Assembly (NCBI RefSeq): GCF_024168485.1
Contig: NZ_JALJVY010000007.1
Coordinates: 1 to 64,000, forward strand
Direction of reading: 5' to 3'
DNA from: Sphingobium sp. OAS761
GTDB taxonomy: Bacteria; Pseudomonadota; Alphaproteobacteria; Sphingomonadales; Sphingomonadaceae
Length of the DNA stretch: 64,000 nt
Shown here: piece after piece, positions 1-64,000 of the stretch
How the letters are laid out: every line of letters starts with the position of its first letter
How positions within the stretch are numbered: the stretch's first letter is position 1
Notes under the pieces: generated by a model
What the model saw: only the letters and a program-made list of their open reading frames with translations
Told to the model about the DNA's origin: nothing
Databases searched by the model: none
Program-made: the position numbers and the translations under genes

Positions 1-1
1 C

Positions 2-82
2 ACCCGCTACGATCGCTGCGCGCACACCTTCATGTCCGCTATCTGCATCGCCGCAACCGTCATCTTCTGGCTCGATCAATGA
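2..82 (+). pseudogene. IS5-family transposase, C-terminal fragment
   Basis: The first 80 bases read in frame 2 as the end of a DDE transposase (RYDRCAHTFMSAICIAATV, ending in WLDQ and TGA). An Arg-Tyr-Asp followed by a hydrophobic stretch is characteristic of the C-terminus of IS5-family (IS427-like) transposases. The rest lies before the window, so it cannot be told whether the element is intact. The bases after the stop resemble an IS5-type terminal repeat (gagtcctgagcctagg), suggesting the element ends near position 95. It differs in sequence from the IS5-type transposase near 48.0-48.8 kb. Confidence 0.7.
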
Positions 83-128
83 GTCCTGAGCCTAGGTGAC
101 CAATGCCGTATGGTTCGCCAAACTTGCA

Positions 129-575
129 TTAGCTGATTGGCAGCCGCAACACCGGCCGATCCCAAGTAATCTTGTCGCCTTCAGCTGGCTTCATCCCTAC
201 TGCCTTCGCTCCCATGCGCAGATAAAATCCGACCGAAGGTGGATGCGAGACGATCTTGATAGCCGCGATTCCCCGCTCCGCTGCGACCTGCCGCATATGG
301 TCGAACAGTCTCCGCCCCAGCCCGATGCCCTGTGCGGTATCGGCCACGAACATCAGATCGAGTTCAGAATCAACGCCAGTGACAAGGCTATAGAAACCAA
401 CCGTCACCCCTTCCGCCTCGACCAGCATCACGATGTCAGTCGCGATTTGTGTCGGCGTGACCGCATAGCCGTCAAGAATACGCGCATAGTCGCCCTGGTA
501 GGCGGCTGAGCTATGCATCAATGCGGTCAAGGCGGGCGCATCATCCGGACTTGCGCGGCGGAAGGTCAGATTCAT
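129..575 (-). CDS. GNAT-family N-acetyltransferase
   Basis: A 148-residue GNAT-fold protein starting MNLTFRRASPDD. The acetyl-CoA pyrophosphate-binding loop is visible as QGIGLGRRLFDHM in the middle of the protein, followed by the usual C-terminal FYLRMGAK strand/helix that marks GNAT enzymes. Longer in-frame starts exist up to 650, but the ATG at 575 places the conserved first strand at the N-terminus as usual for the family. The acceptor substrate cannot be inferred. It stands alone between an IS tail and the TopAI-type pair. It is not obviously PhnO, since it is separated from the phn locus by several unrelated genes. Confidence 0.8.
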   Translation of the reverse strand: MNLTFRRASPDDAPALTALMHSSAAYQGDYARILDGYAVTPTQIATDIVMLVEAEGVTVGFYSLVTGVDSELDLMFVADTAQGIGLGRRLFDHMRQVAAERGIAAIKIVSHPPSVGFYLRMGAKAVGMKPAEGDKITWDRPVLRLPIS

Positions 576-807
576 TCCGCCCACAATAGAACGAATTGCC
601 AGAACGTCCATAGACGGGAAATTCTGTGCTTGCTTACAACGATGTGACATTAACTGCGACCGCCGTCTGTCCGAGTGGACTGTTCAATAGAACGTCGCCG
701 GCGGCCTATGCACTGCCGCCCTGCCGTTCGAAGTTGGTGAAAGGTATTCCGGTAGGGACGCCTAGGGTTGCTGAACGGACTACCTAGGGTGTGTAGTGGG
801 ACAATGC

Positions 808-1314
808 TCACTGCCCACTGCCGCCTCCGAATGCAGGATGATATCGCACCCGACCTGCTGGCACTTTATCGACGAAACTTACGCGCATGAAGAACTGCGA
901 CGGTGCATCAACATAATGCAGTGCTTCGTCGTTCTCAAAGCCGAACCGTTGATAGTAGGCCGGATCACCCAGGACGACGCACCCGCCCGCGCCTCTCGCA
1001 CGCAATTCACTCAGACCCTGCCGGATGAGCAAACCGCCGATACCTTGGCCTTGCCGTTCAGGCCGAACCGACACCGGGCCCAGCCCAAACCACCCGTGGT
1101 CTGCCTCGTCGATTGTAACTGATGAGAAAGCGGCATGCCCTACGACATCGCCTCCGTCGATGCTGACCAGAGATAGTGACAGCGCTCCGGCCTTCCGCAA
1201 CTTTGCAATGATCGCGGGCTCAGTCTGGTCACTATGTTCCATGTTGGCGAAGGCTTTTGCCGTCACATCAGCGATGGCGGCGTGCTCTTGCGGTAGTTCT
1301 TCTCGTATCAACAT
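808..1314 (-). CDS. yjhQ: YjhQ-like GNAT protein, probable antitoxin of the TopAI/YjhX pair
   Basis: A 168-residue GNAT-family protein with the acetyl-CoA loop RPERQGQGIGGLLIRQGL and the conserved LGDPAYYQRFGF segment typical of the YhbS/YjhQ type of predicted acetyltransferase. It begins 8 nt after the stop of the yjhX-like gene on the same strand, so the two are almost certainly co-transcribed. In E. coli the equivalent pair is yjhX (topAI, a topoisomerase I inhibitor) and yjhQ, which acts as its antitoxin. The antitoxin role here is inferred from gene order and family; toxin neutralisation cannot be read from sequence. Alternatively it is a free-standing acetyltransferase. Confidence 0.7.
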   Translation of the reverse strand: MLIREELPQEHAAIADVTAKAFANMEHSDQTEPAIIAKLRKAGALSLSLVSIDGGDVVGHAAFSSVTIDEADHGWFGLGPVSVRPERQGQGIGGLLIRQGLSELRARGAGGCVVLGDPAYYQRFGFENDEALHYVDAPSQFFMRVSFVDKVPAGRVRYHPAFGGGSGQ

Positions 1315-1322
1315 GATCTTTT

Positions 1323-1580
1323 CTACCTGTTGTCTAATTGTGAACGCACTGACCGGCGCCCGGCGTGGGAGATGCGATAGGGGCTGGAGGCTTTCGACTC
1401 GATCAGCCGCTTGCGCCGCAACTTGTTGAAGACGGCAAGGTCGCAGTCAGAGAGGACATGGCCATCGCGCGTGAAACACAGCACCTCAGCGATCCGGCCT
1501 CGACCGTCGTACAGACGACTAATACAGCCACCCTGTGCGAGCGCGTGAAGCACGCGCTGCTCGGCTCTGGAAATGTTCAT
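1323..1580 (-). CDS. topAI: YjhX (TopAI) family toxin
   Basis: An 85-residue protein starting MNISRAEQRVLHALAQGG and ending RRSVRSQLDNR. Start, end and length match the YjhX/UPF0386 family; E. coli TopAI is also 85 residues. TopAI binds DNA topoisomerase I and blocks replication and transcription. The central LAVFNKLRRKRLIESK region is the family's most conserved part. A longer frame to 1616 exists, but the ATG at 1580 reproduces the family N-terminus. It is the first gene of a two-gene unit with the YjhQ-like GNAT gene. The upstream region 1581-2037 is non-coding, giving room for its promoter. Confidence 0.85.
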   Translation of the reverse strand: MNISRAEQRVLHALAQGGCISRLYDGRGRIAEVLCFTRDGHVLSDCDLAVFNKLRRKRLIESKASSPYRISHAGRRSVRSQLDNR

Positions 1581-2037
1581 AGATAAGCTCGTGGAAGAGA
1601 AACGCGCACACGACAAACTTCACCCCGATGAAATCAGAGTGGTTGTCAGCGAGCCCGATCAAGCCGGGACGTCAGGCGGTTTTCACAATCTCGAACATAA
1701 AATATAGGCTACCGGACTGCCGAGCGCTGGTCAATAACTGCGGCGCTAACGGAGCTCGCGACCTATTCGGAAACTTCAAACGCGGCAACGTTGGATCAAG
1801 GAGGTGCCTGACGCTCGCGATGTGTTGCGACACTCGCGATACTGACATTCCAGACCCGCCGATTACCACCCTGCGATAACCATACTCCTGGCCGCTACCG
1901 CAGCATGCGCCTTTGGTGAGGCCGCAAATGCGATACTTCGGACGCCGGCGCCGATTGACTGTTGCCACATCAACGTGGCCGCTCTCATCCTGCGTGAGCC
2001 TGTTTCCGGCTTGACGTGGCTTTTCCACTTCGCGCAG
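1581..2037. other. intergenic region without recognisable gene
   Basis: About 450 bases between the yjhX-like gene and the XRE regulator, both on the minus strand. Open frames exist on both strands but none shows a family motif, ribosome binding site or the G/C-rich third positions of neighbouring genes. It should contain the promoter of the toxin-antitoxin unit. I see no RNA gene or IS end in it. Confidence 0.5.
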
Positions 2038-2877
2038 CTATCCTCCAGAATGCGCACCCGAGTGGGCGCGGTTCCTGCAATTGCCTTGCGCGCCCGACAC
2101 CGGCCTCTGGGCCAGCAGCAGGGCAGCGGTCTCCTGATCCGCCGGCACGAAAGCCTCGATCGTAAGTTCTGACAACAGGACTTCTCCTGCGCTGCCGAAA
2201 ATCGTGGTCGTGGAGAAAAGGGACAGTGTCCGGTCTCCAACGCGCAACCGCAAGGGAAGGATGAGTTCGGGCCCGGAGGCAGAGCCATTCATGCTTCGCG
2301 CGCCAAAAGCCCGTGCGCGCCGGATCAGTTCTGCAATTTTGGGGTCCTGCGTGCGCTGCATCTGAACTTCGAGCCGCCTTAGCAGGTGGCCCGACCATTC
2401 GGCGAAGTTCACGATTCCCGGCGCCAGACCGTCCGGTGACAGGCTCAGTTCGATGATGTTGATGGGTGATCGCAACAAGTTCCTGGAAACACCCGCAAGC
2501 AAGGGTTGGACTGCGCTGTTTGCGAACTGGATGTTCCAGTGCCTGTCAAATGCCAGAGACGGGAATGGAGCATGGCGCTCCAGAAATTGTTCGATGAGGT
2601 CGCGAACTGGCTGTACCTCGCCATCGTTCCAGTCGAACTCGTCGTAGACCGGCGCAAAACCTGCTGCCAGCAGCATTGTATTGCGGTCACGCAGAGGCAG
2701 TTGCAGTTGCTCTACGAGCCGCAGCACCATTGATTTGGACGGGTTGGAGCGCCCGCTTTCGAGAAAGCTCAGATGGCGCTGCGCGATTTCCGCGTCCGCG
2801 GCGAGGTGCAATTGGCTGAGGTTCCTGGCTTTGCGCCAAAACCGGACGAGTTCCCCAAAGGATCGGGTTTCCTGCAT
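2038..2877 (-). CDS. XRE-family transcriptional regulator with MmyB-type ligand-binding domain
   Basis: The first 65 residues form a helix-turn-helix (LVRFWRKARNLSQLHLAADA, then RHLSFLESGRSNPS), the classic XRE/Cro fold with conserved Ser-Gln and Glu-Ser-Gly-Arg. The remainder matches the MmyB-like PAS-related ligand-binding domain (FDRHWNIQFANSA, then PINIIELSLSPDGLAP). Such regulators usually sit divergent from the single oxidoreductase or NTF2-like gene they control, as here: the next gene starts about 110 bases away in the opposite direction. The last 20 or so residues are Arg/Gly/Ser-rich and look unlike the family, which hints at a changed C-terminus. Ligand unknown. Confidence 0.85.
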   Translation of the reverse strand: MQETRSFGELVRFWRKARNLSQLHLAADAEIAQRHLSFLESGRSNPSKSMVLRLVEQLQLPLRDRNTMLLAAGFAPVYDEFDWNDGEVQPVRDLIEQFLERHAPFPSLAFDRHWNIQFANSAVQPLLAGVSRNLLRSPINIIELSLSPDGLAPGIVNFAEWSGHLLRRLEVQMQRTQDPKIAELIRRARAFGARSMNGSASGPELILPLRLRVGDRTLSLFSTTTIFGSAGEVLLSELTIEAFVPADQETAALLLAQRPVSGAQGNCRNRAHSGAHSGG

Positions 2878-2985
2878 GGCGTAAAACTACACCGGTTGCA
2901 CCGACAAAACTATTACCCCCGACGTAATCGCATTGCGGCGCAGTCCTTGCCATCTTTGTTCATCTCAAAAACGGAGATGACGAAG

Positions 2986-3357
2986 ATGGATAGTGAGACA
3001 ATCGCCGACACCTATATCGACCTCTGGAACGAAACCGATAAGGCCCAGCGCCAGGCTATGCTCCGGCGGTCGTGGAGCGCCGAAATAGAGTATCGTGATC
3101 CCTTGATGCAGGCCAAGGGCCGACCTGAACTCTCGGGGCTTGTCGCCGGTGTTCAGGCCCGGTTTCCCGAATTTCGGTTTCGGCGTGTTGGGTCGAGCGA
3201 CACGTCCGGCGAATGCGCTCGGTTTTCCTGGGAATTGGGTCCGGCAACGGGCGACGCACCGATTGCAGGAACCGATGTCGTCGAACTGGACCATGCTGGC
3301 GCGATCATCCGGGTGATCGGTTTCCTGGATCGGGTTCCAGCGGGAGAACAGCCATGA
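2986..3357 (+). CDS. NTF2/SnoaL-like protein
   Basis: A 123-residue protein of the nuclear-transport-factor-2-like fold: an N-terminal helix (IADTYIDLWNETD), the ARRRSW-type segment LRRSWSAEIEYRDPLM and a beta-rich C-terminal half (ARFSWELGPATGDAPIAGTD). In this family the pocket holds small hydrophobic ligands and some members are isomerases or hydratases. The ATG at 2986 is chosen because GGAG lies 9 bases upstream; the ATG at 2977 directly abuts it. The gene is divergent from the XRE/MmyB regulator and is its likely target, a gene pair frequent in alphaproteobacteria. Specific function unknown. Confidence 0.75.
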   Translation: MDSETIADTYIDLWNETDKAQRQAMLRRSWSAEIEYRDPLMQAKGRPELSGLVAGVQARFPEFRFRRVGSSDTSGECARFSWELGPATGDAPIAGTDVVELDHAGAIIRVIGFLDRVPAGEQP

Positions 3358-3384
3358 CGCTTTCTCTCCGCAAGGTGCCTTAGT

Positions 3385-3538
3385 CGATGCTGCATGATTG
3401 TGCCTGTGCTTGGGCGTGATGACAACCGGGTTGGGGGTTAACCCCCAACCCGGTTTGCCGACTGCTTTGGCCGCCATCTCGGCGGGGGTCATGTTGTCCA
3501 GGCCCGAGTAGGGCCGGTGAGAGTTGTAGTCGTGCTGC
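3385..3538 (-). pseudogene. IS3-family transposase remnant (C-terminal end)
   Basis: Read on the minus strand, this stretch encodes HDYNSHRPYSGLDNMTPAEM followed by AAKAVGKPGW, the DYN-HRP-S-L--LTPAE-A signature at the end of IS3-family integrase-type transposases. A TAG lies directly upstream of the fragment, so the catalytic core is gone and only about 50 codons remain. It contains the 32-base palindrome described separately. It lies between the NTF2-like gene and phnE, marking the accessory side of the phn locus. Boundaries are approximate. Confidence 0.6.
3424..3455. repeat. 32-base perfect palindrome
   Basis: The 16 bases aaccgggttgggggtt are immediately followed by their exact reverse complement, with no loop. 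It lies inside the IS3 transposase remnant and downstream of the NTF2-like gene. It could act as a cruciform or, less likely because there is no loop and no T-run, a terminator. Confidence 0.8.
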
Positions 3539-3565
3539 TATGAGCCAGAATGAACGGAAACCGCT

Positions 3566-4360
3566 CTAGCTGATCCCATTTCGTAGAAATGAGGAGCAGA
3601 TATCCAGAAAACTGCTGGTCAAAACGATGATGAGTAGGATGGCGGCGGATTGGGCGAAGTTGAAGGACTGTATCGATTCATGGAGCATGACACCGATTCC
3701 GCCTGCTCCCACCATCCCCACGACCATGGCAGACCGGACGTTCGATTCGAAGCGATAGATCGCAAACGATATCCACAGCGACAACACCTGCGGGATGATC
3801 GCGTAGCGAATTTCATCAATCTGCGCCGCGCCGGTGGCTCGGATGCCTTCCCTTGGCCTGGGGTCGATCGCCTCCACGGACTCGGCAAATAATTTAGCCA
3901 GCACGCCGGAGGTATGGACCCATAGCGCCAGCACCCCGGCAAAGGGGCCAAGGCCAACCGCGACGATGAACAGCATTGCAAAGACCATCTCGTTGATCGC
4001 CCGCAAAGTGTCCATCAGGCGCCGGACGGGCTGGACCACCCAGGCGGGAGCGACATTCTGTGCGGACAACAGGCCGAGCGGAATGGCCGCCAATATCGCC
4101 AGGAGAGTGCCCCACAAGGCGATCGAAAGCGTGATGTACATTTCATGGACATACTGCCGCCATTCGGAATAGTCGGGTGGAAAGAACCCGCGAGCGAATT
4201 CCCGCATGCCGTCCTGCCCCTGGAACAGGTCCATCGGCCGAATGTCCGCTCCTCGCCAGGTCGCGGCGAGAAGGGAAAGGATGATCAGCACGGGTAGAAG
4301 AGTGTAAAGGGAGTGGCGCCTATGGGCCAAAACTGCTTCAGAAGAACGGAGTTCGGACAT
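3566..4360 (-). CDS. phnE: phosphonate ABC transporter permease PhnE
   Basis: A 264-residue inner-membrane permease. A hydrophobic helix near residues 18-34 (TLLPVLIILSLLAA) is followed by a periplasmic segment and the permease core with helices around residues 78-98, 123-145 and 235-255. The EAA loop that contacts the ATPase is visible as EGIRATGAAQIDEIRYAIIP near residues 170-190. A segment GMVGAGGIGVML near the end is typical of PhnE. It is last in the phnC-phnD-phnE order, 12 bases after phnD. Only one permease gene is present, so the transporter is presumably a PhnE homodimer. Confidence 0.95.
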   Translation of the reverse strand: MSELRSSEAVLAHRRHSLYTLLPVLIILSLLAATWRGADIRPMDLFQGQDGMREFARGFFPPDYSEWRQYVHEMYITLSIALWGTLLAILAAIPLGLLSAQNVAPAWVVQPVRRLMDTLRAINEMVFAMLFIVAVGLGPFAGVLALWVHTSGVLAKLFAESVEAIDPRPREGIRATGAAQIDEIRYAIIPQVLSLWISFAIYRFESNVRSAMVVGMVGAGGIGVMLHESIQSFNFAQSAAILLIIVLTSSFLDICSSFLRNGIS

Positions 4361-4372
4361 GTTCTACTCTTC

Positions 4373-5230
4373 CTAGCGGCGCCCGGTGGACAGGTTTTTG
4401 ATGAAATCCAGGTCCCCGCTCGCTGGCTTCGTGAAGCCGGTTATCGTGACCAGCCCCGCCAGCACCTTCTTTTCATGGGGATCGGATTCGCCATAGCTGA
4501 GGAAAAAAGTGCGCAGCGAAGCCTTGGTAGCTTCCGGCAAATCCCGACGGTAAACCATCATGGCCGAGGGGATGAGGGGCGAGGTCCAGATCACCTTGAT
4601 CTTCCTGAACTGATCAGGATGGGAGGTGCGCAGGACGGACAGCATCTGGGTGCTGCTCGTCGCAACATCGACCTGGCGATTGACGACGGCCAGGATATTG
4701 GCTTGATGACCGGCGCTGACCAGCAGCTTGAACCGGCCCCTGTAATCCTGGCCCGGGCTCGAGAACAGATAATGGACCGGCGCCAGCGTGCCAGAAGTGG
4801 AATTGGCGTCACCGATGGCGAAAGTCAGATTGCGCGCCTGCCGCAGGACATCATCGGCCGAACGGAGCCTGTTGCCGGCTCGGGTGATGAGGACCGCATT
4901 GTAGCCCGCACGGCCATCCGCTTCGACTACTTTGGCGAAAACTTCGCCATCGGCGCGCTGGGTGGCTTCCAGCGCCGACATGCCGCCCAGAAACGCAACT
5001 TGCACCTTGTTGAAGCGCATGGCCTGCACGATGCCCGCGTAATTGGGCGCGTAAAAGGCATCGACCTTCAGCCCGGTCCGGCGGCGTAGGTCAGCAAAGA
5101 CCGGCTCCCATCTTTCCTTGAGGACGAGGGAGGAGTCCGTGGACATGATGCCGATATTGATCTGCTGCTGCGGCTCCGACGAGCAGCTTGCAAGGACTAG
5201 GCTTAGAATCAGGAGGATGGTCCGTTTCAC
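4373..5230 (-). CDS. phnD: phosphonate ABC transporter substrate-binding lipoprotein PhnD
   Basis: A 285-residue periplasmic binding protein. Residues 1-15 are a lipoprotein signal and the lipobox LASC gives Cys16 as the lipidated residue, so here PhnD is membrane-tethered, whereas E. coli PhnD is soluble. The body has family hallmarks: [30 protein letters not shown] and the [12 protein letters not shown] loop that holds the phosphonate group. It overlaps the end of phnC by 4 bases and is followed by phnE, so the three are translationally coupled. Preferred phosphonate unknown. Confidence 0.95.
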
Positions 5231-6006
5231 GCTGCGGCCTTCGCAACCGAAATGGCCCGCCCCTCGTAGAGCGCGGTCAGATCATCGTCTGAAAGGCCCG
5301 ACCCAGGACCGTCATAAACGATTCTGCCCTGACTGAGTGCGACGATTCGGGGGCAGAATTGCCGCGCCATGTCGATCTGGTGAAGCGACACCAGAACGGT
5401 CATATCATGAGCGGTGTTCAATTGGCGCATAAGTTCCAGCACCCGCACAGCCGACCTTGGGTCGAGCGATGCGATTGGCTCGTCCGCCAGCAGCAACCGC
5501 GCCTGCTGAACTAGCACGCGCGCGATCGCAGCGCGCTGCTGCTGCCCGCCGGACAGGTCATCGGCGCGCTGGGCCGCATGGGTCGCCATCCCCACCTCCG
5601 TCATCGCCGTCACGGCCAATGCCCGCTCGCGCTCCGGAAAGAGGCCGAGCAGTCGCCGCCACAAGGGCAATCTGGCAAGACAGCCCAGCAGGACATTGGT
5701 TTCCAGCGACAAACGACCGACCAGGTTGAACTGCTGGAACACAAAACCGACGTCTCGCCTTATGCTCCGCACGTTGCGGGCTATCCGGCCGTCGATTTGG
5801 ACCGATTGCCGATAAACCCGCACGTTGGATCCTGCGTCGCCGGTGACGAATCCCGCTATATGCCGCAGCAGCGTCGATTTGCCGCTGCCTGAGGCGCCGA
5901 TGATCGCAACCATTTCGCCGGGCGCGACCCGCAGATCGATTCCGTCCAGCAACTTACGGCCGCGGGCCACGGTTTTGTTCAGATTCTCAATATGTATCGC
6001 GTCCAT
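5227..6006 (-). CDS. phnC: phosphonate ABC transporter ATP-binding protein PhnC
   Basis: A 259-residue ABC ATPase: Walker [10 protein letters not shown] at residues 37-45, Q-loop in [15 protein letters not shown], signature [15 protein letters not shown], Walker [14 protein letters not shown] and the switch histidine in [12 protein letters not shown]. The Q-loop and the region after it are PhnC-like. The start at 6006 ([11 protein letters not shown]) is chosen because it gives the normal ABC N-terminus; the frame stays open to 6141, but that stretch carries the regulatory palindromes. It is first of phnCDE, reads away from the TonB receptor gene and shares its promoter region. Confidence 0.95.
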
Positions 6007-6080
6007 CACGAACTTGCCAATCGATGAAAAGGCGCGGGCAAAGAGGACTTGGCCCACATAGGAGACTCGTAGGCCCAAAT

Positions 6081-6099
6081 CGTGACACTTTGATGTCAT
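6081..6099 (-). promoter_or_regulatory. candidate PHO box upstream of phnC
   Basis: On the minus strand the sequence reads ATGACAT-CAAA-GTGTCAC, which resembles the PhoB-binding consensus CTGTCAT-N4-CTGTCAC (5 of 7 and 6 of 7 matches in the two half-sites with the right 4-base spacer). It lies about 75 bases before the phnC start, in the orientation expected for phosphate-starvation activation. Functional status is inference. Confidence 0.4.
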
Positions 6100-6101
6100 T
6101 G

Positions 6102-6117
6102 TATAGACGTCTGTATA
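6102..6117. promoter_or_regulatory. candidate PhnF operator 1 (phnC / TonB receptor)
   Basis: tatagacgtctgtata contains the perfect 8-base palindrome AGACGTCT in an AT-rich surround. Closely related sequences recur at 6141-6150 and upstream of phnG/phnF at 10767-10780, which is the pattern expected for a GntR/HutC-type repressor such as the PhnF encoded in this locus. It lies between phnC and the divergent TonB receptor gene. Confidence 0.6.
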
Positions 6118-6140
6118 ATAATATTCATAATGGATAAACA

Positions 6141-6150
6141 TCTAGACGTC
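6141..6150. promoter_or_regulatory. candidate PhnF operator 2 (phnC / TonB receptor)
   Basis: tctagacgtc repeats the TAGACGTC core of the site at 6102-6117, with its GACGTC core 39 bases further on. Two sites in the same divergent promoter suggest cooperative repression of both phnC and the TonB receptor gene. The second half of the palindrome is imperfect (followed by gtcac). Confidence 0.5.
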
Positions 6151-6235
6151 GTCACATCTGTGTAATGTTCCATCCTTAGAGGCGGGCACGGCGGGAGCCA
6201 CCGCCTCCACCAGACAGTCAAACGGGGCCTAGACA

Positions 6236-8623
6236 ATGCACAGACGGCACACGATCGCTTCCCGGCGATATCTGAGAGGTACAATCTTTTCCGGTTTCGC
6301 AGCGCTGGCTGTCGCGACCGCGCCGGCGTTGGCGGCCGAGTCGGCGCCCGCCCCTGCCAACAGGGACGGCGAGGCGCTGGGCGACATTATCGTTACCGGC
6401 GAGAAGCGACCGCAAAACCTTCAGGCCACGCCGACGGCGATTTCGGTCCTGTCGGGGGCGGACCTGGCCAGTCGCCATATCACTTCGCTCCAGGACCTGA
6501 CGGACGGCTCGGTCCCGTCGCTGCGGATCGCGCCTTTCTATTCACGAAGTTCGGCGCTGATCGTGAATATTCGCGGCGTGGGGGTGCTTTTCGACGTCAA
6601 CCAGCCTGCACGTGACCAAGGCGTGGGCATCTATGTCGATGGCGTCTACATGGGCCGCGCTCAGGGATTAGGCACTGCCCTGTTCGACATCGAGAATATC
6701 GAGGTGCTCAAGGGCCCGCAGGGCACACTGTTCGGACGCAACACCGAAGGCGGCGCGGTGAACATCACCACCAAGAAGCCTAGTGGCGAGTTCCACGTCA
6801 ACGGCACTGCCGGAATAGGCAATTACGGCAGTTACAAGACCGAAGCTCATATCGATCTGCCGGCGTTCCATAATATCAGCCTGAAGCTGGACGGTGTCAT
6901 CGCCCATCGCGACGCTGTGGTGAAGAATCCCCTGGACGGCGCTTATGGCTTCAACTTCTACGACAAGCGCGGCGTGCACGTCGAAGCGCTGTGGCGGGCG
7001 GCCCCTGGTCTCACTGTCGATGCCGCCTTCGATCATTCCTATGACGCATCTACCCCGCTGTACCAGCAATTGCTGGCTCCGGGATCGAACATCCAGGCAG
7101 CGCTGGGCACGGTCCAGCCAAGCCGCGCGGACACGGCCAACGTCGGCGTTCCCCAACAGCCGAGCATCGGCAAGACCAACGGCTATCGCCTGACCTTGGA
7201 ATGGCAGTTGGCGACCGTGCTGACCCTCAAGTCGATCAGCGCCTATCGCGACTTGCGCCAGAGCCAATATGACAATGGGTCAGCCGCGATCACGATGAGC
7301 AACAATGGCGGCAGGTTCAGCGACATGACATTCAGCCGCTACAGCCTCGCCCAGGTCCATCAGAAGCAGGCCAGCCAGGAAATCGACCTGATCGGCGAGA
7401 TTCCGGGGCTGAAATATGTCGCCGGGGCCATGTGGTATCGGGAAAAGGTGCAGGATAATGCGCAGACCCTGCCCACCAACAAATTTCTGGACGCAAGCGG
7501 CAGCAGCTACACGATCCTGCCCTACGATCTGGATGCACAGCCCCTCGACCGGGCGAGTCACGTTACCACCACCAGCATCGGCCTGTTCGGCCAGGCGACC
7601 TACACGCCGTCCATGCTGGACGAAAGGCTGCACCTGACAGGAGGGTTGCGCTGGACCCGGGATGAGAAGAAGGGCGAATTGTTCATCGTGAACGGCAAGA
7701 CGCCCACAGTGAACGGCGTTACCGCGCCGCGCGTTCTGGATGCGGCATGGTCGCGGGTCGATCCGATGGTCACCCTTGCCTATGATGCAACGGACGACGT
7801 GCATCTCTATGCGAAGTGGAGCACGGGCTATAAATCGGGCGGCGCCAATTCGCGGTCGCTGCCCTATCTCGCATTCGATCCGGAGTCGCTTTCAGTGTTC
7901 GAGATCGGCGCAAAGACCGAGTTCTGGGACCGGCGCGGCCGGTTGAACCTGGCGGCCTATGCCGGGGCCTACAAGGACATCCAGGTGGATTTCCAGGCCA
8001 ATTATGAGCAGATCATCAACGGCCAGCGGGTATATACGACGCGTACCACGATAGAGACGATCAACGCGCCGGGGACCGGCCGTGTACGGGGGGTGGAAGC
8101 GGACCTGACCCTGGCGCCGGTGAGGGGACTGACGCTTTCGGGCAGCTATGCCTATACCGACCCGCACATCCCGCCGACGGTGAACCCGTTTCCCCAAGGG
8201 TCGTCCGGCACGATTATTACCACGCCCGTACAGATCTATTCCGTCTATACGCCCAAACATGCCATCAGCGGGGCCGTGGACTATGAACATCGGTTGGGCG
8301 ACGCCACCACGCGCTTCCACATCGACGCCAATTACGACTCCGGCTTCTATGCCGCCTTCGTAAATCCACTATACTATGGCCCGGGCGATGCCCGCAACGT
8401 CATGCAACCCAAGGGCGAGAAATCCTTCATCGTCAATGCCCGGCTGGCCATCGCGGACATAGCGATGCGCGATTCCGGCGCGACGCTGACCGCTGCGCTG
8501 TGGGTGCGCAACCTCTTCAACGAGCAACATGCATTTTATCGCGCGCTCACAGTCTCGTCCGGCACCAGCGGCTTCTTCAACGATCCGCGCATGTTCGGCG
8601 GCGAGATCAACGTGAGGTTTTAG
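6236..8623 (+). CDS. TonB-dependent outer-membrane receptor of the phn locus
   Basis: A 795-residue receptor: signal peptide to about residue 33 (cleavage after APALA), TonB box-like DIIVTGEK at 50-56, plug domain with IYVDGVYMGRAQG and EVLKGPQGTLFGRNTEGGAV, then a 22-strand-type beta-barrel ending in the typical C-terminal aromatic, EINVRF. The plug motif places it among the IroN/FecA-like receptors common in sphingomonads. It is divergent from phnC, shares a promoter region carrying two putative PhnF sites, and is enclosed by phn genes on both sides. Import of phosphonates or phosphonate-containing ligands across the outer membrane is therefore a reasonable inference. It is not a standard component of described phn operons. 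Confidence 0.9.
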   Translation: MHRRHTIASRRYLRGTIFSGFAALAVATAPALAAESAPAPANRDGEALGDIIVTGEKRPQNLQATPTAISVLSGADLASRHITSLQDLTDGSVPSLRIAPFYSRSSALIVNIRGVGVLFDVNQPARDQGVGIYVDGVYMGRAQGLGTALFDIENIEVLKGPQGTLFGRNTEGGAVNITTKKPSGEFHVNGTAGIGNYGSYKTEAHIDLPAFHNISLKLDGVIAHRDAVVKNPLDGAYGFNFYDKRGVHVEALWRAAPGLTVDAAFDHSYDASTPLYQQLLAPGSNIQAALGTVQPSRADTANVGVPQQPSIGKTNGYRLTLEWQLATVLTLKSISAYRDLRQSQYDNGSAAITMSNNGGRFSDMTFSRYSLAQVHQKQASQEIDLIGEIPGLKYVAGAMWYREKVQDNAQTLPTNKFLDASGSSYTILPYDLDAQPLDRASHVTTTSIGLFGQATYTPSMLDERLHLTGGLRWTRDEKKGELFIVNGKTPTVNGVTAPRVLDAAWSRVDPMVTLAYDATDDVHLYAKWSTGYKSGGANSRSLPYLAFDPESLSVFEIGAKTEFWDRRGRLNLAAYAGAYKDIQVDFQANYEQIINGQRVYTTRTTIETINAPGTGRVRGVEADLTLAPVRGLTLSGSYAYTDPHIPPTVNPFPQGSSGTIITTPVQIYSVYTPKHAISGAVDYEHRLGDATTRFHIDANYDSGFYAAFVNPLYYGPGDARNVMQPKGEKSFIVNARLAIADIAMRDSGATLTAALWVRNLFNEQHAFYRALTVSSGTSGFFNDPRMFGGEINVRF

Positions 8624-8634
8624 GATGGCCTTGC

Positions 8635-8668
8635 CCCGGCATTGCGACCTCGGGGACGCAATGCCGGG
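8635..8668. terminator. bidirectional terminator between TonB receptor and phnN
   Basis: A perfect 12-bp stem (CCCGGCATTGCG with CGCAATGCCGGG) around a 10-base loop, located between two convergent genes that end 12 and 6 bases away. There is no strong T-run, but position and stem stability fit an intrinsic terminator serving both strands. Confidence 0.7.
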
Positions 8669-8673
8669 TGAGA

Positions 8674-9210
8674 TTATTGAAAAGCTCTCAAAATCCGCTC
8701 TCCGGCAGCGGGCAAATCGCCGGAATTGTCGATCGTGACGAGGTGGGCACCCGCGGGCGGACGCCATGAGCGATTGATTGTGATGCGCTTCTCGATCTCG
8801 GACGAGCCTTCACGGCCGCGCGCGGTCAGGCGAGCTTTCAGGATCGCGGGATCGGTGTCGATCACGATGATCCGCAGCTCCGGATATCGCTTCAATGCAG
8901 TCGCTAGGTAGCTGCGCGAACCGTTGACTACCACGGAACTGCCAGTGGCGAGCCATAAGTCTATTTCGACGCCGATGCCGTAATGGAGTGAATGGCTCGC
9001 CCATTCCAGCGCGAAGAAACCCAGCGCGGAACGTCGCGCAAATTCGGCATCGCTTAGCACCACATGGTTTTCATGGCCGCCGGTGGGGCGCGTGATATAT
9101 CGGTGGGCGAAAAGGATACGTCCGTCGATATTTTTCCGGCGAGCGTAATTGATCAGCGAATCCTTGCCTGATCCCGACGGCCCGATGACGTAGAAAAGCG
9201 TCCCGGCCAT
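8674..9210 (-). CDS. phnN: ribose 1,5-bisphosphate phosphokinase PhnN
   Basis: A 178-residue P-loop kinase of the PhnN type, which converts ribose 1,5-bisphosphate, the end product of the C-P lyase pathway, to PRPP. Walker A is GPSGSGKDS at residues 10-18, and FAHRYITRPTGGHENHVVLS is the guanylate-kinase-like substrate segment conserved in PhnN. The ATG at 9210 overlaps the DUF1045 stop (TGATG); a GTG 3 bases earlier is an alternative. The gene is last of phnF-DUF1045-phnN, reading away from phnG. Together with the plus-strand operon it completes conversion of phosphonates to PRPP. Confidence 0.95.
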   Translation of the reverse strand: MAGTLFYVIGPSGSGKDSLINYARRKNIDGRILFAHRYITRPTGGHENHVVLSDAEFARRSALGFFALEWASHSLHYGIGVEIDLWLATGSSVVVNGSRSYLATALKRYPELRIIVIDTDPAILKARLTARGREGSSEIEKRITINRSWRPPAGAHLVTIDNSGDLPAAGERILRAFQ

Positions 9211-9902
9211 CACGCACTCACGCCCGCGAGCAACGGAATACGAGTCCAGAGCATAAACGGCTCATCCGGCTCGCGTTCAACGAACAGCGCCAGATTGTCG
9301 AAAGGCACCGGTCCCAGGCGATCACATTGCTTCTGCCACCAGCCGATCAGCGCCCGCACCTCCTCGGGGTCGGCAACGGGGTCGGTCAATGTCATGTGGA
9401 ACAGAAACTCGTCCAGCACATAGGGGTAGCCCCAGCGTGTCAGCAATTCGCCTTGTCGTTTAGTCAGCTCCGGCGTCCGGCGGCGCTCCGTTTCTGACGG
9501 AGACAGCGGCCTGCGCAGCGGGAACAATCTCTGCAACGCCTGGGACGCGATGGTCCCCATCCAATCGTCGCCATCACCGAGAGCAGGGCGAAGGGCGATG
9601 AAGCCCCGGAACCAGGTCGGTGCAACTGCAAGATCGAAAGGCGCGATGCTGTTCGCAAGCAGCTGCACGGTTGTCAGCAGGTGCGCGGGCGTCAACCCTT
9701 CCCCCAGCTGGAATGGCGGACAGATCGTGCCGTGCCACCCGTAACGGGCCGCCATGCCCGTGATCCGGGCAACCTCGACTCCCTCCGGCGGGGAAACGGG
9801 CTCACCCGTTTCAGGATCACGCCCCAGCCAGGAGCAGCCGGCCGCCCACCATGCGGATGTACTAGGCGGCGCATAATATAGAGCAAAGCGCGCGCGGCTC
9901 AC
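9210..9902 (-). CDS. DUF1045 phosphonate-metabolism protein, 2H-phosphoesterase-like
   Basis: A 230-residue protein of the DUF1045/TIGR03223 family found in phn clusters. Two H-x-T motifs, HGT at residues 57-59 and HMT at 169-171, place it in the 2H phosphoesterase superfamily, whose members act on cyclic phosphodiester bonds. The GTG at 9902 (MSRARFALYYAPP) is chosen: it lies 16 bases after the phnF stop, follows a purine-rich GAGCGGGA and gives the family length; an upstream ATG at 9947 would overlap phnF. phnP, whose product opens phosphoribosyl cyclic phosphate, is not present, so this protein may supply a comparable activity. That role is inference; the family lacks an established reaction. 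Confidence 0.85.
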   Translation of the reverse strand: MSRARFALYYAPPSTSAWWAAGCSWLGRDPETGEPVSPPEGVEVARITGMAARYGWHGTICPPFQLGEGLTPAHLLTTVQLLANSIAPFDLAVAPTWFRGFIALRPALGDGDDWMGTIASQALQRLFPLRRPLSPSETERRRTPELTKRQGELLTRWGYPYVLDEFLFHMTLTDPVADPEEVRALIGWWQKQCDRLGPVPFDNLALFVEREPDEPFMLWTRIPLLAGVSA

Positions 9903-9918
9903 ATCCCGCTCGCCACAG

Positions 9919-10695
9919 TCAGCCGGACTTGGTGGGCGCATCGTCATTTTCGACCAGAAGCTGAACGCGATCGGCGGCGAAATAGGTGGTGCCATATTTG
10001 ATCGGCACCCCTTCAAAATCGACGTCGAGATTCTCGACGCGCAATATGGCCTGCTGTTTATTCATCGAAAGATGCCGCACCGCCACGGAATCGGCAAGTT
10101 CGCCGCCGATCCGGCTCCATTTGCGATAATAATCCTCCACCCCGTAGTTTTTCATAGCCGCGGTGAAGCCGCCCGCACGCTCGATCATCACCGGCAGGTC
10201 GGGGAAGCGGGCGGCGGGATAGTAGTTGACGGCATAGGCAAGGGCCACATCATCGACCTTGTTCAGCACTTCCATCTGATAGACCAAAGCGCCGCGGGGC
10301 AATTCAAGATGGGCAGCGATGTCCGGTTCTGCCTTGAGGCTATGTGCCCGCAAGGTAATGCCAACTGCAGTCTGATCTTGTTGGTTCAGATTCTCGGTAA
10401 AGCGAGTCCGCTTGCCGATAGCATAATCAATAACGCCCGATTGCACGAAAGTGCCGCGTCCCTGCTCCACCCTGACCAGCCCGGTGGCGGCCAGGCCAAG
10501 CATGGCGCGGCGGACCGTGTGGCGATTGACGTCGAACCGCTCCGCCAACTCCGTCTCGCTGGGCAACCGTTCACCGCCCGCAAAACGCTTGTCCTTTATA
10601 TCCTTTGCCAGCGCCTCTTCGATCTGCCGCCATACGGCGATCCCACCGCCGCGTTCCAGCAGTTCCTGCCTTTCGTTCTGATCCCCGATCGCCAT
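9919..10695 (-). CDS. phnF: GntR-family phosphonate operon regulator PhnF
   Basis: A 258-residue HutC-type GntR regulator. The N-terminal winged helix is clear (LPSETELAERFDVNRHTVRR, then GLVRVEQGRGTFV), followed by the UbiC-like ligand-binding domain (LVYQMEVLNKVDDVALAYAV and VENLDVDFEGVPIKYG). The start at 10695 (MAIGDQNERQ) has AGGTG 8-9 bases upstream; in-frame starts at 10722 and 10752 exist but are less well placed. It is divergent from phnG with a palindromic operator candidate between them, so it is probably autoregulated and represses the C-P lyase operon. Confidence 0.9.
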   Translation of the reverse strand: MAIGDQNERQELLERGGGIAVWRQIEEALAKDIKDKRFAGGERLPSETELAERFDVNRHTVRRAMLGLAATGLVRVEQGRGTFVQSGVIDYAIGKRTRFTENLNQQDQTAVGITLRAHSLKAEPDIAAHLELPRGALVYQMEVLNKVDDVALAYAVNYYPAARFPDLPVMIERAGGFTAAMKNYGVEDYYRKWSRIGGELADSVAVRHLSMNKQQAILRVENLDVDFEGVPIKYGTTYFAADRVQLLVENDDAPTKSG

Positions 10696-10766
10696 CAATA
10701 CGCACCTGTTTTTCGTTTGCATCCTGATGAAGTGAATTTTCCCTCTAGTCAATCATCATCTACTCG

Positions 10767-10780
10767 TATAGATGTCTATC
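10767..10780. promoter_or_regulatory. candidate PhnF operator 3 (phnF / phnG)
   Basis: tatagatgtctatc contains the inverted repeat TAGA-TG-TCTA and matches the TATAGACGTCT sites upstream of phnC. It lies 44 bases before phnG and about 70 bases before phnF, in the AT-rich divergent promoter region, where repressor binding would affect both genes. Confidence 0.6.
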
Positions 10781-10823
10781 TCATATTGAAGCAGCACCCC
10801 CTGGGCAGAGAGATGGAGCTAAG

Positions 10824-11300
10824 ATGCAATTTTGTGCCGAAAGAGCGGCCGACCGGCGAGGCACATGTCTCTCGGTGCTTGCGCGAGCTTCGCAGGACGA
10901 AATGGAGGTCGTCCTGCGGGATGAGATGATAAGCCGGCTCGCCTATTCCTATGAATTTCTCCGCACGCCGGAAACCGGGCTGGTGACGGTGCGCGGACGC
11001 ATCGGCTCCACCGGGCGCGCTTTCAACCTTGGTGATGTGACCGTGAGCCGCGCTACCCTGCGGCTGGAATGCGGCGGCGGCCCCATCATCGGCATAGCGC
11101 GCATCCTAGGGCGCGACCGGGACCGGGCGGAGATCGTTGCCCTGCTGGATGCGCTGCTGCAACTGCCAACGCTACATGAGCGCCTCTACGAAGAGCATAT
11201 TGCTCCGCTCCAGCGGGCACAGGCGGCACGCCGCGCCGAAGCTGCGGCGGATACAGCGGCAACGCGGGTCGAATTTTCCGTCATGACGCGAGGCGAATAA
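10824..11300 (+). CDS. phnG: C-P lyase core subunit PhnG
   Basis: A 158-residue protein beginning with the conserved R-G---VLARA segment (TCLSVLARASQDEMEVVLRD) and a family-typical middle (RTPETGLVTVRGRIGSTGRA, then FNLGDVTVSRATLRL). PhnG is a structural subunit of the PhnGHIJ complex that first couples the phosphonate to ATP in place of adenine. GGAG five bases before the ATG at 10824 supports the start. First gene of phnGHIJKLM; its stop directly abuts the ATG of phnH. Confidence 0.95.
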   Translation: MQFCAERAADRRGTCLSVLARASQDEMEVVLRDEMISRLAYSYEFLRTPETGLVTVRGRIGSTGRAFNLGDVTVSRATLRLECGGGPIIGIARILGRDRDRAEIVALLDALLQLPTLHERLYEEHIAPLQRAQAARRAEAAADTAATRVEFSVMTRGE

Positions 11301-11906
11301 ATGCACTCCACGATCGACATGGCCGCCGTGATGCCGGGGTTCGCCAATCCCGTGCTGGATGCGCAGCGAGTTTCCCGCTGCCTGCTCTTCGCCTTGGCGC
11401 GGCCCGGCCTGGTTCAGGACCTGCCGGAAATGGGCCTATGCGTCCCGCCCGCGACCGACCTTGCGGCCTATGCCGCATTCCTCGCTCTGGCCGACCATGG
11501 GACTCCGATTTTCCTGCCCGCGGCGAACGAAGCGCTGGCTTCATCGCTTCGTTTCCATACCGGTTCGCCGATACTCGACCATCCCGACCATGCGGCATTC
11601 GCCTATATCGGCGATTGGCGGGATGCGCCGGGCCTCACGGACTGTCCACTCGGCAGCGTCCACTCGCCCGAGCAGGCGGTGACGCTCTTCCTTTCGGTTT
11701 CCGCCTTTTCGGATGGCGCGGAATATCGGCTCAGCGGCCCCGGCATCGACAACAGCATTTTGATCGCGCCTTCCGGCCTGCCCGATGATTTCTGGACGCA
11801 GCGCGCGGCTATCGCATCGCTCTTTCCTCGCGGCGTCGATTGTTACCTCACCTGCGGTTCGCAGCTCATGGGGCTGCCACGCACTACCGTCGCGGAGAAG
11901 ATCTGA
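11301..11906 (+). CDS. phnH: C-P lyase core subunit PhnH
   Basis: A 201-residue PhnH with the hallmark opening PGFANPVLDAQRVSRCLLFA and later GPGIDNSILIAPSGLPDDFW. PhnH is a homodimeric component of the C-P lyase core complex related in fold to PLP transferases, without known catalysis of its own. Its ATG follows the phnG stop with no gap, and its own TGA overlaps the phnI start by one base (TGATG), so expression is tightly coupled. Confidence 0.95.
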   Translation: MHSTIDMAAVMPGFANPVLDAQRVSRCLLFALARPGLVQDLPEMGLCVPPATDLAAYAAFLALADHGTPIFLPAANEALASSLRFHTGSPILDHPDHAAFAYIGDWRDAPGLTDCPLGSVHSPEQAVTLFLSVSAFSDGAEYRLSGPGIDNSILIAPSGLPDDFWTQRAAIASLFPRGVDCYLTCGSQLMGLPRTTVAEKI

Positions 11907-13063
11907 TGTATGTTGCGGTAAAAGGCGGCGAAAAAGCCATCGAGGCGTCCCGGCGTCTGCTTGAGAAGCAACGGCGCGGCGACAGCCGGCTCGCCGAACT
12001 GTCCGTCTCCCAGATTCGCGAGCAATTGCGTCTGGCGGTGGCGCGAGTGATGACCGAAGGATCGCTCTATGACGAGGAACTGGCAGCGCTGGCGATCAAG
12101 CAGGCCGCGGGCGATCTGGTCGAGGCGATCTTCCTGCTGCGCGCCTATCGCACAACGTTGCCGCGCTTCGGCTATTCCGCACCGTTGGATGTCGGCGCGA
12201 TGGCGGTCCAACGGCGGATATCCGCGATCTTCAAGGACGTTCCGGGCGGCCAGTTTCTGGGGGCGACTCATGATTTCACGCAAAGGCTGCTGGATTTCTC
12301 CCTGCTGGCCGATGGTGGCGATACGGTGCTACCGGCGATAGCCGGGGGTGATGATGATGCCATCTCGCTGTCCCCGGCCCGACTGGCCCGCGTGTACGAC
12401 CTGCTGGAGCAACGCGGCCTGATCGCGCAGGAGGAGGCACCGGCCGACGCGCCCGATCCGGTCGACCTCGCGCTCGAGCCCTTACATCTGCCTGCCGAAC
12501 GCCCCACGCGCCTGCAGAACCTCGCCCGTGGGGATGAAGGCTTTCTGCTCGCGATGGCCTATGCCACCCAGCGCGGCTATGGCGGCAACCACCCCTTCAC
12601 CGGCGAACTGCGCTTCGGCACGGTGAGCGTGGAGGTTAGCGTCGACGAACTGGACGGCGCTGTCATCGATATCGGAGACCTCGCTGTCACCGAATGCCAG
12701 ACCATCAACCAGTTTCACAGCAGCCCCGATCATCCACTGGCCTTCACGCAGGGCTATGGCCTTGCCTTCGGCCATTCGGAACGCAAGGCGATCGCTATGG
12801 CGCTGGTCGACCGGGCGCTGTGTTCGGAGGAGCTGGGCGAGACGATCACATCGCCTGCGCAGGATCCCGAATTCATGCTGCTGCATAGTGACAATGTCGA
12901 AGCGTCCGGTTTCGTTCAGCACCTCAAACTGCCCCACTATGTCGATTTCCAGGTGGAGGTCGAATTGCTGCGACGCTTTCAAGCAAACGCTCATCGCGCC
13001 GACGCGACCGATGAAATCCCCTTGCCAGTGGAACGAGACCGTGACCTTGCCATCCAAGAATGA
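11906..13063 (+). CDS. phnI: C-P lyase core subunit PhnI
   Basis: A 385-residue PhnI starting MYVAVKGGEKAIEASRRLLE, the invariant N-terminus of the family. The subunit is implicated, with PhnG and PhnH, in the transfer reaction that releases adenine from ATP and attaches the phosphonate to ribose triphosphate. Conserved blocks such as EGSLYDEELAALAIKQAAGD and VTECQTINQFHSSPDHPLAF are all present and length is normal (E. coli 354). Starts inside the phnH stop and overlaps the phnJ start by 23 bases. Confidence 0.95.
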   Translation: MYVAVKGGEKAIEASRRLLEKQRRGDSRLAELSVSQIREQLRLAVARVMTEGSLYDEELAALAIKQAAGDLVEAIFLLRAYRTTLPRFGYSAPLDVGAMAVQRRISAIFKDVPGGQFLGATHDFTQRLLDFSLLADGGDTVLPAIAGGDDDAISLSPARLARVYDLLEQRGLIAQEEAPADAPDPVDLALEPLHLPAERPTRLQNLARGDEGFLLAMAYATQRGYGGNHPFTGELRFGTVSVEVSVDELDGAVIDIGDLAVTECQTINQFHSSPDHPLAFTQGYGLAFGHSERKAIAMALVDRALCSEELGETITSPAQDPEFMLLHSDNVEASGFVQHLKLPHYVDFQVEVELLRRFQANAHRADATDEIPLPVERDRDLAIQE

Positions 13064-13940
13064 CGCCGTCTTCCGCAATGGCGACTATAATTTCGCCTAT
13101 CTGGATGAACAGACCAAGCGGATGATCCGCCGCGCCCTACTGAAGGCGGTGGCGATACCCGGCTATCAGGTGCCGTTCGCGGCGCGGGAGATGCCGCTTC
13201 CCTACGGCTGGGGCACCGGGGGCATTCAGCTGACCGCCGCCCTAATCGGACCGCGGGATGTCCTGAAGGTGATCGATCAGGGGGCCGACGACACGACGAA
13301 TGCGGTCAACATCCGCAGCTTCTTCGAAAGAATGACCGATGTGGCCACGACCACTTTGGTTCAGGAGGCGACGCTGATCCAGACGCGCCATCGTATCCCC
13401 GAAACGCCGCTTCGCGCGGACCAGATCCTGATCTATCAGGTGCCGCTGCCCGATCCGGTCTCCCGGCTGGAGCCGCGCGGAACCGAGCGCGCCAATATGC
13501 ATGCCTTCGGCGACTATGGGCTTATCAACGTCAAGCTGTACGAAGACATCGCCCAGCATGGCAGCGTGGCGATGGCGTTCGACTATCCGGTGATCGTGAA
13601 CGGTCGTTATCTGGCGTCGCCTTCCCCCATCCCCAAGTTCGACAATCCGAAACTCCATATGAATCCAGCCTTGCAATTGTTCGGCGCCGGGCGGGAGCGG
13701 CGCATCTACGCCATTCCGCCCTTCACTTCCGTTCGCAGCCTGGATTTCGACGATCATCCGTTCACGATTCAGCCGTGGGACGAATCCTGCGCGCTGTGCG
13801 GCGCGCCGGACAGCTTCCTGGAGGAGATGACCGTTGATGACCGTGGCAACCGGCAACATATCTGCTCTGACAGCGACTATTGCGCGCAGCGGCGGGCGAC
13901 CCAGCCCGCTCACGTCCGGCATCAGGAGGCCATGCCATGA
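13041..13940 (+). CDS. phnJ: alpha-D-ribose 1-methylphosphonate 5-phosphate C-P lyase PhnJ
   Basis: The radical-SAM catalytic subunit that breaks the carbon-phosphorus bond. The four cysteines occur as C250, C253, C275 and C281 (CALC, then CSDSDYC), with spacing C-x2-C-x21-C-x5-C identical to E. coli PhnJ. The radical glycine is G41 in the sequence AIPGYQVPF, equivalent to Gly32 there. The GTG at 13041, inside the end of phnI and preceded by GGAACGAG, is chosen; the family's YNFAYLDEQTKRMIRRA follows after 16 residues. TTG at 13047 is an alternative. All known catalytic residues are intact. Confidence 0.95.
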   Translation: MTLPSKNDAVFRNGDYNFAYLDEQTKRMIRRALLKAVAIPGYQVPFAAREMPLPYGWGTGGIQLTAALIGPRDVLKVIDQGADDTTNAVNIRSFFERMTDVATTTLVQEATLIQTRHRIPETPLRADQILIYQVPLPDPVSRLEPRGTERANMHAFGDYGLINVKLYEDIAQHGSVAMAFDYPVIVNGRYLASPSPIPKFDNPKLHMNPALQLFGAGRERRIYAIPPFTSVRSLDFDDHPFTIQPWDESCALCGAPDSFLEEMTVDDRGNRQHICSDSDYCAQRRATQPAHVRHQEAMP

Positions 13941-14707
13941 CCGCCCTTCTCAGCGGTCGCGGGTTGACCAGAATGTTCGACGGCAAGAATGGTTGCGCTC
14001 AGATCGACATCGATCTCCATCCCGGCGAAGTGACTTGCATCGTGGGGGAATCGGGCTCGGGGAAGACCACCCTGCTCAACCTGCTATCTCTGCAATTGCG
14101 GCCGGATGCAGGGAGTTTGTACTATCGGACGGACGACGGCGCGCGGATCGACCTGGGACTTGCCTCCGAAATTGATCGCCGCCGTCTGATGCGGACGGAA
14201 TGGGGGTTCGTGCGACAGAATCCCCGCGACGGCCTGCTCCGCGATGTGTCGGCGGGCGCGAACATCAGTGAACGGTTGATGGCGAACGGCGCGCGTCATT
14301 ATGGAGCATTGCGCGATACGGCCATCGACTGGATGCGAAAGGTTGAACTCGACCATGGCCGTGTAGACGATCTGCCGCGCGATTTTTCCGGCGGTATGCA
14401 GCAGCGCCTTCAGATCGCGCGTAATCTGGTGACGGGTCCCCGGCTGCTGTTCATGGACGAGCCGACGGCGGGTCTGGACGTGTCGGTCCAGGCGAGGCTG
14501 CTCGATCTCCTGCGGACGCTGACGTCTCAATTGGGCATCGCCATCCTGATCGTCACGCACGACATCGGCGTGGCGAGGCTGCTGGCCCATCGCCTTCTCG
14601 TCATGCGTCGGGGGCGCATCATTGAAACTGGCCTGACCGACCAGGTGCTGGACGATCCCCAGCAGCCCTATACGCAGATGCTTGTTTCCTCCGTCCTTCC
14701 CGTGTGA
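13937..14707 (+). CDS. phnK: C-P lyase ABC-type subunit PhnK
   Basis: A 256-residue ABC ATPase-like protein: Walker A GESGSGKTT at residues 37-45, signature FSGGMQQRLQIARNL, Walker B LLFMDEPTAGLDVS and the switch histidine in LIVTHDIGVARL. PhnK binds the PhnGHIJ core through PhnJ and is thought to drive turnover of the complex rather than transport. The ATG at 13937 overlaps the phnJ stop by 4 bases (ATGA). The insertion WGFVRQNPRDGLLRDVSAGA is a recognised PhnK feature that separates it from transporter ATPases. Confidence 0.95.
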   Translation: MTALLSGRGLTRMFDGKNGCAQIDIDLHPGEVTCIVGESGSGKTTLLNLLSLQLRPDAGSLYYRTDDGARIDLGLASEIDRRRLMRTEWGFVRQNPRDGLLRDVSAGANISERLMANGARHYGALRDTAIDWMRKVELDHGRVDDLPRDFSGGMQQRLQIARNLVTGPRLLFMDEPTAGLDVSVQARLLDLLRTLTSQLGIAILIVTHDIGVARLLAHRLLVMRRGRIIETGLTDQVLDDPQQPYTQMLVSSVLPV

Positions 14708-14715
14708 GGAATCCT

Positions 14716-15456
14716 ATGTTGACCATGCAATTCGATGTCGCGGAGACGGCCGGAAACAGATTGGCTCCGGACGTCATGATAGACGTTTCCGGCCTGTCCA
14801 AGAGTTTCACCATCCATGCCCAATCCGCGACGCGGATCACGGCACTGCGCGCGGTGTCGTTTCAACTGCGCGCCGGCGAGTGCGTCGCGCTGACCGGCCC
14901 GTCCGGGGCAGGCAAGAGCACATTGCTACGCTGCATCTACGGCAATTATCTGGCCACCTGCGGCACTGTCTCAATCCGCGACCAGAAACGAGGCACCGTG
15001 ACCGTCACGGGAGCCGACCCGCGCGAAATCATCGCCCTGCGAAAAGACACGATCGGCTACGTCAGCCAATTCCTGCGGGCGATCCCGCGCGTGGGGGCGC
15101 AAGCATTGGTCGCGAGCCCGCTTGTCGAGCTGGGGGTGAAAGAAGCGGTGGCCCTGCGCCGCGCCGCCGAATTGCTGGAGCGCCTCGCCATCCCGCAAAA
15201 ACTCTGGGCTCTACCTCCCGCTACCTTTTCCGGCGGCGAGCAGCAGCGAATCAATATCGCCCGCGGCCTGATCGCCGATCACCCCATCCTCCTACTCGAT
15301 GAGCCCACAGCTTCGCTGGACGCCGCTAACAGCGCGATCGTCAGCGAGTTGATCCTGGAGCGGCGGAACAAGGGGACCGCGATCATGGGCATTTTCCACG
15401 ACGAGGAAACGCGGGATCGCGTCGCCACCCGGCTGTTCCCACTGCAAGCGGCCTGA
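14716..15456 (+). CDS. phnL: C-P lyase ABC-type subunit PhnL
   Basis: A 246-residue ABC ATPase: Walker A GPSGAGKST at residues 61-69, signature FSGGEQQRINIARGL, Walker B ILLLDEPTASLD. The VSQFLRAIPRVGA segment after the Q-loop is diagnostic of PhnL. In the C-P lyase assembly PhnK and PhnL bind together on the core. The ATG at 14716 is chosen for the GAGGA five bases upstream; a GTG at 14704 overlapping the phnK stop is possible but less likely. Followed after 43 bases by phnM. Confidence 0.95.
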   Translation: MLTMQFDVAETAGNRLAPDVMIDVSGLSKSFTIHAQSATRITALRAVSFQLRAGECVALTGPSGAGKSTLLRCIYGNYLATCGTVSIRDQKRGTVTVTGADPREIIALRKDTIGYVSQFLRAIPRVGAQALVASPLVELGVKEAVALRRAAELLERLAIPQKLWALPPATFSGGEQQRINIARGLIADHPILLLDEPTASLDAANSAIVSELILERRNKGTAIMGIFHDEETRDRVATRLFPLQAA

Positions 15457-15499
15457 ACGCTGCTTGTCTTGTCTTCACCTCATTGCGACGAGGCTATCG

Positions 15500-16624
15500 A
15501 TGTTGATCACCAATGCTAAAATTGTCACACCTGACGAGGTCTTCATTGGAACACTACAATGTGATGGCGGCCGGATTTCAGATATTTCGACCGGCTCCAG
15601 CACGGCTCCGGATGCGATGGACTGGGGCGGCGACTATCTGCTGCCGGGCTTTGTCGAACTGCACACCGACAACCTCGAAAAGCACCTGATGCCGCGTCCG
15701 GGCGTCCTCTGGAACGCCCAGGCAGCCCTCGTAATGCATGACGTCGATGTCGCCGCCGCCGGTATTACAACGGTGTTCGACGCGCTCGCCGTCGGCAGCC
15801 GCGACCAGGGCGTGCGCGGCCGGGAGGTGCAAGGGGCCTGCGCGAAAGTGCTGGAGCAACTGGCCGGGCATTTGCGGGCCGACCACTATCTTCACCTGAG
15901 ATGCGAGGTGGCCGCGGCCGATGTGGTCGATGCTTTCGACGCCCTAGCGAGCCACCCCCGATTACAGTTGGCCTCGGTCATGGATCATACGCCCGGGCAA
16001 CGGCAATGGCGCAATCATGCGCAATGGCGGCGCTATCATGAACGGCACGGGAAGATCGCCGATGCTCAGATCGAGACCGTGCTGGTGGAAATGCGCGAGG
16101 AGCAAGAGAGATTTTCTACCCCTCATAGGCAGGCGATCGTGGAGCGTTGCGCTACGCTGGGGATTGCGGTCGCCAGCCATGATGACACGGATATCGATCA
16201 TGTCGAGCAGGCCGTGATCGAAGGCATCGCCCTTTCGGAATTTCCAACGACGCTCGCTGCCGCTCGCGCCGCGCATGAGCGTGGGATCTCGACCATCATG
16301 GGCGGCCCCAATGTCGTCCGGGGCGGATCACATTCCGGCAATGTATCGGCGCTCGAACTGGCAGAGGCCGGCTGCCTCGACATCCTTTCGTCGGACTATG
16401 TGCCGGCCAGCCTGCTCCTCGGGGCTTTCACTCTGGCCGGAATCGAGGGGTGGGATCTGCCCCGTGCGGTACGGACCATCTCCCTTTCACCCGCACAGAG
16501 GGTCGGCCTGACGGATCGCGGCGCCGTCGCTCCGGGCCTACGGGCGGATTTCGTGCGGGTGACGATGATCAACGGACAGCCGGTCCCGGTGGAAACCCAT
16601 GTCTGTGGGCGCCGCGTCGCATGA
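15500..16624 (+). CDS. phnM: alpha-D-ribose 1-methylphosphonate 5-triphosphate diphosphatase PhnM
   Basis: A 374-residue amidohydrolase-superfamily enzyme that removes pyrophosphate from the ribose triphosphate adduct to give the PhnJ substrate. Metal-binding signatures are intact: ELHTDNLEKH with His55 and Asp57, the later ASHDDTDIDH, and LSSDYVPASLLLGA near the end. The ATG at 15500 has GACGAGG about seven bases upstream; longer frames from 15464 lack an SD. Its TGA overlaps the start of the PNPOx-like gene by 4 bases. Confidence 0.95.
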   Translation: MLITNAKIVTPDEVFIGTLQCDGGRISDISTGSSTAPDAMDWGGDYLLPGFVELHTDNLEKHLMPRPGVLWNAQAALVMHDVDVAAAGITTVFDALAVGSRDQGVRGREVQGACAKVLEQLAGHLRADHYLHLRCEVAAADVVDAFDALASHPRLQLASVMDHTPGQRQWRNHAQWRRYHERHGKIADAQIETVLVEMREEQERFSTPHRQAIVERCATLGIAVASHDDTDIDHVEQAVIEGIALSEFPTTLAAARAAHERGISTIMGGPNVVRGGSHSGNVSALELAEAGCLDILSSDYVPASLLLGAFTLAGIEGWDLPRAVRTISLSPAQRVGLTDRGAVAPGLRADFVRVTMINGQPVPVETHVCGRRVA

Positions 16625-17292
16625 CGCCGGACGCAAATGGTCACGTGCGGGACATGCTTCGCAGCCTCCCGAGCCTGAAGGGTCCCTTTCCGCCGGTCGA
16701 TTTCAGCACCTTCCCGGATACGCCGCAGCAGGCGTTTCTGGATTGGCTGGGGGACGCGATTGCCGGCGGGATCAAGGAACCCCATGCGATGACGCTTTCA
16801 ACCGTTGACGCGGACGGTCGGGCGGACGCTCGAATGCTCATCCTCAAGAATGTCGACGAACGCGGCTGGCATTTCGCAACGCATATCGACAGCCCGAAAG
16901 GCCGGCAGCTTCTTGCCAATCCGGAGAGCGCCCTCACTTTCTACTGGGCGCAACTGGGCAGGCAGGTGCGCATCCGGGGGCGTGCCGTTCCGCTGCCCGA
17001 CCGGGAGTGCGCCGCGGACTTCCTGGAACGCCCGATGAGTGCAAGGGTCATCGCGATGGCCTCCATGCAAAGCCAGCCCCTCCATCCGGCCGAATTGGCG
17101 GATCGGCTTCATGATGCGCAGTCATTGTTTGACAAGAACCCCCACCATGTACTGAGCGCATGGAAAGTCATGGCGGTGGCTCCGCGGTCGGCAGAATTCT
17201 GGCAGGGCGCATCGGATCGGAATCATAAGAGGCTATGCTATTCCGCATCGGATGACGGCGCCGGATGGGTTAAGGCAGTTCTATGTGCCTAA
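16621..17292 (+). CDS. PNPOx-like FMN-binding protein at the end of the phn operon
   Basis: A 223-residue protein of the pyridoxamine 5'-phosphate oxidase family. FMN-binding segments ARMLILKNVDERGWHFAT and ALTFYWAQLGRQVRIRGRAV match PdxH, as does the C-terminal AEFWQGASDRNHKRLCY, where an R-x-H-x-R-type motif (RNHKR) corresponds to the PLP-contacting RLHDR of E. coli PdxH. Its ATG overlaps the phnM stop (ATGA), so it is co-translated with the C-P lyase genes. It may be a genuine PNP oxidase or a flavoprotein with a new substrate linked to phosphonates, since PLP-dependent and pyridoxal-like phosphate chemistry is not otherwise part of the pathway. No phnO or phnP is seen downstream. Confidence 0.85.
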   Translation: MTPDANGHVRDMLRSLPSLKGPFPPVDFSTFPDTPQQAFLDWLGDAIAGGIKEPHAMTLSTVDADGRADARMLILKNVDERGWHFATHIDSPKGRQLLANPESALTFYWAQLGRQVRIRGRAVPLPDRECAADFLERPMSARVIAMASMQSQPLHPAELADRLHDAQSLFDKNPHHVLSAWKVMAVAPRSAEFWQGASDRNHKRLCYSASDDGAGWVKAVLCA

Positions 17293-17800
17293 GGAGCCTT
17301 GATCTAAGAGACCCTACGGTAGCCACGACGATCGGCCCCGGTTGCAGAACGTGTGGCCGCCCCTCACGCTCTCCGCAGCTATTCTTTGTGAATTGGCCGA
17401 GCCGGTGCCGTGGATGAGAACCGCAGCACACTTGCTCCATACCCGGCCACCTGATCCGACTTTGGGTACGTCCGTGAGCCCGTCTGCACATGGCGTTTAA
17501 TGTCAGACAGCTTCGGTACGCGATTGCCGCAGCAGGTCACGGCAGTTTCTACCGGGCCGCAGGCGCCGCGCCGTCGAAATTTAGCCAGGGCTTCCATCGC
17601 GGCCTAGCGAGAACCCATTGTCCGTTCGGTTGACACGACCTAGGATCGTCTCGCGACAACCGCGTCTATGCGGTGCTTACCCGGTACTTACTCTCGCAGT
17701 CCAAGATCTGCTTTATTCGAGTTATTATATTGTGATATCAATTAGATATGGAACGTTTGCGCTTAAGGTCTGGTACTTCCGCTATCGCCGGCGTGACGAC
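17293..17800. other. intergenic region after the phn operon
   Basis: About 500 bases without a recognisable gene on either strand. Short open frames (for example minus-strand 17379-17597) show no family motif. The final 100 bases are AT-rich (around 17700-17760) and probably carry the promoter of the ClC gene. No clear terminator hairpin with a T-run after the PNPOx gene was found. Confidence 0.45.
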
Positions 17801-17804
17801 ATGG

Positions 17805-17825
17805 CGCCTGCTGCATGAGCAGGCG
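17805..17825 (+). promoter_or_regulatory. hairpin enclosing the ClC start codon
   Basis: CGCCTGCT and AGCAGGCG form a perfect 8-bp stem around a GCATG loop that contains the ATG at 17815. A five-codon frame ATG GCG CCT GCT GCA TGA starts at 17801 and its stop overlaps that ATG. The arrangement would allow translational control, but no experimental precedent was identified. Confidence 0.4.
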
Positions 17826-19140
17826 TAACCGCCGCTGGACGATGCGCCGGGTGCGCGCGCTGGTCCGCCACAGCGGGCCAACCTCGCTCATTTTTCGCCG
17901 TCGCCTCGCCCTGATGGGCGGCGCGATCCTGGTCGGTCTCGCCGCGCTCATTTTCGCGTCGGCGGCGGATCAGGCATCAGAAGCCTTCGACCGGCTGGTC
18001 GAGGCGATCTGGTGGCTACCGCTGTTGCTGACTCCTGCGGGCTTCGCCGGCATCGCATGGGTAACGCGCACCTACGCCCCCTATGCGGGCGGTTCAGGCA
18101 TTCCGCAGGTGATCGCCGCAACCCGACTGCCCGAACAAATCGGTACGCGGCTGGTCGACCTGCGCACCGCGCTGCTGAAGGTCGTGCTGACCGTCGGGGG
18201 GCTGCTGGTCGGCGCGTCTGTCGGTCGCGAAGGGCCGACAGTGCAGATTTCCGCGGCCATATTGGCGCGGTTTCACGCGATATTGCAAGTACCCTTACGG
18301 ACGTCCGTCATGATCGCCGGCGGCGCCGCAGGGGTCGCCGCCGCCTTCAACACACCGCTTGCCGGAATCAGCTTCGCGATCGAGGAACTGGCATCCGCCT
18401 ATGAACAGCGCATGACGCTGCTGGTGATCACGGCGGTTATCATTTCCGGCATGGTCAGCCTGGGCCTGGCAGGCGACTATGTCTATTTCGGCGCGGTCGC
18501 GGCGCATCTCCCCCTTGGATCGGCCATGGTCGTCGCCCTGTTCGCGGGCGTGCTGGGCGGGTTATCGGGCGGACTTTTCGCCAGGCTCGCCCTGGCCGCC
18601 GCGACGAGCAGGAACCGGCTGACCGACTGGAGCCGCGCGCATCCCATCCAATTCGCCGCCGCCTGCGGGATGCTGGTCGCGGTGATAGGGGTTATATCGG
18701 GCATGACCTGGGGCACCAGCTATGCGCCGGCGCGCCATCTGATTACCGGCGGGCAGGAGCCCCTGTGGTTCGCCCCCGCGAAATTCGTCAGCACGCTCGC
18801 CACGAGCATATCGGGCATACCGGGCGGCATCTTTGCTCCGTCGCTGGCGACCGGGGCCGGCTTCGGGAATTTGCTGCGCTGGATGTTCCCCGAACAGCAG
18901 GCGAGCGCAGTCGTGCTGCTGGGCATGGTCGCATATTTTACCGGAGTCGTGCGCGCGCCGCTTACGGCCGTCATCATCATTTCCGAAACAACGGGCAGCC
19001 GCGGCTTCATGCTGCCGCTGCTCGGTGCGGCGCTGGTCGCCGACGGCGCGGCGCAGCGCATTTGTCGCGACCGTTTGTACCACGGACTTTCGCGCGCCTT
19101 TCACGATCGCGCCAAAGCAGCGGGTGTCGCTCCGTCCTGA
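17815..19140 (+). CDS. ClC-family chloride channel or H+/Cl- antiporter
   Basis: A 441-residue polytopic membrane protein with the three ClC selectivity-filter signatures: GSGIP at residues 93-97, GREGP at 137-141 (the gating glutamate E139 is present) and GIFAPSLATG near residue 335. Multiple hydrophobic helices cover the length. A glutamate in the gate position is compatible with either channel or transporter behaviour; the central intracellular glutamate that distinguishes antiporters was not resolved by eye. No CBS domains follow. No clear Shine-Dalgarno precedes the ATG, which lies in a stem-loop. A bidirectional terminator lies just downstream. Confidence 0.9.
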   Translation: MSRRNRRWTMRRVRALVRHSGPTSLIFRRRLALMGGAILVGLAALIFASAADQASEAFDRLVEAIWWLPLLLTPAGFAGIAWVTRTYAPYAGGSGIPQVIAATRLPEQIGTRLVDLRTALLKVVLTVGGLLVGASVGREGPTVQISAAILARFHAILQVPLRTSVMIAGGAAGVAAAFNTPLAGISFAIEELASAYEQRMTLLVITAVIISGMVSLGLAGDYVYFGAVAAHLPLGSAMVVALFAGVLGGLSGGLFARLALAAATSRNRLTDWSRAHPIQFAAACGMLVAVIGVISGMTWGTSYAPARHLITGGQEPLWFAPAKFVSTLATSISGIPGGIFAPSLATGAGFGNLLRWMFPEQQASAVVLLGMVAYFTGVVRAPLTAVIIISETTGSRGFMLPLLGAALVADGAAQRICRDRLYHGLSRAFHDRAKAAGVAPS

Positions 19141-19150
19141 TGAACGGCAT

Positions 19151-19191
19151 GGAAAAGGGCGCGGTGGCAATCAGCCAGCGCGCCCTTTTCC
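19151..19191. terminator. bidirectional intrinsic terminator
   Basis: A perfect 13-bp stem, GGAAAAGGGCGCG paired with CGCGCCCTTTTCC, with a 15-base loop. A-run and T-run at its outer ends allow termination on both strands. It separates the ClC gene from the convergent hypothetical gene ending at 19231. Confidence 0.85.
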
Positions 19192-19230
19192 CATTAGTGC
19201 CATATCCACAGGGACCGGCCTTTTGCCGGC

Positions 19231-19779
19231 TCAGTTGGCCTTGCTCATGTCGACCTTCTCGACCCATTCGGGATAGAAGGTCGGTTCGCGGTTGGACCAT
19301 CCGACCGCCGTGGCCGCCGCTTCACTGATCGACTGAAGAAGCGCACGGCGCTTGTCGGGATGCAAATGCGGCAGGCTGGCAGCTGCGCAAAACGCGCCGG
19401 GCAGCCAAGGCCGCGCACCCGCACCCAGCAGTCGCTCATAAAGAAAGCGATAGGCGGAAAAGCTGCCAAGCCGGTCCTGCCCCAGGTCGAAAGCCGAAAT
19501 GGTGACCAGCGGCGCCATGAACGGTTCGACCTGCTCCAGACCGCTGTCGTCAGGCACACACGCCTTGATTTCCTCAAGACGCCCGTAGATGCGCGATTGC
19601 GCGCGTATCGAGGCCTCCTCCACCATGTCGCGCGACCATAATTTCATCGCATCGCGGCGATGCAGCCCGATGTCCAGCGATCGGCGAATGTAGCGTTGCG
19701 TGGCCGACGGAAAACTCGCGAACTCCCGCAGTTCCGCCAGGGTTACGGCTCCATCAGCCGGTCTTGCACTCGTGCCCAT
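19231..19779 (-). CDS. hypothetical protein
   Basis: A 182-residue soluble protein, mostly alpha-helical by composition, that I cannot assign to a family. The middle shows RDAMKLWSRDMVEEASIRAQ and a Gln/Glu-rich C-terminal half; no signal peptide or membrane helix. The ATG at 19779 (MGTSARPADG) is preceded at a good distance by GGAGG in GGAGGGCAAGGAT, which favours it over the TTG at 19800. Codon use (G/C at third positions) fits a genuine gene. It stands alone on the minus strand between ClC and other short genes. Confidence 0.65.
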   Translation of the reverse strand: MGTSARPADGAVTLAELREFASFPSATQRYIRRSLDIGLHRRDAMKLWSRDMVEEASIRAQSRIYGRLEEIKACVPDDSGLEQVEPFMAPLVTISAFDLGQDRLGSFSAYRFLYERLLGAGARPWLPGAFCAAASLPHLHPDKRRALLQSISEAAATAVGWSNREPTFYPEWVEKVDMSKAN

Positions 19780-20003
19780 ATCCTTGCCCTCCGACTTCAA
19801 GTCGTACGACAGAATATGCGCCCGCCATGGTTACCGAAGGCTTAAGCGCCTGTTCTATCGCCGTTCACAACGGACCAGAATTTGTTGTGCAGCGCAACAT
19901 GAATTTACGATCAATGCGACGGATCGATGACAAGGCTCAATAGCGGCCGGCAAGCCGCTCCGACACGCCACGCCGTCCCGCATTCGCCGAGACGTAAAGT
20001 GGA

Positions 20004-20258
20004 TCAGGCCCCGGCGCCGGCGCCGAGAGCGGCACCGATCATCGCGCGCCAGACCGTCACATCGCCCGCGCCGGCCATCTGCGCGTCAGGTTCGCGCAGA
20101 GTATGAAGTATCGCATAGGCATCATCCAGATGATCGGGCCAGGCAGCGTCCACGGCATTGGCCGCGTGCGGATTGTCGCCGCCGCCATTGGTGCTGATGC
20201 AGCGTCCGGCGAGGACGCGCGCGATCCGTTCCACGGCAGGGGTAATGGATGTCGGCAT
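20004..20258 (-). CDS. small hypothetical protein
   Basis: An 84-residue protein with an N-terminal VERIARVLAGR helix, a middle rich in Asp/Ala (DAAWPDHLDDAYAILHTLRE) and an Ala/Gly tail. The ERIAR...DAAWPD...REPDA pattern is familiar from uncharacterised small sphingomonad proteins, but no function is known. A strong GAGGAG lies 9 bases before the ATG at 20258, supporting translation. No membrane segment. Confidence 0.6.
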   Translation of the reverse strand: MPTSITPAVERIARVLAGRCISTNGGGDNPHAANAVDAAWPDHLDDAYAILHTLREPDAQMAGAGDVTVWRAMIGAALGAGAGA

Positions 20259-20339
20259 CGTATCGCGCTCCTCTCGAACCGGCGGGTGATTATCTCTTCC
20301 GTTTATAACGAAGCTAACATGAAATTGAGGGACGGGCCA

Positions 20340-20552
20340 TCATTCCCGGTCCTCTTTATATCCCGAAGAAGGCACCGGATCGCCATTGTCGCCAGGCTTG
20401 GTCGCGGCGGGGGGATCCGAGGCATCCATCGAGTCCTTCAGCCCCTCGTCCAGGCTTTCGTCGCGACTGAGGGCATGATCCTGATCGTCCGTTTCCCGTT
20501 CGTCACCAGCCTCTTCGCGGCTGTTCGGGCGAATCGCGGTCTTATCGTCCAT
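20340..20552 (-). CDS. small acidic, probably disordered protein
   Basis: A 70-residue protein starting MDDKTAIRPNS, extremely rich in Asp, Glu, Ser, Pro and Lys, with no hydrophobic core, which suggests intrinsic disorder. The ATG at 20552 has AAGGAGG five bases upstream, one of the strongest ribosome binding sites here, so the gene is likely real. It is divergent from the histidine kinase gene. Function unknown; stress-related hydrophilic proteins of similar composition exist in alphaproteobacteria. Confidence 0.6.
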   Translation of the reverse strand: MDDKTAIRPNSREEAGDERETDDQDHALSRDESLDEGLKDSMDASDPPAATKPGDNGDPVPSSGYKEDRE

Positions 20553-20714
20553 ATCATCCTCCTTGCGCATGGTGTCTTTCTCGCGCATCGCCCGATCAAC
20601 GGCCGGCGAACAGGCCGGTTCCCTTGCTGTCCGTTCGACCAACAAGCAGGCCGGTTCGACCAGCTACCGTCAGACGAGGCGACAATCCCCACGGGGATAG
20701 GTAGACAAGGACGT

Positions 20715-21827
20715 ATGATAAATAACTCCGAAGACGGCGATCGCGGCGTGTCCCCGGCGATCGCGCTATATTCCATCCTCGGTTTCTGGTTGTTCTACAC
20801 GGCCCTTATCAGCCTGCGCGCCGCCGTCATCGGTTTTGATGCACAGGGCGAACTGGCCGCGCGGCGCATGGTCGTGGCGATCATCGGGATCATCGTCACA
20901 TGGATACTCTATCTGGCGCTTCGGCGGTTTGACACCCGCCCGTTGCTCGTCCGCATCGTGGCCGCCTTCTCGCTGGCCGCCCCATTCGCGCTCGCGATGG
21001 CCGTGGCCAATTATTACATGTTCAACGTCTATGATCCGGTGACGCTGTTTTCCGACGCCGAAATGCAGAAGCAGGCGAGCGGGAACGACTATATTATCAT
21101 CGGCATATTGGAAGACGCGATCAGCCGCTATTTCTTCCTGTCGGCTTGGGCCGGCCTCTACCTCGCCCTGTCCTATGCGAGCGAAGCGCACCGCACGGAA
21201 CGCCGTGCAGCCCGGCTGGAACGCGCCGCGCAGCAGGCCGAACTTCGATCGCTGCGATATCAGGTGAACCCGCATTTCCTTTTCAATACGCTCAATTCCC
21301 TCTCCTCTCTGGTCATGAAGGATCGCCGTGACGAAGCCGAGCAGATGATCATGTCGCTATCCAATTTCTATCGCACCAGCCTGACCGGCGACCCGTTGGA
21401 AGACATGCCGCTGGCGGAGGAAGTGCATCTGCAGAAACTCTATCTGGATATTGAGGCCGTACGCTTTCCCGAACGGTTAACCACGGTGATCGATGTGCCC
21501 GATTCGCTGATGAGCGCGTGCGTGCCCGGCCTCATTCTTCAGCCGCTGGTGGAAAATGCGATCAAATATGGCGTGTCCCGCACCTCCAGCCCGGTGACCA
21601 TCGTCATCCGCGCGCGCGGGGAAGAAGGTATGCTTCACCTGACGGTGACCGACAATGGTGACAAGCAGCCGAGCGCGAGCGACGGGGGCAGCGGTATCGG
21701 CCTTGCCAATGTGCGCGACCGGCTGGCTGCCCGTTTTGGCGATATGGGCCAGATCGCCTATGGTCCACGCGAACAGGGAGGGTTTTCCGTTCGCCTTTCT
21801 CTTCCCATCACACGTCGGGGCTGCTGA
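20715..21827 (+). CDS. LytS/YehU-type sensor histidine kinase
   Basis: A 370-residue membrane sensor. Four to five N-terminal hydrophobic helices (residues about 15-38, 52-70, 80-100, 135-155) are followed by a coiled linker rich in Arg/Glu, the HisKA_7TM-linked H-box RYQVNPHFLFNTLNSLSSLV with phospho-accepting His187, and the HATPase domain with QPLVENAIKYGV and the G box DGGSGIGLANVRDRL. This is the His-kinase_dom architecture of LytS/AgrC-related kinases that pair with LytTR regulators. The ATG at 20715 has AAGGA a few bases upstream. The LytTR regulator follows after 6 bases. Signal unknown. Confidence 0.9.
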   Translation: MINNSEDGDRGVSPAIALYSILGFWLFYTALISLRAAVIGFDAQGELAARRMVVAIIGIIVTWILYLALRRFDTRPLLVRIVAAFSLAAPFALAMAVANYYMFNVYDPVTLFSDAEMQKQASGNDYIIIGILEDAISRYFFLSAWAGLYLALSYASEAHRTERRAARLERAAQQAELRSLRYQVNPHFLFNTLNSLSSLVMKDRRDEAEQMIMSLSNFYRTSLTGDPLEDMPLAEEVHLQKLYLDIEAVRFPERLTTVIDVPDSLMSACVPGLILQPLVENAIKYGVSRTSSPVTIVIRARGEEGMLHLTVTDNGDKQPSASDGGSGIGLANVRDRLAARFGDMGQIAYGPREQGGFSVRLSLPITRRGC

Positions 21828-21833
21828 ACCATC

Positions 21834-22577
21834 ATGTCCATTCGCACCATGATCGTCGACGACGAACCGCTTGCGATCGAACGGCTGCAAATGCTGTGCG
21901 CGCGGGAACCGCGCATTGCCCTTGTCGGAACCGCCACCGACGGCGAGGCCGCGTTGCGCCTGATCGAAGCGCTGCAACCAGACGTCGTGATGCTGGATAT
22001 CGCCATGCCGCTGCTCGACGGGATTGGCGTCGCACGGGCGATTGGCAGGCTGGGCATTCGGCCTGCGGTGATATTCGTGACCGCGTTCGAAGGTTTCGCG
22101 GTCGAGGCATTCGACCTCGCCGCGGTCGATTACATGCTTAAACCGGTCGCTCATGAGCGGCTGGCGAGAGCCATCGACCGGGTCGAACTGGCGCTGCGCA
22201 ATCGCGGTTCCGCGGATGTCGCGCCGCGAGCCGATCCGCAACCCGAATGGGCGGAGGAATTCTGGGTTCCGCACCGGTCGGAACTCATTCGTATCGCCGC
22301 CGACCAGATCGACCGGATCGAGGCGGAGCGCGATTATATGCGCCTGCATGTCGGCACGCACAGCTATCTGCTGCACCAGACGATCAGTTCGCTGGAAGAA
22401 CGGCTCGACCCCCAGCAATTCGTGCGCCTGCACCGATCCCACATCGTGCGCCGGGATCATATCGCCCGGCTGCGCCACGACGGCAGCGGGGTCTGGTTCG
22501 CGGCGCTGATCGATGGCGAGGAAATCCGCATCGGCCGCACCTTTCTGACCAACGCGCGCGCGATGACGGGGCGCTGA
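21834..22577 (+). CDS. LytTR-family response regulator
   Basis: A 247-residue regulator: CheY-like receiver with acidic DDE at residues 9-11 and phospho-acceptor Asp55 in DVVMLDIAMPLLDG, the conserved Lys in VDYMLKPVAHERL, and a C-terminal LytTR DNA-binding domain (IDRIEAERDYMRLHVGTHSY, then FVRLHRSHIVRRDHIARL). Encoded 6 bases after the kinase and surely its partner. LytTR targets are typically direct repeats upstream of a few genes; none could be identified here by eye. Ends 3 bases before the convergent TonB-like gene. Confidence 0.92.
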   Translation: MSIRTMIVDDEPLAIERLQMLCAREPRIALVGTATDGEAALRLIEALQPDVVMLDIAMPLLDGIGVARAIGRLGIRPAVIFVTAFEGFAVEAFDLAAVDYMLKPVAHERLARAIDRVELALRNRGSADVAPRADPQPEWAEEFWVPHRSELIRIAADQIDRIEAERDYMRLHVGTHSYLLHQTISSLEERLDPQQFVRLHRSHIVRRDHIARLRHDGSGVWFAALIDGEEIRIGRTFLTNARAMTGR

Positions 22578-22580
22578 TCG

Positions 22581-23387
22581 CTATCTTCCCGTGCCCGCGT
22601 CGACCACCTTGCGGCTATAATCGATCCGGATACGTACCCAGCTTCCGACCATCACCTTGCCGTTGACGCGCGGCGGCAGCACCAGAAACTGCCAGGCCGC
22701 CAGCCGGACCGCCCGACCGAAGCCGGAACCCATGGGCGATTCCCCCATCACCTGGCAATTTTCGACATGATAATGATCGATCGTCTTGCAGGCGACGAGA
22801 CCCCAGCCGTCCGGGGGCGCGGAGGCCGGAATATAAGCACCCAGTTCGGCATGGGTCGGGCGCCGATACCATTCCGCATCGAACAACTGGACACCGCCCG
22901 GACCTTCACCCGGTCCGGCGACGGCGGCGCTGTCACCCTGTCCGGAGGCGTTCGCGCCTTGAGCGCGCCGGGGTATGTTGCCGATGTCGGCCGACGCCAT
23001 CTGTTCGCGGTTCAGGGTCAGAAATGGAAAGGGCGATGGCGGCTGCTCAGCCGGCGTTTCGACCGGGACAGGCGGCCGGACCACCGGCTCTGCGCTCTTT
23101 TGCGGGCGCGCCTTGTCCTGTTCGCGCTTTTCCGCCTTTTCGGCGCGAGCCTGCTGCTGGTCCGCTTTCGGACCGGCCTCCACATCGAAGGTCACGGGCA
23201 GGCGATCGTCCTGCTTTGGCGGATCGAACCGCGGAGACAGGGTGAACAGGGCCAGAAGCAGCAGCAGGTTCAGCACCAGCGCAAAGGCCATGCCGCCTGC
23301 GCGCTGCCTTACTCTGGCCCAGGAAATGGAAGACAACGTCAAATGTGCAGACCACGCAGGATTTGGATGGTCATGCCCAGACGGCAC
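22581..23387 (-). CDS. TonB-like membrane-anchored protein
   Basis: A 268-residue protein with one N-terminal hydrophobic helix (GGMAFALVLNLLLLLALFTL), a Lys/Glu/Gln/Pro-rich periplasmic linker containing KADQQQARAEKAEKREQDKA and PVVRPPVPVETPAEQPPSP, and a globular C-terminal third with two cysteines (VACKTIDHYHVENCQVM). That topology resembles TonB/TolA-type energy transducers, but I could not find the canonical TonB_C YP motif, so the call is by architecture only. First start is GTG at 23387; an ATG at 23291 just before the helix is possible. Convergent with the LytTR gene. Confidence 0.6.
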   Translation of the reverse strand: MPSGHDHPNPAWSAHLTLSSISWARVRQRAGGMAFALVLNLLLLLALFTLSPRFDPPKQDDRLPVTFDVEAGPKADQQQARAEKAEKREQDKARPQKSAEPVVRPPVPVETPAEQPPSPFPFLTLNREQMASADIGNIPRRAQGANASGQGDSAAVAGPGEGPGGVQLFDAEWYRRPTHAELGAYIPASAPPDGWGLVACKTIDHYHVENCQVMGESPMGSGFGRAVRLAAWQFLVLPPRVNGKVMVGSWVRIRIDYSRKVVDAGTGR

Positions 23388-23408
23388 GCCCGCGTCAACG
23401 CCGTCGCG

Positions 23409-23651
23409 TCAACACACATCCTCTTCACGGACCAGCGGGCGGCTTTCCCGGCTCGCGCGCATCCGGCTCGCGGGGTCGTCGGGGTCCCCGGCCACCACCA
23501 CATGATCGTCATGCACTTCCAGCAACACGCCGGCGAACGGGAAACCGGCCAGGCTGCCCGTGACCCGATAGCTGACGGAATCGCCCACCTTGAATGTCGC
23601 CGGATCGGTGTTGAAGCTGAACGGGCAACTGCCCTCACCCATGCCTTGCAT
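23409..23651 (-). CDS. small hypothetical protein
   Basis: An 80-residue protein, MQGMGEGSCPFSFNTDPATF at the start and then a run of beta-prone residues (VGDSVSYRVTGSLAGFPFAG, VLLEVHDDHVVVAGDPDD), which suggests a small beta-barrel or SH3-like fold. GAGGAG six bases before the ATG supports translation. It precedes the TonB-like gene by 21 bases on the same strand and could be co-transcribed with it. No family recognised. Confidence 0.55.
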   Translation of the reverse strand: MQGMGEGSCPFSFNTDPATFKVGDSVSYRVTGSLAGFPFAGVLLEVHDDHVVVAGDPDDPASRMRASRESRPLVREEDVC

Positions 23652-23740
23652 CGCAATCTCCTCTATGTCCGATCCTTAAGCGCTCCTCCGGGTCGATCAA
23701 GTCTGTCCGTTGCCTCTGTTCGCGACCGTGCGGCCCGGCT

Positions 23741-24274
23741 ATGGCGCCGCACATGAACATCCGCCCCGCCACGCTTGCCGACATTTCCGCCCTGCATGCC
23801 GTGATAGAGCGGGCCTATCGCGGTGACACCGCGCGCGCCGGATGGACGTTCGAATCCGACCTGCTGAGCGGGCCGCGCACCGACGCGGAGACCCTGGCCG
23901 CAATCGTGGATAGCGATGCAGACCTGTTGCTGGTCGCCACGGACAAGAGCGGTGCGCCGCTTGGCTGCGTGCAGATCACCGACAGGGGCGAGGGCATCAC
24001 CTATCTGGGGCTGCTCTGCATCGATCCACATCTTCAGGCCGCCGGGCTGGGCCGCCGGCTGATCGCCGAAGCGGAGCATCAGGCGATCCTGCTCTTTTCC
24101 GCCTCGCAGATGGAAATGACGGTAATCGACAGCCGCAGCGAACTCATCGCTTATTATGAGCGGCGCGGTTACGCGGCCACGGGAGAGAAGCGCGCCTTCC
24201 CCATCCCGCTCGATCCGCCGCTGGCCATGATCGTCCTGGCAAAATCGCTGGCGGGCGCGGGCGATCTCGGCTAG
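23741..24274 (+). CDS. GNAT-family N-acetyltransferase
   Basis: A 177-residue GNAT protein: N-terminal MNIRPATLADISALHAVIER strand-helix, acetyl-CoA loop LQAAGLGRRLIAEAEHQA and the C-terminal ELIAYYERRGYAATGEKRAF segment typical of ribosomal-protein or small-molecule acetyltransferases. MAPHM at 23741 and the internal ATG at 23753 are both possible starts. It reads toward the YqaA-type gene 11 bases downstream, so the two are probably in one transcript with lnt and metK. Acceptor unknown. Confidence 0.8.
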   Translation: MAPHMNIRPATLADISALHAVIERAYRGDTARAGWTFESDLLSGPRTDAETLAAIVDSDADLLLVATDKSGAPLGCVQITDRGEGITYLGLLCIDPHLQAAGLGRRLIAEAEHQAILLFSASQMEMTVIDSRSELIAYYERRGYAATGEKRAFPIPLDPPLAMIVLAKSLAGAGDLG

Positions 24275-24285
24275 GGCCGCGCGCG

Positions 24286-24921
24286 ATGCTCACCCGGCTC
24301 TATCAATGGACCCTGGCCAAGGCCGCGCATGCCCATGCCGAGCGTTGGCTGTTCGCCATATCCTTCATGGAATCGAGCTTTTTTCCCATTCCGCCGCACC
24401 CGCTGCTGGGCCTCATGTGCCTCGCCCGGCCGGAACGCGCCATCCGCTTCGGCCTGATCTGCACCATCGCGTCGGTACTGGGCGGCCTGTTCGGATACGC
24501 GATCGGACATTTCCTGTATGAAGCGGTAGGCCAGCAGATATTGGCGGCATTGGGCCTCTCCGGGAAATTCCCGGTCGCTGCCTGCTATCTGCGCGAATAC
24601 GGGGCCGAGATCATCCTGGTCAAGGGTGCGACGCCCATCCCCTTCAAGCTGATCACCATCACGGCCGGTTTCGTCGGCCTGTCGCTCGTGACATTCATCT
24701 GGGCCAGCGCGCTCAGCCGGGCCTTCCAGTTCATGCTGGTCGGTTTTCTGTTCTGGAAATTCGGCAGTCCGATCAAAATATTCATCGAGAAATATCTGGC
24801 CTGGCTGTCGGCCCTGTTCCTCGTCCTGATCGTCGGCGGCTTCGTCGCCGCATCCATGCTGAGCGGGGGCGGACAGGCAAGCGACAAGTGCAGCCACGCT
24901 ACCATGACGGACCTGCGCTGA
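24286..24921 (+). CDS. YqaA/VTT-domain membrane protein
   Basis: A 211-residue polytopic protein of the SNARE-associated (VTT/DedA-like) superfamily, YqaA branch: SFMESSFFPIPPHPLLGLMC, the IPF motif in VKGATPIPFKLITITAGFVG and alternating hydrophobic helices. DedA-family members are implicated in undecaprenyl-phosphate or phospholipid flipping, but the YqaA branch has no settled role. It overlaps nothing and is followed 8 bases later by lnt, a frequent order in sphingomonads that suggests an envelope connection. Confidence 0.8.
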   Translation: MLTRLYQWTLAKAAHAHAERWLFAISFMESSFFPIPPHPLLGLMCLARPERAIRFGLICTIASVLGGLFGYAIGHFLYEAVGQQILAALGLSGKFPVAACYLREYGAEIILVKGATPIPFKLITITAGFVGLSLVTFIWASALSRAFQFMLVGFLFWKFGSPIKIFIEKYLAWLSALFLVLIVGGFVAASMLSGGGQASDKCSHATMTDLR

Positions 24922-24929
24922 GCGCCGCG

Positions 24930-26477
24930 ATGATCGCCGCGCTCGCCCGTCATCCGAAGATCGCGGCGTTGCTGGCTGGCCTGGCGTCCGCGACCGGCTT
25001 CGCGCCGCTCAATCTCTGGCCCGTAACGCTCGCCTGCCTCATAGCACTGATCCTTCTGGTCGAAGGCGCGCCGGATCGCCGCGCCGCCACCCTGCGCGGC
25101 TGGCTGTTCGGGGTGGGGCACTTTGCAGTCGGCCTTAACTGGATCGCTCACGCGTTCAGCTTTCAGGACGCGATGCCGCACTGGTTCGGCTATGGCGCGG
25201 TGATCCTTCTGTCCCTCTATCTGTCCGTCTACCCCGCGCTGGCGACCTTGGGCGCGTGGTGGCTCCATCGCCGCCTTGGCGGACCAAGCATGATCCTGCC
25301 CGTGCTGCTCGCCGCTTGCTGGATCGCGACCGAATATCTTCGCGCCACGCTGTTCACCGGCTTTGCCTGGAATCCGCTGGGCGTGACACTGCTGCCGGCC
25401 GGGATCGCGATCGCCGCGACACTGATCGGCACCTACGGGCTTGGCGCGCTGGTTGTACTGATGGCCGGTGGGTTCCTGCTCGCGGTCCGGCGGCAATGGC
25501 GGCCTGCCGCCGCCATCCTCCTGCCTCAGCTTGCCCTCGCCATCTGGGGCTGGATCGCCGCGGCGCCGCCGGCCCCGCCCGGCGCTCCGCTCGTCAGGGT
25601 GGTGCAGCCCAACATCGGCCAGGACGAAAAATATTCGGTCGAGGCGGAGTTTCGCAATTTTCGCAAGCTGGCCGGGCTTTCGGGACAGCCCCGCCCCGCC
25701 CCGCGCCTGATCTTCTGGCCCGAAGCGGCCATCCCCGCCTATCTGGACATGGAGCCCGACTGGCGCCTGCGCCTGTCGCGATTGCTGGGCCCGGGCGACC
25801 TGCTGATGACCGGCGGCGACAAGGTCTATTTCAAGCAGGTCGAGGACAATGGCATACCGGTCGACAAGCTGGCCGGAGCGAACAACAGTGTCTGGATCGT
25901 AACGCCCCGGGGCACCATCGCCGGACGCTATTCAAAGGCGCATCTGGTGCCCTATGGCGAATATCTGCCGATGCGGAATATCCTCGAACCGATCGGCCTG
26001 TCCCGCCTGGTCCCCGGAGATGCGGATTTCTGGCCTGGCCCCGGCCCCCGGAGCCTGACCCTGCCGGCCGCAACCGGCCGACCGGCCCTCTCCATGGGCG
26101 TGCAGGTCTGCTACGAGATCATCTTTTCCGGCCAGGTGATTGATCGCGCGCATCGCCCTGCCTTCCTCTTCAACCCGTCCAACGATGCCTGGTTCGGCAG
26201 TTGGGGACCGGTGCAGCATCTGGCGCAGGCGCGGCTGCGCGCGCTGGAAGAAGGGATGCCGATCATCCGCTCCACCCCGACCGGCGTCTCCGCGATCATC
26301 GATGCGCGCGGGCATGTCGTCCATGCACTCGGCCTCAACCGCGCCGGTTTTCTCGATTCCGGGCTTCCCCCTGCGCTGCCGCCGACAGTCTTCGCGCGGC
26401 TGGGCAACTGGGCACCCCTTGCCTTCCTGCTGATGTTGCTCGGACTGGCCATTGCCATGCGAAGAGGCAAAAGCTAA
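24930..26477 (+). CDS. lnt: apolipoprotein N-acyltransferase Lnt
   Basis: A 515-residue inner-membrane enzyme that adds the third acyl chain to lipoproteins. About eight N-terminal membrane helices precede a nitrilase-type domain with the catalytic triad E265 (FWPEAAIP), K336 (YSKAHLVPYGEY) and C394 (QVCYEIIF), all intact. A final hydrophobic helix (LAFLLMLLGLAIAM) anchors the C-terminus. The ATG at 24930 gives the usual N-terminus; the longer frame runs over the end of the YqaA-type gene. Followed by metK. Predicted substrates nearby include the lipoproteins PhnD, the beta-helix protein and the SPOR protein. Confidence 0.95.
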   Translation: MIAALARHPKIAALLAGLASATGFAPLNLWPVTLACLIALILLVEGAPDRRAATLRGWLFGVGHFAVGLNWIAHAFSFQDAMPHWFGYGAVILLSLYLSVYPALATLGAWWLHRRLGGPSMILPVLLAACWIATEYLRATLFTGFAWNPLGVTLLPAGIAIAATLIGTYGLGALVVLMAGGFLLAVRRQWRPAAAILLPQLALAIWGWIAAAPPAPPGAPLVRVVQPNIGQDEKYSVEAEFRNFRKLAGLSGQPRPAPRLIFWPEAAIPAYLDMEPDWRLRLSRLLGPGDLLMTGGDKVYFKQVEDNGIPVDKLAGANNSVWIVTPRGTIAGRYSKAHLVPYGEYLPMRNILEPIGLSRLVPGDADFWPGPGPRSLTLPAATGRPALSMGVQVCYEIIFSGQVIDRAHRPAFLFNPSNDAWFGSWGPVQHLAQARLRALEEGMPIIRSTPTGVSAIIDARGHVVHALGLNRAGFLDSGLPPALPPTVFARLGNWAPLAFLLMLLGLAIAMRRGKS

Positions 26478-26482
26478 TAGCC

Positions 26483-26502
26483 ACATAAACATTTCTTTAT
26501 AT
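26483..26502. promoter_or_regulatory. inverted repeat in the metK leader
   Basis: ACATAAA and TTTATAT face each other around a cattTc spacer (core ATAAA 26485-26489 with TTTAT 26496-26500), 35-50 bases before metK. This is the kind of AT-rich palindrome expected for an ArsR-type SahR regulator, which controls methionine-cycle genes in many Proteobacteria, but the match to a SahR site was not verified. A short SAM-sensing RNA is the alternative; the 57-base space is small for one. Confidence 0.35.
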
Positions 26503-26534
26503 CGTCATTCGCCCAAGCGTCTTACGGGAGTCTC

Positions 26535-27740
26535 ATGCGTAGCAACTATCTCTTCACCTCGGAATCCGTTTCCGAAGGCCATCCCGACAAGGTCGCGGAC
26601 CAGATTTCCGACGCGATCGTCGACCTGTTCCTGTCCAAGGATTCCGAAGCCCGCATCGCCTGTGAAACATTGACGACGACACAGTTGGTCGTGCTGGCCG
26701 GGGAAATACGATGCAAGGGCGTCTATGAAAACGGGCAATGGGCGCCGGGCGCGGAAGAGGAAATCGAGCGCACCGTCCGCGAAACGGTCAAGCGCATCGG
26801 TTACGAGCAGGACGGCTTCCACTGGGAAAGCTTCCGCTTCGAAAATAACCTGCATGCCCAGTCCGCGCACATCGCGCAGGGCGTCGACGCCAGCGGCAAC
26901 AAGGATGAGGGCGCCGGAGACCAGGGCATCATGTTCGGTTTCGCCTGCGACGAGACCCCCGACCTCATGCCCGCCACGCTGGATTACAGCCACAAGATCC
27001 TGGCGCGGATGGCGGCCGACCGGCACAGCGGGGCGGCGCCCTTCCTTGAGCCCGATGCCAAGAGCCAGGTGACGCTGCGGTTCGTCGAGGGCAAGCCCGC
27101 CGCCGCGACCGCCATCGTCGTATCGACCCAGCACGCACCGGGCTATGACACCGGTGAGAAGGAAGCCCAGCTAAAGGCCTATGTGAAGGGCGTAATTGCC
27201 GACACCCTGCCGGCCGAGCTGTTGTCGGACCAGACGGTCTATCACATCAATCCGACCGGCACGTTCGAGATTGGCGGGCCGGACGGCGACGCGGGCCTGA
27301 CCGGGCGCAAGATCATCGTCGACACCTATGGCGGTGCATCGCCCCATGGCGGCGGCGCGTTCAGCGGGAAGGACCCGACCAAGGTCGACCGGTCGGCGGC
27401 CTACATCACCCGCTATCTGGCCAAAAATGTCGTCGCTGCGGGCCTTGCCAGCCGCTGCACCATCCAGATCGCATACGCTATCGGCGTTTCGGAACCCCTC
27501 TCGCTCTATGTCGACACGCACGGCACCGGTACTGTGGACGATGCGAAGATCGAGGACGCGATCAAGGCCATTCCGGATCTGGGCGGCCTGACCCCGCGTG
27601 GCATCCGCGTGCATCTGGGCCTTAACAAGCCCATCTATCAGCCGACCGCCGCCTACGGCCATTTCGGTCGCCGCCCCGAGGGCGATTTCTTCCCCTGGGA
27701 GCGAACCGACCTGGTAGAAAAGCTCAAGGCCGCGCTCTGA
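26535..27740 (+). CDS. metK: S-adenosylmethionine synthetase MetK
   Basis: A 401-residue enzyme forming SAM from methionine and ATP. N-terminal [20 protein letters not shown] with the ATP-phosphate histidine, the [17 protein letters not shown] hexapeptide region and C-terminal [20 protein letters not shown] are textbook MetK signatures. Length is normal for the alphaproteobacterial type. Its likely controls are in the short leader (see the inverted repeat). A hairpin terminator follows. Product SAM also feeds the PhnJ, MoaA radical-SAM enzymes of this window. Confidence 0.97.
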
Positions 27741-27761
27741 CAGCACGGCCATCGACAAGAC

Positions 27762-27790
27762 GAGGGGCGCGGGCATTCCGCGTCCCTTTT
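27762..27790. terminator. terminator between metK and the EAL gene
   Basis: GGGGCGCGG pairs with CCGCGTCCC (one G-U) around GCATT and is followed by TTTT, a standard intrinsic terminator for metK. It sits between convergent genes, ending 5 bases before the EAL gene. Confidence 0.8.
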
Positions 27791-27794
27791 CGCG

Positions 27795-29831
27795 TCAGCG
27801 CAGGACCAGGCTGACGAGATCGGCCGACGATATGGCGGGCGAGCGCAGGAAACCCTGATAGAAATCGCAGCCTTCATGGGCAAGCAGGTCGAGCTGTTGC
27901 TGCGTTTCGACACCTTCCGCGATCACCTGTAGCCCCAGTGACTTGGCAAGGTGGATCACGCTGCGCACGACGATCCGGTCGCGCGCCGTGCCCGCGATGT
28001 CCTGCGCCAGTCCGCTGTCGATCTTGAGGTAGTCAAGCGGCAGGCTCTTGAGATAGGCAAGGCTGGAATAGCCGGTGCCGAAATCGTCGATCGCAACCGC
28101 CAGCCCTTCCGCCCGCAAAGCACGCAGCAGCGCCGCCGCCGTGCCGACATCGGCGATCAAGCCGCTCTCGGTGATCTCCACAGTCAAGCGCGCGCGCGGG
28201 AAACCGCTGCGATCCACCAGTCCCAGCAGGTCCGCCATGAAGCGGGGCTGGGCTATGTCGTCGGCGGTGACGTTGATCGACAGACGCAGATGGGACAGCG
28301 CGCGTGGCCATGTAGCCGCCTGCCGCAGGGCTTCCGCCTGAATATGAGCCGATAATGGCAGCATATAGTCCGACCGTTCGGCCGTAGCGAACAGCAGCCC
28401 CGCGCCGAGCGGGCCATAATGCGGATGGTTCCAGCGCGCCAGTGCTTCGACCCCGCTTACTTCCTCCGAATGGGCAGGATATTGCGGCTGGAAGACGATG
28501 CCGATCTCCCCCCGATCGAGCGCCAGCCGCAGATCTGTTTCCAGCCGGTCGGCGTCGACCTGACGGCTGTGCTTTTCGGCCGAGAGAATCCGAATGCCTT
28601 CGCCACCTGCCTGTCGTGCATCGGCCAGGGCGGTGCCCGCCCGGCGCAGCATGTTGGTCGCGTCGTCATCCGCGCGCGACTGCGCAATACCGCATCGCGC
28701 GGTCAGCCGGATGAGGTGGTCCCCCGCGCTGAACGGCCGCCCGATCGCGCCGATAAGCTCCCGCGCAAGGAATGTTGCGCGATCCACCGCAGCGGTTTCT
28801 CCGGTCAATGCGACCAGAAATTCCGTGCCGGCGATCCGCGCCACCATGGCACCTAGTGCAACCTCGTCCGCGATGCGTTCGATCCGGCGCGCAATGCGAC
28901 CGAGCAGGGCGTCGCCGACCACCTGTCCATAGGCCACATTCATGCGTTCGAACTGGCTGATGGACAGCAGCAATAGTGTCGTGGGCAGGCCATGACGCTG
29001 TTCGAGCCATATGAGCGCCGCCTGGCGCGACCGTAGGCCGGTCAGATAATCACGGCTGGCGCTGTCGCTTTCATGACCGTCCGACAACCATTCGACATCT
29101 GCGGCGATAATGCCCTGATCGGTGCGCAGATGATGCACCAGCCGGTCTCCCGGCCGGCCCGGCAGTCCGTGCGCGATGGCGGACGGTCGTCCCGTTCGCA
29201 TCATCGCGCGAAGCGCCGCAAGCGCCGCGCGGCGCTCGTTACGGGGGATGCAGCGCAACAGACGGGCAACCGCGACCACCGAGGCCGGCAGAGACAGTTG
29301 CCGCGTCAGATTGTCGCTCAGCCGCACCCTGCCCCCTTCCAACAGTTCCCAAAAAAAGGCATCGCCGCGCCGGATCCGCTGGGCACGACGACTGTGCCGC
29401 GCACCGCCGCCAAGCCGCTCGACCAGCCGGTGGGCCGATGCCAGTGTGGCCTGCAAGCTTGTCGCCGTGAAGGACGACAGGAGGTAATGGGTCGCACCCG
29501 CATCGAGCAGGCTTTCCACATCCGCCTCCCCCGCCTGGTCGATCAGGACCACGAGCGCGCCACCGCCCGCCTCCACCGCAGGCGTGAGAGGCCGCAACAG
29601 CTTGTCGACGCCGCCATGGCCGCGCAGATCGACCAATGCCACCTGCGCCTCGCTGCGCAGGAAACGTTGCGCGGCATCGCGCGGCCGCCGCGCGCCGATC
29701 ACGCGCCAGCCCGCGTCGCGTGCCATGTGCGCCAGGCCATCGCGGTCCGCCGGCGAAAGGATGAATAGACTGCGCTGCCCATCAGGCGCGGCGTCCCCGC
29801 TCACGTTTTTATCTCCATCGACGCCGTTCAT
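27795..29831 (-). CDS. GGDEF-EAL domain protein, c-di-GMP phosphodiesterase with degenerate GGDEF
   Basis: A 678-residue protein: an N-terminal receiver-like domain (residues about 20-150) lacking a clear acceptor motif, a GGDEF-type domain whose signature is AGTEF instead of GGDEF (so presumably not a cyclase), and an EAL domain with intact catalytic features: EAL at GVEALARWNHP, Asn in LRLSINVTADD, Glu in TVEITESG, the DDFGTGYSSLAYLKSL loop with its Asp pair, Lys in YLKID and Glu in VIAEGVETQQQ. It is thus predicted to degrade c-di-GMP to pGpG, perhaps with GTP sensed by the dead GGDEF. No membrane segment. Divergent from moaA. Confidence 0.9.
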   Translation of the reverse strand: MNGVDGDKNVSGDAAPDGQRSLFILSPADRDGLAHMARDAGWRVIGARRPRDAAQRFLRSEAQVALVDLRGHGGVDKLLRPLTPAVEAGGGALVVLIDQAGEADVESLLDAGATHYLLSSFTATSLQATLASAHRLVERLGGGARHSRRAQRIRRGDAFFWELLEGGRVRLSDNLTRQLSLPASVVAVARLLRCIPRNERRAALAALRAMMRTGRPSAIAHGLPGRPGDRLVHHLRTDQGIIAADVEWLSDGHESDSASRDYLTGLRSRQAALIWLEQRHGLPTTLLLLSISQFERMNVAYGQVVGDALLGRIARRIERIADEVALGAMVARIAGTEFLVALTGETAAVDRATFLARELIGAIGRPFSAGDHLIRLTARCGIAQSRADDDATNMLRRAGTALADARQAGGEGIRILSAEKHSRQVDADRLETDLRLALDRGEIGIVFQPQYPAHSEEVSGVEALARWNHPHYGPLGAGLLFATAERSDYMLPLSAHIQAEALRQAATWPRALSHLRLSINVTADDIAQPRFMADLLGLVDRSGFPRARLTVEITESGLIADVGTAAALLRALRAEGLAVAIDDFGTGYSSLAYLKSLPLDYLKIDSGLAQDIAGTARDRIVVRSVIHLAKSLGLQVIAEGVETQQQLDLLAHEGCDFYQGFLRSPAISSADLVSLVLR

Positions 29832-29924
29832 CGCGCCGTCCTAGCATCAAGGGGTTACCGACCTGTTGGCCCGACCGCAACAGCGGTGCTTGCACGCCCA
29901 TGACCCATCGCCTAGCTATACGCC

Positions 29925-30935
29925 ATGGTCACCGCCGCCACAGCTTCCGCACCGCTTATTGACGGCCTGGGCCGCCGGATCAGCTATTTGCGGATTTCGG
30001 TGACCGATCGCTGCGACCTGCGCTGCCGCTATTGCATGGCGGAACGGATGCAGTTCCTACCGAAGAACCAGGTACTTACGCTGGAGGAGATCGCGCTGCT
30101 CGCCGATCTGTTCGTGCAGCGGGGCATCCGCAAGATCCGTCTGACCGGCGGAGAACCGCTGGTGCGGCGGGATTTCATGGACCTCGCCCGCCGGATCGGC
30201 CGGCATCTGGGCAATGGCCTGGACGAACTGACCCTGACGACCAACGCAACAAGGCTTGCCGATCACGCCATGGCTCTGGTCGACGCGGGTGTGCGGCGTG
30301 TGAACATCAGCCTGGACACGCGCGATCCGGATCGTTTCGCCCATGTAACGCGCGGCGGCGATCTGGCCGCGGTGCTGCGCGGGATAGAGGCTGCGCGCTG
30401 CGCAGGTTTGGCTATCAAGATCAACATGGTGGCATTGCGCGGCATCAACGAGGATGAAATCCTTTCGATGTTGCGCTGGTGCGATGACCAGGGCTTCGAC
30501 CTCAGCCTGATCGAGACAATGCCGCTCGGCGACACCGGCGACGATCGTACCAGTCATTATCTCCCGCTGACGCACGTGGTGCAGCAGATCGAGACGCGGC
30601 ATCGCCTGGCCCCGATAGCGCACCGAACCGGCGGCCCGTCGCGCTATCATGCCGTCGACGGGATGCGCGCGCGGCTGGGATTGATTTCGCCGCTCACCAA
30701 TAATTTCTGCGCCGATTGCAATCGCATCCGGCTGACTTGCGAAGGCAAGATCTTCATGTGCCTAGGCCATGAGGACCATGTCGATTTCAAGTCCGCGCTC
30801 CGCGAAGGCGGGGTCGATGCGGTCCAGCCGCTCGTCGATCAAGCATTGCGCCTCAAGCCCGCCGCCCATGACTTCCGGATCGGCGCCGGGCTGGGTGCTG
30901 CAACCCGTCGTCACATGAGCGTCACCGGCGGATGA
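29925..30935 (+). CDS. moaA: GTP 3',8-cyclase MoaA (molybdopterin synthesis)
   Basis: A 336-residue radical-SAM enzyme for the first step of molybdenum cofactor synthesis. N-terminal cluster cysteines C30, C34 and C37 (DRCDLRCRYCMAE), the GGEPLVRRD SAM-binding motif, the second cluster FCADCNRIRLTCEGKIFMC, and the C-terminal Gly-Gly (VTGG) essential for MoaA are all present. It overlaps the start of nadK by 4 bases. moaC and other moa genes are not adjacent, so pathway genes are dispersed. Confidence 0.95.
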   Translation: MVTAATASAPLIDGLGRRISYLRISVTDRCDLRCRYCMAERMQFLPKNQVLTLEEIALLADLFVQRGIRKIRLTGGEPLVRRDFMDLARRIGRHLGNGLDELTLTTNATRLADHAMALVDAGVRRVNISLDTRDPDRFAHVTRGGDLAAVLRGIEAARCAGLAIKINMVALRGINEDEILSMLRWCDDQGFDLSLIETMPLGDTGDDRTSHYLPLTHVVQQIETRHRLAPIAHRTGGPSRYHAVDGMRARLGLISPLTNNFCADCNRIRLTCEGKIFMCLGHEDHVDFKSALREGGVDAVQPLVDQALRLKPAAHDFRIGAGLGAATRRHMSVTGG

Positions 30936-31708
30936 GCCTCGATGTCCGGCGCGCCCTGGTCGCGTCCCCCACGCAGGCGGCCCGCGCGGCGGAAGAAAGG
31001 CTTCGCGCCACCTATGATTTTGCACCCGTGGAGGAGGCGGAGATGATCATCGCGCTGGGCGGCGACGGCTTCATGCTCCAGACCCTGCACGCCATGCTGG
31101 AAAGCCGGCGGATACTGCCGGTATTCGGGATGAACCTGGGCACTGTCGGCTTCCTGATGAATGAATGGCGGCTGGAAAGGCTGGAACAGCGCCTGGAAAA
31201 GGCCAAGAGTTTCAAGGTCCATCCGCTCCGCATGACCGTCGACACGGTCGATGGCGAACGCTTCTCCATTCCCGCAATCAATGAAGTGTCGCTGCTGCGC
31301 GAAACCCGCCAGACCGCGAAGCTGGAAGTGCAGGTGAACGCAAGGGCGGTGCTGCCCGAACTGGTGTGCGACGGCGTTCTGGTGGCCACGCCAGCCGGGT
31401 CGACCGCGTATAATCTGTCGGCCCACGGACCCATCCTGCCGCTGGGTTCCGGCCTCGTCGCGCTGACGCCGATCAGCCCTTTTCGCCCTCGGCGCTGGCG
31501 CGGGGCCATCCTTCCCGAAAGCACCGCGATCCGCTTTACCGTGCTCGACCCCGTCAAGCGCCCCGTCAGCGCCGTTGCCGACCAGCGCGAAGTGCGCGAC
31601 GTCGCCCAGGTGGAGGTCGGCATCGACCGGGCTACGCCCCTCACCCTGCTGTTCGACCCCGAGCATACGCTGGACGATCGCATCGCGGCCGAACAGTTCA
31701 TCGCCTGA
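30932..31708 (+). CDS. nadK: NAD kinase
   Basis: A 258-residue NAD kinase making NADP. The GGDGFMLQTLHAM phosphate-binding motif at residues 43-55 and NEVSLLRE, then the TPAGSTAYNLSAHGPILPLG segment with the conserved Thr-Ala-Tyr, are diagnostic. The start overlaps the end of moaA (ATGA). Length matches the short alphaproteobacterial PpnK form. The tRNA-Asn gene follows 90 bases downstream. Confidence 0.95.
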   Translation: MSLDVRRALVASPTQAARAAEERLRATYDFAPVEEAEMIIALGGDGFMLQTLHAMLESRRILPVFGMNLGTVGFLMNEWRLERLEQRLEKAKSFKVHPLRMTVDTVDGERFSIPAINEVSLLRETRQTAKLEVQVNARAVLPELVCDGVLVATPAGSTAYNLSAHGPILPLGSGLVALTPISPFRPRRWRGAILPESTAIRFTVLDPVKRPVSAVADQREVRDVAQVEVGIDRATPLTLLFDPEHTLDDRIAAEQFIA

Positions 31709-31797
31709 CGCGCGACCAAAAAAACCTGCTATTGCCGCTTGCCATTGCGCGAATCCCGCTGCTATAGGCGCGGCCTGCCCAGCGGAAGCCGGGCTGC

Positions 31798-31872
31798 TCC
31801 CCGATAGCTCAGCGGTAGAGCATTCGACTGTTAATCGAATGGCCGTAGGTTCGAATCCTACTCGGGGAGCCA
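31798..31872 (+). tRNA. tRNA-Asn (anticodon GTT)
   Basis: A 75-base cloverleaf with encoded CCA: acceptor TCCCCGA/TCGGGGA, D arm with GGTAGAGC, anticodon arm TTCGA-CTGTTAA-TCGAA (anticodon GTT), and T arm ending GGTTCGAATCC. All stems pair. The 3' end is followed by remnants of a serine recombinase, which suggests past use of this locus as an integration site, although the tRNA itself is intact. Confidence 0.97.
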
Positions 31873-31914
31873 AATAGCATCAGGCAGATTTCTGCCCCGT
31901 TTAGGGGTACTTCG

Positions 31915-32294
31915 CCGGTATCCGAGCCGAAGCTTTTCTCAAGCATTCCAAATGGTTCGATGAACCCGACCGTCAGCCCCCCCTGCCCAAAAGCTGTTCG
32001 AAACTCACAGATTAAACACCGCATTTCTGGCGTTTGGCGGCTGTATGCCAAACATCCTGTGGGCATTTCGACCCAAGCGATGCCATCATCGATAACCGCA
32101 TCCTCCGCGCAATGCAGGCTATCGAGATGGCGCATGCAACGCTCACGCTCTTCGCGCCACGTTACCGTTATTCGGTCATGCATCTCGCCGGATATACGTC
32201 CATCAAGATGGTCTACGTAAAGCTTGTCGAGTCGTCCCTGAAGGCGATCGATGTCGGCCCGCAGCCACTCGAATAGGCGGGTTACGATCGGCGC
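31915..32294 (-). pseudogene. large serine recombinase remnant (C-terminal region)
   Basis: Minus-strand sequence encodes DIDRLQGRLDKLYVDHLDGR, RITVTWREERERCMRHLDSL and later GGLTVGFIEPFGMLEKS, the coiled-coil and end of large serine recombinases of mobile elements. The N-terminal catalytic serine domain and zinc-ribbon are absent. The frame stays open into the tRNA, so the original stop has been lost or is unclear. Its position right at the tRNA-Asn 3' side suggests a decayed integrative element. Boundaries are approximate. Confidence 0.65.
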
Positions 32295-32305
32295 TGCCGG
32301 TTCTC

Positions 32306-32692
32306 GCGACTCAGGCTGGCGCATACGACAACACCCCTGGCGGAGATCGCGGCCGGCGCCAAGCGGTCGCACTGGATGTGGTTCCTCTTCCCGCAGCTAT
32401 ATGGCCTCGGGAACAGCGCCATGGCCCGGCAGTGCGGGATCGCGCGCTGGCCGAGGCGCGCGCTTATCTCGACCATTCCGTCCTCGGAGCGCGTCATCTG
32501 GCCTGTGTCGACGCGTTGCACCACTTGGAAGGCAATGATCCCATCGCAGCCATCGGGTCGATCGACGACATGAAGCTGCGATCCTCCCTCACCCTCTTCG
32601 AGATGGCGAGAGCCCTTCCCATCTTCAACGAAGCCATTGAGCGCTGGTTTGCCGGCGAGCGCGACGATGCCACACGGCAGCGGATCGGTTGA
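32306..32692 (+). pseudogene. DUF1810-family gene, frameshifted
   Basis: Fragments of a DUF1810 protein appear in different frames: ATQAGAYDN in one, LAEIAAGAKRSHWMWFLFPQ with LYGLGNSAMARQCGIAR in a second, and LAEARAYLDHSVLGARHLAC to the end (MKLRSSLTLFEMARALPIF, ending RQRIG) in a third. Shifts occur near 32330-32340 and near 32436-32450. The 5' end abuts the recombinase remnant, so the gene was probably disrupted by that element and has decayed. Function of DUF1810 proteins is unknown. Confidence 0.65.
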
Positions 32693-32794
32693 GCCGGGGG
32701 TATGTGCTCCCATTGCCATCGTCCCGCCCGGTTCCCACCTGTGTCCGGCAACTCGTGATCGCGCGGGTCGCAGTCTGCTTACCGGAGCCCTCCC

Positions 32795-33913
32795 ATCTTT
32801 CACCTGATATTCGCGCTGCCCGCCCTGTTGGTCATCAGCCAGTTGTTGTGGCCCATGGCCCTGACGCTACTGACCAAAATCGTGGCGGCGGCTCTCCTGC
32901 TCACGGCGTCGCAATTTCATTTCTGGAGCAAACTCTCCTCCGGATCGGTGTTCGCGCCGGAATTTCCACGCAGCATCGTCATTCTGTTCAACTGGGCGAG
33001 CGGAAGCATCCTGTTCCTCGCATTGATGCAATTGCTGCTCGATGCCGGGCTGCTGGCTATCCGGGCGGCCGCCGGAGACGCTCCGATTGCGCCGGACGCT
33101 CTCCGCTATGCGATGGCGGGCGCCGCCAGTCTCCTTGGCGCCATAGGCGTTGTAAACGCCGTGCGCGTTCCACCGCTCAAGGACGTCGATCTTCACATGC
33201 AAGACCTGCCTTCGCAATATGAAGGCTACACGATCCTTCAGCTCACAGACCTCCATATCAGTCGCCTCTTTCCTGCAACATGGACACGCAAGGTCGTTGA
33301 GCGGGCCAACGCGCTGGACGTCGATCTCATCGTTGTTACGGGCGACGTGATCGATGGTTCTCTTGCTATGCGGCGCATGGATGTGGCGCCTCTTGCGGAG
33401 CTCAAAGCCAGAGACGGGACCTATATGAGCCCTGGAAACCATGAATATTTCCTCGGCTACCGCGAGTGGATGAAGCATTTCTCGGAGATGGGGATGCGCA
33501 TCCTTGCCAATGCCCACGCGGTCCTGGACCGAGGTGGCGCTCGCATCATGCTTGCCGGCGTCACCGACCGGTCAGCGCCGGCAACCGGACAGCCACGGCC
33601 GGACCTCGCCGCTGCTCTAGCCGGAGGGCCTGGCGGCGTTCCCATAATATTGCTCGATCATCAGCCTGCCGCCGCACGCCATGCCGCTGCCCGTGGCGTC
33701 GCTGTCCAATTGTCAGGACACACCCATGGCGGGATGATGCCCGGCCTGGATCGGCTTGTGGCGCGCGGAAATGCCGGCTTCGTCTCTGGTTCATACGATG
33801 TTGATGGCATGACACTGTACGTCAACAACGGCACCGGGATCTGGCCAGGCTTTGCGCTGCGTCTGCGCCGTCCTTCCGAACTCACCCGCCTGACGCTTCG
33901 CCGCGCGCCATGA
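32795..33913 (+). CDS. metallophosphoesterase (membrane-anchored)
   Basis: N-terminal hydrophobic helices (HLIFALPALLVISQLLWPMA and further segments to residue about 110) precede a calcineurin-type phosphoesterase domain with all five metal motifs: LTDLHIS, VTGDVIDG, SPGNHEYF, LLDHQP and LSGHTHGG. YkuE/YaeI-like enzymes of this type act on envelope phospholipids or nucleotides in the periplasm. The natural N-terminus seems to start at codon 32795, which reads ATC preceded by GGAG with 7-base spacing; the first standard start is TTG at 32828. It may be a start-codon mutation or a rare ATC start. Confidence 0.8.
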   Translation: MFHLIFALPALLVISQLLWPMALTLLTKIVAAALLLTASQFHFWSKLSSGSVFAPEFPRSIVILFNWASGSILFLALMQLLLDAGLLAIRAAAGDAPIAPDALRYAMAGAASLLGAIGVVNAVRVPPLKDVDLHMQDLPSQYEGYTILQLTDLHISRLFPATWTRKVVERANALDVDLIVVTGDVIDGSLAMRRMDVAPLAELKARDGTYMSPGNHEYFLGYREWMKHFSEMGMRILANAHAVLDRGGARIMLAGVTDRSAPATGQPRPDLAAALAGGPGGVPIILLDHQPAAARHAAARGVAVQLSGHTHGGMMPGLDRLVARGNAGFVSGSYDVDGMTLYVNNGTGIWPGFALRLRRPSELTRLTLRRAP

Positions 33914-34250
33914 TCCAAAGGGAAACAGCCATCCAAAAACAGCGAATGCCCACCACGGTCGGAACAACTCGATACCCCATGACTATGACCAAGGCCGCCG
34001 CGACGGCCTGCACCTTGCCCTCGCCGCGCTGGCGGCAGAAGAAGCCAAATAGGCGGCCTTGCTGGGCCAAAGCCGGTCCTGGCGAACCAACGCAACCCGC
34101 GAGGTACGGTACACGGCGATCCGCGTAGCCCAGAAACGCGTGCAAACGATTCTGAATTCTATGATGTCCAAGGAGGAGACGGCAGCGGCGGCAGAGCTTG
34201 CCTCGGCCCTCTCAGCAACGGCGGTTTCAAGATACGCTTCAAAAATTTGA
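33914..34250. other. intergenic region with weak minus-strand frames
   Basis: About 340 bases between the phosphoesterase and the VOC gene. A minus-strand frame (33882-34145) has a hydrophobic, membrane-like stretch (AAALVIVMGYRVVPTVVGIR), but no ribosome binding site or family match, and another (33983-34447) has no recognisable domain. I could not establish a gene here. It could be decayed sequence at the edge of the inserted region. Confidence 0.4.
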
Positions 34251-34297
34251 CCTACAGCGTTTGTTGGCATAGGTCCAATGACAACAAATGTTGTAGG
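34251..34297. repeat. long inverted repeat upstream of the VOC gene
   Basis: CCTACAGCGTTTGTTG (34251-34266) and CAACAAATGTTGTAGG (34282-34297) are inverted repeats of 16 bases with two mismatches, separated by 15 bases. No T-run follows, and it lies about 95 bases before the VOC gene, so an operator for an unidentified regulator is as likely as a terminator. Confidence 0.6.
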
Positions 34298-34391
34298 CGA
34301 TCGGACTTTCAAGATAACGCATCTCCCGACGCGGCAGCGGAGCAGCGTTGAAAGCGTCAAGCTTTCGGGGCGCTTGGAAGAGGATGAATGT

Positions 34392-34817
34392 ATGAGCGAC
34401 ATGATGACCCCTTCGGGAACCGAATTGGCGCATTTCGGCTTCTGCAAATTGCGGGTGAACGACCTCGAGAAAACCGCCGCCTTCTACCGCTCAGTATTCG
34501 GTTTGGCGGACTGGAAGCGGGTTGCCCATGATAATTCGGCAACGACAGGCGGCCCCATCGACGAGATCACCTTCCGGTCAACCGCGGCAGGTGGGCCGTC
34601 ACTGACACTGTTGAAGACGGTGGACCGGCCCGCGCCGCCCATTGGAGAAGCGGTCATGGGATTCATCACGCCCGATCTCGCCGCGTTGCTGGTCCGCGCG
34701 AAGGCTGCGGGCGGAGAGCTTGCAAGGCCCATTCGCGACATGCCCGAGCACAAGGTCAAGGTCGCGTTTGTGAAGGATAATGAAGGCCATCTGATAGAAG
34801 TGGTCGAAATGAACTGA
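34392..34817 (+). CDS. VOC-family (glyoxalase/bleomycin-resistance-like) protein
   Basis: A 141-residue two-module VOC protein: first half LAHFGFCKLRVNDLEKTAAF-YRSVFGL and second half VMGFITPDLAALLVRAKAAG with DNEGHLIEVVEMN at the end, the usual paired beta-alpha-beta-beta-beta units. The ATG at 34392 has GAGG upstream; an earlier frame from 34278 crosses the inverted repeat and is unlikely to be translated. Metal-binding residues (His13-type, Glu near end) are present in plausible positions. It precedes the 2OG-oxygenase-like gene by 19 bases, likely one operon with the MDR and SDR genes. Substrate unknown. Confidence 0.8.
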   Translation: MSDMMTPSGTELAHFGFCKLRVNDLEKTAAFYRSVFGLADWKRVAHDNSATTGGPIDEITFRSTAAGGPSLTLLKTVDRPAPPIGEAVMGFITPDLAALLVRAKAAGGELARPIRDMPEHKVKVAFVKDNEGHLIEVVEMN

Positions 34818-34836
34818 AGCCCAACAGGAGGGACAG

Positions 34837-35892
34837 ATGTCGAAGCAGAACATGATATTGCGCCCTGTCGCTGAGCCGCAGGTGATCGAGAACGCCTTTA
34901 CCGAGGACCAGCACCGGCGTTTGCTGAATGTCGTTCGCGAGGCCGGCCCCTATGCGCCGATCCTCGCACAGCATTTCAGCTCCCCGGAAGAAGTGGTCGC
35001 CAGTCTCGCGGGACAGTTGCCAGAGGGCGTGAAGCCGAGCTGGGACATGTTCCTCACTCCCGTTTTCCGGGGCTATCTCGCCAAGGGGCATACCGTCCTT
35101 CATCCGGAGATCGAGGACTGCTTCTTCAACCAGAAGTTCCTGGACCTCGTCCGCGGCTATTGGGGCGCAGAATATGCCCGGCCGGAAAACATGCTCTTCA
35201 ACCTTCAGGGCCCATGCCGGGGCGGTGACGCAGCCCATATCGATGCGGCGCGCTTCCGTGGGATCAGCATGCACACCACCCCCGTGTGGCTGATGAACAT
35301 CATGGTGAAATCCGGCCTGTTCAACCGCTGGAAGGCGAAGAAGGCGCAGGTCATCAGCTGGTATTATAAGGGCAAGATCGGCGGCGGCTTCACCTATTGG
35401 CCGGATGGCCCACAGGCCGCACCCAAACAGATCAAGGCCCCGATGTGGGGGCGCGCCGTCGTCGTCGAAAACGAGATGATGTATCACACTGCAGAGGCGA
35501 CAGGACCGTCTGCGCTGCGGCATCCCAAGGGTCTCGCCTTCCATTCGAAGCTGCAGGCGGACCCTCAATCCGATGGCTGGCAAATCACGACCGACGCCGA
35601 TGTGATCCAGCAGATTCCGGCCGAGGAAATGCGCTTCCTCATCCACTGGGGTGCGGACATCTTCATGGATTATGAGGAACTGAAGGTCTCGCTCGACCAT
35701 AGCGATGACCTGACCCATGAACAGGTTTTCGATATTTTCCTGGCAGACCTGCGAGCGCGCGGCGAGAGGTTCGAGGTGCCGACCGATCCGATCAAGGATG
35801 CGACCTTTGTCGATCTTCTGACGCGGGTCTATGATCCGGGCAAGCCGCTATTCTATCCGCCCGAGCCGGTCGAACCCAGCCTGGCCGCTTGA
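34837..35892 (+). CDS. 2-oxoglutarate/Fe(II) oxygenase-like protein
   Basis: A 351-residue protein I do not recognise by name. It contains His134-x-Asp136 (AHIDAARF) and His217 (ENEMMYHTAEATG) in the order and spacing of the Fe(II)-binding facial triad of 2-oxoglutarate dioxygenases, and an Arg at 228 (LRHP) that could bind 2OG. No signal peptide. GTCAGGAGG-like AGGAGG lies 5 bases before the ATG. It is second in a VOC, oxygenase-like, MDR, SDR string, suggesting a hydroxylation or ring-cleavage role in an unidentified catabolic pathway. A relation to phytanoyl-CoA dioxygenase-like proteins is possible but unproven. Confidence 0.55.
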   Translation: MSKQNMILRPVAEPQVIENAFTEDQHRRLLNVVREAGPYAPILAQHFSSPEEVVASLAGQLPEGVKPSWDMFLTPVFRGYLAKGHTVLHPEIEDCFFNQKFLDLVRGYWGAEYARPENMLFNLQGPCRGGDAAHIDAARFRGISMHTTPVWLMNIMVKSGLFNRWKAKKAQVISWYYKGKIGGGFTYWPDGPQAAPKQIKAPMWGRAVVVENEMMYHTAEATGPSALRHPKGLAFHSKLQADPQSDGWQITTDADVIQQIPAEEMRFLIHWGADIFMDYEELKVSLDHSDDLTHEQVFDIFLADLRARGERFEVPTDPIKDATFVDLLTRVYDPGKPLFYPPEPVEPSLAA

Positions 35893-37053
35893 GTGAAGCG
35901 CGAACAGAGCGTGGATAACGGCCCCCACAACATCGAGGCTCCAGCCCGTCACCGGGCCTGGTTCGTCGATCGCCCGATATGCGGCGTCCCGGGTCCGGAT
36001 GACTTCCGCCTGATCGAGGAGGATACACCTCGACCAGCGGAGGGGCAGCTTCTCGTTCGCACCATCTATATCAGCATCGCGCCGGGCGTCCGTCCGCTGC
36101 TGCCCTATGCAAGCGACCGGCCCGATGTTGCAGGCGATTCTTCGACGGGGCGCAAGGACGCGTCGAAGGATCATGTGACAAATCCCATGCAGATCCGCGT
36201 GGGGGAACGGATGCGTTCGGGCATCGTGCCGGCCATGTCCGCTTATTCCGGCGGGGCCGTGGGACAGGTGGTCGAATCCCGCGCGGCGGGTTTCGCGCCG
36301 GGCGATTATGTCTTTGGCGGGCTGCTGTGGCAGGAATATGAGGTGCTCGACGCGCCCGCCGTCCTCAAACTCGACCCGGCCGATTTGCCGATCGAAGCAG
36401 ACCTGACGCTAGTCGGGCGATCATCTTTCACCGGCTGTGTGGGCTATCGTCGCTTCTGCGATGCCAAGGCCGGAGAAACGATGGTCGTCTCTGCCGCCGC
36501 AGGCGCGGTCGGCATGCTGGTTGTCCAGATGGCTAAAGCAGATGGCCTGCGCGTCGTCGGCATCGTCAGCGGCGCTGACAAATGCCGGTTCGTGACCGAC
36601 AAGCTGGGCGCGGACGCCTGCATCGACCGAACGGCCGAAGATGTCGGCGAGGCGCTGGACCGGCTGCTGCCCGAAGGGGTGGATATCTATTTCGACAATG
36701 TCGCCGGGCGTACCCAGCTCCCGGTATTCAACCGGCTGAAGCCGTTCGGGCGGCTTATCGTCTGCGGCATGGCGGCGGAATATAATGGCGCGGAAAGCAG
36801 CACATTGCCGACCGGCATGATCCTCGCCAAGCGCCTGCGCATCCATGGGTTCGTCGTCCTGGACCATGAAGAGGATTATGCCGCTTTCCGAAGCGACGTC
36901 GCCCGCCTTTGGAAGGAAGGCAAGCTGATATACGAGCACCAACTCTATCCCGGCCTGGAATCCGCGCCGCAAGCGCTTGCAGATTGTCTCACCGGCGCAA
37001 ATGGCGGAGGCAAGATTTTGGTGCACGTGTCGCCTGACACGAGCAAGGGCTGA
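35893..37053 (+). CDS. MDR-family NADP-dependent oxidoreductase (PTGR/LTB4DH-like)
   Basis: A 386-residue zinc-independent medium-chain dehydrogenase: a GroES-like N-terminal domain (LLVRTIYISIAPGVRPLLPY) and a Rossmann domain with SAAAGAVGMLVVQMAKADGL for NADP binding, VDIYFDNVAGRTQLPVFNRL and IVCGMAAEYNG typical of leukotriene B4 12-hydroxydehydrogenase/curcumin-reductase relatives, which reduce alpha,beta-unsaturated ketones. The GTG at 35893 directly follows the previous stop (TGA GTG) without a clear Shine-Dalgarno, so coupling to the upstream gene is likely. N-terminal 20 residues are unusually Pro/Arg rich. Confidence 0.85.
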   Translation: MKREQSVDNGPHNIEAPARHRAWFVDRPICGVPGPDDFRLIEEDTPRPAEGQLLVRTIYISIAPGVRPLLPYASDRPDVAGDSSTGRKDASKDHVTNPMQIRVGERMRSGIVPAMSAYSGGAVGQVVESRAAGFAPGDYVFGGLLWQEYEVLDAPAVLKLDPADLPIEADLTLVGRSSFTGCVGYRRFCDAKAGETMVVSAAAGAVGMLVVQMAKADGLRVVGIVSGADKCRFVTDKLGADACIDRTAEDVGEALDRLLPEGVDIYFDNVAGRTQLPVFNRLKPFGRLIVCGMAAEYNGAESSTLPTGMILAKRLRIHGFVVLDHEEDYAAFRSDVARLWKEGKLIYEHQLYPGLESAPQALADCLTGANGGGKILVHVSPDTSKG

Positions 37054-37102
37054 AAAGCCGATAGCGCGATGCGCGCAAGTGTAAGAAATTGGGGGCATTA
37101 TC

Positions 37103-37882
37103 GTGAAGCGTTTTGACGGCAAGGTCGCAATCATCACTGGCGGCGGATCGGGTATCGGCGCCGCAACGGCTGCACGCCTCGCCAAGGAAGGGGCGCGCGT
37201 CGTCCTGGCTGGACGAACGGAGGCAAAACTGCGGGCCACGGCTGAGGCGATCGGTGATCAATCGCAGGTGCGTTGGCATGTCGCCGACATATCCGTTCAG
37301 TCCGATGTCGAGCAGCTGGTCGCCTTCACGGTCGAAGCCTTTGGGCAACTCGATATTCTCGTCAACAATGCGGGCTATGGCGACCGCATGGCTCGGGTCA
37401 CGGATATTGACGCGGAATATTGGCACAAAGTGTTCGACATCAACGTCCATTCGATCTTCTACACCGCGCGCGCCGCGGTTCCGCATCTGGCGCAGCGTAA
37501 AGGCAGCATCGTCAATATCTCATCCCTCTCTGGCGTGCGGGGCGACTATGGCAGCAATGCCTACAATGCCGCGAAGGCCGGCGTGATCAACCTGACCCGT
37601 TCTCTCGCCCTTGAACAGGCGGCCGCCGGAATTCGCGTCAACTGCGTCAGCCCCGGCTTCATCATCACGCCCATGCAGGACAACACGCCCGAAAGCGTTC
37701 GGCAGATGTGGGCGGAGGCGGCGCCGCTGGGCAGGAACGGCCAGGCGGAGGAAATCGCGTCCGTCGTCGCCTTCCTCGCGTCCGATGACGCGTCCTTCAT
37801 CACAGGGCAGAATATCGTGGCGGATGGCGGCGTCACGATCCACACCGGATCACCCAATCTGTTCCGCTTGCTGGGGCTGTAG
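37103..37882 (+). CDS. SDR-family short-chain dehydrogenase/reductase
   Basis: A 259-residue classical SDR: GGGSGIGAATAARLAKEG at residues 12-29 for NAD(P) binding, NNAG, the catalytic IVNISSLSG serine and YNAAKAG tyrosine/lysine, and a normal C-terminus (ITGQNIVADGG). GTG start at 37103 with GGGGG six or so bases upstream. Probably oxidises or reduces a keto or hydroxy intermediate of the same pathway as the preceding genes. Ends 110 bases before the convergent TetR gene. Confidence 0.9.
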   Translation: MKRFDGKVAIITGGGSGIGAATAARLAKEGARVVLAGRTEAKLRATAEAIGDQSQVRWHVADISVQSDVEQLVAFTVEAFGQLDILVNNAGYGDRMARVTDIDAEYWHKVFDINVHSIFYTARAAVPHLAQRKGSIVNISSLSGVRGDYGSNAYNAAKAGVINLTRSLALEQAAAGIRVNCVSPGFIITPMQDNTPESVRQMWAEAAPLGRNGQAEEIASVVAFLASDDASFITGQNIVADGGVTIHTGSPNLFRLLGL

Positions 37883-37993
37883 ATTTCCAACCCGATACGT
37901 TGGCGACCATACGGCTCGACCGGCTTAGTGGATCGAAAGCCACCAAGCAACGCATCCGCTTGCCCCAATGCCTTTACGTTCCTGACCCGGCGT

Positions 37994-38773
37994 CTACGGC
38001 GTAGGCACGGCAACCACTCCCAGATTCCAGCTTCTGGACAGTTCACGCAATTGTTCCAGCGCAGTGATGACCTGCTCCCGTCGATCCGGTGAACAGGATC
38101 CGAGATGAAGCAGTTCGTGGAACCTGGGCCGCGCCTCAGGCGCAACCTCTCCTCTATCCAGTCCAGCGACGTAACTTTCCACAATGCCGGCTCCAGCGTC
38201 GGTCGCCAAAGGCTGAAAGATACTGCAGAGGATCGCTGCCGGATCGAGCCATTGCCCGTCCGTCTTCCGGGCCATCGCCAGATAGAGCATCGGCTCATAA
38301 CTGATACCAGCAAACATCAGAAAAGTGCAGGCGCGCGGGTCGGCAGGACGGAGAAGACCGGCATCCATGCAGTCCGACACATCCGCCATCACAGCTTCGA
38401 AATCCAGGCCGCTATGCTCAAAGGGCGCATAACCTGATCCTTCACCGGGATTTTGCGGCGTCAGCAGAATGGACAATGTGGGGCTGGTCAGAGCTGTGAA
38501 CACTTCCATCAGATAATCGAGGATGGCGAGCATCGGCGAAGCGTTAAGGTCACTTTCCCATGGCGCCTGACGTGGCAAATTGCGGGTCAGTTGTCCCCGC
38601 ACATAGTTGAACAATCCCTCTTTCGAACCGAACGCATCGTAGATGGTCGCGGTCGAACAGCGTGCCTCCTGCCCGATCTGGCCGATATGCACATCGCTGA
38701 ACTTCTGCGTGGAAAAGGCGCGGATGGCCGCCTCCACCACTCGTGCAAGGGATTCCGATTTCTTGTCCGTCAT
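37994..38773 (-). CDS. TetR/AcrR-family regulator
   Basis: A 259-residue regulator with an N-terminal helix-turn-helix (RVVEAAIRAFSTQKFSDVHI and ARCSTATIYDAFGSKEGLFN) and a large helical ligand domain. The ATG at 38773 (MTDKKSESL) is preceded by GGAG in GGAGCAGA; an earlier frame to 38794 exists. It is divergent from the 973-residue TonB receptor with a 180-base intergenic region that holds the palindrome AAATCGCGATTT, so it probably controls that receptor and possibly the upstream SDR/MDR genes. Ligand unknown. Confidence 0.88.
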   Translation of the reverse strand: MTDKKSESLARVVEAAIRAFSTQKFSDVHIGQIGQEARCSTATIYDAFGSKEGLFNYVRGQLTRNLPRQAPWESDLNASPMLAILDYLMEVFTALTSPTLSILLTPQNPGEGSGYAPFEHSGLDFEAVMADVSDCMDAGLLRPADPRACTFLMFAGISYEPMLYLAMARKTDGQWLDPAAILCSIFQPLATDAGAGIVESYVAGLDRGEVAPEARPRFHELLHLGSCSPDRREQVITALEQLRELSRSWNLGVVAVPTP

Positions 38774-38828
38774 TCTGCTCCAAACCCCCGACAAGCCTTA
38801 GCCGCTCCAGCATATCGCCGCGCAGGAA

Positions 38829-38840
38829 AAATCGCGATTT
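38829..38840. promoter_or_regulatory. candidate TetR operator
   Basis: AAATCGCGATTT is a perfect 12-base palindrome in the divergent TetR/TonB promoter, about 55 bases before the TetR start. A second, smaller palindrome TTCGCGAA lies nearby (around 38893). Palindromes of this size and place are typical for autoregulating TetR proteins; binding is not shown. Confidence 0.45.
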
Positions 38841-38953
38841 CATTTTTGCGGATAGCCAGCGCGCCGCGCAGCCGCAAAAGTTCGGACACATTCGCGAAAG
38901 GCTCTCCATCGGGAGAAAAGCGGCCTCGCGGACAGGAAAATAAGGGGGGGGAT

Positions 38954-41875
38954 ATGCGTCGTTCTGTCGACTTCAAAACTTTTTGCCTTGCCACATCGGC
39001 CTTGCTCAGCGTGGTTTCATGTCCCGCATGGGGGCAATCATCGGGCGAGGATCAAGAAAAGCAGGACGACGTCCGCAAGTCGGATATTGTCGTGACGGGC
39101 ACCAGCATCAAGGGCGTCAAGTCCATCGCCTCGCCGTCCACGGTGATCGACAGAGAAGCCATCATCCGCAGCGGTGCGACCAATGCCGCCGAAGTGCTGC
39201 GCAACATTCCCCAGACGCAGGGCAGTTCAACATTTTCAAACGACCAGCCTTCGCAGGCCAACCCCTATGTCGGCAGCACGATCACAGGCGGCGGCACGCT
39301 GTTCAACAATGAAACGCGTGGCTCCAGTGTCGATATTCGCGGCCTTGGCCCCAACGCCACGCTGGTGCTGGTCGATGGCCGCAGACAGGTCGCAGGCGGC
39401 ACCGGCACGTCCTTCAGCGAGGCGAACATCCTCCCCCTCGCCGCGATCGAGCGGATCGAGGTGGTGACGGATGGCGCATCCGCCATTTACGGTTCCAACG
39501 CCATCGGCGGCGTCATCAACTACATCACCCGCAAGGATTATAGCGGGGCGGAATTTTCCGGGCGCTATTCGACGAACCGGCTCTATGACGAATGGGGTGG
39601 ATCGCTCGTGGTCGGGCAGTCGTGGAAATTGGGCGACCGCTCCGGTCGGATCATGGTCAGCTACGACTATGGCCAGCGGCAGAATGTCGCCTTCGACGCC
39701 AGCCGCTATATCCGCAGCGACCTGACCCCGCTGGGCGGCGGCAACGCCATCTACAGCAGCTTCCAGCAACCGGCCCCGACTGGACTTGGCTATTATGTCG
39801 CACAATCTTGCCCACCGCCTGCTTTCATCATCTTCGGCACCTGTTTCAATCCCGACTTCTCGCCGGGCACGGTCAATCAATATTTCGATGTCACGGCCGC
39901 AAATGGCAACGGCGTCCCCACAGCCAGCATCCCGGCAGGACGCCTCCCCGTGAACAGTCTGGCTGACACGGACGCTCTGCGCGATTATATCGGCAAGCAG
40001 AAAACACATTCGGCCAATATCTATCTGCGACAGGAAATCCTCCCCGACCTGGAGCTTTATTATCAGGGCTCCCTTTATTGGCGGAACGAAGACATCCGCA
40101 ATTTCGACGTGCTTGACACGGTCGTCGAGCGTGGAACCGCGTTCTTCCCGACCGATGCGCCCGTTATCGCCAACAGCGTGACTGTTCCCATCGGAGTAGC
40201 CACTACGGCACATCTTAGAACGCGTAACTGGGCGCATACGTTCGGCGCAAAGCTCGACCTGAGCGACAACTGGACCAGCGAAGGCTATGTCAGCTTCTCC
40301 AAGTCCAGCAACAAGGTTGCGGGTGTCGACAGCCGCTATCCTGATCAGGACATATTGAACTTCCTCATCCGGGGCGGGCGTTTCAATCCTTTCCTTGGGC
40401 TGGATGACGCGACCCGCGCCGCCGCCACCTATCAGGGAGACGTTCAGGGCGGCAGCTATTCCAATAGCAAGAGCCTGATCGCCAATCTGCGCCTGAACGG
40501 CACGATCGCCGATATCGCGGGCGGAAGTATCAAAGGTGCGTTCGGCGTTGAATATCAGGACCTTTCCAACAATTATTATTATGCCGAGCAGGGGCAGCAA
40601 ACCTGCGTAGGCGTGGTGTTGACCGACAATTGCCTGCCCAGTACGCCGGTACTGAACCCCGACCGCTCAGGTCACGCCAGCCGAAACGTGAAGGCGGCGT
40701 TCGCGGAAATTCTATTGCCCTTTGTCGGAGCGGATAATGCACGCCCGCTGGTCCAGCGGTTCGAACTCAGCATCGCCGGGAGGTATGAGGATTATTCCGA
40801 CTTTGGCCAGACCTTCAATCCGCGCTTTGGCGTCGTATGGGAAATGAACGATGCGGTCAGGTTGCGCAGCACCTGGGGCACCGCCTTCCGCGCGCCCAAC
40901 CTCATCGAAATGTCCGCGAATTTCATCGGTTATGTGGGGCCCGGTGCGAACAATGCGGGGCCGGAATTCGGTCAGACCGGACCTATTCAGGCGGTCATTG
41001 TCGGCGGGGGCAACCCCAATCTCGGGCCGGAAAAGTCTAAGAACTTCACAATCGGCGCGGACCTTACGCCGCTTTCTGGACTGAAGATCAGCGGCACCTA
41101 TTATCACATCGCCTATAAGGACAAGATTCAGGCTCTGCCGGTCGGCGCGTTCATATCCAGCCCGGAAAATGGCGCGCTCTACCGCGAGTTCATCCAAGTG
41201 GTCGCCAATCCCAACCCGCCGGGATGCAACCCGCAAAATCCGGCCAGTTGGGCACCGGAAATTCAAGCCATTTTGCCACGGGAACCACGGTTGGACGGCG
41301 TCTGCGGCGCGACCGTGATCCTCGATGGCCGGTGGGCAAACGCCTCGAAAGTCGTCCAACAGGGTCTGGACGCCAGCATCGATTACACTTGGGCGATGGG
41401 CGAAAACAACCTTTCCGCCGGGGTGTCCGTCACCAAGATATTCAGCATCCACGAAGAGGTGGTGAAGGGCCGGACAACGACACCCGAACCGCTCAACCGT
41501 ATCTTCCAGCCGCTCGACTTTCGCGCGAACGCTCGCCTTGGCTGGTCCAACGGGCCATGGACCGCCAATCTGTCGGTCAACTACACACCGTCCTATGTAA
41601 ATGACCTGCCGATCACGCCCACCGGCCCCGCCGGGCCGTTGCCTGCACTGCCGGTCACACGTATCCGTTCCTGGACGACCGCCGATCTCGGCATCGGCTA
41701 TACGGTGCCCGAAAGTCTGGGGAGCATCGCGGGTGGGCTGCGCCTGAATCTCAACATCCGCAATCTGACGGACAAAGATCCGCCTGTCGTCCTCTACGGC
41801 AATGCGGGCTTCGATGCTCGGGTACATAGCATTTATGGGCGCACCTGGACCATCCAGGCCACGAAGGCTTTTTAA
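38954..41875 (+). CDS. large TonB-dependent receptor
   Basis: A 973-residue receptor: signal peptide to about residue 27 (cleavage PAWGQ), TonB box DIVVTG at 44-49, plug with GGGTLFNNETRGSSVDIRGL and LVDGRRQVAGG, EVVTDGASAIYGSNAIGGVI and a long beta-barrel to a terminal aromatic (IQATKAF). The plug signature and size fit the OAR/ligand-diverse receptors abundant in sphingomonads that take up complex substrates. Start chosen at 38954 after AAGGGGGGG. It is divergent from a TetR regulator, suggesting substrate-responsive expression, and is followed by the beta-helix lipoprotein. Substrate unknown. Confidence 0.92.
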   Translation: MRRSVDFKTFCLATSALLSVVSCPAWGQSSGEDQEKQDDVRKSDIVVTGTSIKGVKSIASPSTVIDREAIIRSGATNAAEVLRNIPQTQGSSTFSNDQPSQANPYVGSTITGGGTLFNNETRGSSVDIRGLGPNATLVLVDGRRQVAGGTGTSFSEANILPLAAIERIEVVTDGASAIYGSNAIGGVINYITRKDYSGAEFSGRYSTNRLYDEWGGSLVVGQSWKLGDRSGRIMVSYDYGQRQNVAFDASRYIRSDLTPLGGGNAIYSSFQQPAPTGLGYYVAQSCPPPAFIIFGTCFNPDFSPGTVNQYFDVTAANGNGVPTASIPAGRLPVNSLADTDALRDYIGKQKTHSANIYLRQEILPDLELYYQGSLYWRNEDIRNFDVLDTVVERGTAFFPTDAPVIANSVTVPIGVATTAHLRTRNWAHTFGAKLDLSDNWTSEGYVSFSKSSNKVAGVDSRYPDQDILNFLIRGGRFNPFLGLDDATRAAATYQGDVQGGSYSNSKSLIANLRLNGTIADIAGGSIKGAFGVEYQDLSNNYYYAEQGQQTCVGVVLTDNCLPSTPVLNPDRSGHASRNVKAAFAEILLPFVGADNARPLVQRFELSIAGRYEDYSDFGQTFNPRFGVVWEMNDAVRLRSTWGTAFRAPNLIEMSANFIGYVGPGANNAGPEFGQTGPIQAVIVGGGNPNLGPEKSKNFTIGADLTPLSGLKISGTYYHIAYKDKIQALPVGAFISSPENGALYREFIQVVANPNPPGCNPQNPASWAPEIQAILPREPRLDGVCGATVILDGRWANASKVVQQGLDASIDYTWAMGENNLSAGVSVTKIFSIHEEVVKGRTTTPEPLNRIFQPLDFRANARLGWSNGPWTANLSVNYTPSYVNDLPITPTGPAGPLPALPVTRIRSWTTADLGIGYTVPESLGSIAGGLRLNLNIRNLTDKDPPVVLYGNAGFDARVHSIYGRTWTIQATKAF

Positions 41876-42043
41876 GCGAAGCTCCTCGGAACGTCAGTCG
41901 ATGGGGGCGTTCGGAGGGCGAGACTTCGCCCTCCCCCTCAACCGGGCGGCATCGCGGCTAAAATCATGATTTCGGGATTGTCTTTGGCGCCTCCGACCCA
42001 GCCGGTTAGGCCGGGTGCAACCACAATCAAAAAGGACAAATAT

Positions 42044-43816
42044 GTGAGGATCGCAGCCATTCTGCTCGGCGGAACTTCGTTAATGGGTTTGGGCGGCTGT
42101 GCGCCCCCCCACTCGCTGGGCGCAGGGGCGGACCGCGCGCCCTATGCGGCAACGCTGATCGTCACTGACGATGACGCGACCGGGACCGTCGGCGATGGCA
42201 AGCTGTCCTTGGTAGAAGCGATCGGCCTTGCCAACGGCACCCTTGCGCCAGAAAGGCTGTCGGAAGGAGAGAAGCGCAGCGTCACCGGAACGCCCGGCCC
42301 TGCAAGCCACGACCAGATCCGTTTCGACGTTCCGGGCGGCGTGGTTCGTTTCCCGCTCCAGGTCCAGACGAAGCCGAGCCAGGAATTTGCGGTACTTTCA
42401 TCAACGTCGAAAATCGCCGCGCTGACAGGCAATGACGGCGACGCAATCTCCGGCAAGGGGATACGATTCATCAATGGAACCGAGGGTGCCGCTGACACGG
42501 CCAATAGTGCGGATCATGAAAAGGGCGCGCCGCTCGGCGGCACCGCGCTTGTCGTGCAAAGTTCGAACATGCTGATCGAAGGCGTCACCTTCGAGCGCTT
42601 CATCCACAGCATTTCCTTCCAGCCTGCCTCAGGCGCGGGGTCGCTGGAGAATATCCGCCTGTCAAACAATCGCTTTCACAATGGCGGCGGCGTGAGCTTT
42701 AGCGGCATCACCGCCAACGGCGAACGCAGTGCGCTGCGCAACGTCATCGTCAGCGGCAACGAGTTTCTAGGGCCACGCGTCTTCGGCGGCGAATATCCCA
42801 GCAAGTTGCACAATGCGATATCCTTCGTCGGCGCCGGTGGCCAAGCCGCGCGCACGGCCGACAAGGGCGACGTCGTCCTCGAAAATCTCGAAGTGACAAA
42901 TAATGTGATAAAGGAATTTGCCGGCGGCGTGCAGGCCCAGCCGCTTCAGACACTCTTCGCCCCGAACAGCGGAGGGCGGCTGACCGGCCTCAAGATCACC
43001 GGCAATGATATCTCGCTGGATGCCGACGCGCCCGACCCCGCCATCTACATATGGGGCGGCGTGGCCGTTAATGGTCAGATTTCAAAGGCAAAGGTGTCCG
43101 ACGTCCTCATCCAGAACAATCGCATACAGGGCAACGGCCATATTGTTTACATAGTCGGCGCCGAGGCGCTGCTGGGGGGAACGACGCCATCTACCGACAT
43201 TCATATGGATAATGTGCGCATCCTCGACAACCATATCTCGGCCCGGTCGCAATGCGGATTCGGCATCACGGCGATCCCTGCGTTTCCTGAAATGAACGGT
43301 CCGCCCGCCAAAGGTTTGAGCCTGAGCAACATTGTCATCAGCGGCAACATTATCGACAACTGCAAGGTCGGAGCGATGGCTGCGGCGGTATATAATGTCG
43401 GCGCTCCCGGCGTCAGTTCCGGCAACTGGATCGACGGACTGACCTTTGAAGGCAACAATATTTCGGGAGGCGAGACGGGTATCCTGGTCGCGGGCGGCTT
43501 GCTGATGGCGGGCGAGATCAAGGGCGTAGCCGGGATAGAGAGCAACATCGTCCGAGGCGTAGCGATCCGGAAGAACATCTTCGGCACGAGCAAGGCCGGG
43601 ATCACCGTCGCGGGAGCCTTCGCAATTGGGAAAGGCGAAGGATCCCTCACCGGCAACCGGGTCGAAATCGCGACGATCGAGCAGAACAGGCTGAAATCGG
43701 GGAGCACTGCCCATCTGTGCACAACCGCCCCACAGATCGTCGTGGAAGGACCAGCCAAAGCCGATCAAAATATCGTGGTCGGCGCACCATCCTTTTGTCG
43801 CCTCGCCGGAGATTGA
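42044..43816 (+). CDS. beta-helix lipoprotein with CSLREA-like domain
   Basis: A 590-residue lipoprotein: signal to Cys19 (GLGGC), then TDDDATGTVGDGKLSLVEAIG, a CSLREA-like opening, and parallel beta-helix repeats (Asn/Gly/Ile-rich, e.g. NIRLSNNRFHNGGGVSFSGI; many NVxIxGNxI turns). The GTG at 42044 is chosen for AAGGA seven bases upstream and the lipoprotein signal it gives. Beta-helix proteins of this type bind or cleave polysaccharide or other large ligands, or act as surface adhesins; no catalytic residues could be assigned. It lies in the same direction as the TonB receptor 168 bases upstream and could be its surface-exposed partner. Confidence 0.8.
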   Translation: MRIAAILLGGTSLMGLGGCAPPHSLGAGADRAPYAATLIVTDDDATGTVGDGKLSLVEAIGLANGTLAPERLSEGEKRSVTGTPGPASHDQIRFDVPGGVVRFPLQVQTKPSQEFAVLSSTSKIAALTGNDGDAISGKGIRFINGTEGAADTANSADHEKGAPLGGTALVVQSSNMLIEGVTFERFIHSISFQPASGAGSLENIRLSNNRFHNGGGVSFSGITANGERSALRNVIVSGNEFLGPRVFGGEYPSKLHNAISFVGAGGQAARTADKGDVVLENLEVTNNVIKEFAGGVQAQPLQTLFAPNSGGRLTGLKITGNDISLDADAPDPAIYIWGGVAVNGQISKAKVSDVLIQNNRIQGNGHIVYIVGAEALLGGTTPSTDIHMDNVRILDNHISARSQCGFGITAIPAFPEMNGPPAKGLSLSNIVISGNIIDNCKVGAMAAAVYNVGAPGVSSGNWIDGLTFEGNNISGGETGILVAGGLLMAGEIKGVAGIESNIVRGVAIRKNIFGTSKAGITVAGAFAIGKGEGSLTGNRVEIATIEQNRLKSGSTAHLCTTAPQIVVEGPAKADQNIVVGAPSFCRLAGD

Positions 43817-43899
43817 CGGCGGCAGAGTCCCGTCAATTGAAGCCCGGACTGCAACCTCGTCAACTTGCTTGATCAGTGCGGGCCAACTAGCAAACCTGC

Positions 43900-44637
43900 A
43901 TGAATGACACCGTTCACACAAAACGAACCCTTGGTACCAAGCGACGCGCGGGCCGGCCTCGCAGGTTGACGATAGAACAGGTGGTCGATGCTGCGCTCGC
44001 GATCGGCATCAACAAGATGACAATGCAATCGGTCGCCGATCATTTGGGCGTGGGAAAGCCGCTGCTGTACAATTATGTGACCAGTCGCGAAGAACTGGTG
44101 CGTATGGCCCAGGCTCGCGCCAGCCGGAAGGTGGAGATGCCCGAAAACACAGGGCAACCATGGGCGGTCTGGATCCTGCAATATGCCGCTGCAGTTTTCG
44201 ATATTCTGACGGCGGATGGTGACTTGCTGGAAGCCTGGATCGAGGGAAGCCCGCAACCGGTGGCCGATGTCGGATCCGTAATCATGTGGGTCGATGTTTT
44301 GTCGGGGCATGGCTTTTCGGGTGAAGAGGCGTTGCTCCTGCGTTCAGCCGTATCGCATCTCGTTATAGGCGCAGCTGCGGGCAGCAAGCATCGCCGCGCC
44401 ATGAAGAAGAAGGCGCGTAGCTATCAAGAGGGTCTGCAAGCGGCATTTTCCCAATTGCCGACGCGACAGGCGAATACGCTCACTCCATATATCGACATGT
44501 TGGCCCGGGGCATTGAACCGGGGAGTTGGGAGTTTGCCCTTTACCTTCTTCTACAAGGGGTTAGCCAGTCCCGCAGCTTGATCGGCGCGCCGTTACAAAG
44601 CCTGCCTTTCTCGGAACTGGCGCTCCCTCAAAACTAA
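43900..44637 (+). CDS. TetR/AcrR-family regulator
   Basis: A 245-residue regulator: N-terminal RRAGRPRRLTIEQVVDAALA helix-turn-helix with SVADHLGVGKPLLYNYVTSR and a TetR_C-type helical domain. It lies upstream of, and on the same strand as, the Baeyer-Villiger monooxygenase and is separated from it by about 150 bases that contain the CAACGTACGTTG palindrome. It probably senses the monooxygenase substrate. Its own promoter region shows no further obvious palindrome. Confidence 0.85.
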   Translation: MNDTVHTKRTLGTKRRAGRPRRLTIEQVVDAALAIGINKMTMQSVADHLGVGKPLLYNYVTSREELVRMAQARASRKVEMPENTGQPWAVWILQYAAAVFDILTADGDLLEAWIEGSPQPVADVGSVIMWVDVLSGHGFSGEEALLLRSAVSHLVIGAAAGSKHRRAMKKKARSYQEGLQAAFSQLPTRQANTLTPYIDMLARGIEPGSWEFALYLLLQGVSQSRSLIGAPLQSLPFSELALPQN

Positions 44638-44714
44638 CACACATCCATCCGCTCTTATTTTTGACCACATAGTCATAAAATCGTTGCCTTCGCTCCGAGC
44701 CCGGCATATTCGTG

Positions 44715-44726
44715 CAACGTACGTTG
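44715..44726. promoter_or_regulatory. candidate TetR operator upstream of the monooxygenase
   Basis: CAACGTACGTTG is a perfect 12-base palindrome about 60 bases before the BVMO start, in a region that also has AT-rich promoter-like sequence (tcataaaatcg around 44671). Size and type match TetR-family operators; the TetR gene just upstream is the natural candidate. Confidence 0.5.
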
Positions 44727-44784
44727 TAATGAAATCGAACCGGCGCGACCCACAGTTTGGCGGTGGTATCGGAAGGAGAGATAG

Positions 44785-46770
44785 ATGCACATGAACATCG
44801 GCCACGCCGATCGTCGCGAGGAAGCCGTTTCGCTCGAAACGATTGTAAACGACCTGGATCCGATCATCGTCCTGCTCAGCCTGATCCACATCACGGGCGA
44901 TCGCCATCTCCTTCATCATTACGGGCCGCTACTGGAGGGCACACAGGACCAGCAGCGCTCTGCCTTCTCTGATACCGGCGAGCACGAGCACAAGCGCGCC
45001 GATCCGGCGATCGTGGCTGAGATCCGCGCGATGCTGTTGACCGAGATGCACGACAACCCACAACCGCTGCTGGGTGAACCGGACCCGGCGTTGTTCCGCG
45101 AGATGCTGAAGCTCGCGCTCGGCCAGGAACTTCCCGAAGCGTCGATTGGGCCGGCCCGCCACCATGGCGGCTTTGCGACCGACACCCGCATCCGGAAGCA
45201 GGAAGTGTTGCCGCCTGCTGATTTCAAGGTCGTAGTGATCGGGGGCGGGATGCACGGCATCAACGCGGCGATCAAGCTCAAGCAGGCAGGCTTCGCCTAC
45301 ACAGTGCTGGAAAGCCGGCATGAAATTGGCGGCACCTGGTCGATCAACCGTTATCCCGGCGCGGCGGTCGACACGCCGAGCGTCCAATATTCCTACTCGT
45401 TCGATCCCAATCCGTCCTGGACGAAATTCTATCCCATGAAGGACGAGTTCCTGGAATATCTGGAGCGAGTGGCTGACAAGCACCGCATCCGCCCCAACAT
45501 TCACCTCAACACGACGATGCAATCTGCGGAGTGGAATGAGGACCGTCAGCTCTGGATCGTCAAGGCGGTTCGGGACGGCGAGGAGGTGACCTACGAAGCC
45601 AACGCCGTGATCCTCAGCGTCGGCGTGCTCTCGCGTCCGCGCTGGCCGAATGTGCAGGGCCAGGACAAGTTTCAGGGCCCGATCCTGCATTCGGCAGCGT
45701 GGGACGAGTCGGTCGATCTCACCGGAAAGCGCGTGGCCGTCATCGGCACCGGGTGCAGCGGCGTCCAACTCACTCGCGCCCTTTCGGAACAGGCCGCGCA
45801 TGTAACCACCGTCCAGCGCCAGCCGGACTATATCATGCCCAATCCCCAGGCTCTGGCGTCCGTGCCCGAACTTGAGCGGCTGGCGATGGAGCGAATCCCC
45901 TATGTAACGCAGTGGAAGCGGCTTCAAAGTCTGGCCAGCCAGTTGATGGACATGCGCGGAATGATGGCGATGGACCATGAATGGCACGAAAAGACCGGCG
46001 GCTTCGGTCCGATGAACGACGCCATGACCAGGATGAGCCTTGACTATCTGGCCAGCAAATTTCCCGACGACCCAGAGATGGTGCGCAAGCTTACCCCGCC
46101 CTATCCGTTGTTCGGCAAGCGCCCCATCCTCGATTGCGGCTATTATGATGCGCTGAAGAAGCCGCATGTCGATCTGATCGAAGGCGCACTGGCCGGGTTC
46201 GAAGAGAAAGCGATCCTGCTTGAGGACGGCACGCGGATCGAGTGCGAAGCGGTGGCGCTCGCCACCGGCTTTTACCTCGACTGGTACAGCACGATGCACT
46301 TTGTCGGCCGCAGCGGGAAGACGCTGAAGGAAACCTTCACACCTTACCCCTTCGCCTATGAAGGGATCACGGTGCCCGACTTCCCTAACCTGTTCATCAC
46401 CCACGGGCCTAACTGCAACCTGACGGCAAACGCGGCGGTGATCGGCGAGCAACAAGTGCATTACATCATCGAAATGCTGCAAACGATGGTCGAGGAGGAC
46501 ATCAGCTCGGTCGAGCCGGACGTTGAGGCGACGCGCGCCTACAATGAATGGACGCAGGAAAAGCTGAACGACACGGCCTGGTATCGCAAGGGCAAGGCGC
46601 ACGGCTATTACCGCCATGACGAAAGCGGCCGGATCGTCATCGCAACACCGCGCCACAATTCCACCGTCTGGCACGCCATGCAGCAGCCCAACATGGACCA
46701 TTTCGTCGTTACCCGAAGCAAAGATGCCAAGCCGCGGGAAGCCCGCGAAATGGTCATGCTGAGCATATGA
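44785..46770 (+). CDS. Baeyer-Villiger monooxygenase, HAPMO-like
   Basis: A 661-residue FAD/NADPH enzyme. The BVMO fingerprint F-x-G-x3-H-x3-W is FQGPILHSAAW at residues 296-306, between two Rossmann motifs, GGGMHG at 153-158 and GTGCSG at 321-326. The first 140 residues form an extra helical domain (LETIVNDLDPIIVLLSLIHI, then ITGDRHLLHHYGPLLEGTQD) with the pattern of 4-hydroxyacetophenone monooxygenase (HAPMO), so an aromatic or ketone substrate that yields an ester is likely. AGGAGAG lies before the ATG. A TetR gene and operator precede it; a hairpin terminator and the IS630 element follow. Confidence 0.9.
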   Translation: MHMNIGHADRREEAVSLETIVNDLDPIIVLLSLIHITGDRHLLHHYGPLLEGTQDQQRSAFSDTGEHEHKRADPAIVAEIRAMLLTEMHDNPQPLLGEPDPALFREMLKLALGQELPEASIGPARHHGGFATDTRIRKQEVLPPADFKVVVIGGGMHGINAAIKLKQAGFAYTVLESRHEIGGTWSINRYPGAAVDTPSVQYSYSFDPNPSWTKFYPMKDEFLEYLERVADKHRIRPNIHLNTTMQSAEWNEDRQLWIVKAVRDGEEVTYEANAVILSVGVLSRPRWPNVQGQDKFQGPILHSAAWDESVDLTGKRVAVIGTGCSGVQLTRALSEQAAHVTTVQRQPDYIMPNPQALASVPELERLAMERIPYVTQWKRLQSLASQLMDMRGMMAMDHEWHEKTGGFGPMNDAMTRMSLDYLASKFPDDPEMVRKLTPPYPLFGKRPILDCGYYDALKKPHVDLIEGALAGFEEKAILLEDGTRIECEAVALATGFYLDWYSTMHFVGRSGKTLKETFTPYPFAYEGITVPDFPNLFITHGPNCNLTANAAVIGEQQVHYIIEMLQTMVEEDISSVEPDVEATRAYNEWTQEKLNDTAWYRKGKAHGYYRHDESGRIVIATPRHNSTVWHAMQQPNMDHFVVTRSKDAKPREAREMVMLSI

Positions 46771-46777
46771 AAAGCAA

Positions 46778-46805
46778 GCGGGTCGGGAAGTAATTACCGA
46801 CCCGC
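46778..46805 (+). terminator. terminator after the Baeyer-Villiger monooxygenase
   Basis: GCGGGTCGG and CCGACCCGC form a perfect 9-bp stem around gaagtaatta, beginning 8 bases after the BVMO stop. No long T-run follows, so termination strength is uncertain. Confidence 0.6.
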
Positions 46806-46875
46806 AAGCCGATCTGGTGCAAGGGGATTGAGAAGGCGCGCGAGTTCAGCCTCGTGTCCTGGCGGCCGGAAGCCG

Positions 46876-47973
46876 CTATTCACCTGAATCCAAAGTTCGG
46901 CTCATTGTTTTTTGGCAGAAGCGCTTGACGGATGCGAGGATATCGTCGGCGGATTTGACCCACTTGTAGGGCTTGGGTTTCTCGTTGTGGGCGGCGATGA
47001 AGGCGGCGATATCGGCTTCGAGTTCCGCGGTTGATCGGTGGACGCCTCGCTGCAACTGCTTGCGCGTCAGCTCGGCAAACCAGCGTTCGACCTGATTGAT
47101 CCACGATGCTGACGTTGGCGTGAAGTGCACATGCCAGTGCGGCCGACGGGCGAGCCATGCCTTGATCCTGGGGGTCTTGTGGGTGGCATAGTTGTCCATC
47201 ACCAGGTGGACTTCGGGGCCTTGGGGCATCGCCGCATCGATCTGCTTGAGAAAGTCGAGGAACTCGGTCGCGCGGTGCCGCTTGTAGCATTTGCCGATCA
47301 CGGCGCCGGTGGCGATGTCGAGCGCGGCGAACAGCAATGTTGTGCCGTTGCGCACGTAGGTATGGGTACGCCGCTCGGGCATGCCGGGCGCCATGGGCAG
47401 GACCGGCTGCTCGCGATCGAGTGCCTGAATCTGCGATTTCTCGTCCACGCACAGCACCACCGCGCGGTTCGGAGGCGACAGGTAAAGGCCGACAATGTCC
47501 TGAACCTTGTCGACGAAGAGCGGATCAGTGGACAGCTTGAACGTCTCCGAGCGGTGCGGTTGCAAGCCGAACGCACCCCAGATCCGACGGATCGTCGTGT
47601 GCGACAACCCAGCCTCCGCCGCCATCGAACGGATCGACCAATGCGTGGCGTCCTTGGGCGTGGTGTTCAGCGTGCGCTCGATCACCCGCGCGACTTGTGC
47701 ATCGCTCACCGTGCGCGGCCGGCCCGCCCGATACTCGTCGGTCAGCCCTTCAATGCCAGCTTGCGCAAAACGACGCCGCCATTTGCCGACCGTGTGCTCG
47801 TGAACTCCGAGCCGCTCGGCAACCTCCTTGCTCTGCAACCCGTCCGCGCACAGCAGGACCATCCGGCAGCGGTCCGATAACGAACGCGGTGCCTTGTGAC
47901 GCCGCACCTGCGATTCAAGGAACGTCCGATCAGCAGCACTCAATGCCAAAACGTCCGCCTGACGACCAACCAT
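46876..47973 (-). CDS. IS630-family transposase
   Basis: A 365-residue transposase with a helix-turn-helix start (RRHKAPRSLSDRCRMVLLCA, KEVAERLGVHEHTVGKWRRR) and a DDE domain: first Asp in VVLCVDEKSQIQALDR, second in VHLVMDNYATHKTPRIKAW, and Glu in INQVERWFAELTRKQLQRG. All three acidic residues are present and the frame is uninterrupted, so the element may be active. Its stop lies within the left terminal repeat. Confidence 0.95.
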   Translation of the reverse strand: MVGRQADVLALSAADRTFLESQVRRHKAPRSLSDRCRMVLLCADGLQSKEVAERLGVHEHTVGKWRRRFAQAGIEGLTDEYRAGRPRTVSDAQVARVIERTLNTTPKDATHWSIRSMAAEAGLSHTTIRRIWGAFGLQPHRSETFKLSTDPLFVDKVQDIVGLYLSPPNRAVVLCVDEKSQIQALDREQPVLPMAPGMPERRTHTYVRNGTTLLFAALDIATGAVIGKCYKRHRATEFLDFLKQIDAAMPQGPEVHLVMDNYATHKTPRIKAWLARRPHWHVHFTPTSASWINQVERWFAELTRKQLQRGVHRSTAELEADIAAFIAAHNEKPKPYKWVKSADDILASVKRFCQKTMSRTLDSGE

Positions 47974-48036
47974 CCATGCCTCCTGCTATCGACAGGATGA
48001 ATATACAATGTAGCTTATTTCAGTTCCAGATGACTA
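46877..48036 (-). mobile_element. IS630-family insertion sequence
   Basis: About 1160 bases with imperfect inverted repeats at both ends: left CTATTCACCTGAATCC onward (46876), right CTAGTCATCTGGAACT onward when read from 48036 on the minus strand (about 22 of 33 positions match). TA dinucleotides lie at both outer edges, as expected for IS630/Tc1-type TA targets. It encodes one intact transposase and appears complete. Its right end touches the end of the neighbouring IS5-type element. Exact borders are inferred. Confidence 0.7.
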
Positions 48037-48800
48037 GGCCGTAGACTCATAAGCGCGCAACCACAGCCGCATTGAGGCGAGTTGGACCATAGCAAGGAAG
48101 TTGTCGGCCAGTTTGTCATAGCGGGTGGCGACGCGGCGGAAGTGTTTGAGTTTGGAGAAGAAGCGCTCGATCAGGTTGCGTTCGCGATACAGCCGTTTGC
48201 TGAAGCAAGGCTTCCACTTTCGATTGGATTTGCCCGGGATGTTGGGCGTCGCGCCCTGCTCCTCGATCAGCGTGCGGATGCGATCAGCATCGTAGGCCTT
48301 GTCGGCGAGCACGATCATGTGCGGCCCAAGGTGATTGAGCAGATCGCCGGCGACTTGGCCATCATGTGCCTGCCCAGCGGTCAGGCCGAGCCGGATCGGG
48401 AGGCCTTGCGCATCGACAACCGCGTGGATTTTGGTGGTGAGCCCGCCTCGGGAGCGACCGAGACAATGATCTTGATCCCCCTTTTTGCCGTCGCAGCCTG
48501 TTGGTGCGCCCTGATGGAAGTACTGTCGATCATCTGGATGTCGCCGTCATGCGCGGCGGTGATTGTGTCCATCAGCCGATCCCGCACGCCTGCTTTCCGC
48601 CATCGTACGAAGAGGTTGTAGCAGGTGGTCCGTGGACCATAGCGTTCGGGCAGATCGCGCCATGGCGCACCAGATCGCAGTACCCAGAAGATGCCGTTCA
48701 GCACTCGCCGGTCATCGACGCGCGGCACACCTCGCGGCTTGTTGGGTAGTAGCGGCTGGATCACACGCCACTCGAAGTCGGTCAGGTCATAGCGGCTCAT
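48034..48800 (-). CDS. IS5-family transposase encoded in two overlapping frames
   Basis: The upstream frame (48381-48800) begins MSRYDLTDFEWRVIQPLLP, the IS5/IS427 N-terminal domain, and continues to MDTITAAHDGDIQMIDSTSI with the first Asp. The downstream frame (48034-48318) begins in MIVLADKAYDADRIRTLIEE and ends with the RYDKLADNFLAM and LRAYESTA C-terminus, containing the second Asp and the Glu in NLIERFFSKLKHF. They join across an AAAAAGGGGG run near 48478-48488, a slippery site used for programmed -1/+1 frameshifting in IS427-type elements; a genuine mutation cannot be excluded. Intact enzyme if shifted. Confidence 0.75.
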
Positions 48801-48821
48801 GCCGACGCTGAATCAGAAACC
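48037..48821 (-). mobile_element. IS5-family (IS427-like) insertion sequence
   Basis: About 785 bases. Probable terminal repeats share GG-n5-GA-y-TCA: GGCCGTAGACTCA read from 48037 and GGTTTCTGATTCA read inward from 48821. A two-part transposase gene fills the element. No clear target duplication was found, perhaps because the IS630 element abuts the left end. Boundaries are inferred. Confidence 0.6.
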
Positions 48822-48838
48822 GGACGCGCGGGAAAGCC

Positions 48839-49174
48839 TTAAGATGGCAATGACTCTGGTGGAGGTGGAACATCATAAAGAGGTCCAACGCCCCACGTCG
48901 GCGGCAGATCAAGATCGGCCTGATCGCACCAAGTCAGCCGTCCATCCTTATAGGCTTCGCTTTCAGCAAGGTCAGAATGGACGGTTCGCATCGCCAGCAT
49001 GAGCGCCTGGACGCCGTCTTCACCGCATGCATATCGGCGAACTTCCCGCTCGGGCCACCCTATGGAATAGCGGCACTGGAATTCGCCGCCCGGCGCCTTC
49101 GCAGGCGTATAGAAGCGAACAACCAGGTCGTTACCATCAAGCGCAAATCGGCGTTCTACAAAGGGTGCTTCCAT
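48839..49174 (-). CDS. DUF6968-like hypothetical protein
   Basis: A 111-residue protein beginning MEAPFVERRFALDGNDLVVR, followed by FYTPAKAPGGEFQCRYSIGW and a Trp/Leu-rich C-terminal part (GRLTWCDQADLDLP). The block resembles the DUF6968 family of short sphingomonad and rhizobial proteins, function unknown; assignment is by memory of the pattern. GGAGAGG lies before the ATG at 49174, which is preferred to an upstream start at 49225. It precedes the phhB gene by 60 bases on the same strand; a link to aromatic catabolism is possible but unproven. Confidence 0.5.
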   Translation of the reverse strand: MEAPFVERRFALDGNDLVVRFYTPAKAPGGEFQCRYSIGWPEREVRRYACGEDGVQALMLAMRTVHSDLAESEAYKDGRLTWCDQADLDLPPTWGVGPLYDVPPPPESLPS

Positions 49175-49236
49175 CGGTCCTCTCCGTCGCCCAAGGAGTT
49201 TGCCATCAGGCAGCGGCGGCAACAACCTTCATGGGT

Positions 49237-49536
49237 TCACGACCTAATACAGAACGAGAGCGCCGACACCTTCCGAGCCAAATTGATGTCCCGCTCCGAC
49301 AGGCCATCGGTATCATGGGTCGTCAGCAAGACGGAAACACGCCCGTAAACGTTCGACCATTCCGGGTGGTGATCGGCTTTTTCCGCTTCCAGCGCCACGG
49401 CCGTCATGAAGGAGAAAGCGGTCACGAAATCGGGGAACTGGAACGTCCGCACGATCGCGTCGCGATCCGGTTCATGCGTCCATTCCGGAAGCGACGAGAG
49501 CGCCTGGGTTCGTTCCTGCTCGGTCAATCGTTGCAT
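49237..49536 (-). CDS. phhB: 4a-hydroxytetrahydrobiopterin dehydratase PhhB
   Basis: A 99-residue pterin-4a-carbinolamine dehydratase with the catalytic VALEAEKADHHPEWSNVY (three His/Trp-rich site, HHPEW) and the family C-terminus. It recycles the tetrahydrobiopterin cofactor of phenylalanine hydroxylase, encoded upstream in the same operon. Its start overlaps the FAH stop by one base (TGATG). Last gene of phhA-sORF-hpd-VOC-fah-phhB. Confidence 0.95.
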   Translation of the reverse strand: MQRLTEQERTQALSSLPEWTHEPDRDAIVRTFQFPDFVTAFSFMTAVALEAEKADHHPEWSNVYGRVSVLLTTHDTDGLSERDINLARKVSALSFCIRS

Positions 49537-50543
49537 CAGATAGCCTTCACGCCCTGGTCGATCGCACCGAACAGCGGTTGACCGGCACCATCCTCCATCC
49601 AGATCCGGACCCTGTCACCATAGTTGAGGAAAGGCGTTGCCGGCGCGCCGTCGCGGATCGTCTCGACCATCCGCACCTCCGCGATGCAGCTGTAGCCAAG
49701 GCCGCCATCGGCGACAGGCCGACCGGGGCCGCCGTCCGCATCGCGATTGGAGACGGTGCCTGAACCCACGATCGTGCCGGCGCCCAGCGAGCGGGTCTTG
49801 GCGAGATGCGCGATCAGCGTCCCGAAATCGAAGGTCATGTCGACGCCGGCATCGGCGCGGCCGAACGGCTGGCCGTTGAGATCGACTTGCAGCGTCCCGT
49901 GCAGCTTGCCGTCCGTCCACCGGTCGCCCAGCGCGTCGGTCGTCACGAAGACGGGCGACAGCGCGCTGGCAGGCTTGGACTGGTAGAAGCCGAAGCCCTT
50001 GGCGAGTTCGCCGGGAATGAGGTTGCGCAGCGACACGTCGTTGACGAGGCCGACGAGCCGGATCAAGCCGCGCGCGGCTTCTGGGGACACACCCTGCGGG
50101 ACATCGCCAGTGACGACGACAACCTCGGCCTCCATGTCGCAGCCCCAGCCCTCGTCGGCGAGCGGGATCGCATCGCAAGGCCCCAGGAACCTGTCCGATC
50201 CGCCCTGATAGACGAGCGGGTCATGCCAGAAGCTTTCGGGCAATTCCGCCCCGCGCGCACGTCGCACCAGTTCGACATGGTTCACATAGGCCGAGCCATC
50301 GGCCCATTGATAAGCGCGGGGGAGCGGCGCGGCGAGCCTGGCGGAATCCAGCGGCTGCCCGGCGACCGATCCGCTCGCCAGTTCATCGGCAAGCGCCTTG
50401 AGCTTCGGCTCGGCGGCTGCCCAGTCGTCCAGCGCCGCCTGCATTGTCGGGACGATCGCCCCGGCCTCGACATAGTGGGACAGATCGTCCGACACGACGA
50501 TCAGGCGGCCGTCACGCCCATGCTTCAGACTGGCGAGCTTCAT
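49536..50543 (-). CDS. fahA: fumarylacetoacetate hydrolase-family protein (probable fumarylacetoacetase)
   Basis: A 335-residue FAH-fold hydrolase: SH3-like N-terminal domain, then the catalytic core with PAYVNHVELVRRARGAELPE, a metal-binding region WGCDMEAEVVVVTGDVPQGV (conserved Glu/Asp/Glu pattern), and the C-terminal GTIVGSGTVSNRD and GYSCIAEVRMVET. In context it should cleave fumarylacetoacetate to fumarate and acetoacetate, the last step of tyrosine breakdown. ATG at 50543 (MKLASLKHG) gives normal length; it overlaps the VOC gene by 4 bases. Confidence 0.85.
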   Translation of the reverse strand: MKLASLKHGRDGRLIVVSDDLSHYVEAGAIVPTMQAALDDWAAAEPKLKALADELASGSVAGQPLDSARLAAPLPRAYQWADGSAYVNHVELVRRARGAELPESFWHDPLVYQGGSDRFLGPCDAIPLADEGWGCDMEAEVVVVTGDVPQGVSPEAARGLIRLVGLVNDVSLRNLIPGELAKGFGFYQSKPASALSPVFVTTDALGDRWTDGKLHGTLQVDLNGQPFGRADAGVDMTFDFGTLIAHLAKTRSLGAGTIVGSGTVSNRDADGGPGRPVADGGLGYSCIAEVRMVETIRDGAPATPFLNYGDRVRIWMEDGAGQPLFGAIDQGVKAI

Positions 50544-51088
50544 GCGCTGGGGTCCTTGTGCAGCCATTCGGCGTGGCGGGGCGCGCGCTTGGTCCGGCTC
50601 CATTCGTCCAGCATCAGCGGCGCGACGCGCTTGAGTTCAGCATATTGCGCGTCGGTGCCGATATTGCAGGCCAGTTCGACGCGATGACCGTTGGGGTCGA
50701 AGAAATAGATCGACCGGAACACACCGTGGAAGGTGGGGCCGAGAACGTCGATCCCCTGCGCCTCGACATGCGCCTTGGCGGCGAGCAGCGCGGCTTCATC
50801 CTCCACCTCGAAGGCGAGATGCTGGACCCAGGCCGGCGTATTGGGGTCGCGCCCCATCGCAGGCTGGTTCGGCAGCTCGAAAAAGGCCAGCACATTGCCC
50901 CCGCCGCAGTCGAGGAAGACGTGCATATAGGGGTCGTCCTCTCCAGTGGAGGGCACCTTGTCCTCGGCGAAGGCGGTGGTGTAGGTCATGCCCAGAACGC
51001 GTTGATACCATTCCACCGTCTCCTTCGCGTCGTTGCAACGATAGGCGACATGGTGGATGCGCTTGAGCGCCGGCGCGGTCGTGCTCAT
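50540..51088 (-). CDS. VOC-family metalloprotein of the tyrosine catabolic operon
   Basis: A 182-residue two-module VOC protein with potential metal ligands His13 (IHHVAYR), Glu71 (FFELP), His90 (VQHLAFEV) and Glu138 (HRVELACN), the full VOC metal site. VOC members with this site include extradiol dioxygenases, isomerases and glyoxalase I. Its ATG overlaps the hpd stop (ATGA) and it is followed by fah, with no hmgA in the operon. It could therefore carry out homogentisate ring opening or a cis/trans or glutathione-linked step; this is inference, and maiA is encoded nearby for isomerisation. Confidence 0.8.
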
Positions 51089-52176
51089 GCCGGCTCTCCG
51101 ACATTCAGCGCGCCGCGCTGCAACTGGTCGCGCTCGATGCTCTGGAACAGGGCGGTGAAATTGCCTTCGCCGAAGCCTTCGTCCTTCTTGCGCTGGATGA
51201 ACTCGAAGAAAACCGGGCCGATCTGCGGCTGGGCAAAGATCTGGAGCAGCAGGCGCGGATCGCCGTCCTGCGTCGATCCGTCGAGCAGGATGCCCCGCGC
51301 CTGCAATTCGCCCACCGGCTCGCCATGGCCGGGAAGGCGCTCGTCGAGCATCTCGTAATAGGTGGCTGGCGGCGGTGCCATCAGCGGCACGCCCAGCGCC
51401 TTCAGACGGTCCCATGCAGCGATGAGGTCATCGCACAGCAACGCGATATGCTGGATGCCCTCGCCGTTGTAAGCGCGCAGGAACTCCTCGATCTGGCCGC
51501 CGCCCGCCTTGCCTTCCTCGTTCAAGGGGATGCGGATCTTGCCGTCGGGCGCGGTCATCGCCTTGCTGGTGAGACCGGTATATTCGCCCTTGATGTCGAA
51601 ATATCGGATTTCGCGGAAGCCGAAGACGCGCTCGTAGAAGCGCGCCCAATGGGCCATGCGCCCGCCATAGACATTATGCGTCAGGTGATCGATGATCTTG
51701 AAGCCCGCGCCTTCCGGGCGCCGATCGACACCGGGCTCGTAGACGAAATCGATGTCGTAGATCGACAGGCCGCCATTCTCGTCCTCATAGCGGTCGATCA
51801 GATAGATGATCGATCCGCCGATGCCGCGCACGGCGGGCAGGCGCAGTTCCATCGGGCCAGTGCGCACTTCGACCGGCTCTGCGCCGCGCTCGATGGCGAG
51901 TTCGTAGGCCTTCTTTGCGTCCTTGACCCGCCATCCCATGCCGCAGGCGGACGCGCCATGTTCGGCGGCGAAATAGGCGGCAGGGCTGCGCGGCTCGTAG
52001 TTGGCGATCAGGTTGATGCCGCCCTGTCGCCAAAGCTGCACGTCCTTGGAGCGGTGCCGGGCGATCAGGGAAAAGCCCATGGCCGTGAACACCGGTTCCA
52101 GCAGGCCCTTTTCGGGTGCGCTGAACTCCACGAACTCGAAGCCGTCGAGACCGATGGGGTTGTCGAACAGGGGCAT
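51085..52176 (-). CDS. hpd: 4-hydroxyphenylpyruvate dioxygenase
   Basis: A 363-residue Fe(II) enzyme converting 4-hydroxyphenylpyruvate to homogentisate. Ligands are H164 ([12 protein letters not shown]), H243 (IQHIALL) and E325 (FFEFIQRK), in the order and +3 offset of the Pseudomonas enzyme. The ATG at 52176 follows GAGAGGAAAAGAAT; a longer frame to 52248 includes upstream intergenic sequence. Lies between the small phhA-coupled frame and the VOC gene. Confidence 0.97.
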
Positions 52177-52201
52177 ATTCTTTTCCTCTCGCAAACTGGT
52201 G

Positions 52202-52339
52202 TCAGGCGGTGCGGTCGACGCCCACGCCGATGTCGAACTTGTCGGCACGCGAGGCCGCGCGGTACGGCGCGATCAGTGCCCGCAGCGCCTCCGGCTTATG
52301 CCGCTTCAGCCCCGCTAATGCGTCACAAGAAACCATCAT
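52202..52339 (-). CDS. small protein (45 aa) translationally coupled to phhA
   Basis: A 45-codon frame between phhA and hpd, starting [20 protein letters not shown] and ending GVGVDRTA. The ATG overlaps the phhA stop in ATGA, the usual signal of translational coupling in this operon. Third codon positions are almost all G or C in its second half, matching neighbouring genes, which argues for real translation. No motif is recognised. It could be a regulatory or stabilising peptide for the operon or a residue of a longer gene. Confidence 0.5.
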
Positions 52340-53196
52340 GCTCCGGCCCCTGAGCGTGCGTAATACTGGGTTCCTGCATGGAGGACGCGATCGGTCGGCA
52401 GCAGCGCTCCGACCTCGATCGGCTCATGGCTGCGCAGGCGCTCGTAGATCGGCCCCAAGTCCGCATCGCGCGTTTGCCGCAGCAGGTCTTCGAAGCTCTC
52501 AATGACGAAATAATTCTGCTGGTAATCGTCGATCCGGTATTGCGAACGCATCACCCGCTCCAGATCGAACCCGATCCGGTGGGGCGACGGATCGTCGAGC
52601 GCGAACAGGCTTTCGCCATAGGACGAGACGATCCCCGCCCCATACAGCTTGAGATCGCCGCCATCGCGGATCAGCCCGAACTCGACCGTGTACCAATAAA
52701 GACGCGCCAGCGCCTCGATCATGCCGAGCTTGGCCGCCCTGAGGCCACCTTCGCCATAAGCCTGCATGTAATCGGCGAACACCGGGTGAACGAGCAGCGG
52801 CACATGCCCGAACACGTCGTGGAAGATGTCCGGCTCCTGCAGGTAATCGAGCTGCTCGGGCGCGCGGATGAACCGGCCGGCAACGAAGCGTCGATTGGCA
52901 AGGTGCTCGAAGAACATTTCGTCGGGCACGAGACCGGGCACCGCGACGACCTGCCACCCGGTCGCGCGATGCAGCCGTTCGTTCAGTTCATCGAAGTCGG
53001 GAATGCCCGGCTTCGACATGCGAAGGACATCGAGTCCCTCCATGAAAGCGGGAACCACGCGCGCCGGCAACATCGCGGCCTGGCGCGCAAAGAGGCGGTC
53101 CCAGACCGCATGCTCTTGCGCCGTGTACGAGCCCCAGTCCTGCGGAATGGTCCAGTCGGGGGCCGCACCGGGCGGCAATAGGTCGATGTTTGCCAT
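52336..53196 (-). CDS. phhA: phenylalanine 4-monooxygenase
   Basis: A 286-residue monomeric-type PAH with iron ligands H126, H131 (EPDIFHDVFGHVPLLVHPVF) and E172 (VEFGL), the same set and spacing as the Chromobacterium enzyme (H138, H143, E184). Pterin-binding residues of the catalytic domain are present; no ACT regulatory domain. First gene of the minus-strand catabolic operon. Divergent from maiA across an AT-rich promoter region. Products with hpd, VOC and fah feed fumarate and acetoacetate to central metabolism. Confidence 0.97.
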   Translation of the reverse strand: MANIDLLPPGAAPDWTIPQDWGSYTAQEHAVWDRLFARQAAMLPARVVPAFMEGLDVLRMSKPGIPDFDELNERLHRATGWQVVAVPGLVPDEMFFEHLANRRFVAGRFIRAPEQLDYLQEPDIFHDVFGHVPLLVHPVFADYMQAYGEGGLRAAKLGMIEALARLYWYTVEFGLIRDGGDLKLYGAGIVSSYGESLFALDDPSPHRIGFDLERVMRSQYRIDDYQQNYFVIESFEDLLRQTRDADLGPIYERLRSHEPIEVGALLPTDRVLHAGTQYYARSGAGA

Positions 53197-53377
53197 GATG
53201 ACAATTTATCAGATCACAGCGAAAAATCGTTTCATGCATCGCCTATATTAGCTATATTTTGAATGATATATATCGACAAATGCCGTTATCAGATTTGAAT
53301 TCATCACCTATTTCGTACATGCATGTGACGGTCGCGTCCGCAGTGAGCGACTCATCACGACGGCGGAAGGTGAAGCA
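53197..53377. promoter_or_regulatory. AT-rich divergent promoter between phhA and maiA
   Basis: The region is conspicuously AT-rich and contains the palindromes GATATATATC (53265-53274) and ACATGCATGT (53317-53326). Lrp/AsnC regulators recognise AT-rich repeats, and the Lrp gene is the second gene on the plus-strand side, so this is the likely control site for both operons. Confidence 0.5.
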
Positions 53378-54028
53378 ATGACAATGACCCTTCATGGCTA
53401 TTGGCGCTCATCGGCTTCGTACCGGGTACGCCTGGCCGCCAGCCTGAAGGGGCTGGCCTATGACCAGGTCAGCTACGACCTGAGACGGGGCGAGCAAAGA
53501 ATGCCAGCGCTGCACCGTCTGGCGCCTCTCGGCCTCGTGCCTGCGCTCGAAGTCGATGGCGGCAGTCTGACGCAAAGCCTGGCGATTCTCGAATGGCTCG
53601 AGGAAGCCCACCCTTCCCCGCCGCTGTTGCCCGCCGGGCTGATGGAGCGCGCCGCGGTGCGTTCCATGGCCTCGACCATCGCCTGCGACATTCATCCGCT
53701 CAACAACCTGAGGGTATTGCAAGCCCTCCGGCGGGAACTGGGTGCATCCGAACAGGCGGTACAGGATTGGATCGCCCGCTGGATCAGGGACGGCTTTGCG
53801 GCGCTCGAGGTCATGGTCCGCAACCACGGACGGGGTTTCTGCTTCGGGGACACGCCGACGATGGCGGATTGTTGCCTCGTTCCGCAGATCTACAACGCCC
53901 GCCGCTTCCATGTCGACCTGGCCGATTTTCCAGGACTGCTTGCGGTGGATGCCCGGTGCGGCGAAATCGATGCATTTGCCCGCGCTGCGCCCGAACGCCA
54001 GCCGGATGCCGACGGAGCGAGCGCATGA
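53378..54028 (+). CDS. maiA: maleylacetoacetate isomerase MaiA (GST family)
   Basis: A 216-residue zeta-class glutathione transferase: the signature WRSSASYRVRLAASLKGL is in the N-terminal thioredoxin-like domain with catalytic SSASYRVR serines, followed by the helical domain. It isomerises maleylacetoacetate to fumarylacetoacetate, the step before fah. Divergent from phhA. Its stop overlaps the Lrp gene start by 4 bases (ATGA). Confidence 0.93.
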   Translation: MTMTLHGYWRSSASYRVRLAASLKGLAYDQVSYDLRRGEQRMPALHRLAPLGLVPALEVDGGSLTQSLAILEWLEEAHPSPPLLPAGLMERAAVRSMASTIACDIHPLNNLRVLQALRRELGASEQAVQDWIARWIRDGFAALEVMVRNHGRGFCFGDTPTMADCCLVPQIYNARRFHVDLADFPGLLAVDARCGEIDAFARAAPERQPDADGASA

Positions 54029-54495
54029 CGGTGGAACGCAGGATCGACGCGATCGACCGCAAGCTGTTATATGAACTGCAACGCGATGCGTCGGTCAGCC
54101 ATGCCGAACTCGCCGAACGTGTCGGCACGTCGACAGCCTCATGCTGGCGCCGCATGCGTGCACTGGAAGCCGATGGCGTGCTCGGCCGCCAGGTCCGGCT
54201 CGTAAATGCTGCGCAGCTTGGTCGCGGCGTCAACGTGATCTGTCACATCAAGATCAAGAACCATTCCATCGAAACGACGGAAGCTTTTGAAAGCTTCATC
54301 GCCTCACGCGACGAGATCATCGAATGCTATTCGATGTCCGGGGACTGGGACTATCTGTTGCGGATTCTCGTTGCCGATGTGGAAGACTATAACCGCTTCC
54401 TGATGCGGACGGTGCTGCGGCACGCCTCCGTCGCGACCGGCTCATCCCACTTCGCGCTGTCGCAGGTGAAATATACCACCGCAGTTCCGCTTTGA
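54025..54495 (+). CDS. Lrp/AsnC-family regulator
   Basis: A 156-residue regulator: N-terminal winged helix (DAIDRKLLYELQRDASVSHA, VGTSTASCWRRMRALEADGV) and a RAM/ACT ligand-binding domain (NVICHIKIKNHSIETTEAFE, ECYSMSGDWDYLLRILVADV). Coupled to maiA through ATGA, and so probably autogenous controller of the phenylalanine/tyrosine catabolic genes in response to an amino acid. The Lrp-type site is likely the AT-rich intergenic region at 53197-53377. Confidence 0.92.
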   Translation: MTVERRIDAIDRKLLYELQRDASVSHAELAERVGTSTASCWRRMRALEADGVLGRQVRLVNAAQLGRGVNVICHIKIKNHSIETTEAFESFIASRDEIIECYSMSGDWDYLLRILVADVEDYNRFLMRTVLRHASVATGSSHFALSQVKYTTAVPL

Positions 54496-54840
54496 AACGC
54501 ACTCTACATGCTGCACTTCAGCGCCCTGCCGCTTACGCCCCGAAATAGCGTTGCTGCATGGCGATGCCGGATCAGGTGAAGAGGCCGGAGGTGCTACAAG
54601 CTCCAACACTGCCCATCTCGTCCGGCAGTGCTCCTGGCTTCCGGCGGACCGTGATACAGGGTAAATATATGCCTTGAACTGCCGCTGCGGAGCCATGTGC
54701 CCAAGGCACAAGGTCTTGCCAAGCATCTCGATCCCGCCGGGAACATTGTTCATGTCATGCGGCATGACCGAGTTCCGTCGCCAGAATGAGGGCGCCCGAC
54801 TGGCCAAGAAACTGGCCGCCCGCCGCCCGGCAAAAGGGAA
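54496..54840. other. intergenic region without recognisable gene
   Basis: About 345 bases between the Lrp gene and the SPOR lipoprotein terminator. Frames present on both strands have no family features and no ribosome binding site that I can see. The minus-strand frame to 54876 overlaps the terminator and is unlikely to be coding. Confidence 0.45.
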
Positions 54841-54870
54841 GGCGCGCGGAGCGAAGCCGCTCCGCGCGCC
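54841..54870 (-). terminator. terminator of the SPOR lipoprotein gene
   Basis: GGCGCGCGGAGC pairs perfectly with GCTCCGCGCGCC around gaagcc. On the minus strand it is followed by TTCCCTTTT, a plausible T-rich tail, 30 bases after the stop of the SPOR lipoprotein gene. Confidence 0.7.
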
Positions 54871-54899
54871 TGTCATCGCGCCTTTCGAGAGGGGGAAGA

Positions 54900-56261
54900 T
54901 CAGCGCGACGCGAACTGGCGACCCCGGCCGGCGACAGCCCAGCGCTGCGGCGTTGCGCCCGGCGCGCTCTCACGCACGAAGCACTGGCCGTTGCGCGACT
55001 TGATGAGTTTGCACGCCGTCATGGCATCGGCCCGTCCCGCAAAGCCGTTGATCGCCAGACGATGATAGGTCTTGCCGTTGACGGTCGCCTGGCTGGTCAT
55101 CACCGGAAAGGCGGACAGCATGGCATCGCGGCCGGCCATCACCATCCACTTTTCCTTGGCAATCGCCGCCGTATCATAAGCACCGAGCTGGACGACCCAT
55201 TGGCTGGGATTGCCGACCGGCTTGATGAAGGCGACCTGCTGCATCTTGGCGGCGGACGCTGCGGCGACGGGCGTCGCCTTGACCGGCGCCTTTGCAGCCA
55301 GCTTTGCCGCCGGCTTGGCGGCAACGGGCTTGCCGGGCCGTTCTTCGATGATGAAATCGCGCGGCGCCGGCTTGCTGGCGGGCACGGCCTGAACCACCGG
55401 TTGCGGCGTCGCAGCGGCAAGTTGCACCGGAGATGCTTCAGGCTGCGTCGCGGCATCCGCCACGGGCAGTTCCGCGACCGGCTCTGCCTGCGCCATCTCC
55501 GCCGGAACAGGGGCCGCAGCGGGCGCCAGCGCCAGCATCGCGGGCTGTCCGGCATCGCTGTCGTCGATCGTCACGCCCATCAGCGAAGCGACGCGCAGGG
55601 GCGCAAGCGACGGTTCGGCGATCTGCGCCCAGTCGGAAATACGCTTGTTGGCTGCCAGCGGCTCCAGGTCCATGCCCACGACCGTCCGCGCATCTTTCCA
55701 GCGGCCGGCAAGCGCATAGGCATAGGCCAGATTCTGGCGCGTGCGAGCGGTTGCGGACGGATCGTGAATAGCCTCGGACAGGATGCGCACGCCTTCGACC
55801 GGATCGCCGGCCATCGCCATGGCGAGCCCGTAATCAGCCGCAGGCACGGTATCGGCATGGGCGACCAGCAGGTTGCGGGCGTCGTCCGCCCTTCCCTGCG
55901 CAACATGCACCAGCGCCAGGTTGACGATCGTGCGGGCATCGCCGCTACCAAGCGTCACGGCATCCTCCAGCGCCGACTGCGCGGACGCGAAGCGTCCTGC
56001 CGCGACATAGGTACGTCCAAGAAGGGCGCGATAATCGGAATTTTCCGGCGCAAGTTGCACGGCAGCCTCGGCTGCGGCGATCGCGTCGGCGATGTCGTGC
56101 CGCTCCAGTTCCTTCTCGGCCTGTTCGGCGAGCCTTACAGGATTGCCCTTGGCCGGCGCGGCCGAGGTCGAGGGACGGAAGGCCGCACCGGTGCAGCCGA
56201 CCATGGTGGTGGCGACGATGAGCGATGAGATCGCCGCCTTTCCGAATGTCGTGCGCTTCAT
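54900..56261 (-). CDS. TPR/SPOR-domain lipoprotein
   Basis: A 453-residue lipoprotein: signal with lipobox MVGC (Cys23), TPR-like helices (AEKELERHDIADAIAAAEAA, YVAAGRFASAQSALEDAVTL), a long Ala/Pro-rich linker and a C-terminal SPOR domain (SQWVVQLGAYDTAAIAKEKW, FAGRADAMTACKLIKSRNGQ). SPOR domains bind denuded peptidoglycan at the septum, so a division or envelope role is likely. The ATG at 56261 is chosen; a GTG 12 bases earlier is in frame. Likely transcribed with the RHH-like and ParA genes immediately upstream; a terminator follows. Confidence 0.85.
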   Translation of the reverse strand: MKRTTFGKAAISSLIVATTMVGCTGAAFRPSTSAAPAKGNPVRLAEQAEKELERHDIADAIAAAEAAVQLAPENSDYRALLGRTYVAAGRFASAQSALEDAVTLGSGDARTIVNLALVHVAQGRADDARNLLVAHADTVPAADYGLAMAMAGDPVEGVRILSEAIHDPSATARTRQNLAYAYALAGRWKDARTVVGMDLEPLAANKRISDWAQIAEPSLAPLRVASLMGVTIDDSDAGQPAMLALAPAAAPVPAEMAQAEPVAELPVADAATQPEASPVQLAAATPQPVVQAVPASKPAPRDFIIEERPGKPVAAKPAAKLAAKAPVKATPVAAASAAKMQQVAFIKPVGNPSQWVVQLGAYDTAAIAKEKWMVMAGRDAMLSAFPVMTSQATVNGKTYHRLAINGFAGRADAMTACKLIKSRNGQCFVRESAPGATPQRWAVAGRGRQFASR

Positions 56262-56280
56262 TGTCCTACCCACCCTTCGT

Positions 56281-56832
56281 TCAGTTCTTGCCGCGCAGAT
56301 GCGGCAACTGGTCGGTCAGCCGGTCAATTTCCGGCAGGTTGTTCAAAAGATCGTCCAGAGCCTCGGTCACGATCTGTTGCGCGGACCGGCCCGTGACCGC
56401 ACTTGCAAGCCGAAGCTTCAGGTGCCGTTCGGTATCCAGCCGCAAGGTAAAGGCCGCCTTCGACGTGCGCGCCAATGCCGCCTTGCGCGGGACTGCGCTG
56501 ACGACAGACGGCTGTGGCGCCGCTTCGGCCACCGGGGCACTGATACGTTCGGCCAGTTCCTCCCGTTCGGCGATGACAGGCGGAACCGCCGTCTCTGCCG
56601 GCACAGGAGTCTGCCCCATCGGCGTCAGCCCGATGACCGGCGGCTGTTCCACCGGCGATGGCGTCGGTTCGACGTCGAACCCCATATCGTTCCAGCCCAG
56701 GTCATCCTGCTGGACCGCTGCGGCATTGGCGCGTCCAAAGCCCATCATCGGACGGCGCATCGCCGGCTGTGCGGCCCCCTTGCGCGCAAGCAGGCCGGAG
56801 GTCAGCGAAGCGATCGGCTTGGGTTCGGCCAT
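56281..56832 (-). CDS. ribbon-helix-helix-like DNA-binding protein next to ParA
   Basis: A 183-residue protein with a long Pro/Ala-rich low-complexity N-terminal part and a C-terminal 60-residue block KAAFTLRLDTERHLKLRLAS, AVTGRSAQQIVTEALDDLLN typical of the beta-strand plus two helices of ribbon-helix-helix DNA-binding proteins. Paired RHH and ParA genes in this order are seen in partition-like systems (e.g. ParG/Omega types), although those act on plasmids. Lies 13 bases downstream of parA and 19 upstream of the SPOR lipoprotein gene. Confidence 0.6.
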   Translation of the reverse strand: MAEPKPIASLTSGLLARKGAAQPAMRRPMMGFGRANAAAVQQDDLGWNDMGFDVEPTPSPVEQPPVIGLTPMGQTPVPAETAVPPVIAEREELAERISAPVAEAAPQPSVVSAVPRKAALARTSKAAFTLRLDTERHLKLRLASAVTGRSAQQIVTEALDDLLNNLPEIDRLTDQLPHLRGKN

Positions 56833-56845
56833 GCCCTGTCCTCCC

Positions 56846-57568
56846 TTACTGGCCGATCACGCGGCGACCGAAGCCGCCGCTGACCGGGCGCGCCGCACCG
56901 GCCGTGCCGGTGCTGCCATGAGGCACGGAAAAGACCGTGCGGCGGAAATTCTTTTCGAGACGGTCAGAAATGTAGGACCATAGCTGGACCACCTCATTTG
57001 CCGACCGGCCCTTGGGATCGACCTCCATCACGGTGCGACCGTCAATCATCGACGCCGCGAAATCGGTGCGGTGATGCAACGTCACCGGTGCAACCGTGCC
57101 GTGCTGCGACAGCGCGACAGCCGCTTCGGAGGTGATCCGCGCCTTTGGAGTGGCGGCGTTGACCACGAAGATGAGCGGCTTGCCGGCGCGCTCGCACAGG
57201 TCCACGGTGGCGCCCACGGCGCGCAGGTCGTGCGGGCTGGGACGCGTCGGCACGACGATCAGTTCGGCGACGGAAATGACGCTCTGGATCGCCATGGTGA
57301 TGGCAGGGGGCGTGTCGATGACCGCAAGCTTGAACCCCTGCTGGCGCAGGATTTCCAGATCCGCTGCCAGTCGCGCTACGGTCGTCTGCGCAAAGGCGGG
57401 ATATTCGGCTTCGCGCTCGTTCCACCAGTCGGCCAGCGACCCTTGCGGATCGATGTCGATCAGCACCACGGGGCCCGCCCCGGCCAGTTGCGCCTGCACG
57501 GCAAGGTGGCCCGACAGGGTCGTCTTGCCCGATCCGCCCTTCTGCGATGCCAATGCCAGAATCCGCAC
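56846..57568 (-). CDS. ParA/MinD-family ATPase
   Basis: A 240-residue ParA ATPase: deviant Walker A KGGSGKTT at residues 10-17, Walker A' VLIDIDPQGSLADWW and Walker B VIDTPPAITMAIQS. Short form without an N-terminal DNA-binding extension, like MipZ/ParA orphans. Begins an operon parA - RHH-like - SPOR lipoprotein. In chromosomal settings such ATPases position proteins or organelles, so it may place a septal peptidoglycan factor; chromosome partition is unlikely, as parB and parS were not seen. Confidence 0.9.
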   Translation of the reverse strand: MRILALASQKGGSGKTTLSGHLAVQAQLAGAGPVVLIDIDPQGSLADWWNEREAEYPAFAQTTVARLAADLEILRQQGFKLAVIDTPPAITMAIQSVISVAELIVVPTRPSPHDLRAVGATVDLCERAGKPLIFVVNAATPKARITSEAAVALSQHGTVAPVTLHHRTDFAASMIDGRTVMEVDPKGRSANEVVQLWSYISDRLEKNFRRTVFSVPHGSTGTAGAARPVSGGFGRRVIGQ

Positions 57569-57767
57569 GCAAATCCCCCCAGGAAAAATCCACTTCCCGT
57601 GCGGATTGCCATGGCGGCGCCTAAAATTCGGTTAACCTGCACGAAATCCGCATCGATCAAGGATCAATCGGGTGAATGCGGTGGCAAGGTTCTGCGCTTA
57701 TGCTAATCGGGTCTTAACCTTGTCTCGCCATAGAGGCCCGCATCTATTCGCGCAGGAGCACGGTATC

Positions 57768-58787
57768 ATGAAGCATCTTTGGGGGACCATTGCCCTCGGC
57801 ACCCTGCTGGGACTGTCCGCGCCCGCATCGGCCGATGTGAAGGCCGGCGTAGACGCCTGGCAGCAGGGCGATTACGCCCGGGCGATATCCCAGTGGCGCC
57901 CGCTCGCCGACGCCGGCGACCCCGACGCGCAATTCAACATGGGCCAGGCATATAAGCTGGGCCGGGGCGTACAACCCGACCTTAATGTCGCGCTCGACTG
58001 GTATCGCAAGGCGGCATCTCAGGGCCATTTGCGCGCCGAGGACAATCTGGGTCTGCTGATGTTCCAGCAGGGCGACCGTTCAGGCGCCCTCCCCTATCTC
58101 CAGCGCGCCTCGCAGCGCGGCGAACCGCGCGCGCAATATATCGTGGGGACCGCGCTGTTCAACGGCGACACGATCGGCAAGGACTGGGTCCGGGCCTATG
58201 CACTCATGACCCGCGCAGCGGCGTCGGGACTGCCGCAGGCGTCGGCCAGCCTGGAGCAGATGGATAAATATATTCCCGAAGACCAGCGCAAGCAGGGGCT
58301 CGCCATGGCGGCCAGCCTTGAACAAGGCAAGGGCGCGAGTTTCGCTGCGGCGGCGCCGGGGCCGACGCCCGTTCGCCCGTCGACATCCCCCATCCGCACC
58401 GCGGACCTGCCGCCTTCCACGATCGGTGAGCCGGCAAAGGCACCCCGACCGACACCGGCGCCCGCTAAACCGGCACCGCCAAAGCCGACGCCGCAAGTCG
58501 CCGCCGCAAAGCCCGCGCCTCGCGCCGCCGAACCCGTGCCCGCGCCCGCCGCTGCGGGGGGCTGGCGCGTTCAGCTCGGCGCCTTTGGCGAAGAAGGCAA
58601 TGCCCGCGCGCTTTGGGGCAAGCTGACCGGCCGGGTGAACGGCTTGTCCGCTTACCAGCCCTATCTGGTCAAGGCTGGGTCGCTCACACGCCTTCAGGCA
58701 GGCCCGCTGGGCAGCGGTGCGGATGCCGAGCGGCTGTGCAGCCGCATAAAGGCCGCGGGCGGCGACTGCATTCCCAAGAAGCTCTGA
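57768..58787 (+). CDS. SEL1-repeat and SPOR-domain protein
   Basis: A 339-residue secreted protein: signal peptide to about residue 22 (APASA), four or so SEL1-type repeats (e.g. AQFNMGQAYKLGRGVQPDLN, ALDWYRKAASQGHLRAEDNL), a Pro/Ala/Lys-rich linker and a C-terminal SPOR domain (GGWRVQLGAFGEEGNARALW, RLQAGPLGSGADAERLCSRI). AGGAG lies before the ATG at 57768. Divergent from the ParA operon; both operons encode SPOR proteins, which suggests joint function in cell-envelope or division. Confidence 0.85.
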   Translation: MKHLWGTIALGTLLGLSAPASADVKAGVDAWQQGDYARAISQWRPLADAGDPDAQFNMGQAYKLGRGVQPDLNVALDWYRKAASQGHLRAEDNLGLLMFQQGDRSGALPYLQRASQRGEPRAQYIVGTALFNGDTIGKDWVRAYALMTRAAASGLPQASASLEQMDKYIPEDQRKQGLAMAASLEQGKGASFAAAAPGPTPVRPSTSPIRTADLPPSTIGEPAKAPRPTPAPAKPAPPKPTPQVAAAKPAPRAAEPVPAPAAAGGWRVQLGAFGEEGNARALWGKLTGRVNGLSAYQPYLVKAGSLTRLQAGPLGSGADAERLCSRIKAAGGDCIPKKL

Positions 58788-58880
58788 TCTGCAGCCTATT
58801 CAGGTTGACCGTTTCCGGCCAACGGCCCTGGAAATGCAGCGTTCAAGGACAAGAACTTTCTCGTCCAGGACGTAAGAGCG

Positions 58881-59774
58881 CTAGCCTGTCGCCTGTTCCA
58901 TTACCCAGCCGCGAAACCGTTGCAGCGCATTGCTGGCCTGCCCCTCCGGCCGAACCAGATAATAGGCACCGGTGCTCGCGAGCGGGCGCGCAAATGGGAT
59001 GACCAGTGTGCCAGCTTCCAGTTCCGGCCGGATCAGGAAGCTGGGGATCAGCGCGGCGCCTGCGCCGGCGGCGGCGGCCTGCGCGAGCATCAGAAATTGC
59101 TCGAAGGCCGGCCCGGCCACCGGTCCGTCCATCTCCACGGCGGCCGCCCTGAACCAGCGTGGCCAAGCATCGCGCCGCGAACTCTGGCTTAGCAATGGCA
59201 GATCGAGCAGGTCGGCGGGCGTGCGCAGGGGATGCTCCGCCAACCATGCGGGCGCGCAGACCGGCACCACCTCCTCCCGGAACAGCAGGTCCATCACCGC
59301 CCCCGGCCAATCCCCCGGCGACCCGAAATGGATCGCCGCGTCGAAATCTTCCTGCCCGAAATCGAACGGTTCGGATCTGCTGGCGAAATCGATCACCAAC
59401 TGCGGATGGCGCGCGCTCAACTGCGCCAGGCGAGGCGCCAGCCAGCGCATGCCGAAGCTGGGCAGGGTCGCTATGCGCAGCAGATGGTCCGGCCGTCGCA
59501 TTGCCAGTCGGGCCGTGGCGCGGTGTATGCTTTCCAGCGCAGGCAGCAGCGCGTCGGCGTAAGCGCGTCCTGCCTCGTTCAGGCGCACGCGCCGTCCGAT
59601 CCGATCGAACAGCGGTGTACCGACGGCTTCCTCCAGCATGGCGATCTGGCGACTGACGGCGCTCTGGGTCAATCCTATGGCATCTCCGGCGCGCGAAAAC
59701 CCGCCTTGGCGAACAGCTGCCTCGAAACTGGCAAGCGCCGTCATCGACGGGAGGTGTCGACGGGGCATATTCAT
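58881..59774 (-). CDS. LysR-family transcriptional regulator (GcvA-like)
   Basis: A 297-residue LysR regulator: N-terminal winged helix (LPSMTALASFEAAVRQGGFS, GLTQSAVSRQIAMLEEAVG) and a periplasmic-binding-like effector domain (PAWLAEHPLRTPADLLDLPL). The subtype resembles GcvA, which acts on amino-acid related operons. Divergent from the DUF1338-astD-purU genes across 86 bases, so it probably controls them. The arginine/lysine-derived intermediates are candidate effectors. Confidence 0.88.
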   Translation of the reverse strand: MNMPRRHLPSMTALASFEAAVRQGGFSRAGDAIGLTQSAVSRQIAMLEEAVGTPLFDRIGRRVRLNEAGRAYADALLPALESIHRATARLAMRRPDHLLRIATLPSFGMRWLAPRLAQLSARHPQLVIDFASRSEPFDFGQEDFDAAIHFGSPGDWPGAVMDLLFREEVVPVCAPAWLAEHPLRTPADLLDLPLLSQSSRRDAWPRWFRAAAVEMDGPVAGPAFEQFLMLAQAAAAGAGAALIPSFLIRPELEAGTLVIPFARPLASTGAYYLVRPEGQASNALQRFRGWVMEQATG

Positions 59775-59860
59775 TCCATTACCTCATGAACAGATGACAG
59801 GATGCCATTTTGAATGGCGCGATTATAGTGCGATAGTCCGTCTGTCATCTGGAGCGTTTC

Positions 59861-60880
59861 ATGTCGAACGGGAATGAACGTCACATCAGGCGATTGACGG
59901 TCGCCATATTGGGAGAAGCGGCGGGAAACGCCACGCTCGACGCGTTGGACATTCCGGCCCGCCTGCTGGATCAGGGCGGTCCCCATGTCTCCCGCGCCGC
60001 TTTTGCCATGGCGATGAATATATGCCTCTTCCACGACCTGCTGCAACGCGTGCCAAGTGGCGCGGCCTATGTGCGCGATCGGCTGGCGCACCGTGGCCGG
60101 GTCCTGTTCGATCATGGCGCATTGCGCACCGTCCGGTTCGGCCAGGGATCCACCGGCGCATTGCCGGCGGGGGAAGCGGCGTTCACCCGCATTCTTCTGC
60201 CGCTCGGCTATGACATGGCGGCGGTCTATCCGCTCGACAGGCTCAAGATGACGGGCCGCGCCTACCGCCATCGCGACGAACCCGAAGCGATTCCGCAATT
60301 CTTCCTGTCGGAACTGCATGTCGATCGCTTCGATGCGGACTTCGCCGCTGCTTCGCACCGCGTTTTCGACAGTTCCCGCGATCCGCTCGATATGTCGGCG
60401 ACCGCCGTTCTTGCCGCCTTTGACGCTGGCCAGCCGGTCGATTACGCGGCGGCGCTGGGCGCGTTGCCGCCCATCCTCGCGGCGTTCGACCGTCAGCACG
60501 ACGCGCCTGCCTTCGCCGACTATCAGACGCTGCTTGGTCAATCCAACGAAGCGGCCTGGATCGCGACCGAAGGAAACGCCTTCAATCATGCGACGGACCG
60601 CGTGCCCGATGTCGCCATGCTCGCGGAACAGTTGCGCGCCGGGGGCGGACCGATAAAGGACCGGCTGGAAATCTCCGCCACCGGCCGGGTCCGACAGACC
60701 GCCTTCCGCGCAGAAAGGGTCGAACGCACCTTTGCCGGGAACGACATCCGCATGGTTCCAGGCTCATTCTATGAATTTATCAGCCGCGACATCGATCCGG
60801 AAACCGGTGCCCTGGACCTTGCCTTCGACACCGGCAACGCGACCGGCATATTCGCCATGACCGGCGCCCGGGAGCAATGA
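59861..60880 (+). CDS. DUF1338 family 2-oxoadipate dioxygenase/decarboxylase-like (HglS family)
   Basis: A 339-residue protein with the HglS/YdcJ-type metal site: H85 (FDHGALRTV, with Arg89 four residues later), H243 (NAFNHATDRVPD) and E305 (GSFYEFISR). HglS of Pseudomonas converts 2-oxoadipate to 2-hydroxyglutarate in lysine breakdown; this protein is shorter (HglS about 460) but retains all the ligands. Its stop overlaps astD (ATGA), so the two act together. Whether the substrate is 2-oxoadipate or another oxoacid of arginine/lysine breakdown is unknown. Confidence 0.8.
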   Translation: MSNGNERHIRRLTVAILGEAAGNATLDALDIPARLLDQGGPHVSRAAFAMAMNICLFHDLLQRVPSGAAYVRDRLAHRGRVLFDHGALRTVRFGQGSTGALPAGEAAFTRILLPLGYDMAAVYPLDRLKMTGRAYRHRDEPEAIPQFFLSELHVDRFDADFAAASHRVFDSSRDPLDMSATAVLAAFDAGQPVDYAAALGALPPILAAFDRQHDAPAFADYQTLLGQSNEAAWIATEGNAFNHATDRVPDVAMLAEQLRAGGGPIKDRLEISATGRVRQTAFRAERVERTFAGNDIRMVPGSFYEFISRDIDPETGALDLAFDTGNATGIFAMTGAREQ

Positions 60881-62298
60881 TGGCCATGCTGCAATCTTTC
60901 GACCCCGCATCCGGTGAGATCGTCTGGGAAGGCCCGGTGGCCGATGCTGGCGCCTGCCGGCATGCCGTCGCAACCGCGCGGTCCGCGCTGCCCGGCTGGC
61001 GCGCGGCACCGGTCGAAGAACGCATCGCCGTTGCCCGGCGTTATGCCGACATTCTTGGCGAACGGCGGGAAGCGCTGGCAAGGCTCATTTCCCGAGAAAC
61101 CGGAAAGCTGTTGTGGGAATCCGACGCGGAGGTCGGTTCCATGATCGCCAAGGTCGAGGTCTCCATCCGCGCTTACGCCGAACGTACCGGCGAACGGCGG
61201 GCGAACATGCCCTTCGGTCAGGCGGTGCTACGCCATCGCGGCCATGGCGTGATGGCGGTGCTCGGTCCCTATAATTTCCCCGGCCATCTGCCCAACGGCC
61301 ATATCATACCCGCCCTGATCGCGGGCAACGCGGTCATATTCAAACCTTCCGAAATCGCGCCCGCCACGGGCGCGGCAATGGTCGATGCCTGGGCTGCGGC
61401 CGGGTTGCCCGAGGGCCTGCTGACACTTGTTCAGGGCGGCCGCGCAACCGGGGAAGCGCTGGTGGCGAGCGACATTGACGGGCTGCTCTTCACGGGGTCT
61501 GCGGGCGCCGGGGCGGCGCTCCGGCGGGCATTGGTCGACCGCCCCCATGTGATCATGGCGCTGGAACTGGGTGGCAACAACCCGCTTATCGCCTGGGATT
61601 CAGCGGAGGAGGCTGCTTCCATCATCGCCAATTCGGCCTTCATTACTACTGGGCAGCGCTGCTCCTGCGCGCGCCGCCTGATCGTTCCGGCGGGGCAAGC
61701 GGGTGACGCCATCGTCGACGCCGTAGCCGACATGGCCGCGCGTCTGCCGGCGGCCGCTTGGAATGAGCCCGGTGAAGCCTTCATGGGTCCCCTCGTGTCC
61801 GACGGGGCGGCATCCGCCGCCCATCGCGCCGTCGGCGACCTGGTCGCGCGCGGCGCGCGGGTCGTCCTGCCCTTTGAGGGGATAGCGGGCCGCAGCACGG
61901 CGTTCGTAACCCCCGCCCTGCTCGACGCCACCGGCATCGACGACCTGCCGGATGCGGAGATATTCGCACCCGTGCTGACCGTCATCCGCGTCGCCGATTT
62001 CGACGCCGCGATAGCCGCAGCCAATGCGACCCGCTTCGGCTTGTCCGCCGGCCTGATCTCCCAGGACCCCGTCCTGTGGCGGCGCATGACGGAAGAAAGC
62101 CGCGCCGGCGTGGTGAATCGCAACCGCCCTACCACCGGAGCGGCGGGAAACATGCCCTTTGGCGGCCTTGGCGCTTCGGGCAATCACCGCCCCAGCGCCT
62201 ATTATGCCGCCGACTATTGCGCCTATCCGATCGCCAGCTTCGAAGCCGAAGCCGTGCAGGCCGTGCCGGTTAACGGCTTGATCAGCACGGCCGGTTAA
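60877..62298 (+). CDS. astD: succinylglutamate-semialdehyde dehydrogenase-like (AstD)
   Basis: A 473-residue NAD-dependent aldehyde dehydrogenase: GPYNFPGHLPNGHIIPALIA, catalytic Glu in MALELGGNNPLIA and nucleophilic Cys in TGQRCSCARRL. The opening and C-terminal GAAGNMPFGGLGASGNHRPS, YYAADYCAYPIASFE are specific for AstD, which oxidises N-succinylglutamate semialdehyde in the arginine succinyltransferase pathway. No astA, astB, astC or astE is present nearby. Since the preceding gene is a DUF1338 oxygenase, another semialdehyde (e.g. aminoadipate semialdehyde) is conceivable. Confidence 0.85.
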   Translation: MMAMLQSFDPASGEIVWEGPVADAGACRHAVATARSALPGWRAAPVEERIAVARRYADILGERREALARLISRETGKLLWESDAEVGSMIAKVEVSIRAYAERTGERRANMPFGQAVLRHRGHGVMAVLGPYNFPGHLPNGHIIPALIAGNAVIFKPSEIAPATGAAMVDAWAAAGLPEGLLTLVQGGRATGEALVASDIDGLLFTGSAGAGAALRRALVDRPHVIMALELGGNNPLIAWDSAEEAASIIANSAFITTGQRCSCARRLIVPAGQAGDAIVDAVADMAARLPAAAWNEPGEAFMGPLVSDGAASAAHRAVGDLVARGARVVLPFEGIAGRSTAFVTPALLDATGIDDLPDAEIFAPVLTVIRVADFDAAIAAANATRFGLSAGLISQDPVLWRRMTEESRAGVVNRNRPTTGAAGNMPFGGLGASGNHRPSAYYAADYCAYPIASFEAEAVQAVPVNGLISTAG

Positions 62299-62331
62299 GG
62301 CAACGGCGTTCAATCATCTGCGGAGGGGCCG

Positions 62332-63198
62332 TTGCCAGAATCTGTCGTTCCATTCTGGGTCCTGACCCTGGCTTGTGCCGATCGCGTCGGCATCGTCGCG
62401 GCCGTGAGCAATTTCCTTGCCGAACGGGGCGGCTTCATCACCGACAGCCAGCAATATGCCGATCGGGCAGCAGGCCTGTTCTTCATGCGCGTGGCTTTCG
62501 AGGCGACCGACGACCGGATCACGGACGCCGACGCCTTGCGCGCGGATTTCGTCGCCGTGGGCGACCGTTTCGACATGGACTGGCGCCTGACGGCGGCCAC
62601 CGAACGCCCCCGCATGCTGATAGCTGTATCGAAGGGGTCGCACTGCCTGGCCGACCTGCTCCACCGCTGGCAGACGGGGATGCTGCCCGTGGACATCATG
62701 GGCGTGGTTTCCAATCATCCGGACATGCGCCGGATCACCGAATGGCATGGCATCCCCTATCACGAACTGCCACGCAATGGTGACAAGGTCGCGCAGGAAT
62801 CCGCCTTGCTGGACATTTATGAACGGACCCGATCGGACTACCTGATCCTGGCCCGCTACATGCAGATCCTGTCACAGGGCCTGTCGGAACGCCTCGCCGG
62901 CCAGTGCGTCAACATTCATCACAGCTTCCTGCCCGGCTTCAAGGGCGCCCGCCCCTACCATCGCGCCCATGAACGCGGCGTCAAGCTGATCGGCGCGACG
63001 GCGCATTTCGTCACGGGCGACCTGGATGAAGGGCCAATCATCGAACAGGCGGTCGAACGGGTGGATCACCGCGCGACGCCGGAAGATATGGTCCGTATCG
63101 GCCGCGACATAGAGGCCCAGGTGCTGGCGCGGGCGGTCAGCTGGATCGCGGACCGTCGCGTGCTTCTCAACGGCGCGAAGACCGTCGTCTTCCGGTAG
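62332..63198 (+). CDS. purU: formyltetrahydrofolate deformylase PurU
   Basis: A 288-residue hydrolase releasing formate from 10-formyl-THF. N-terminal ACT-like domain (FWVLTLACADRVGIVAAVSN) and a formyltransferase-type domain with NIHHSFLPGFKGARPYHRA and ATAHFVTGDLDEGPII holding the conserved His and Asp. TTG start at 62332 is supported by GGAGGGG with good spacing. It follows astD by 33 bases and shares its orientation; formate/folate balance would fit amino-acid breakdown. Confidence 0.93.
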   Translation: MPESVVPFWVLTLACADRVGIVAAVSNFLAERGGFITDSQQYADRAAGLFFMRVAFEATDDRITDADALRADFVAVGDRFDMDWRLTAATERPRMLIAVSKGSHCLADLLHRWQTGMLPVDIMGVVSNHPDMRRITEWHGIPYHELPRNGDKVAQESALLDIYERTRSDYLILARYMQILSQGLSERLAGQCVNIHHSFLPGFKGARPYHRAHERGVKLIGATAHFVTGDLDEGPIIEQAVERVDHRATPEDMVRIGRDIEAQVLARAVSWIADRRVLLNGAKTVVFR

Positions 63199-63207
63199 GA
63201 ACGCGAT

Positions 63208-63588
63208 TCAGGCCGCCCGGTACAGCGCGCAGAGCTTGTTGTCGGCCGGATCGCGCAGATAGGCGAGGTAAAGCGGACCGAATGCGAGTTCCCGCACGCC
63301 TGGCGGATCTTCGCAACTGGTGCCGCCCGCCGCAATGCCGGCCGCGTGCCAGGCAGCCGCCTGTTCGGGCGAATCCATCGCGAAACCGATCGTGCCGCCA
63401 TTTGCGTGGCATGCAGGCCCACCGTCGATCGGCTTTGAAATCATGAACAGCGCGCCCTTGTGCATGTATATAACGCGACCTTTTTCATCGACCATGCCGC
63501 TTTTGCCACCCATCGACTGGAACAGTGCATCGTAAAAGGCCTTGGAGGCGTCGACATCGTTCGCGCCGACCATCACATGACTAAACAT
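63208..63588 (-). CDS. VOC-family protein (glyoxalase-like)
   Basis: A 126-residue two-module VOC protein: MFSHVMVGANDVDASKAFYD at the start and YLAYLRDPADNKLCALYRAA at the end, the PhnB/CatA-type lactoylglutathione lyase-like layout. The ATG at 63588 is chosen; a longer frame to 63684 runs over the inverted repeat. Convergent with purU, 9 bases between stops. Substrate unknown. Confidence 0.82.
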   Translation of the reverse strand: MFSHVMVGANDVDASKAFYDALFQSMGGKSGMVDEKGRVIYMHKGALFMISKPIDGGPACHANGGTIGFAMDSPEQAAAWHAAGIAAGGTSCEDPPGVRELAFGPLYLAYLRDPADNKLCALYRAA

Positions 63589-63647
63589 TCGCGCATTCCC
63601 TCTTTTGTCGGCGCGCGGCAGGCGCCGACCATGATGCCGGACACTAT

Positions 63648-63717
63648 TGGTCCGATTCTGACATTCGATACCATTCGAGGCCAAGTCTCGCTCGAATGTC
63701 AGAATTTGCCCGGACCA
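63648..63717. repeat. long inverted repeat downstream of the VOC gene start
   Basis: ATTCTGACATTCGA (63655-63668) and TCGAATGTCAGAAT (63692-63705) are perfect 14-base inverted repeats; outside them TGGTCCG (63648-63654) is matched by CGGACCA (63711-63717), with a 5-base insertion on one side. The structure spans 70 bases and sits upstream of the VOC gene (which reads away from it). A terminal repeat of a small mobile element or an operator are both possible; no transposase is visible. Confidence 0.65.
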
Positions 63718-63854
63718 CTACAAATATTAGATTCTAGTGGATTTTACGATTTTGTCGTCCGCAGACTCATCCAGGCCGTCAGGAGATGCAAGTGGCAAAA
63801 TCAATCCACCGGGATCGCAACGGAGTCCTGCTGCCTTCAATCGGCAGCTTCCGG

Positions 63855-63944
63855 TCAGAAAATGATGCTGTACATGAACCAGCCGACGATCAGCAGGCTC
63901 GATATGATACACACACGATCACCGACAATATCGATACGAGACAT
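63855..63944 (-). CDS. possible 29-residue membrane protein
   Basis: A minus-strand frame encodes a 29-residue peptide, MSRIDIVGDRVCIISSLLIV and GWFMYSIIF, essentially one transmembrane helix. GGAAGGATGCCAAA precedes the ATG with acceptable spacing, which favours translation. Very short, so it may be chance. No known family. Confidence 0.35.
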   Translation of the reverse strand: MSRIDIVGDRVCIISSLLIVGWFMYSIIF

Positions 63945-64000
63945 TTTGGCATCCTTCCCCCGGCGCTCTGCTGGCGCTTACGGGAGAGGATGATAGCAGC

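What the first reader, a model, noticed from the sequence alone, without database searches (positions are those of the whole stretch)
6102..10780. phn regulon appears to include a TonB-dependent receptor
A complete TonB receptor gene lies between phnC and phnN, divergent from phnC, and the promoter region between it and phnC carries two palindromes like the one between phnF and phnG. This suggests that outer-membrane uptake of a phosphonate or phosphonate-bearing ligand is co-regulated with the C-P lyase. TonB transport is not part of classic phn operons.
Basis: partly seen in the sequence, partly recalled or inferred. Interest (0 to 1): 0.7.

Follow-up and report, generated by a model that had tools for sequence, protein, structure and literature searches.

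The report
Phosphorus-starvation outer-membrane receptor inside phosphonate cluster
A bacterium of the sphingomonad family carries, inside its gene cluster for breaking down phosphonates, an outer-membrane uptake receptor whose relatives often sit beside secreted phosphatases and phosphate-starvation switches, which suggests that it imports organic phosphorus, possibly phosphonates.

Summary
A complete TonB-dependent receptor (TBDT, 6236-8623) lies between phnC and phnN and shares a 229-nt divergent region with phnC. A PhnF motif learned from 59 phnF/phnG gaps of other genomes finds one strong and one weak site there, and one between phnF and phnG. A Pho-box-like motif learned from promoters of the receptor's relatives, which also hits upstream of a PstS-type gene of this genome, finds two sites there, one facing each gene.

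C-P lyase is rare in this family (4 of 397 genomes, own included). Instead the subfamily goes with phosphorus scavenging: a Y_phosphatase3 gene follows in 24 of 47 relatives, in 0 of 45 distant TBDTs.

Best reading: a Pho-controlled organophosphorus receptor recruited into a horizontally acquired C-P lyase cluster, probably also under PhnF. The ligand is unproven. Pho-regulated TBDTs are known elsewhere; this phn-embedded, doubly controlled version is a new variant.

The parts
6236..8623 (+). TonB-dependent receptor (795 aa), divergent from phnC
   Evidence: Plug 3.7e-16 and barrel 3e-31; no NCBIfam model above its cut-off; TBDT-like model, pTM 0.80
6149..6166 (+). Pho-box-like site facing the receptor
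   Evidence: 16.7 bits with the motif learned from relatives' promoters, window left out; 0.002 expected in 229 nt
6082..6099 (-). Pho-box-like site facing phnC
   Evidence: 14.8 bits with the same motif; about 0.006 expected in 229 nt
6097..6112 (-). PhnF operator A (part of the palindrome around 6108/6109)
   Evidence: 14.6 bits with the PhnF motif from 59 phnF/phnG gaps of other genomes; holds GTATAGAC, which fits the HutC consensus GTMTAKAC (PMC4494728, passages)
6136..6151 (-).
   Evidence: 8.3 bits; 2-mismatch hit at 6134-6147
10762..10777 (-). PhnF operator between phnF and phnG
   Evidence: 18.4 bits
5227..6006 (-). phnC, phosphonate ABC transporter ATPase (searched as 5227-6141)
   Evidence: TIGR02315 above cut-off
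4373..5230 (-). phnD, phosphonate-binding protein
   Evidence: PF12974; TIGR01098 above cut-off, TIGR03431 just below its own
3566..4360 (-). phnE, phosphonate permease
   Evidence: TIGR01097 above cut-off
8674..9213 (-). phnN
   Evidence: TIGR02322 above cut-off
9210..9902 (-). DUF1045 phosphonate-operon protein (searched as 9210-9944)
   Evidence: PF06299 above cut-off; TIGR03223 221.4 bits, below its cut-off of 248.95
9919..10695 (-). phnF, GntR/HutC-type regulator (searched as 9919-10752)
   Evidence: TIGR02325 above cut-off
10824..11300 (+). phnG
   Evidence: TIGR03293 above cut-off
11301..11906 (+). phnH
   Evidence: TIGR03292 above cut-off
11906..13063 (+). phnI, the only PhnI found in the genome
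   Evidence: PF05861 1.3e-150; the NCBIfam scan of this frame gave no family
13041..13940 (+). phnJ
   Evidence: similar to annotated phnJ genes; gene order
13937..14707 (+). phnK
   Evidence: similar to annotated phnK genes; gene order
14716..15456 (+). phnL
   Evidence: inferred from gene order; relatives in other phn loci
15500..16624 (+). phnM
   Evidence: inferred from gene order; relatives in other phn loci

Best explanation
The gene encodes an outer-membrane TonB-dependent receptor of a Sphingomonadaceae subfamily that is switched on by phosphate starvation and serves organic-phosphorus uptake. In about half of its relatives (11 of the 17 others in its well-supported tree set) a Y_phosphatase3-type phosphatase, secreted to judge by its signal-like start, is encoded next to it. 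In this species the receptor has become part of a horizontally acquired C-P lyase cluster. It shares a divergent control region with phnCDE in which each side has a Pho-box-like site and an adjoining PhnF operator. Proposed working: phosphate scarcity activates both sides through PhoB; PhnF represses both until its inducer appears; the receptor brings the organophosphorus ligand across the outer membrane with TonB energy; PhnD with PhnC and PhnE moves the phosphonate inward, and C-P lyase releases the phosphate. Shown by computation: gene order, motifs, subfamily linkage. Inferred: horizontal origin, binding by PhoB and PhnF, co-regulation, and the ligand.
For: Gene order and domains. PhnF motif learned without the window (exact GTMTAKAC in 35 of 59 gaps against 18 of 1180 random stretches of the same loci) finds sites of 14.6 and 8.3 bits in this region and 18.4 bits at phnF/phnG. 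Pho-box-like sites: 10 or more of 14 consensus letters in 25 of 46 relatives' promoters against 5 of 41 distant TBDTs, Fisher p 3e-5; de novo motif tGTCAca...c.GacAt. Trained on the 16 promoters of a branch without the phosphatase, a motif separates 30 held-out relatives from 41 control TBDTs (p 3e-7), and the window (13.8) exceeds all 41 controls. The full motif scores 17.6 about 200 nt upstream of the genome's only PBP_like_2 match, taken to be pstS. PF13350 phosphatase downstream on the same strand in 24 of 47 relatives, in 0 of 45 distant TBDTs. In the tree the window receptor lies in an 18-row set, support 100/100, with 11 phosphatase-linked rows. It keeps 36 of 37 family-specific conserved polar residues, among them R80, R104, R126, R368, R439 (the script's numbers are one higher). 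[quoted passage not shown] starvation-induced PusCD and TBDT loci of Flavobacterium co-localise with phosphatases, and PusCD also with phosphonate-degrading enzymes (PMC8115612, passages); double HutC-type sites occur in divergent regions (PMC4494728, passages); Sphingobium uses a TBDT for a lignin-derived aromatic (PMC6874591, abstract and outline). Caution: some rows are near copies (L098/L099, L083/L084, L047/L114, L002/L003), so the p values are too small.
Against: None of the 47 relatives' loci shows a phn cluster in the stretch read. 1 of 66 other phn loci has a TBDT nearby, of another subfamily and without a convincing PhnF site (best 0.9 bits). The receptor is thus not needed for phn function in general. 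A PhnF site also lies between phnC and phnN of L211 (19.9 bits), so those here may serve phnCDE alone. The two nearest relatives by BLAST score (L083, L084) have no Y_phosphatase3 hit beside them. The motif learned from the 23 phosphatase-linked promoters alone was not a clear Pho box. The distant TBDTs gave a different motif of higher likelihood (193.8 against 170.9), so the method finds motifs in any such set; what counts is which one. The family-specific set holds ten acidic as well as fourteen basic residues, so it does not show an anion site. No Pho-box-like site lies between phnF and phnG (best 2.4 bits). The PhnF motif is not perfectly specific: 3 of 7 strand-hits of 8 bits or more in the window lie outside the phn region. 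The genome's only Y_phosphatase3 match lies on another contig, best Pho-type score nearby 7.5 bits.
Confidence: 0.6

Rival explanations
1. Neighbour only: a Pho-controlled receptor for phosphate esters happened to be at the place where the phn cluster arrived or was rearranged. It keeps its own Pho-controlled promoter, and the PhnF operators regulate phnCDE alone.
For: None of 47 relatives' loci shows a phn cluster in the stretch read, and 24 of 47 have a Y_phosphatase3 gene. The receptor keeps 36 of 37 family-specific polar residues, so no sign of a changed ligand site. A PhnF site near phnC occurs without a TBDT beside it (L211). A transposase remnant beside phnE (IS3-type by eye) speaks for rearrangement.
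Against: A second, weaker operator adjoins the receptor-facing Pho box (6136-6151 and 6149-6166), the mirror of the phnC side; double sites in HutC-type divergons are reported to serve both operons or one each (PMC4494728, passages). The gene lies within the cluster, not at its edge.
Confidence: 0.3
2. Ordinary iron or siderophore receptor, or one for another substrate, placed here by chance in a TBDT-rich genome.
For: Best curated-model hit is the siderophore subfamily, far below its cut-off (103 against 223.5 bits); the best structural matches are mostly siderophore receptors at about 17% identity; 60 first-look TBDT candidates in 4.25 Mb.
Against: Pho-box-like sites and phosphatase linkage across the subfamily, which the distant TBDTs lack or show less.
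Confidence: 0.07

Closest known systems
TBDTs of the PhoB regulon of Caulobacter crescentus (PMC11208175, passages seen)
   Same: Alphaproteobacterial TBDTs under phosphate-starvation control, thought to import alternative phosphate donors
   Different: No phn cluster or PhnF operator in the passages seen; sequence kinship not tested here
PusCD and low-phosphate TBDTs of Flavobacterium (PMC8115612, passages seen)
   Same: Starvation-induced TBDTs beside phosphatases and phosphodiesterases; PusCD clusters also hold phosphonate-degrading enzymes
   Different: PusCD is a SusC/SusD-type pair in Bacteroidetes; here a single TBDT in a sphingomonad, with a PhnF-type repressor
Comamonadaceae phn clusters (Acidovorax sp. 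T1 L120, Variovorax L121)
   Same: Same core: phnN, DUF1045, phnF divergent from phnG to phnM; PhnI 65-67% identical
   Different: phnCDE follow phnM and no TBDT is found in the stretch
Receptor plus Y_phosphatase3 pair of Sphingomonas plasmids (L042, L043)
   Same: Receptor about 62% identical
   Different: Followed by a phosphatase gene; no phn hits in the stretch
DdvT of Sphingobium SYK-6 (PMC6874591, abstract and outline seen)
   Same: Sphingomonad TBDT serving a catabolic pathway rather than iron uptake
   Different: Imports a lignin-derived biphenyl compound

Membership tests
TonB-dependent transporter | Plug and beta-barrel domains | tested here: met
   PF07715 and PF00593 above cut-off; model matches solved TBDTs
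TonB-dependent transporter | TonB box and energy-dependent uptake | not testable with these tools
   A TonB-box-like DIIVTGE is read by eye; uptake needs an experiment
PhnF regulon | PhnF-type operator in the promoter region | tested here: met
   Motif from other genomes scores 14.6 and 8.3 bits between phnC and the receptor
PhnF regulon | PhnF controls the receptor itself and not only phnCDE | not testable with these tools
   Shared divergent region; needs a phnF mutant or footprint
Pho regulon | Pho box upstream | tested here: met
   16.7 bits facing the receptor; the motif, Pho-box-like by a recalled consensus, also scores 17.6 upstream of the PstS-type gene
Pho regulon | PhoB-dependent induction on phosphate starvation | not testable with these tools
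   needs expression data
Conserved component of phn clusters | Recurs beside phn genes in other genomes | tested here: not met
   TBDT in 1 of 66 other phn loci, a different subfamily
Receptor plus Y_phosphatase3 pair | Phosphatase gene directly downstream | tested here: not met
   Downstream neighbour is convergent phnN; the only Y_phosphatase3 match in the genome is on contig C25
PusCD system | SusC-type receptor with a SusD lipoprotein | tested here: not met
   Neighbouring genes are phnC and phnN; SusC/RagA model 38.2 bits against a cut-off of 368.25
Siderophore receptor TIGR01783 | Score above the curated cut-off | tested here: not met
   103 against 223.5 bits

The most novel reading that the evidence does not exclude
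This is a TonB-dependent importer dedicated to phosphonates (free, metal-bound, or on larger molecules), recruited from a phosphate-ester receptor subfamily into a C-P lyase cluster and placed under both PhoB and PhnF, giving the phn pathway an active outer-membrane step.
Probability: 0.33. Interest if true: 0.7.

Novelty: new variant of a known kind. Interest (0 to 1): 0.5.

Why it matters
How phosphonates cross the outer membrane is, to my knowledge (recalled), usually left to passive pores. A receptor inside a C-P lyase cluster with PhnF-type and Pho-type sites makes an active outer-membrane step directly testable in a TBDT-rich bacterium. The wider result, a sphingomonad TBDT subfamily linked to phosphatases and Pho-box-like promoters, offers a ligand class for several dozen receptors. 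In nine literature searches of the held library I saw no report of a TBDT within a C-P lyase cluster under PhnF-type operators; I saw the listings, passages of eight papers and the abstract and outline of one. The nearest is the co-localisation of PusCD with phosphonate-degrading enzymes (PMC8115612, passages).

Tried and rejected
Nodularia as prior art: methylphosphonate raised two TBDT genes in N. spumigena, which the authors ascribe to iron starvation (PMC5955973, passages); in strain CCY9414 the listed TBDT genes have numbers far from the phn cluster (PMC3610870, passages). So not the same thing, though the induction is worth remembering. A Caulobacter TBDT beside a phosphate-starvation lipoprotein gene (Cc0171) was reported as constitutive by RT-PCR (PMC2996285, passages), and a rhizosphere proteome paper named no TBDT for phosphonates in the passages seen (PMC9426549). 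L211 as a second case: its TBDT lies just downstream of phnM, but it is a distant subfamily (63.8 bits), the genome has 46 first-look TBDT candidates, and no PhnF site above 0.9 bits lies upstream. G198 carries phn genes and two relatives of the receptor on one contig, about 35 kb apart. Base composition of the cluster is not distinctive. The window receptor departs from near-invariant positions 10 times, within the range of 16 near relatives (0 to 23). The structure search gave only general TBDT similarity. Megablast of the cluster found no plasmid record covering 80% of it; the best covers 7%.

Rows left out of counts: of 49 relatives beyond the window's own, 38 were fetched and 11 not; plasmid hits H1-H8 of 569 records and L002 and L003 of 37 loci were taken as relatives, the rest of the 37 serving as distant TBDTs where they aligned; L087 was dropped as a copy of L003; short copies L050-L079 and L001 were not counted. 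L103 (receptor with an internal TAG) counts as phosphatase-linked (24 of 47) but not (23 of 47), and was left out of the tree and promoter sets. L044 is cut by the record end, so its downstream neighbour is unseen. L094's second receptor has a Y_phosphatase3 hit upstream and divergent, and L021, a distant TBDT locus, has one over 5 kb away; neither is counted. Distant-TBDT promoters: 41 of 45 had a full 300 nt. and one search left out rows with stops or of 650 aa or less. Of 65 PhnI places outside the window, 60 were fetched (not G565, G753, G735, G638 and the second G500 place), plus three family loci and three plasmid loci chosen from 215 records, 66 in all; several stretches are cut by contig ends, one to 3.2 kb.
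Full report
What is there. The window lies on contig C7 of a 4.25 Mb genome. Its family is taken to be Sphingomonadaceae: the genome G421, listed as same family, has a contig of 582,786 bases (L087), the same length as that of Sphingomonas sp. NFR15 (L003) with the matching receptor. A C-P lyase cluster runs from phnE (3566) to phnM (16624). One arm reads leftward: phnF, DUF1045, phnN, then, beyond the receptor, phnC, phnD, phnE. The other reads rightward: phnG to phnM. The receptor, 6236-8623, is divergent from phnC and convergent with phnN. It has both TBDT domains; no NCBIfam model reaches its cut-off.

PhnF-type sites. Between the likely phnC start (6006) and the receptor start (6236) are 229 nt. 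Site A is palindromic in 8 of 10 pairs. To avoid circularity I collected 59 divergent phnF/phnG gaps from 66 other phn loci. They hold GTMTAKAC, the HutC consensus given in PMC4494728 (passages), in 35 of 59, against 18 of 1180 random stretches of the same loci, and give the de novo motif AGATGTCTAGACAAAT. This motif scores 18.4 at phnF/phnG of the window, 14.6 at 6097-6112, 8.7 at the same palindrome on the other strand, and 8.3 at 6136-6151. A score of 8 or more is expected 0.003 times in 229 nt. In the whole window seven strand-hits reach 8: these four, a palindrome at 53266 on both strands (12.1 and 11.2) and 47995 (9.1).

Phosphate-starvation sites. Promoters of the receptor's relatives match the recalled Pho-box consensus in 10 or more of 14 letters in 25 of 46 cases, against 5 of 41 for distant TBDTs (Fisher p 3e-5). 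Motif discovery without a prior gave tGTCAca...c.GacAt, Pho-box-like; shuffled promoters gave far lower likelihoods (58 to 66 against 171). The distant TBDTs gave another motif, TAtTGCGAgTCAATcGCA, with a higher likelihood of 194; from memory it recalls an iron-regulator box of alphaproteobacteria, which I did not test. Trained on 16 promoters of a branch without the phosphatase, the motif separates 30 held-out relatives from 41 controls (p 3e-7); the window reaches 13.8, above all 41. Near copies among the rows make these p values too small. With the full motif, made without the window, two hits face outward: 6149-6166 toward the receptor (16.7) and 6082-6099 toward phnC (14.8). Three hits of 13 or more occur in 64 kb, two of them here; the third (30908) lies at the end of a moaA-like gene and may be chance. 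The motif also scores 17.6 about 200 nt upstream of the genome's only PBP_like_2 match, which I take to be pstS. Trained only on the 23 phosphatase-linked promoters the search returned a less clear motif.

Layout. The region is nearly symmetric: Pho box facing phnC and operator A on one side, operator B and Pho box facing the receptor on the other; each operator overlaps its Pho box by three bases. PMC4494728 (passages) reports that double sites of this regulator class in divergent regions either act on both operons together or each on its own. That is why I think the receptor, and not phnC alone, answers to PhnF; it is an inference.

The receptor's kin. Relatives at E 1e-120 or better (40-64% identity) occur in 40 of 397 family genomes, own included (only the best two candidates per genome were scored); 2 of 385 class genomes, own included, have one at 1e-100 or better; others lie on plasmids. 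None of 47 loci examined, in stretches of about 16 to 32 kb with some cut shorter, shows hits to phnG to phnJ. In 24 of 47 a Y_phosphatase3 gene (PF13350 for the three tested) follows on the same strand within about 400 nt, overlapping the receptor's end in L042 and L043; for 45 distant TBDTs it is 0. The phosphatase of L042 begins with a signal-like sequence, read by eye. In the tree the window receptor sits in an 18-row set (100/100) with 11 phosphatase-linked members; its exact sister group is weakly supported (81/66). Neighbours of the others are mixed; some are other phosphorus enzymes (His_Phos_2 about 2.3 kb from the receptor in L047; a record-annotated phosphatidylinositol-specific phospholipase C about 8 kb away there; CysQ near that of L046), while L083 and L084, the nearest two, have no such link that I saw. 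Of 37 polar positions conserved in the subfamily and rare in other TBDTs the window keeps 36. Some of the arginines fall in plug loops or at strand ends of the model, but ten of the 37 are acidic, so this is suggestive only.

Is it a phn trait? No. PhnI occurs in 1 of 94 genomes of the genus (the own), in 4 of 397 of the family and in 65 of 385 of the class, own included. Of 66 other phn loci read in stretches of up to about 25 kb, one (L211) has a TBDT. The cluster's core resembles Comamonadaceae clusters in order and is 65-67% identical in PhnI, against 53-61% for the three family members. With the rarity in the genus and a transposase remnant beside phnE (IS3-type by eye), this points to horizontal acquisition and local rearrangement.

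Mechanism and rivals. Best reading: starvation activates, PhnF gates, the receptor imports an organophosphorus ligand, PhnCDE and C-P lyase use it. The ligand may be a phosphonate or a phosphate ester. The main rival is a neighbour without shared PhnF control; sequence cannot exclude it. An iron receptor by chance is unlikely given the Pho-type sites and the phosphatase linkage, though the genome is rich in TBDTs (60 first-look candidates), so location alone would prove little.

Relation to the literature. Starvation-controlled TBDTs are known in Caulobacter (PMC11208175, passages) and Flavobacterium, where PusCD clusters also hold phosphonate-degrading enzymes (PMC8115612, passages). A review of sphingomonad TBDTs mentions organophosphate insecticides but neither the word phosphonate nor phosphatase (PMC7142613, passages and counts). 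A TBDT in a C-P lyase cluster with PhnF-type operators was not seen in nine searches of the held library. Hence: a new variant of a known kind.

Noticed in passing
47 loci (L002, L003, L042-L049, L083-L119 without L087): A Sphingomonadaceae TBDT subfamily with Pho-box-like promoters and, in 24 of 47, a downstream Y_phosphatase3 gene; looks like an organic-phosphorus uptake pair.
   Followed up: partly
window 16621-17292: A pyridoxamine-phosphate-oxidase-like gene (PNPOx_N) overlaps the end of phnM (ATGA) and so seems to be in the phn operon; no BLAST relative at 1e-6 in 66 other phn loci.
   Followed up: partly
window about 3400-3540: What looks by eye like the truncated 3' end of an IS3-type transposase lies beside phnE, with a perfect 32-nt palindrome at 3424-3455; no family search named it.
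   Followed up: partly
window 53266: A palindrome scoring 12.1 and 11.2 with the PhnF motif lies between a biopterin-dependent hydroxylase gene and a GST-like gene; perhaps the operator of another regulator.
   Followed up: no
L211 2530-5052: In another alphaproteobacterium a different TBDT lies directly downstream of phnM; may be chance in a TBDT-rich genome.
   Followed up: partly
window 30908: Isolated Pho-box-like hit at the end of a moaA-like gene, before an NAD-kinase-like gene; probably chance.
   Followed up: no
promoters of 41 distant TBDTs (mostly L004-L038): They share a motif TAtTGCGAgTCAATcGCA in about 44%, which from memory resembles an iron-regulator box; a contrast to the Pho-type motif of the receptor's subfamily.
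   Followed up: no
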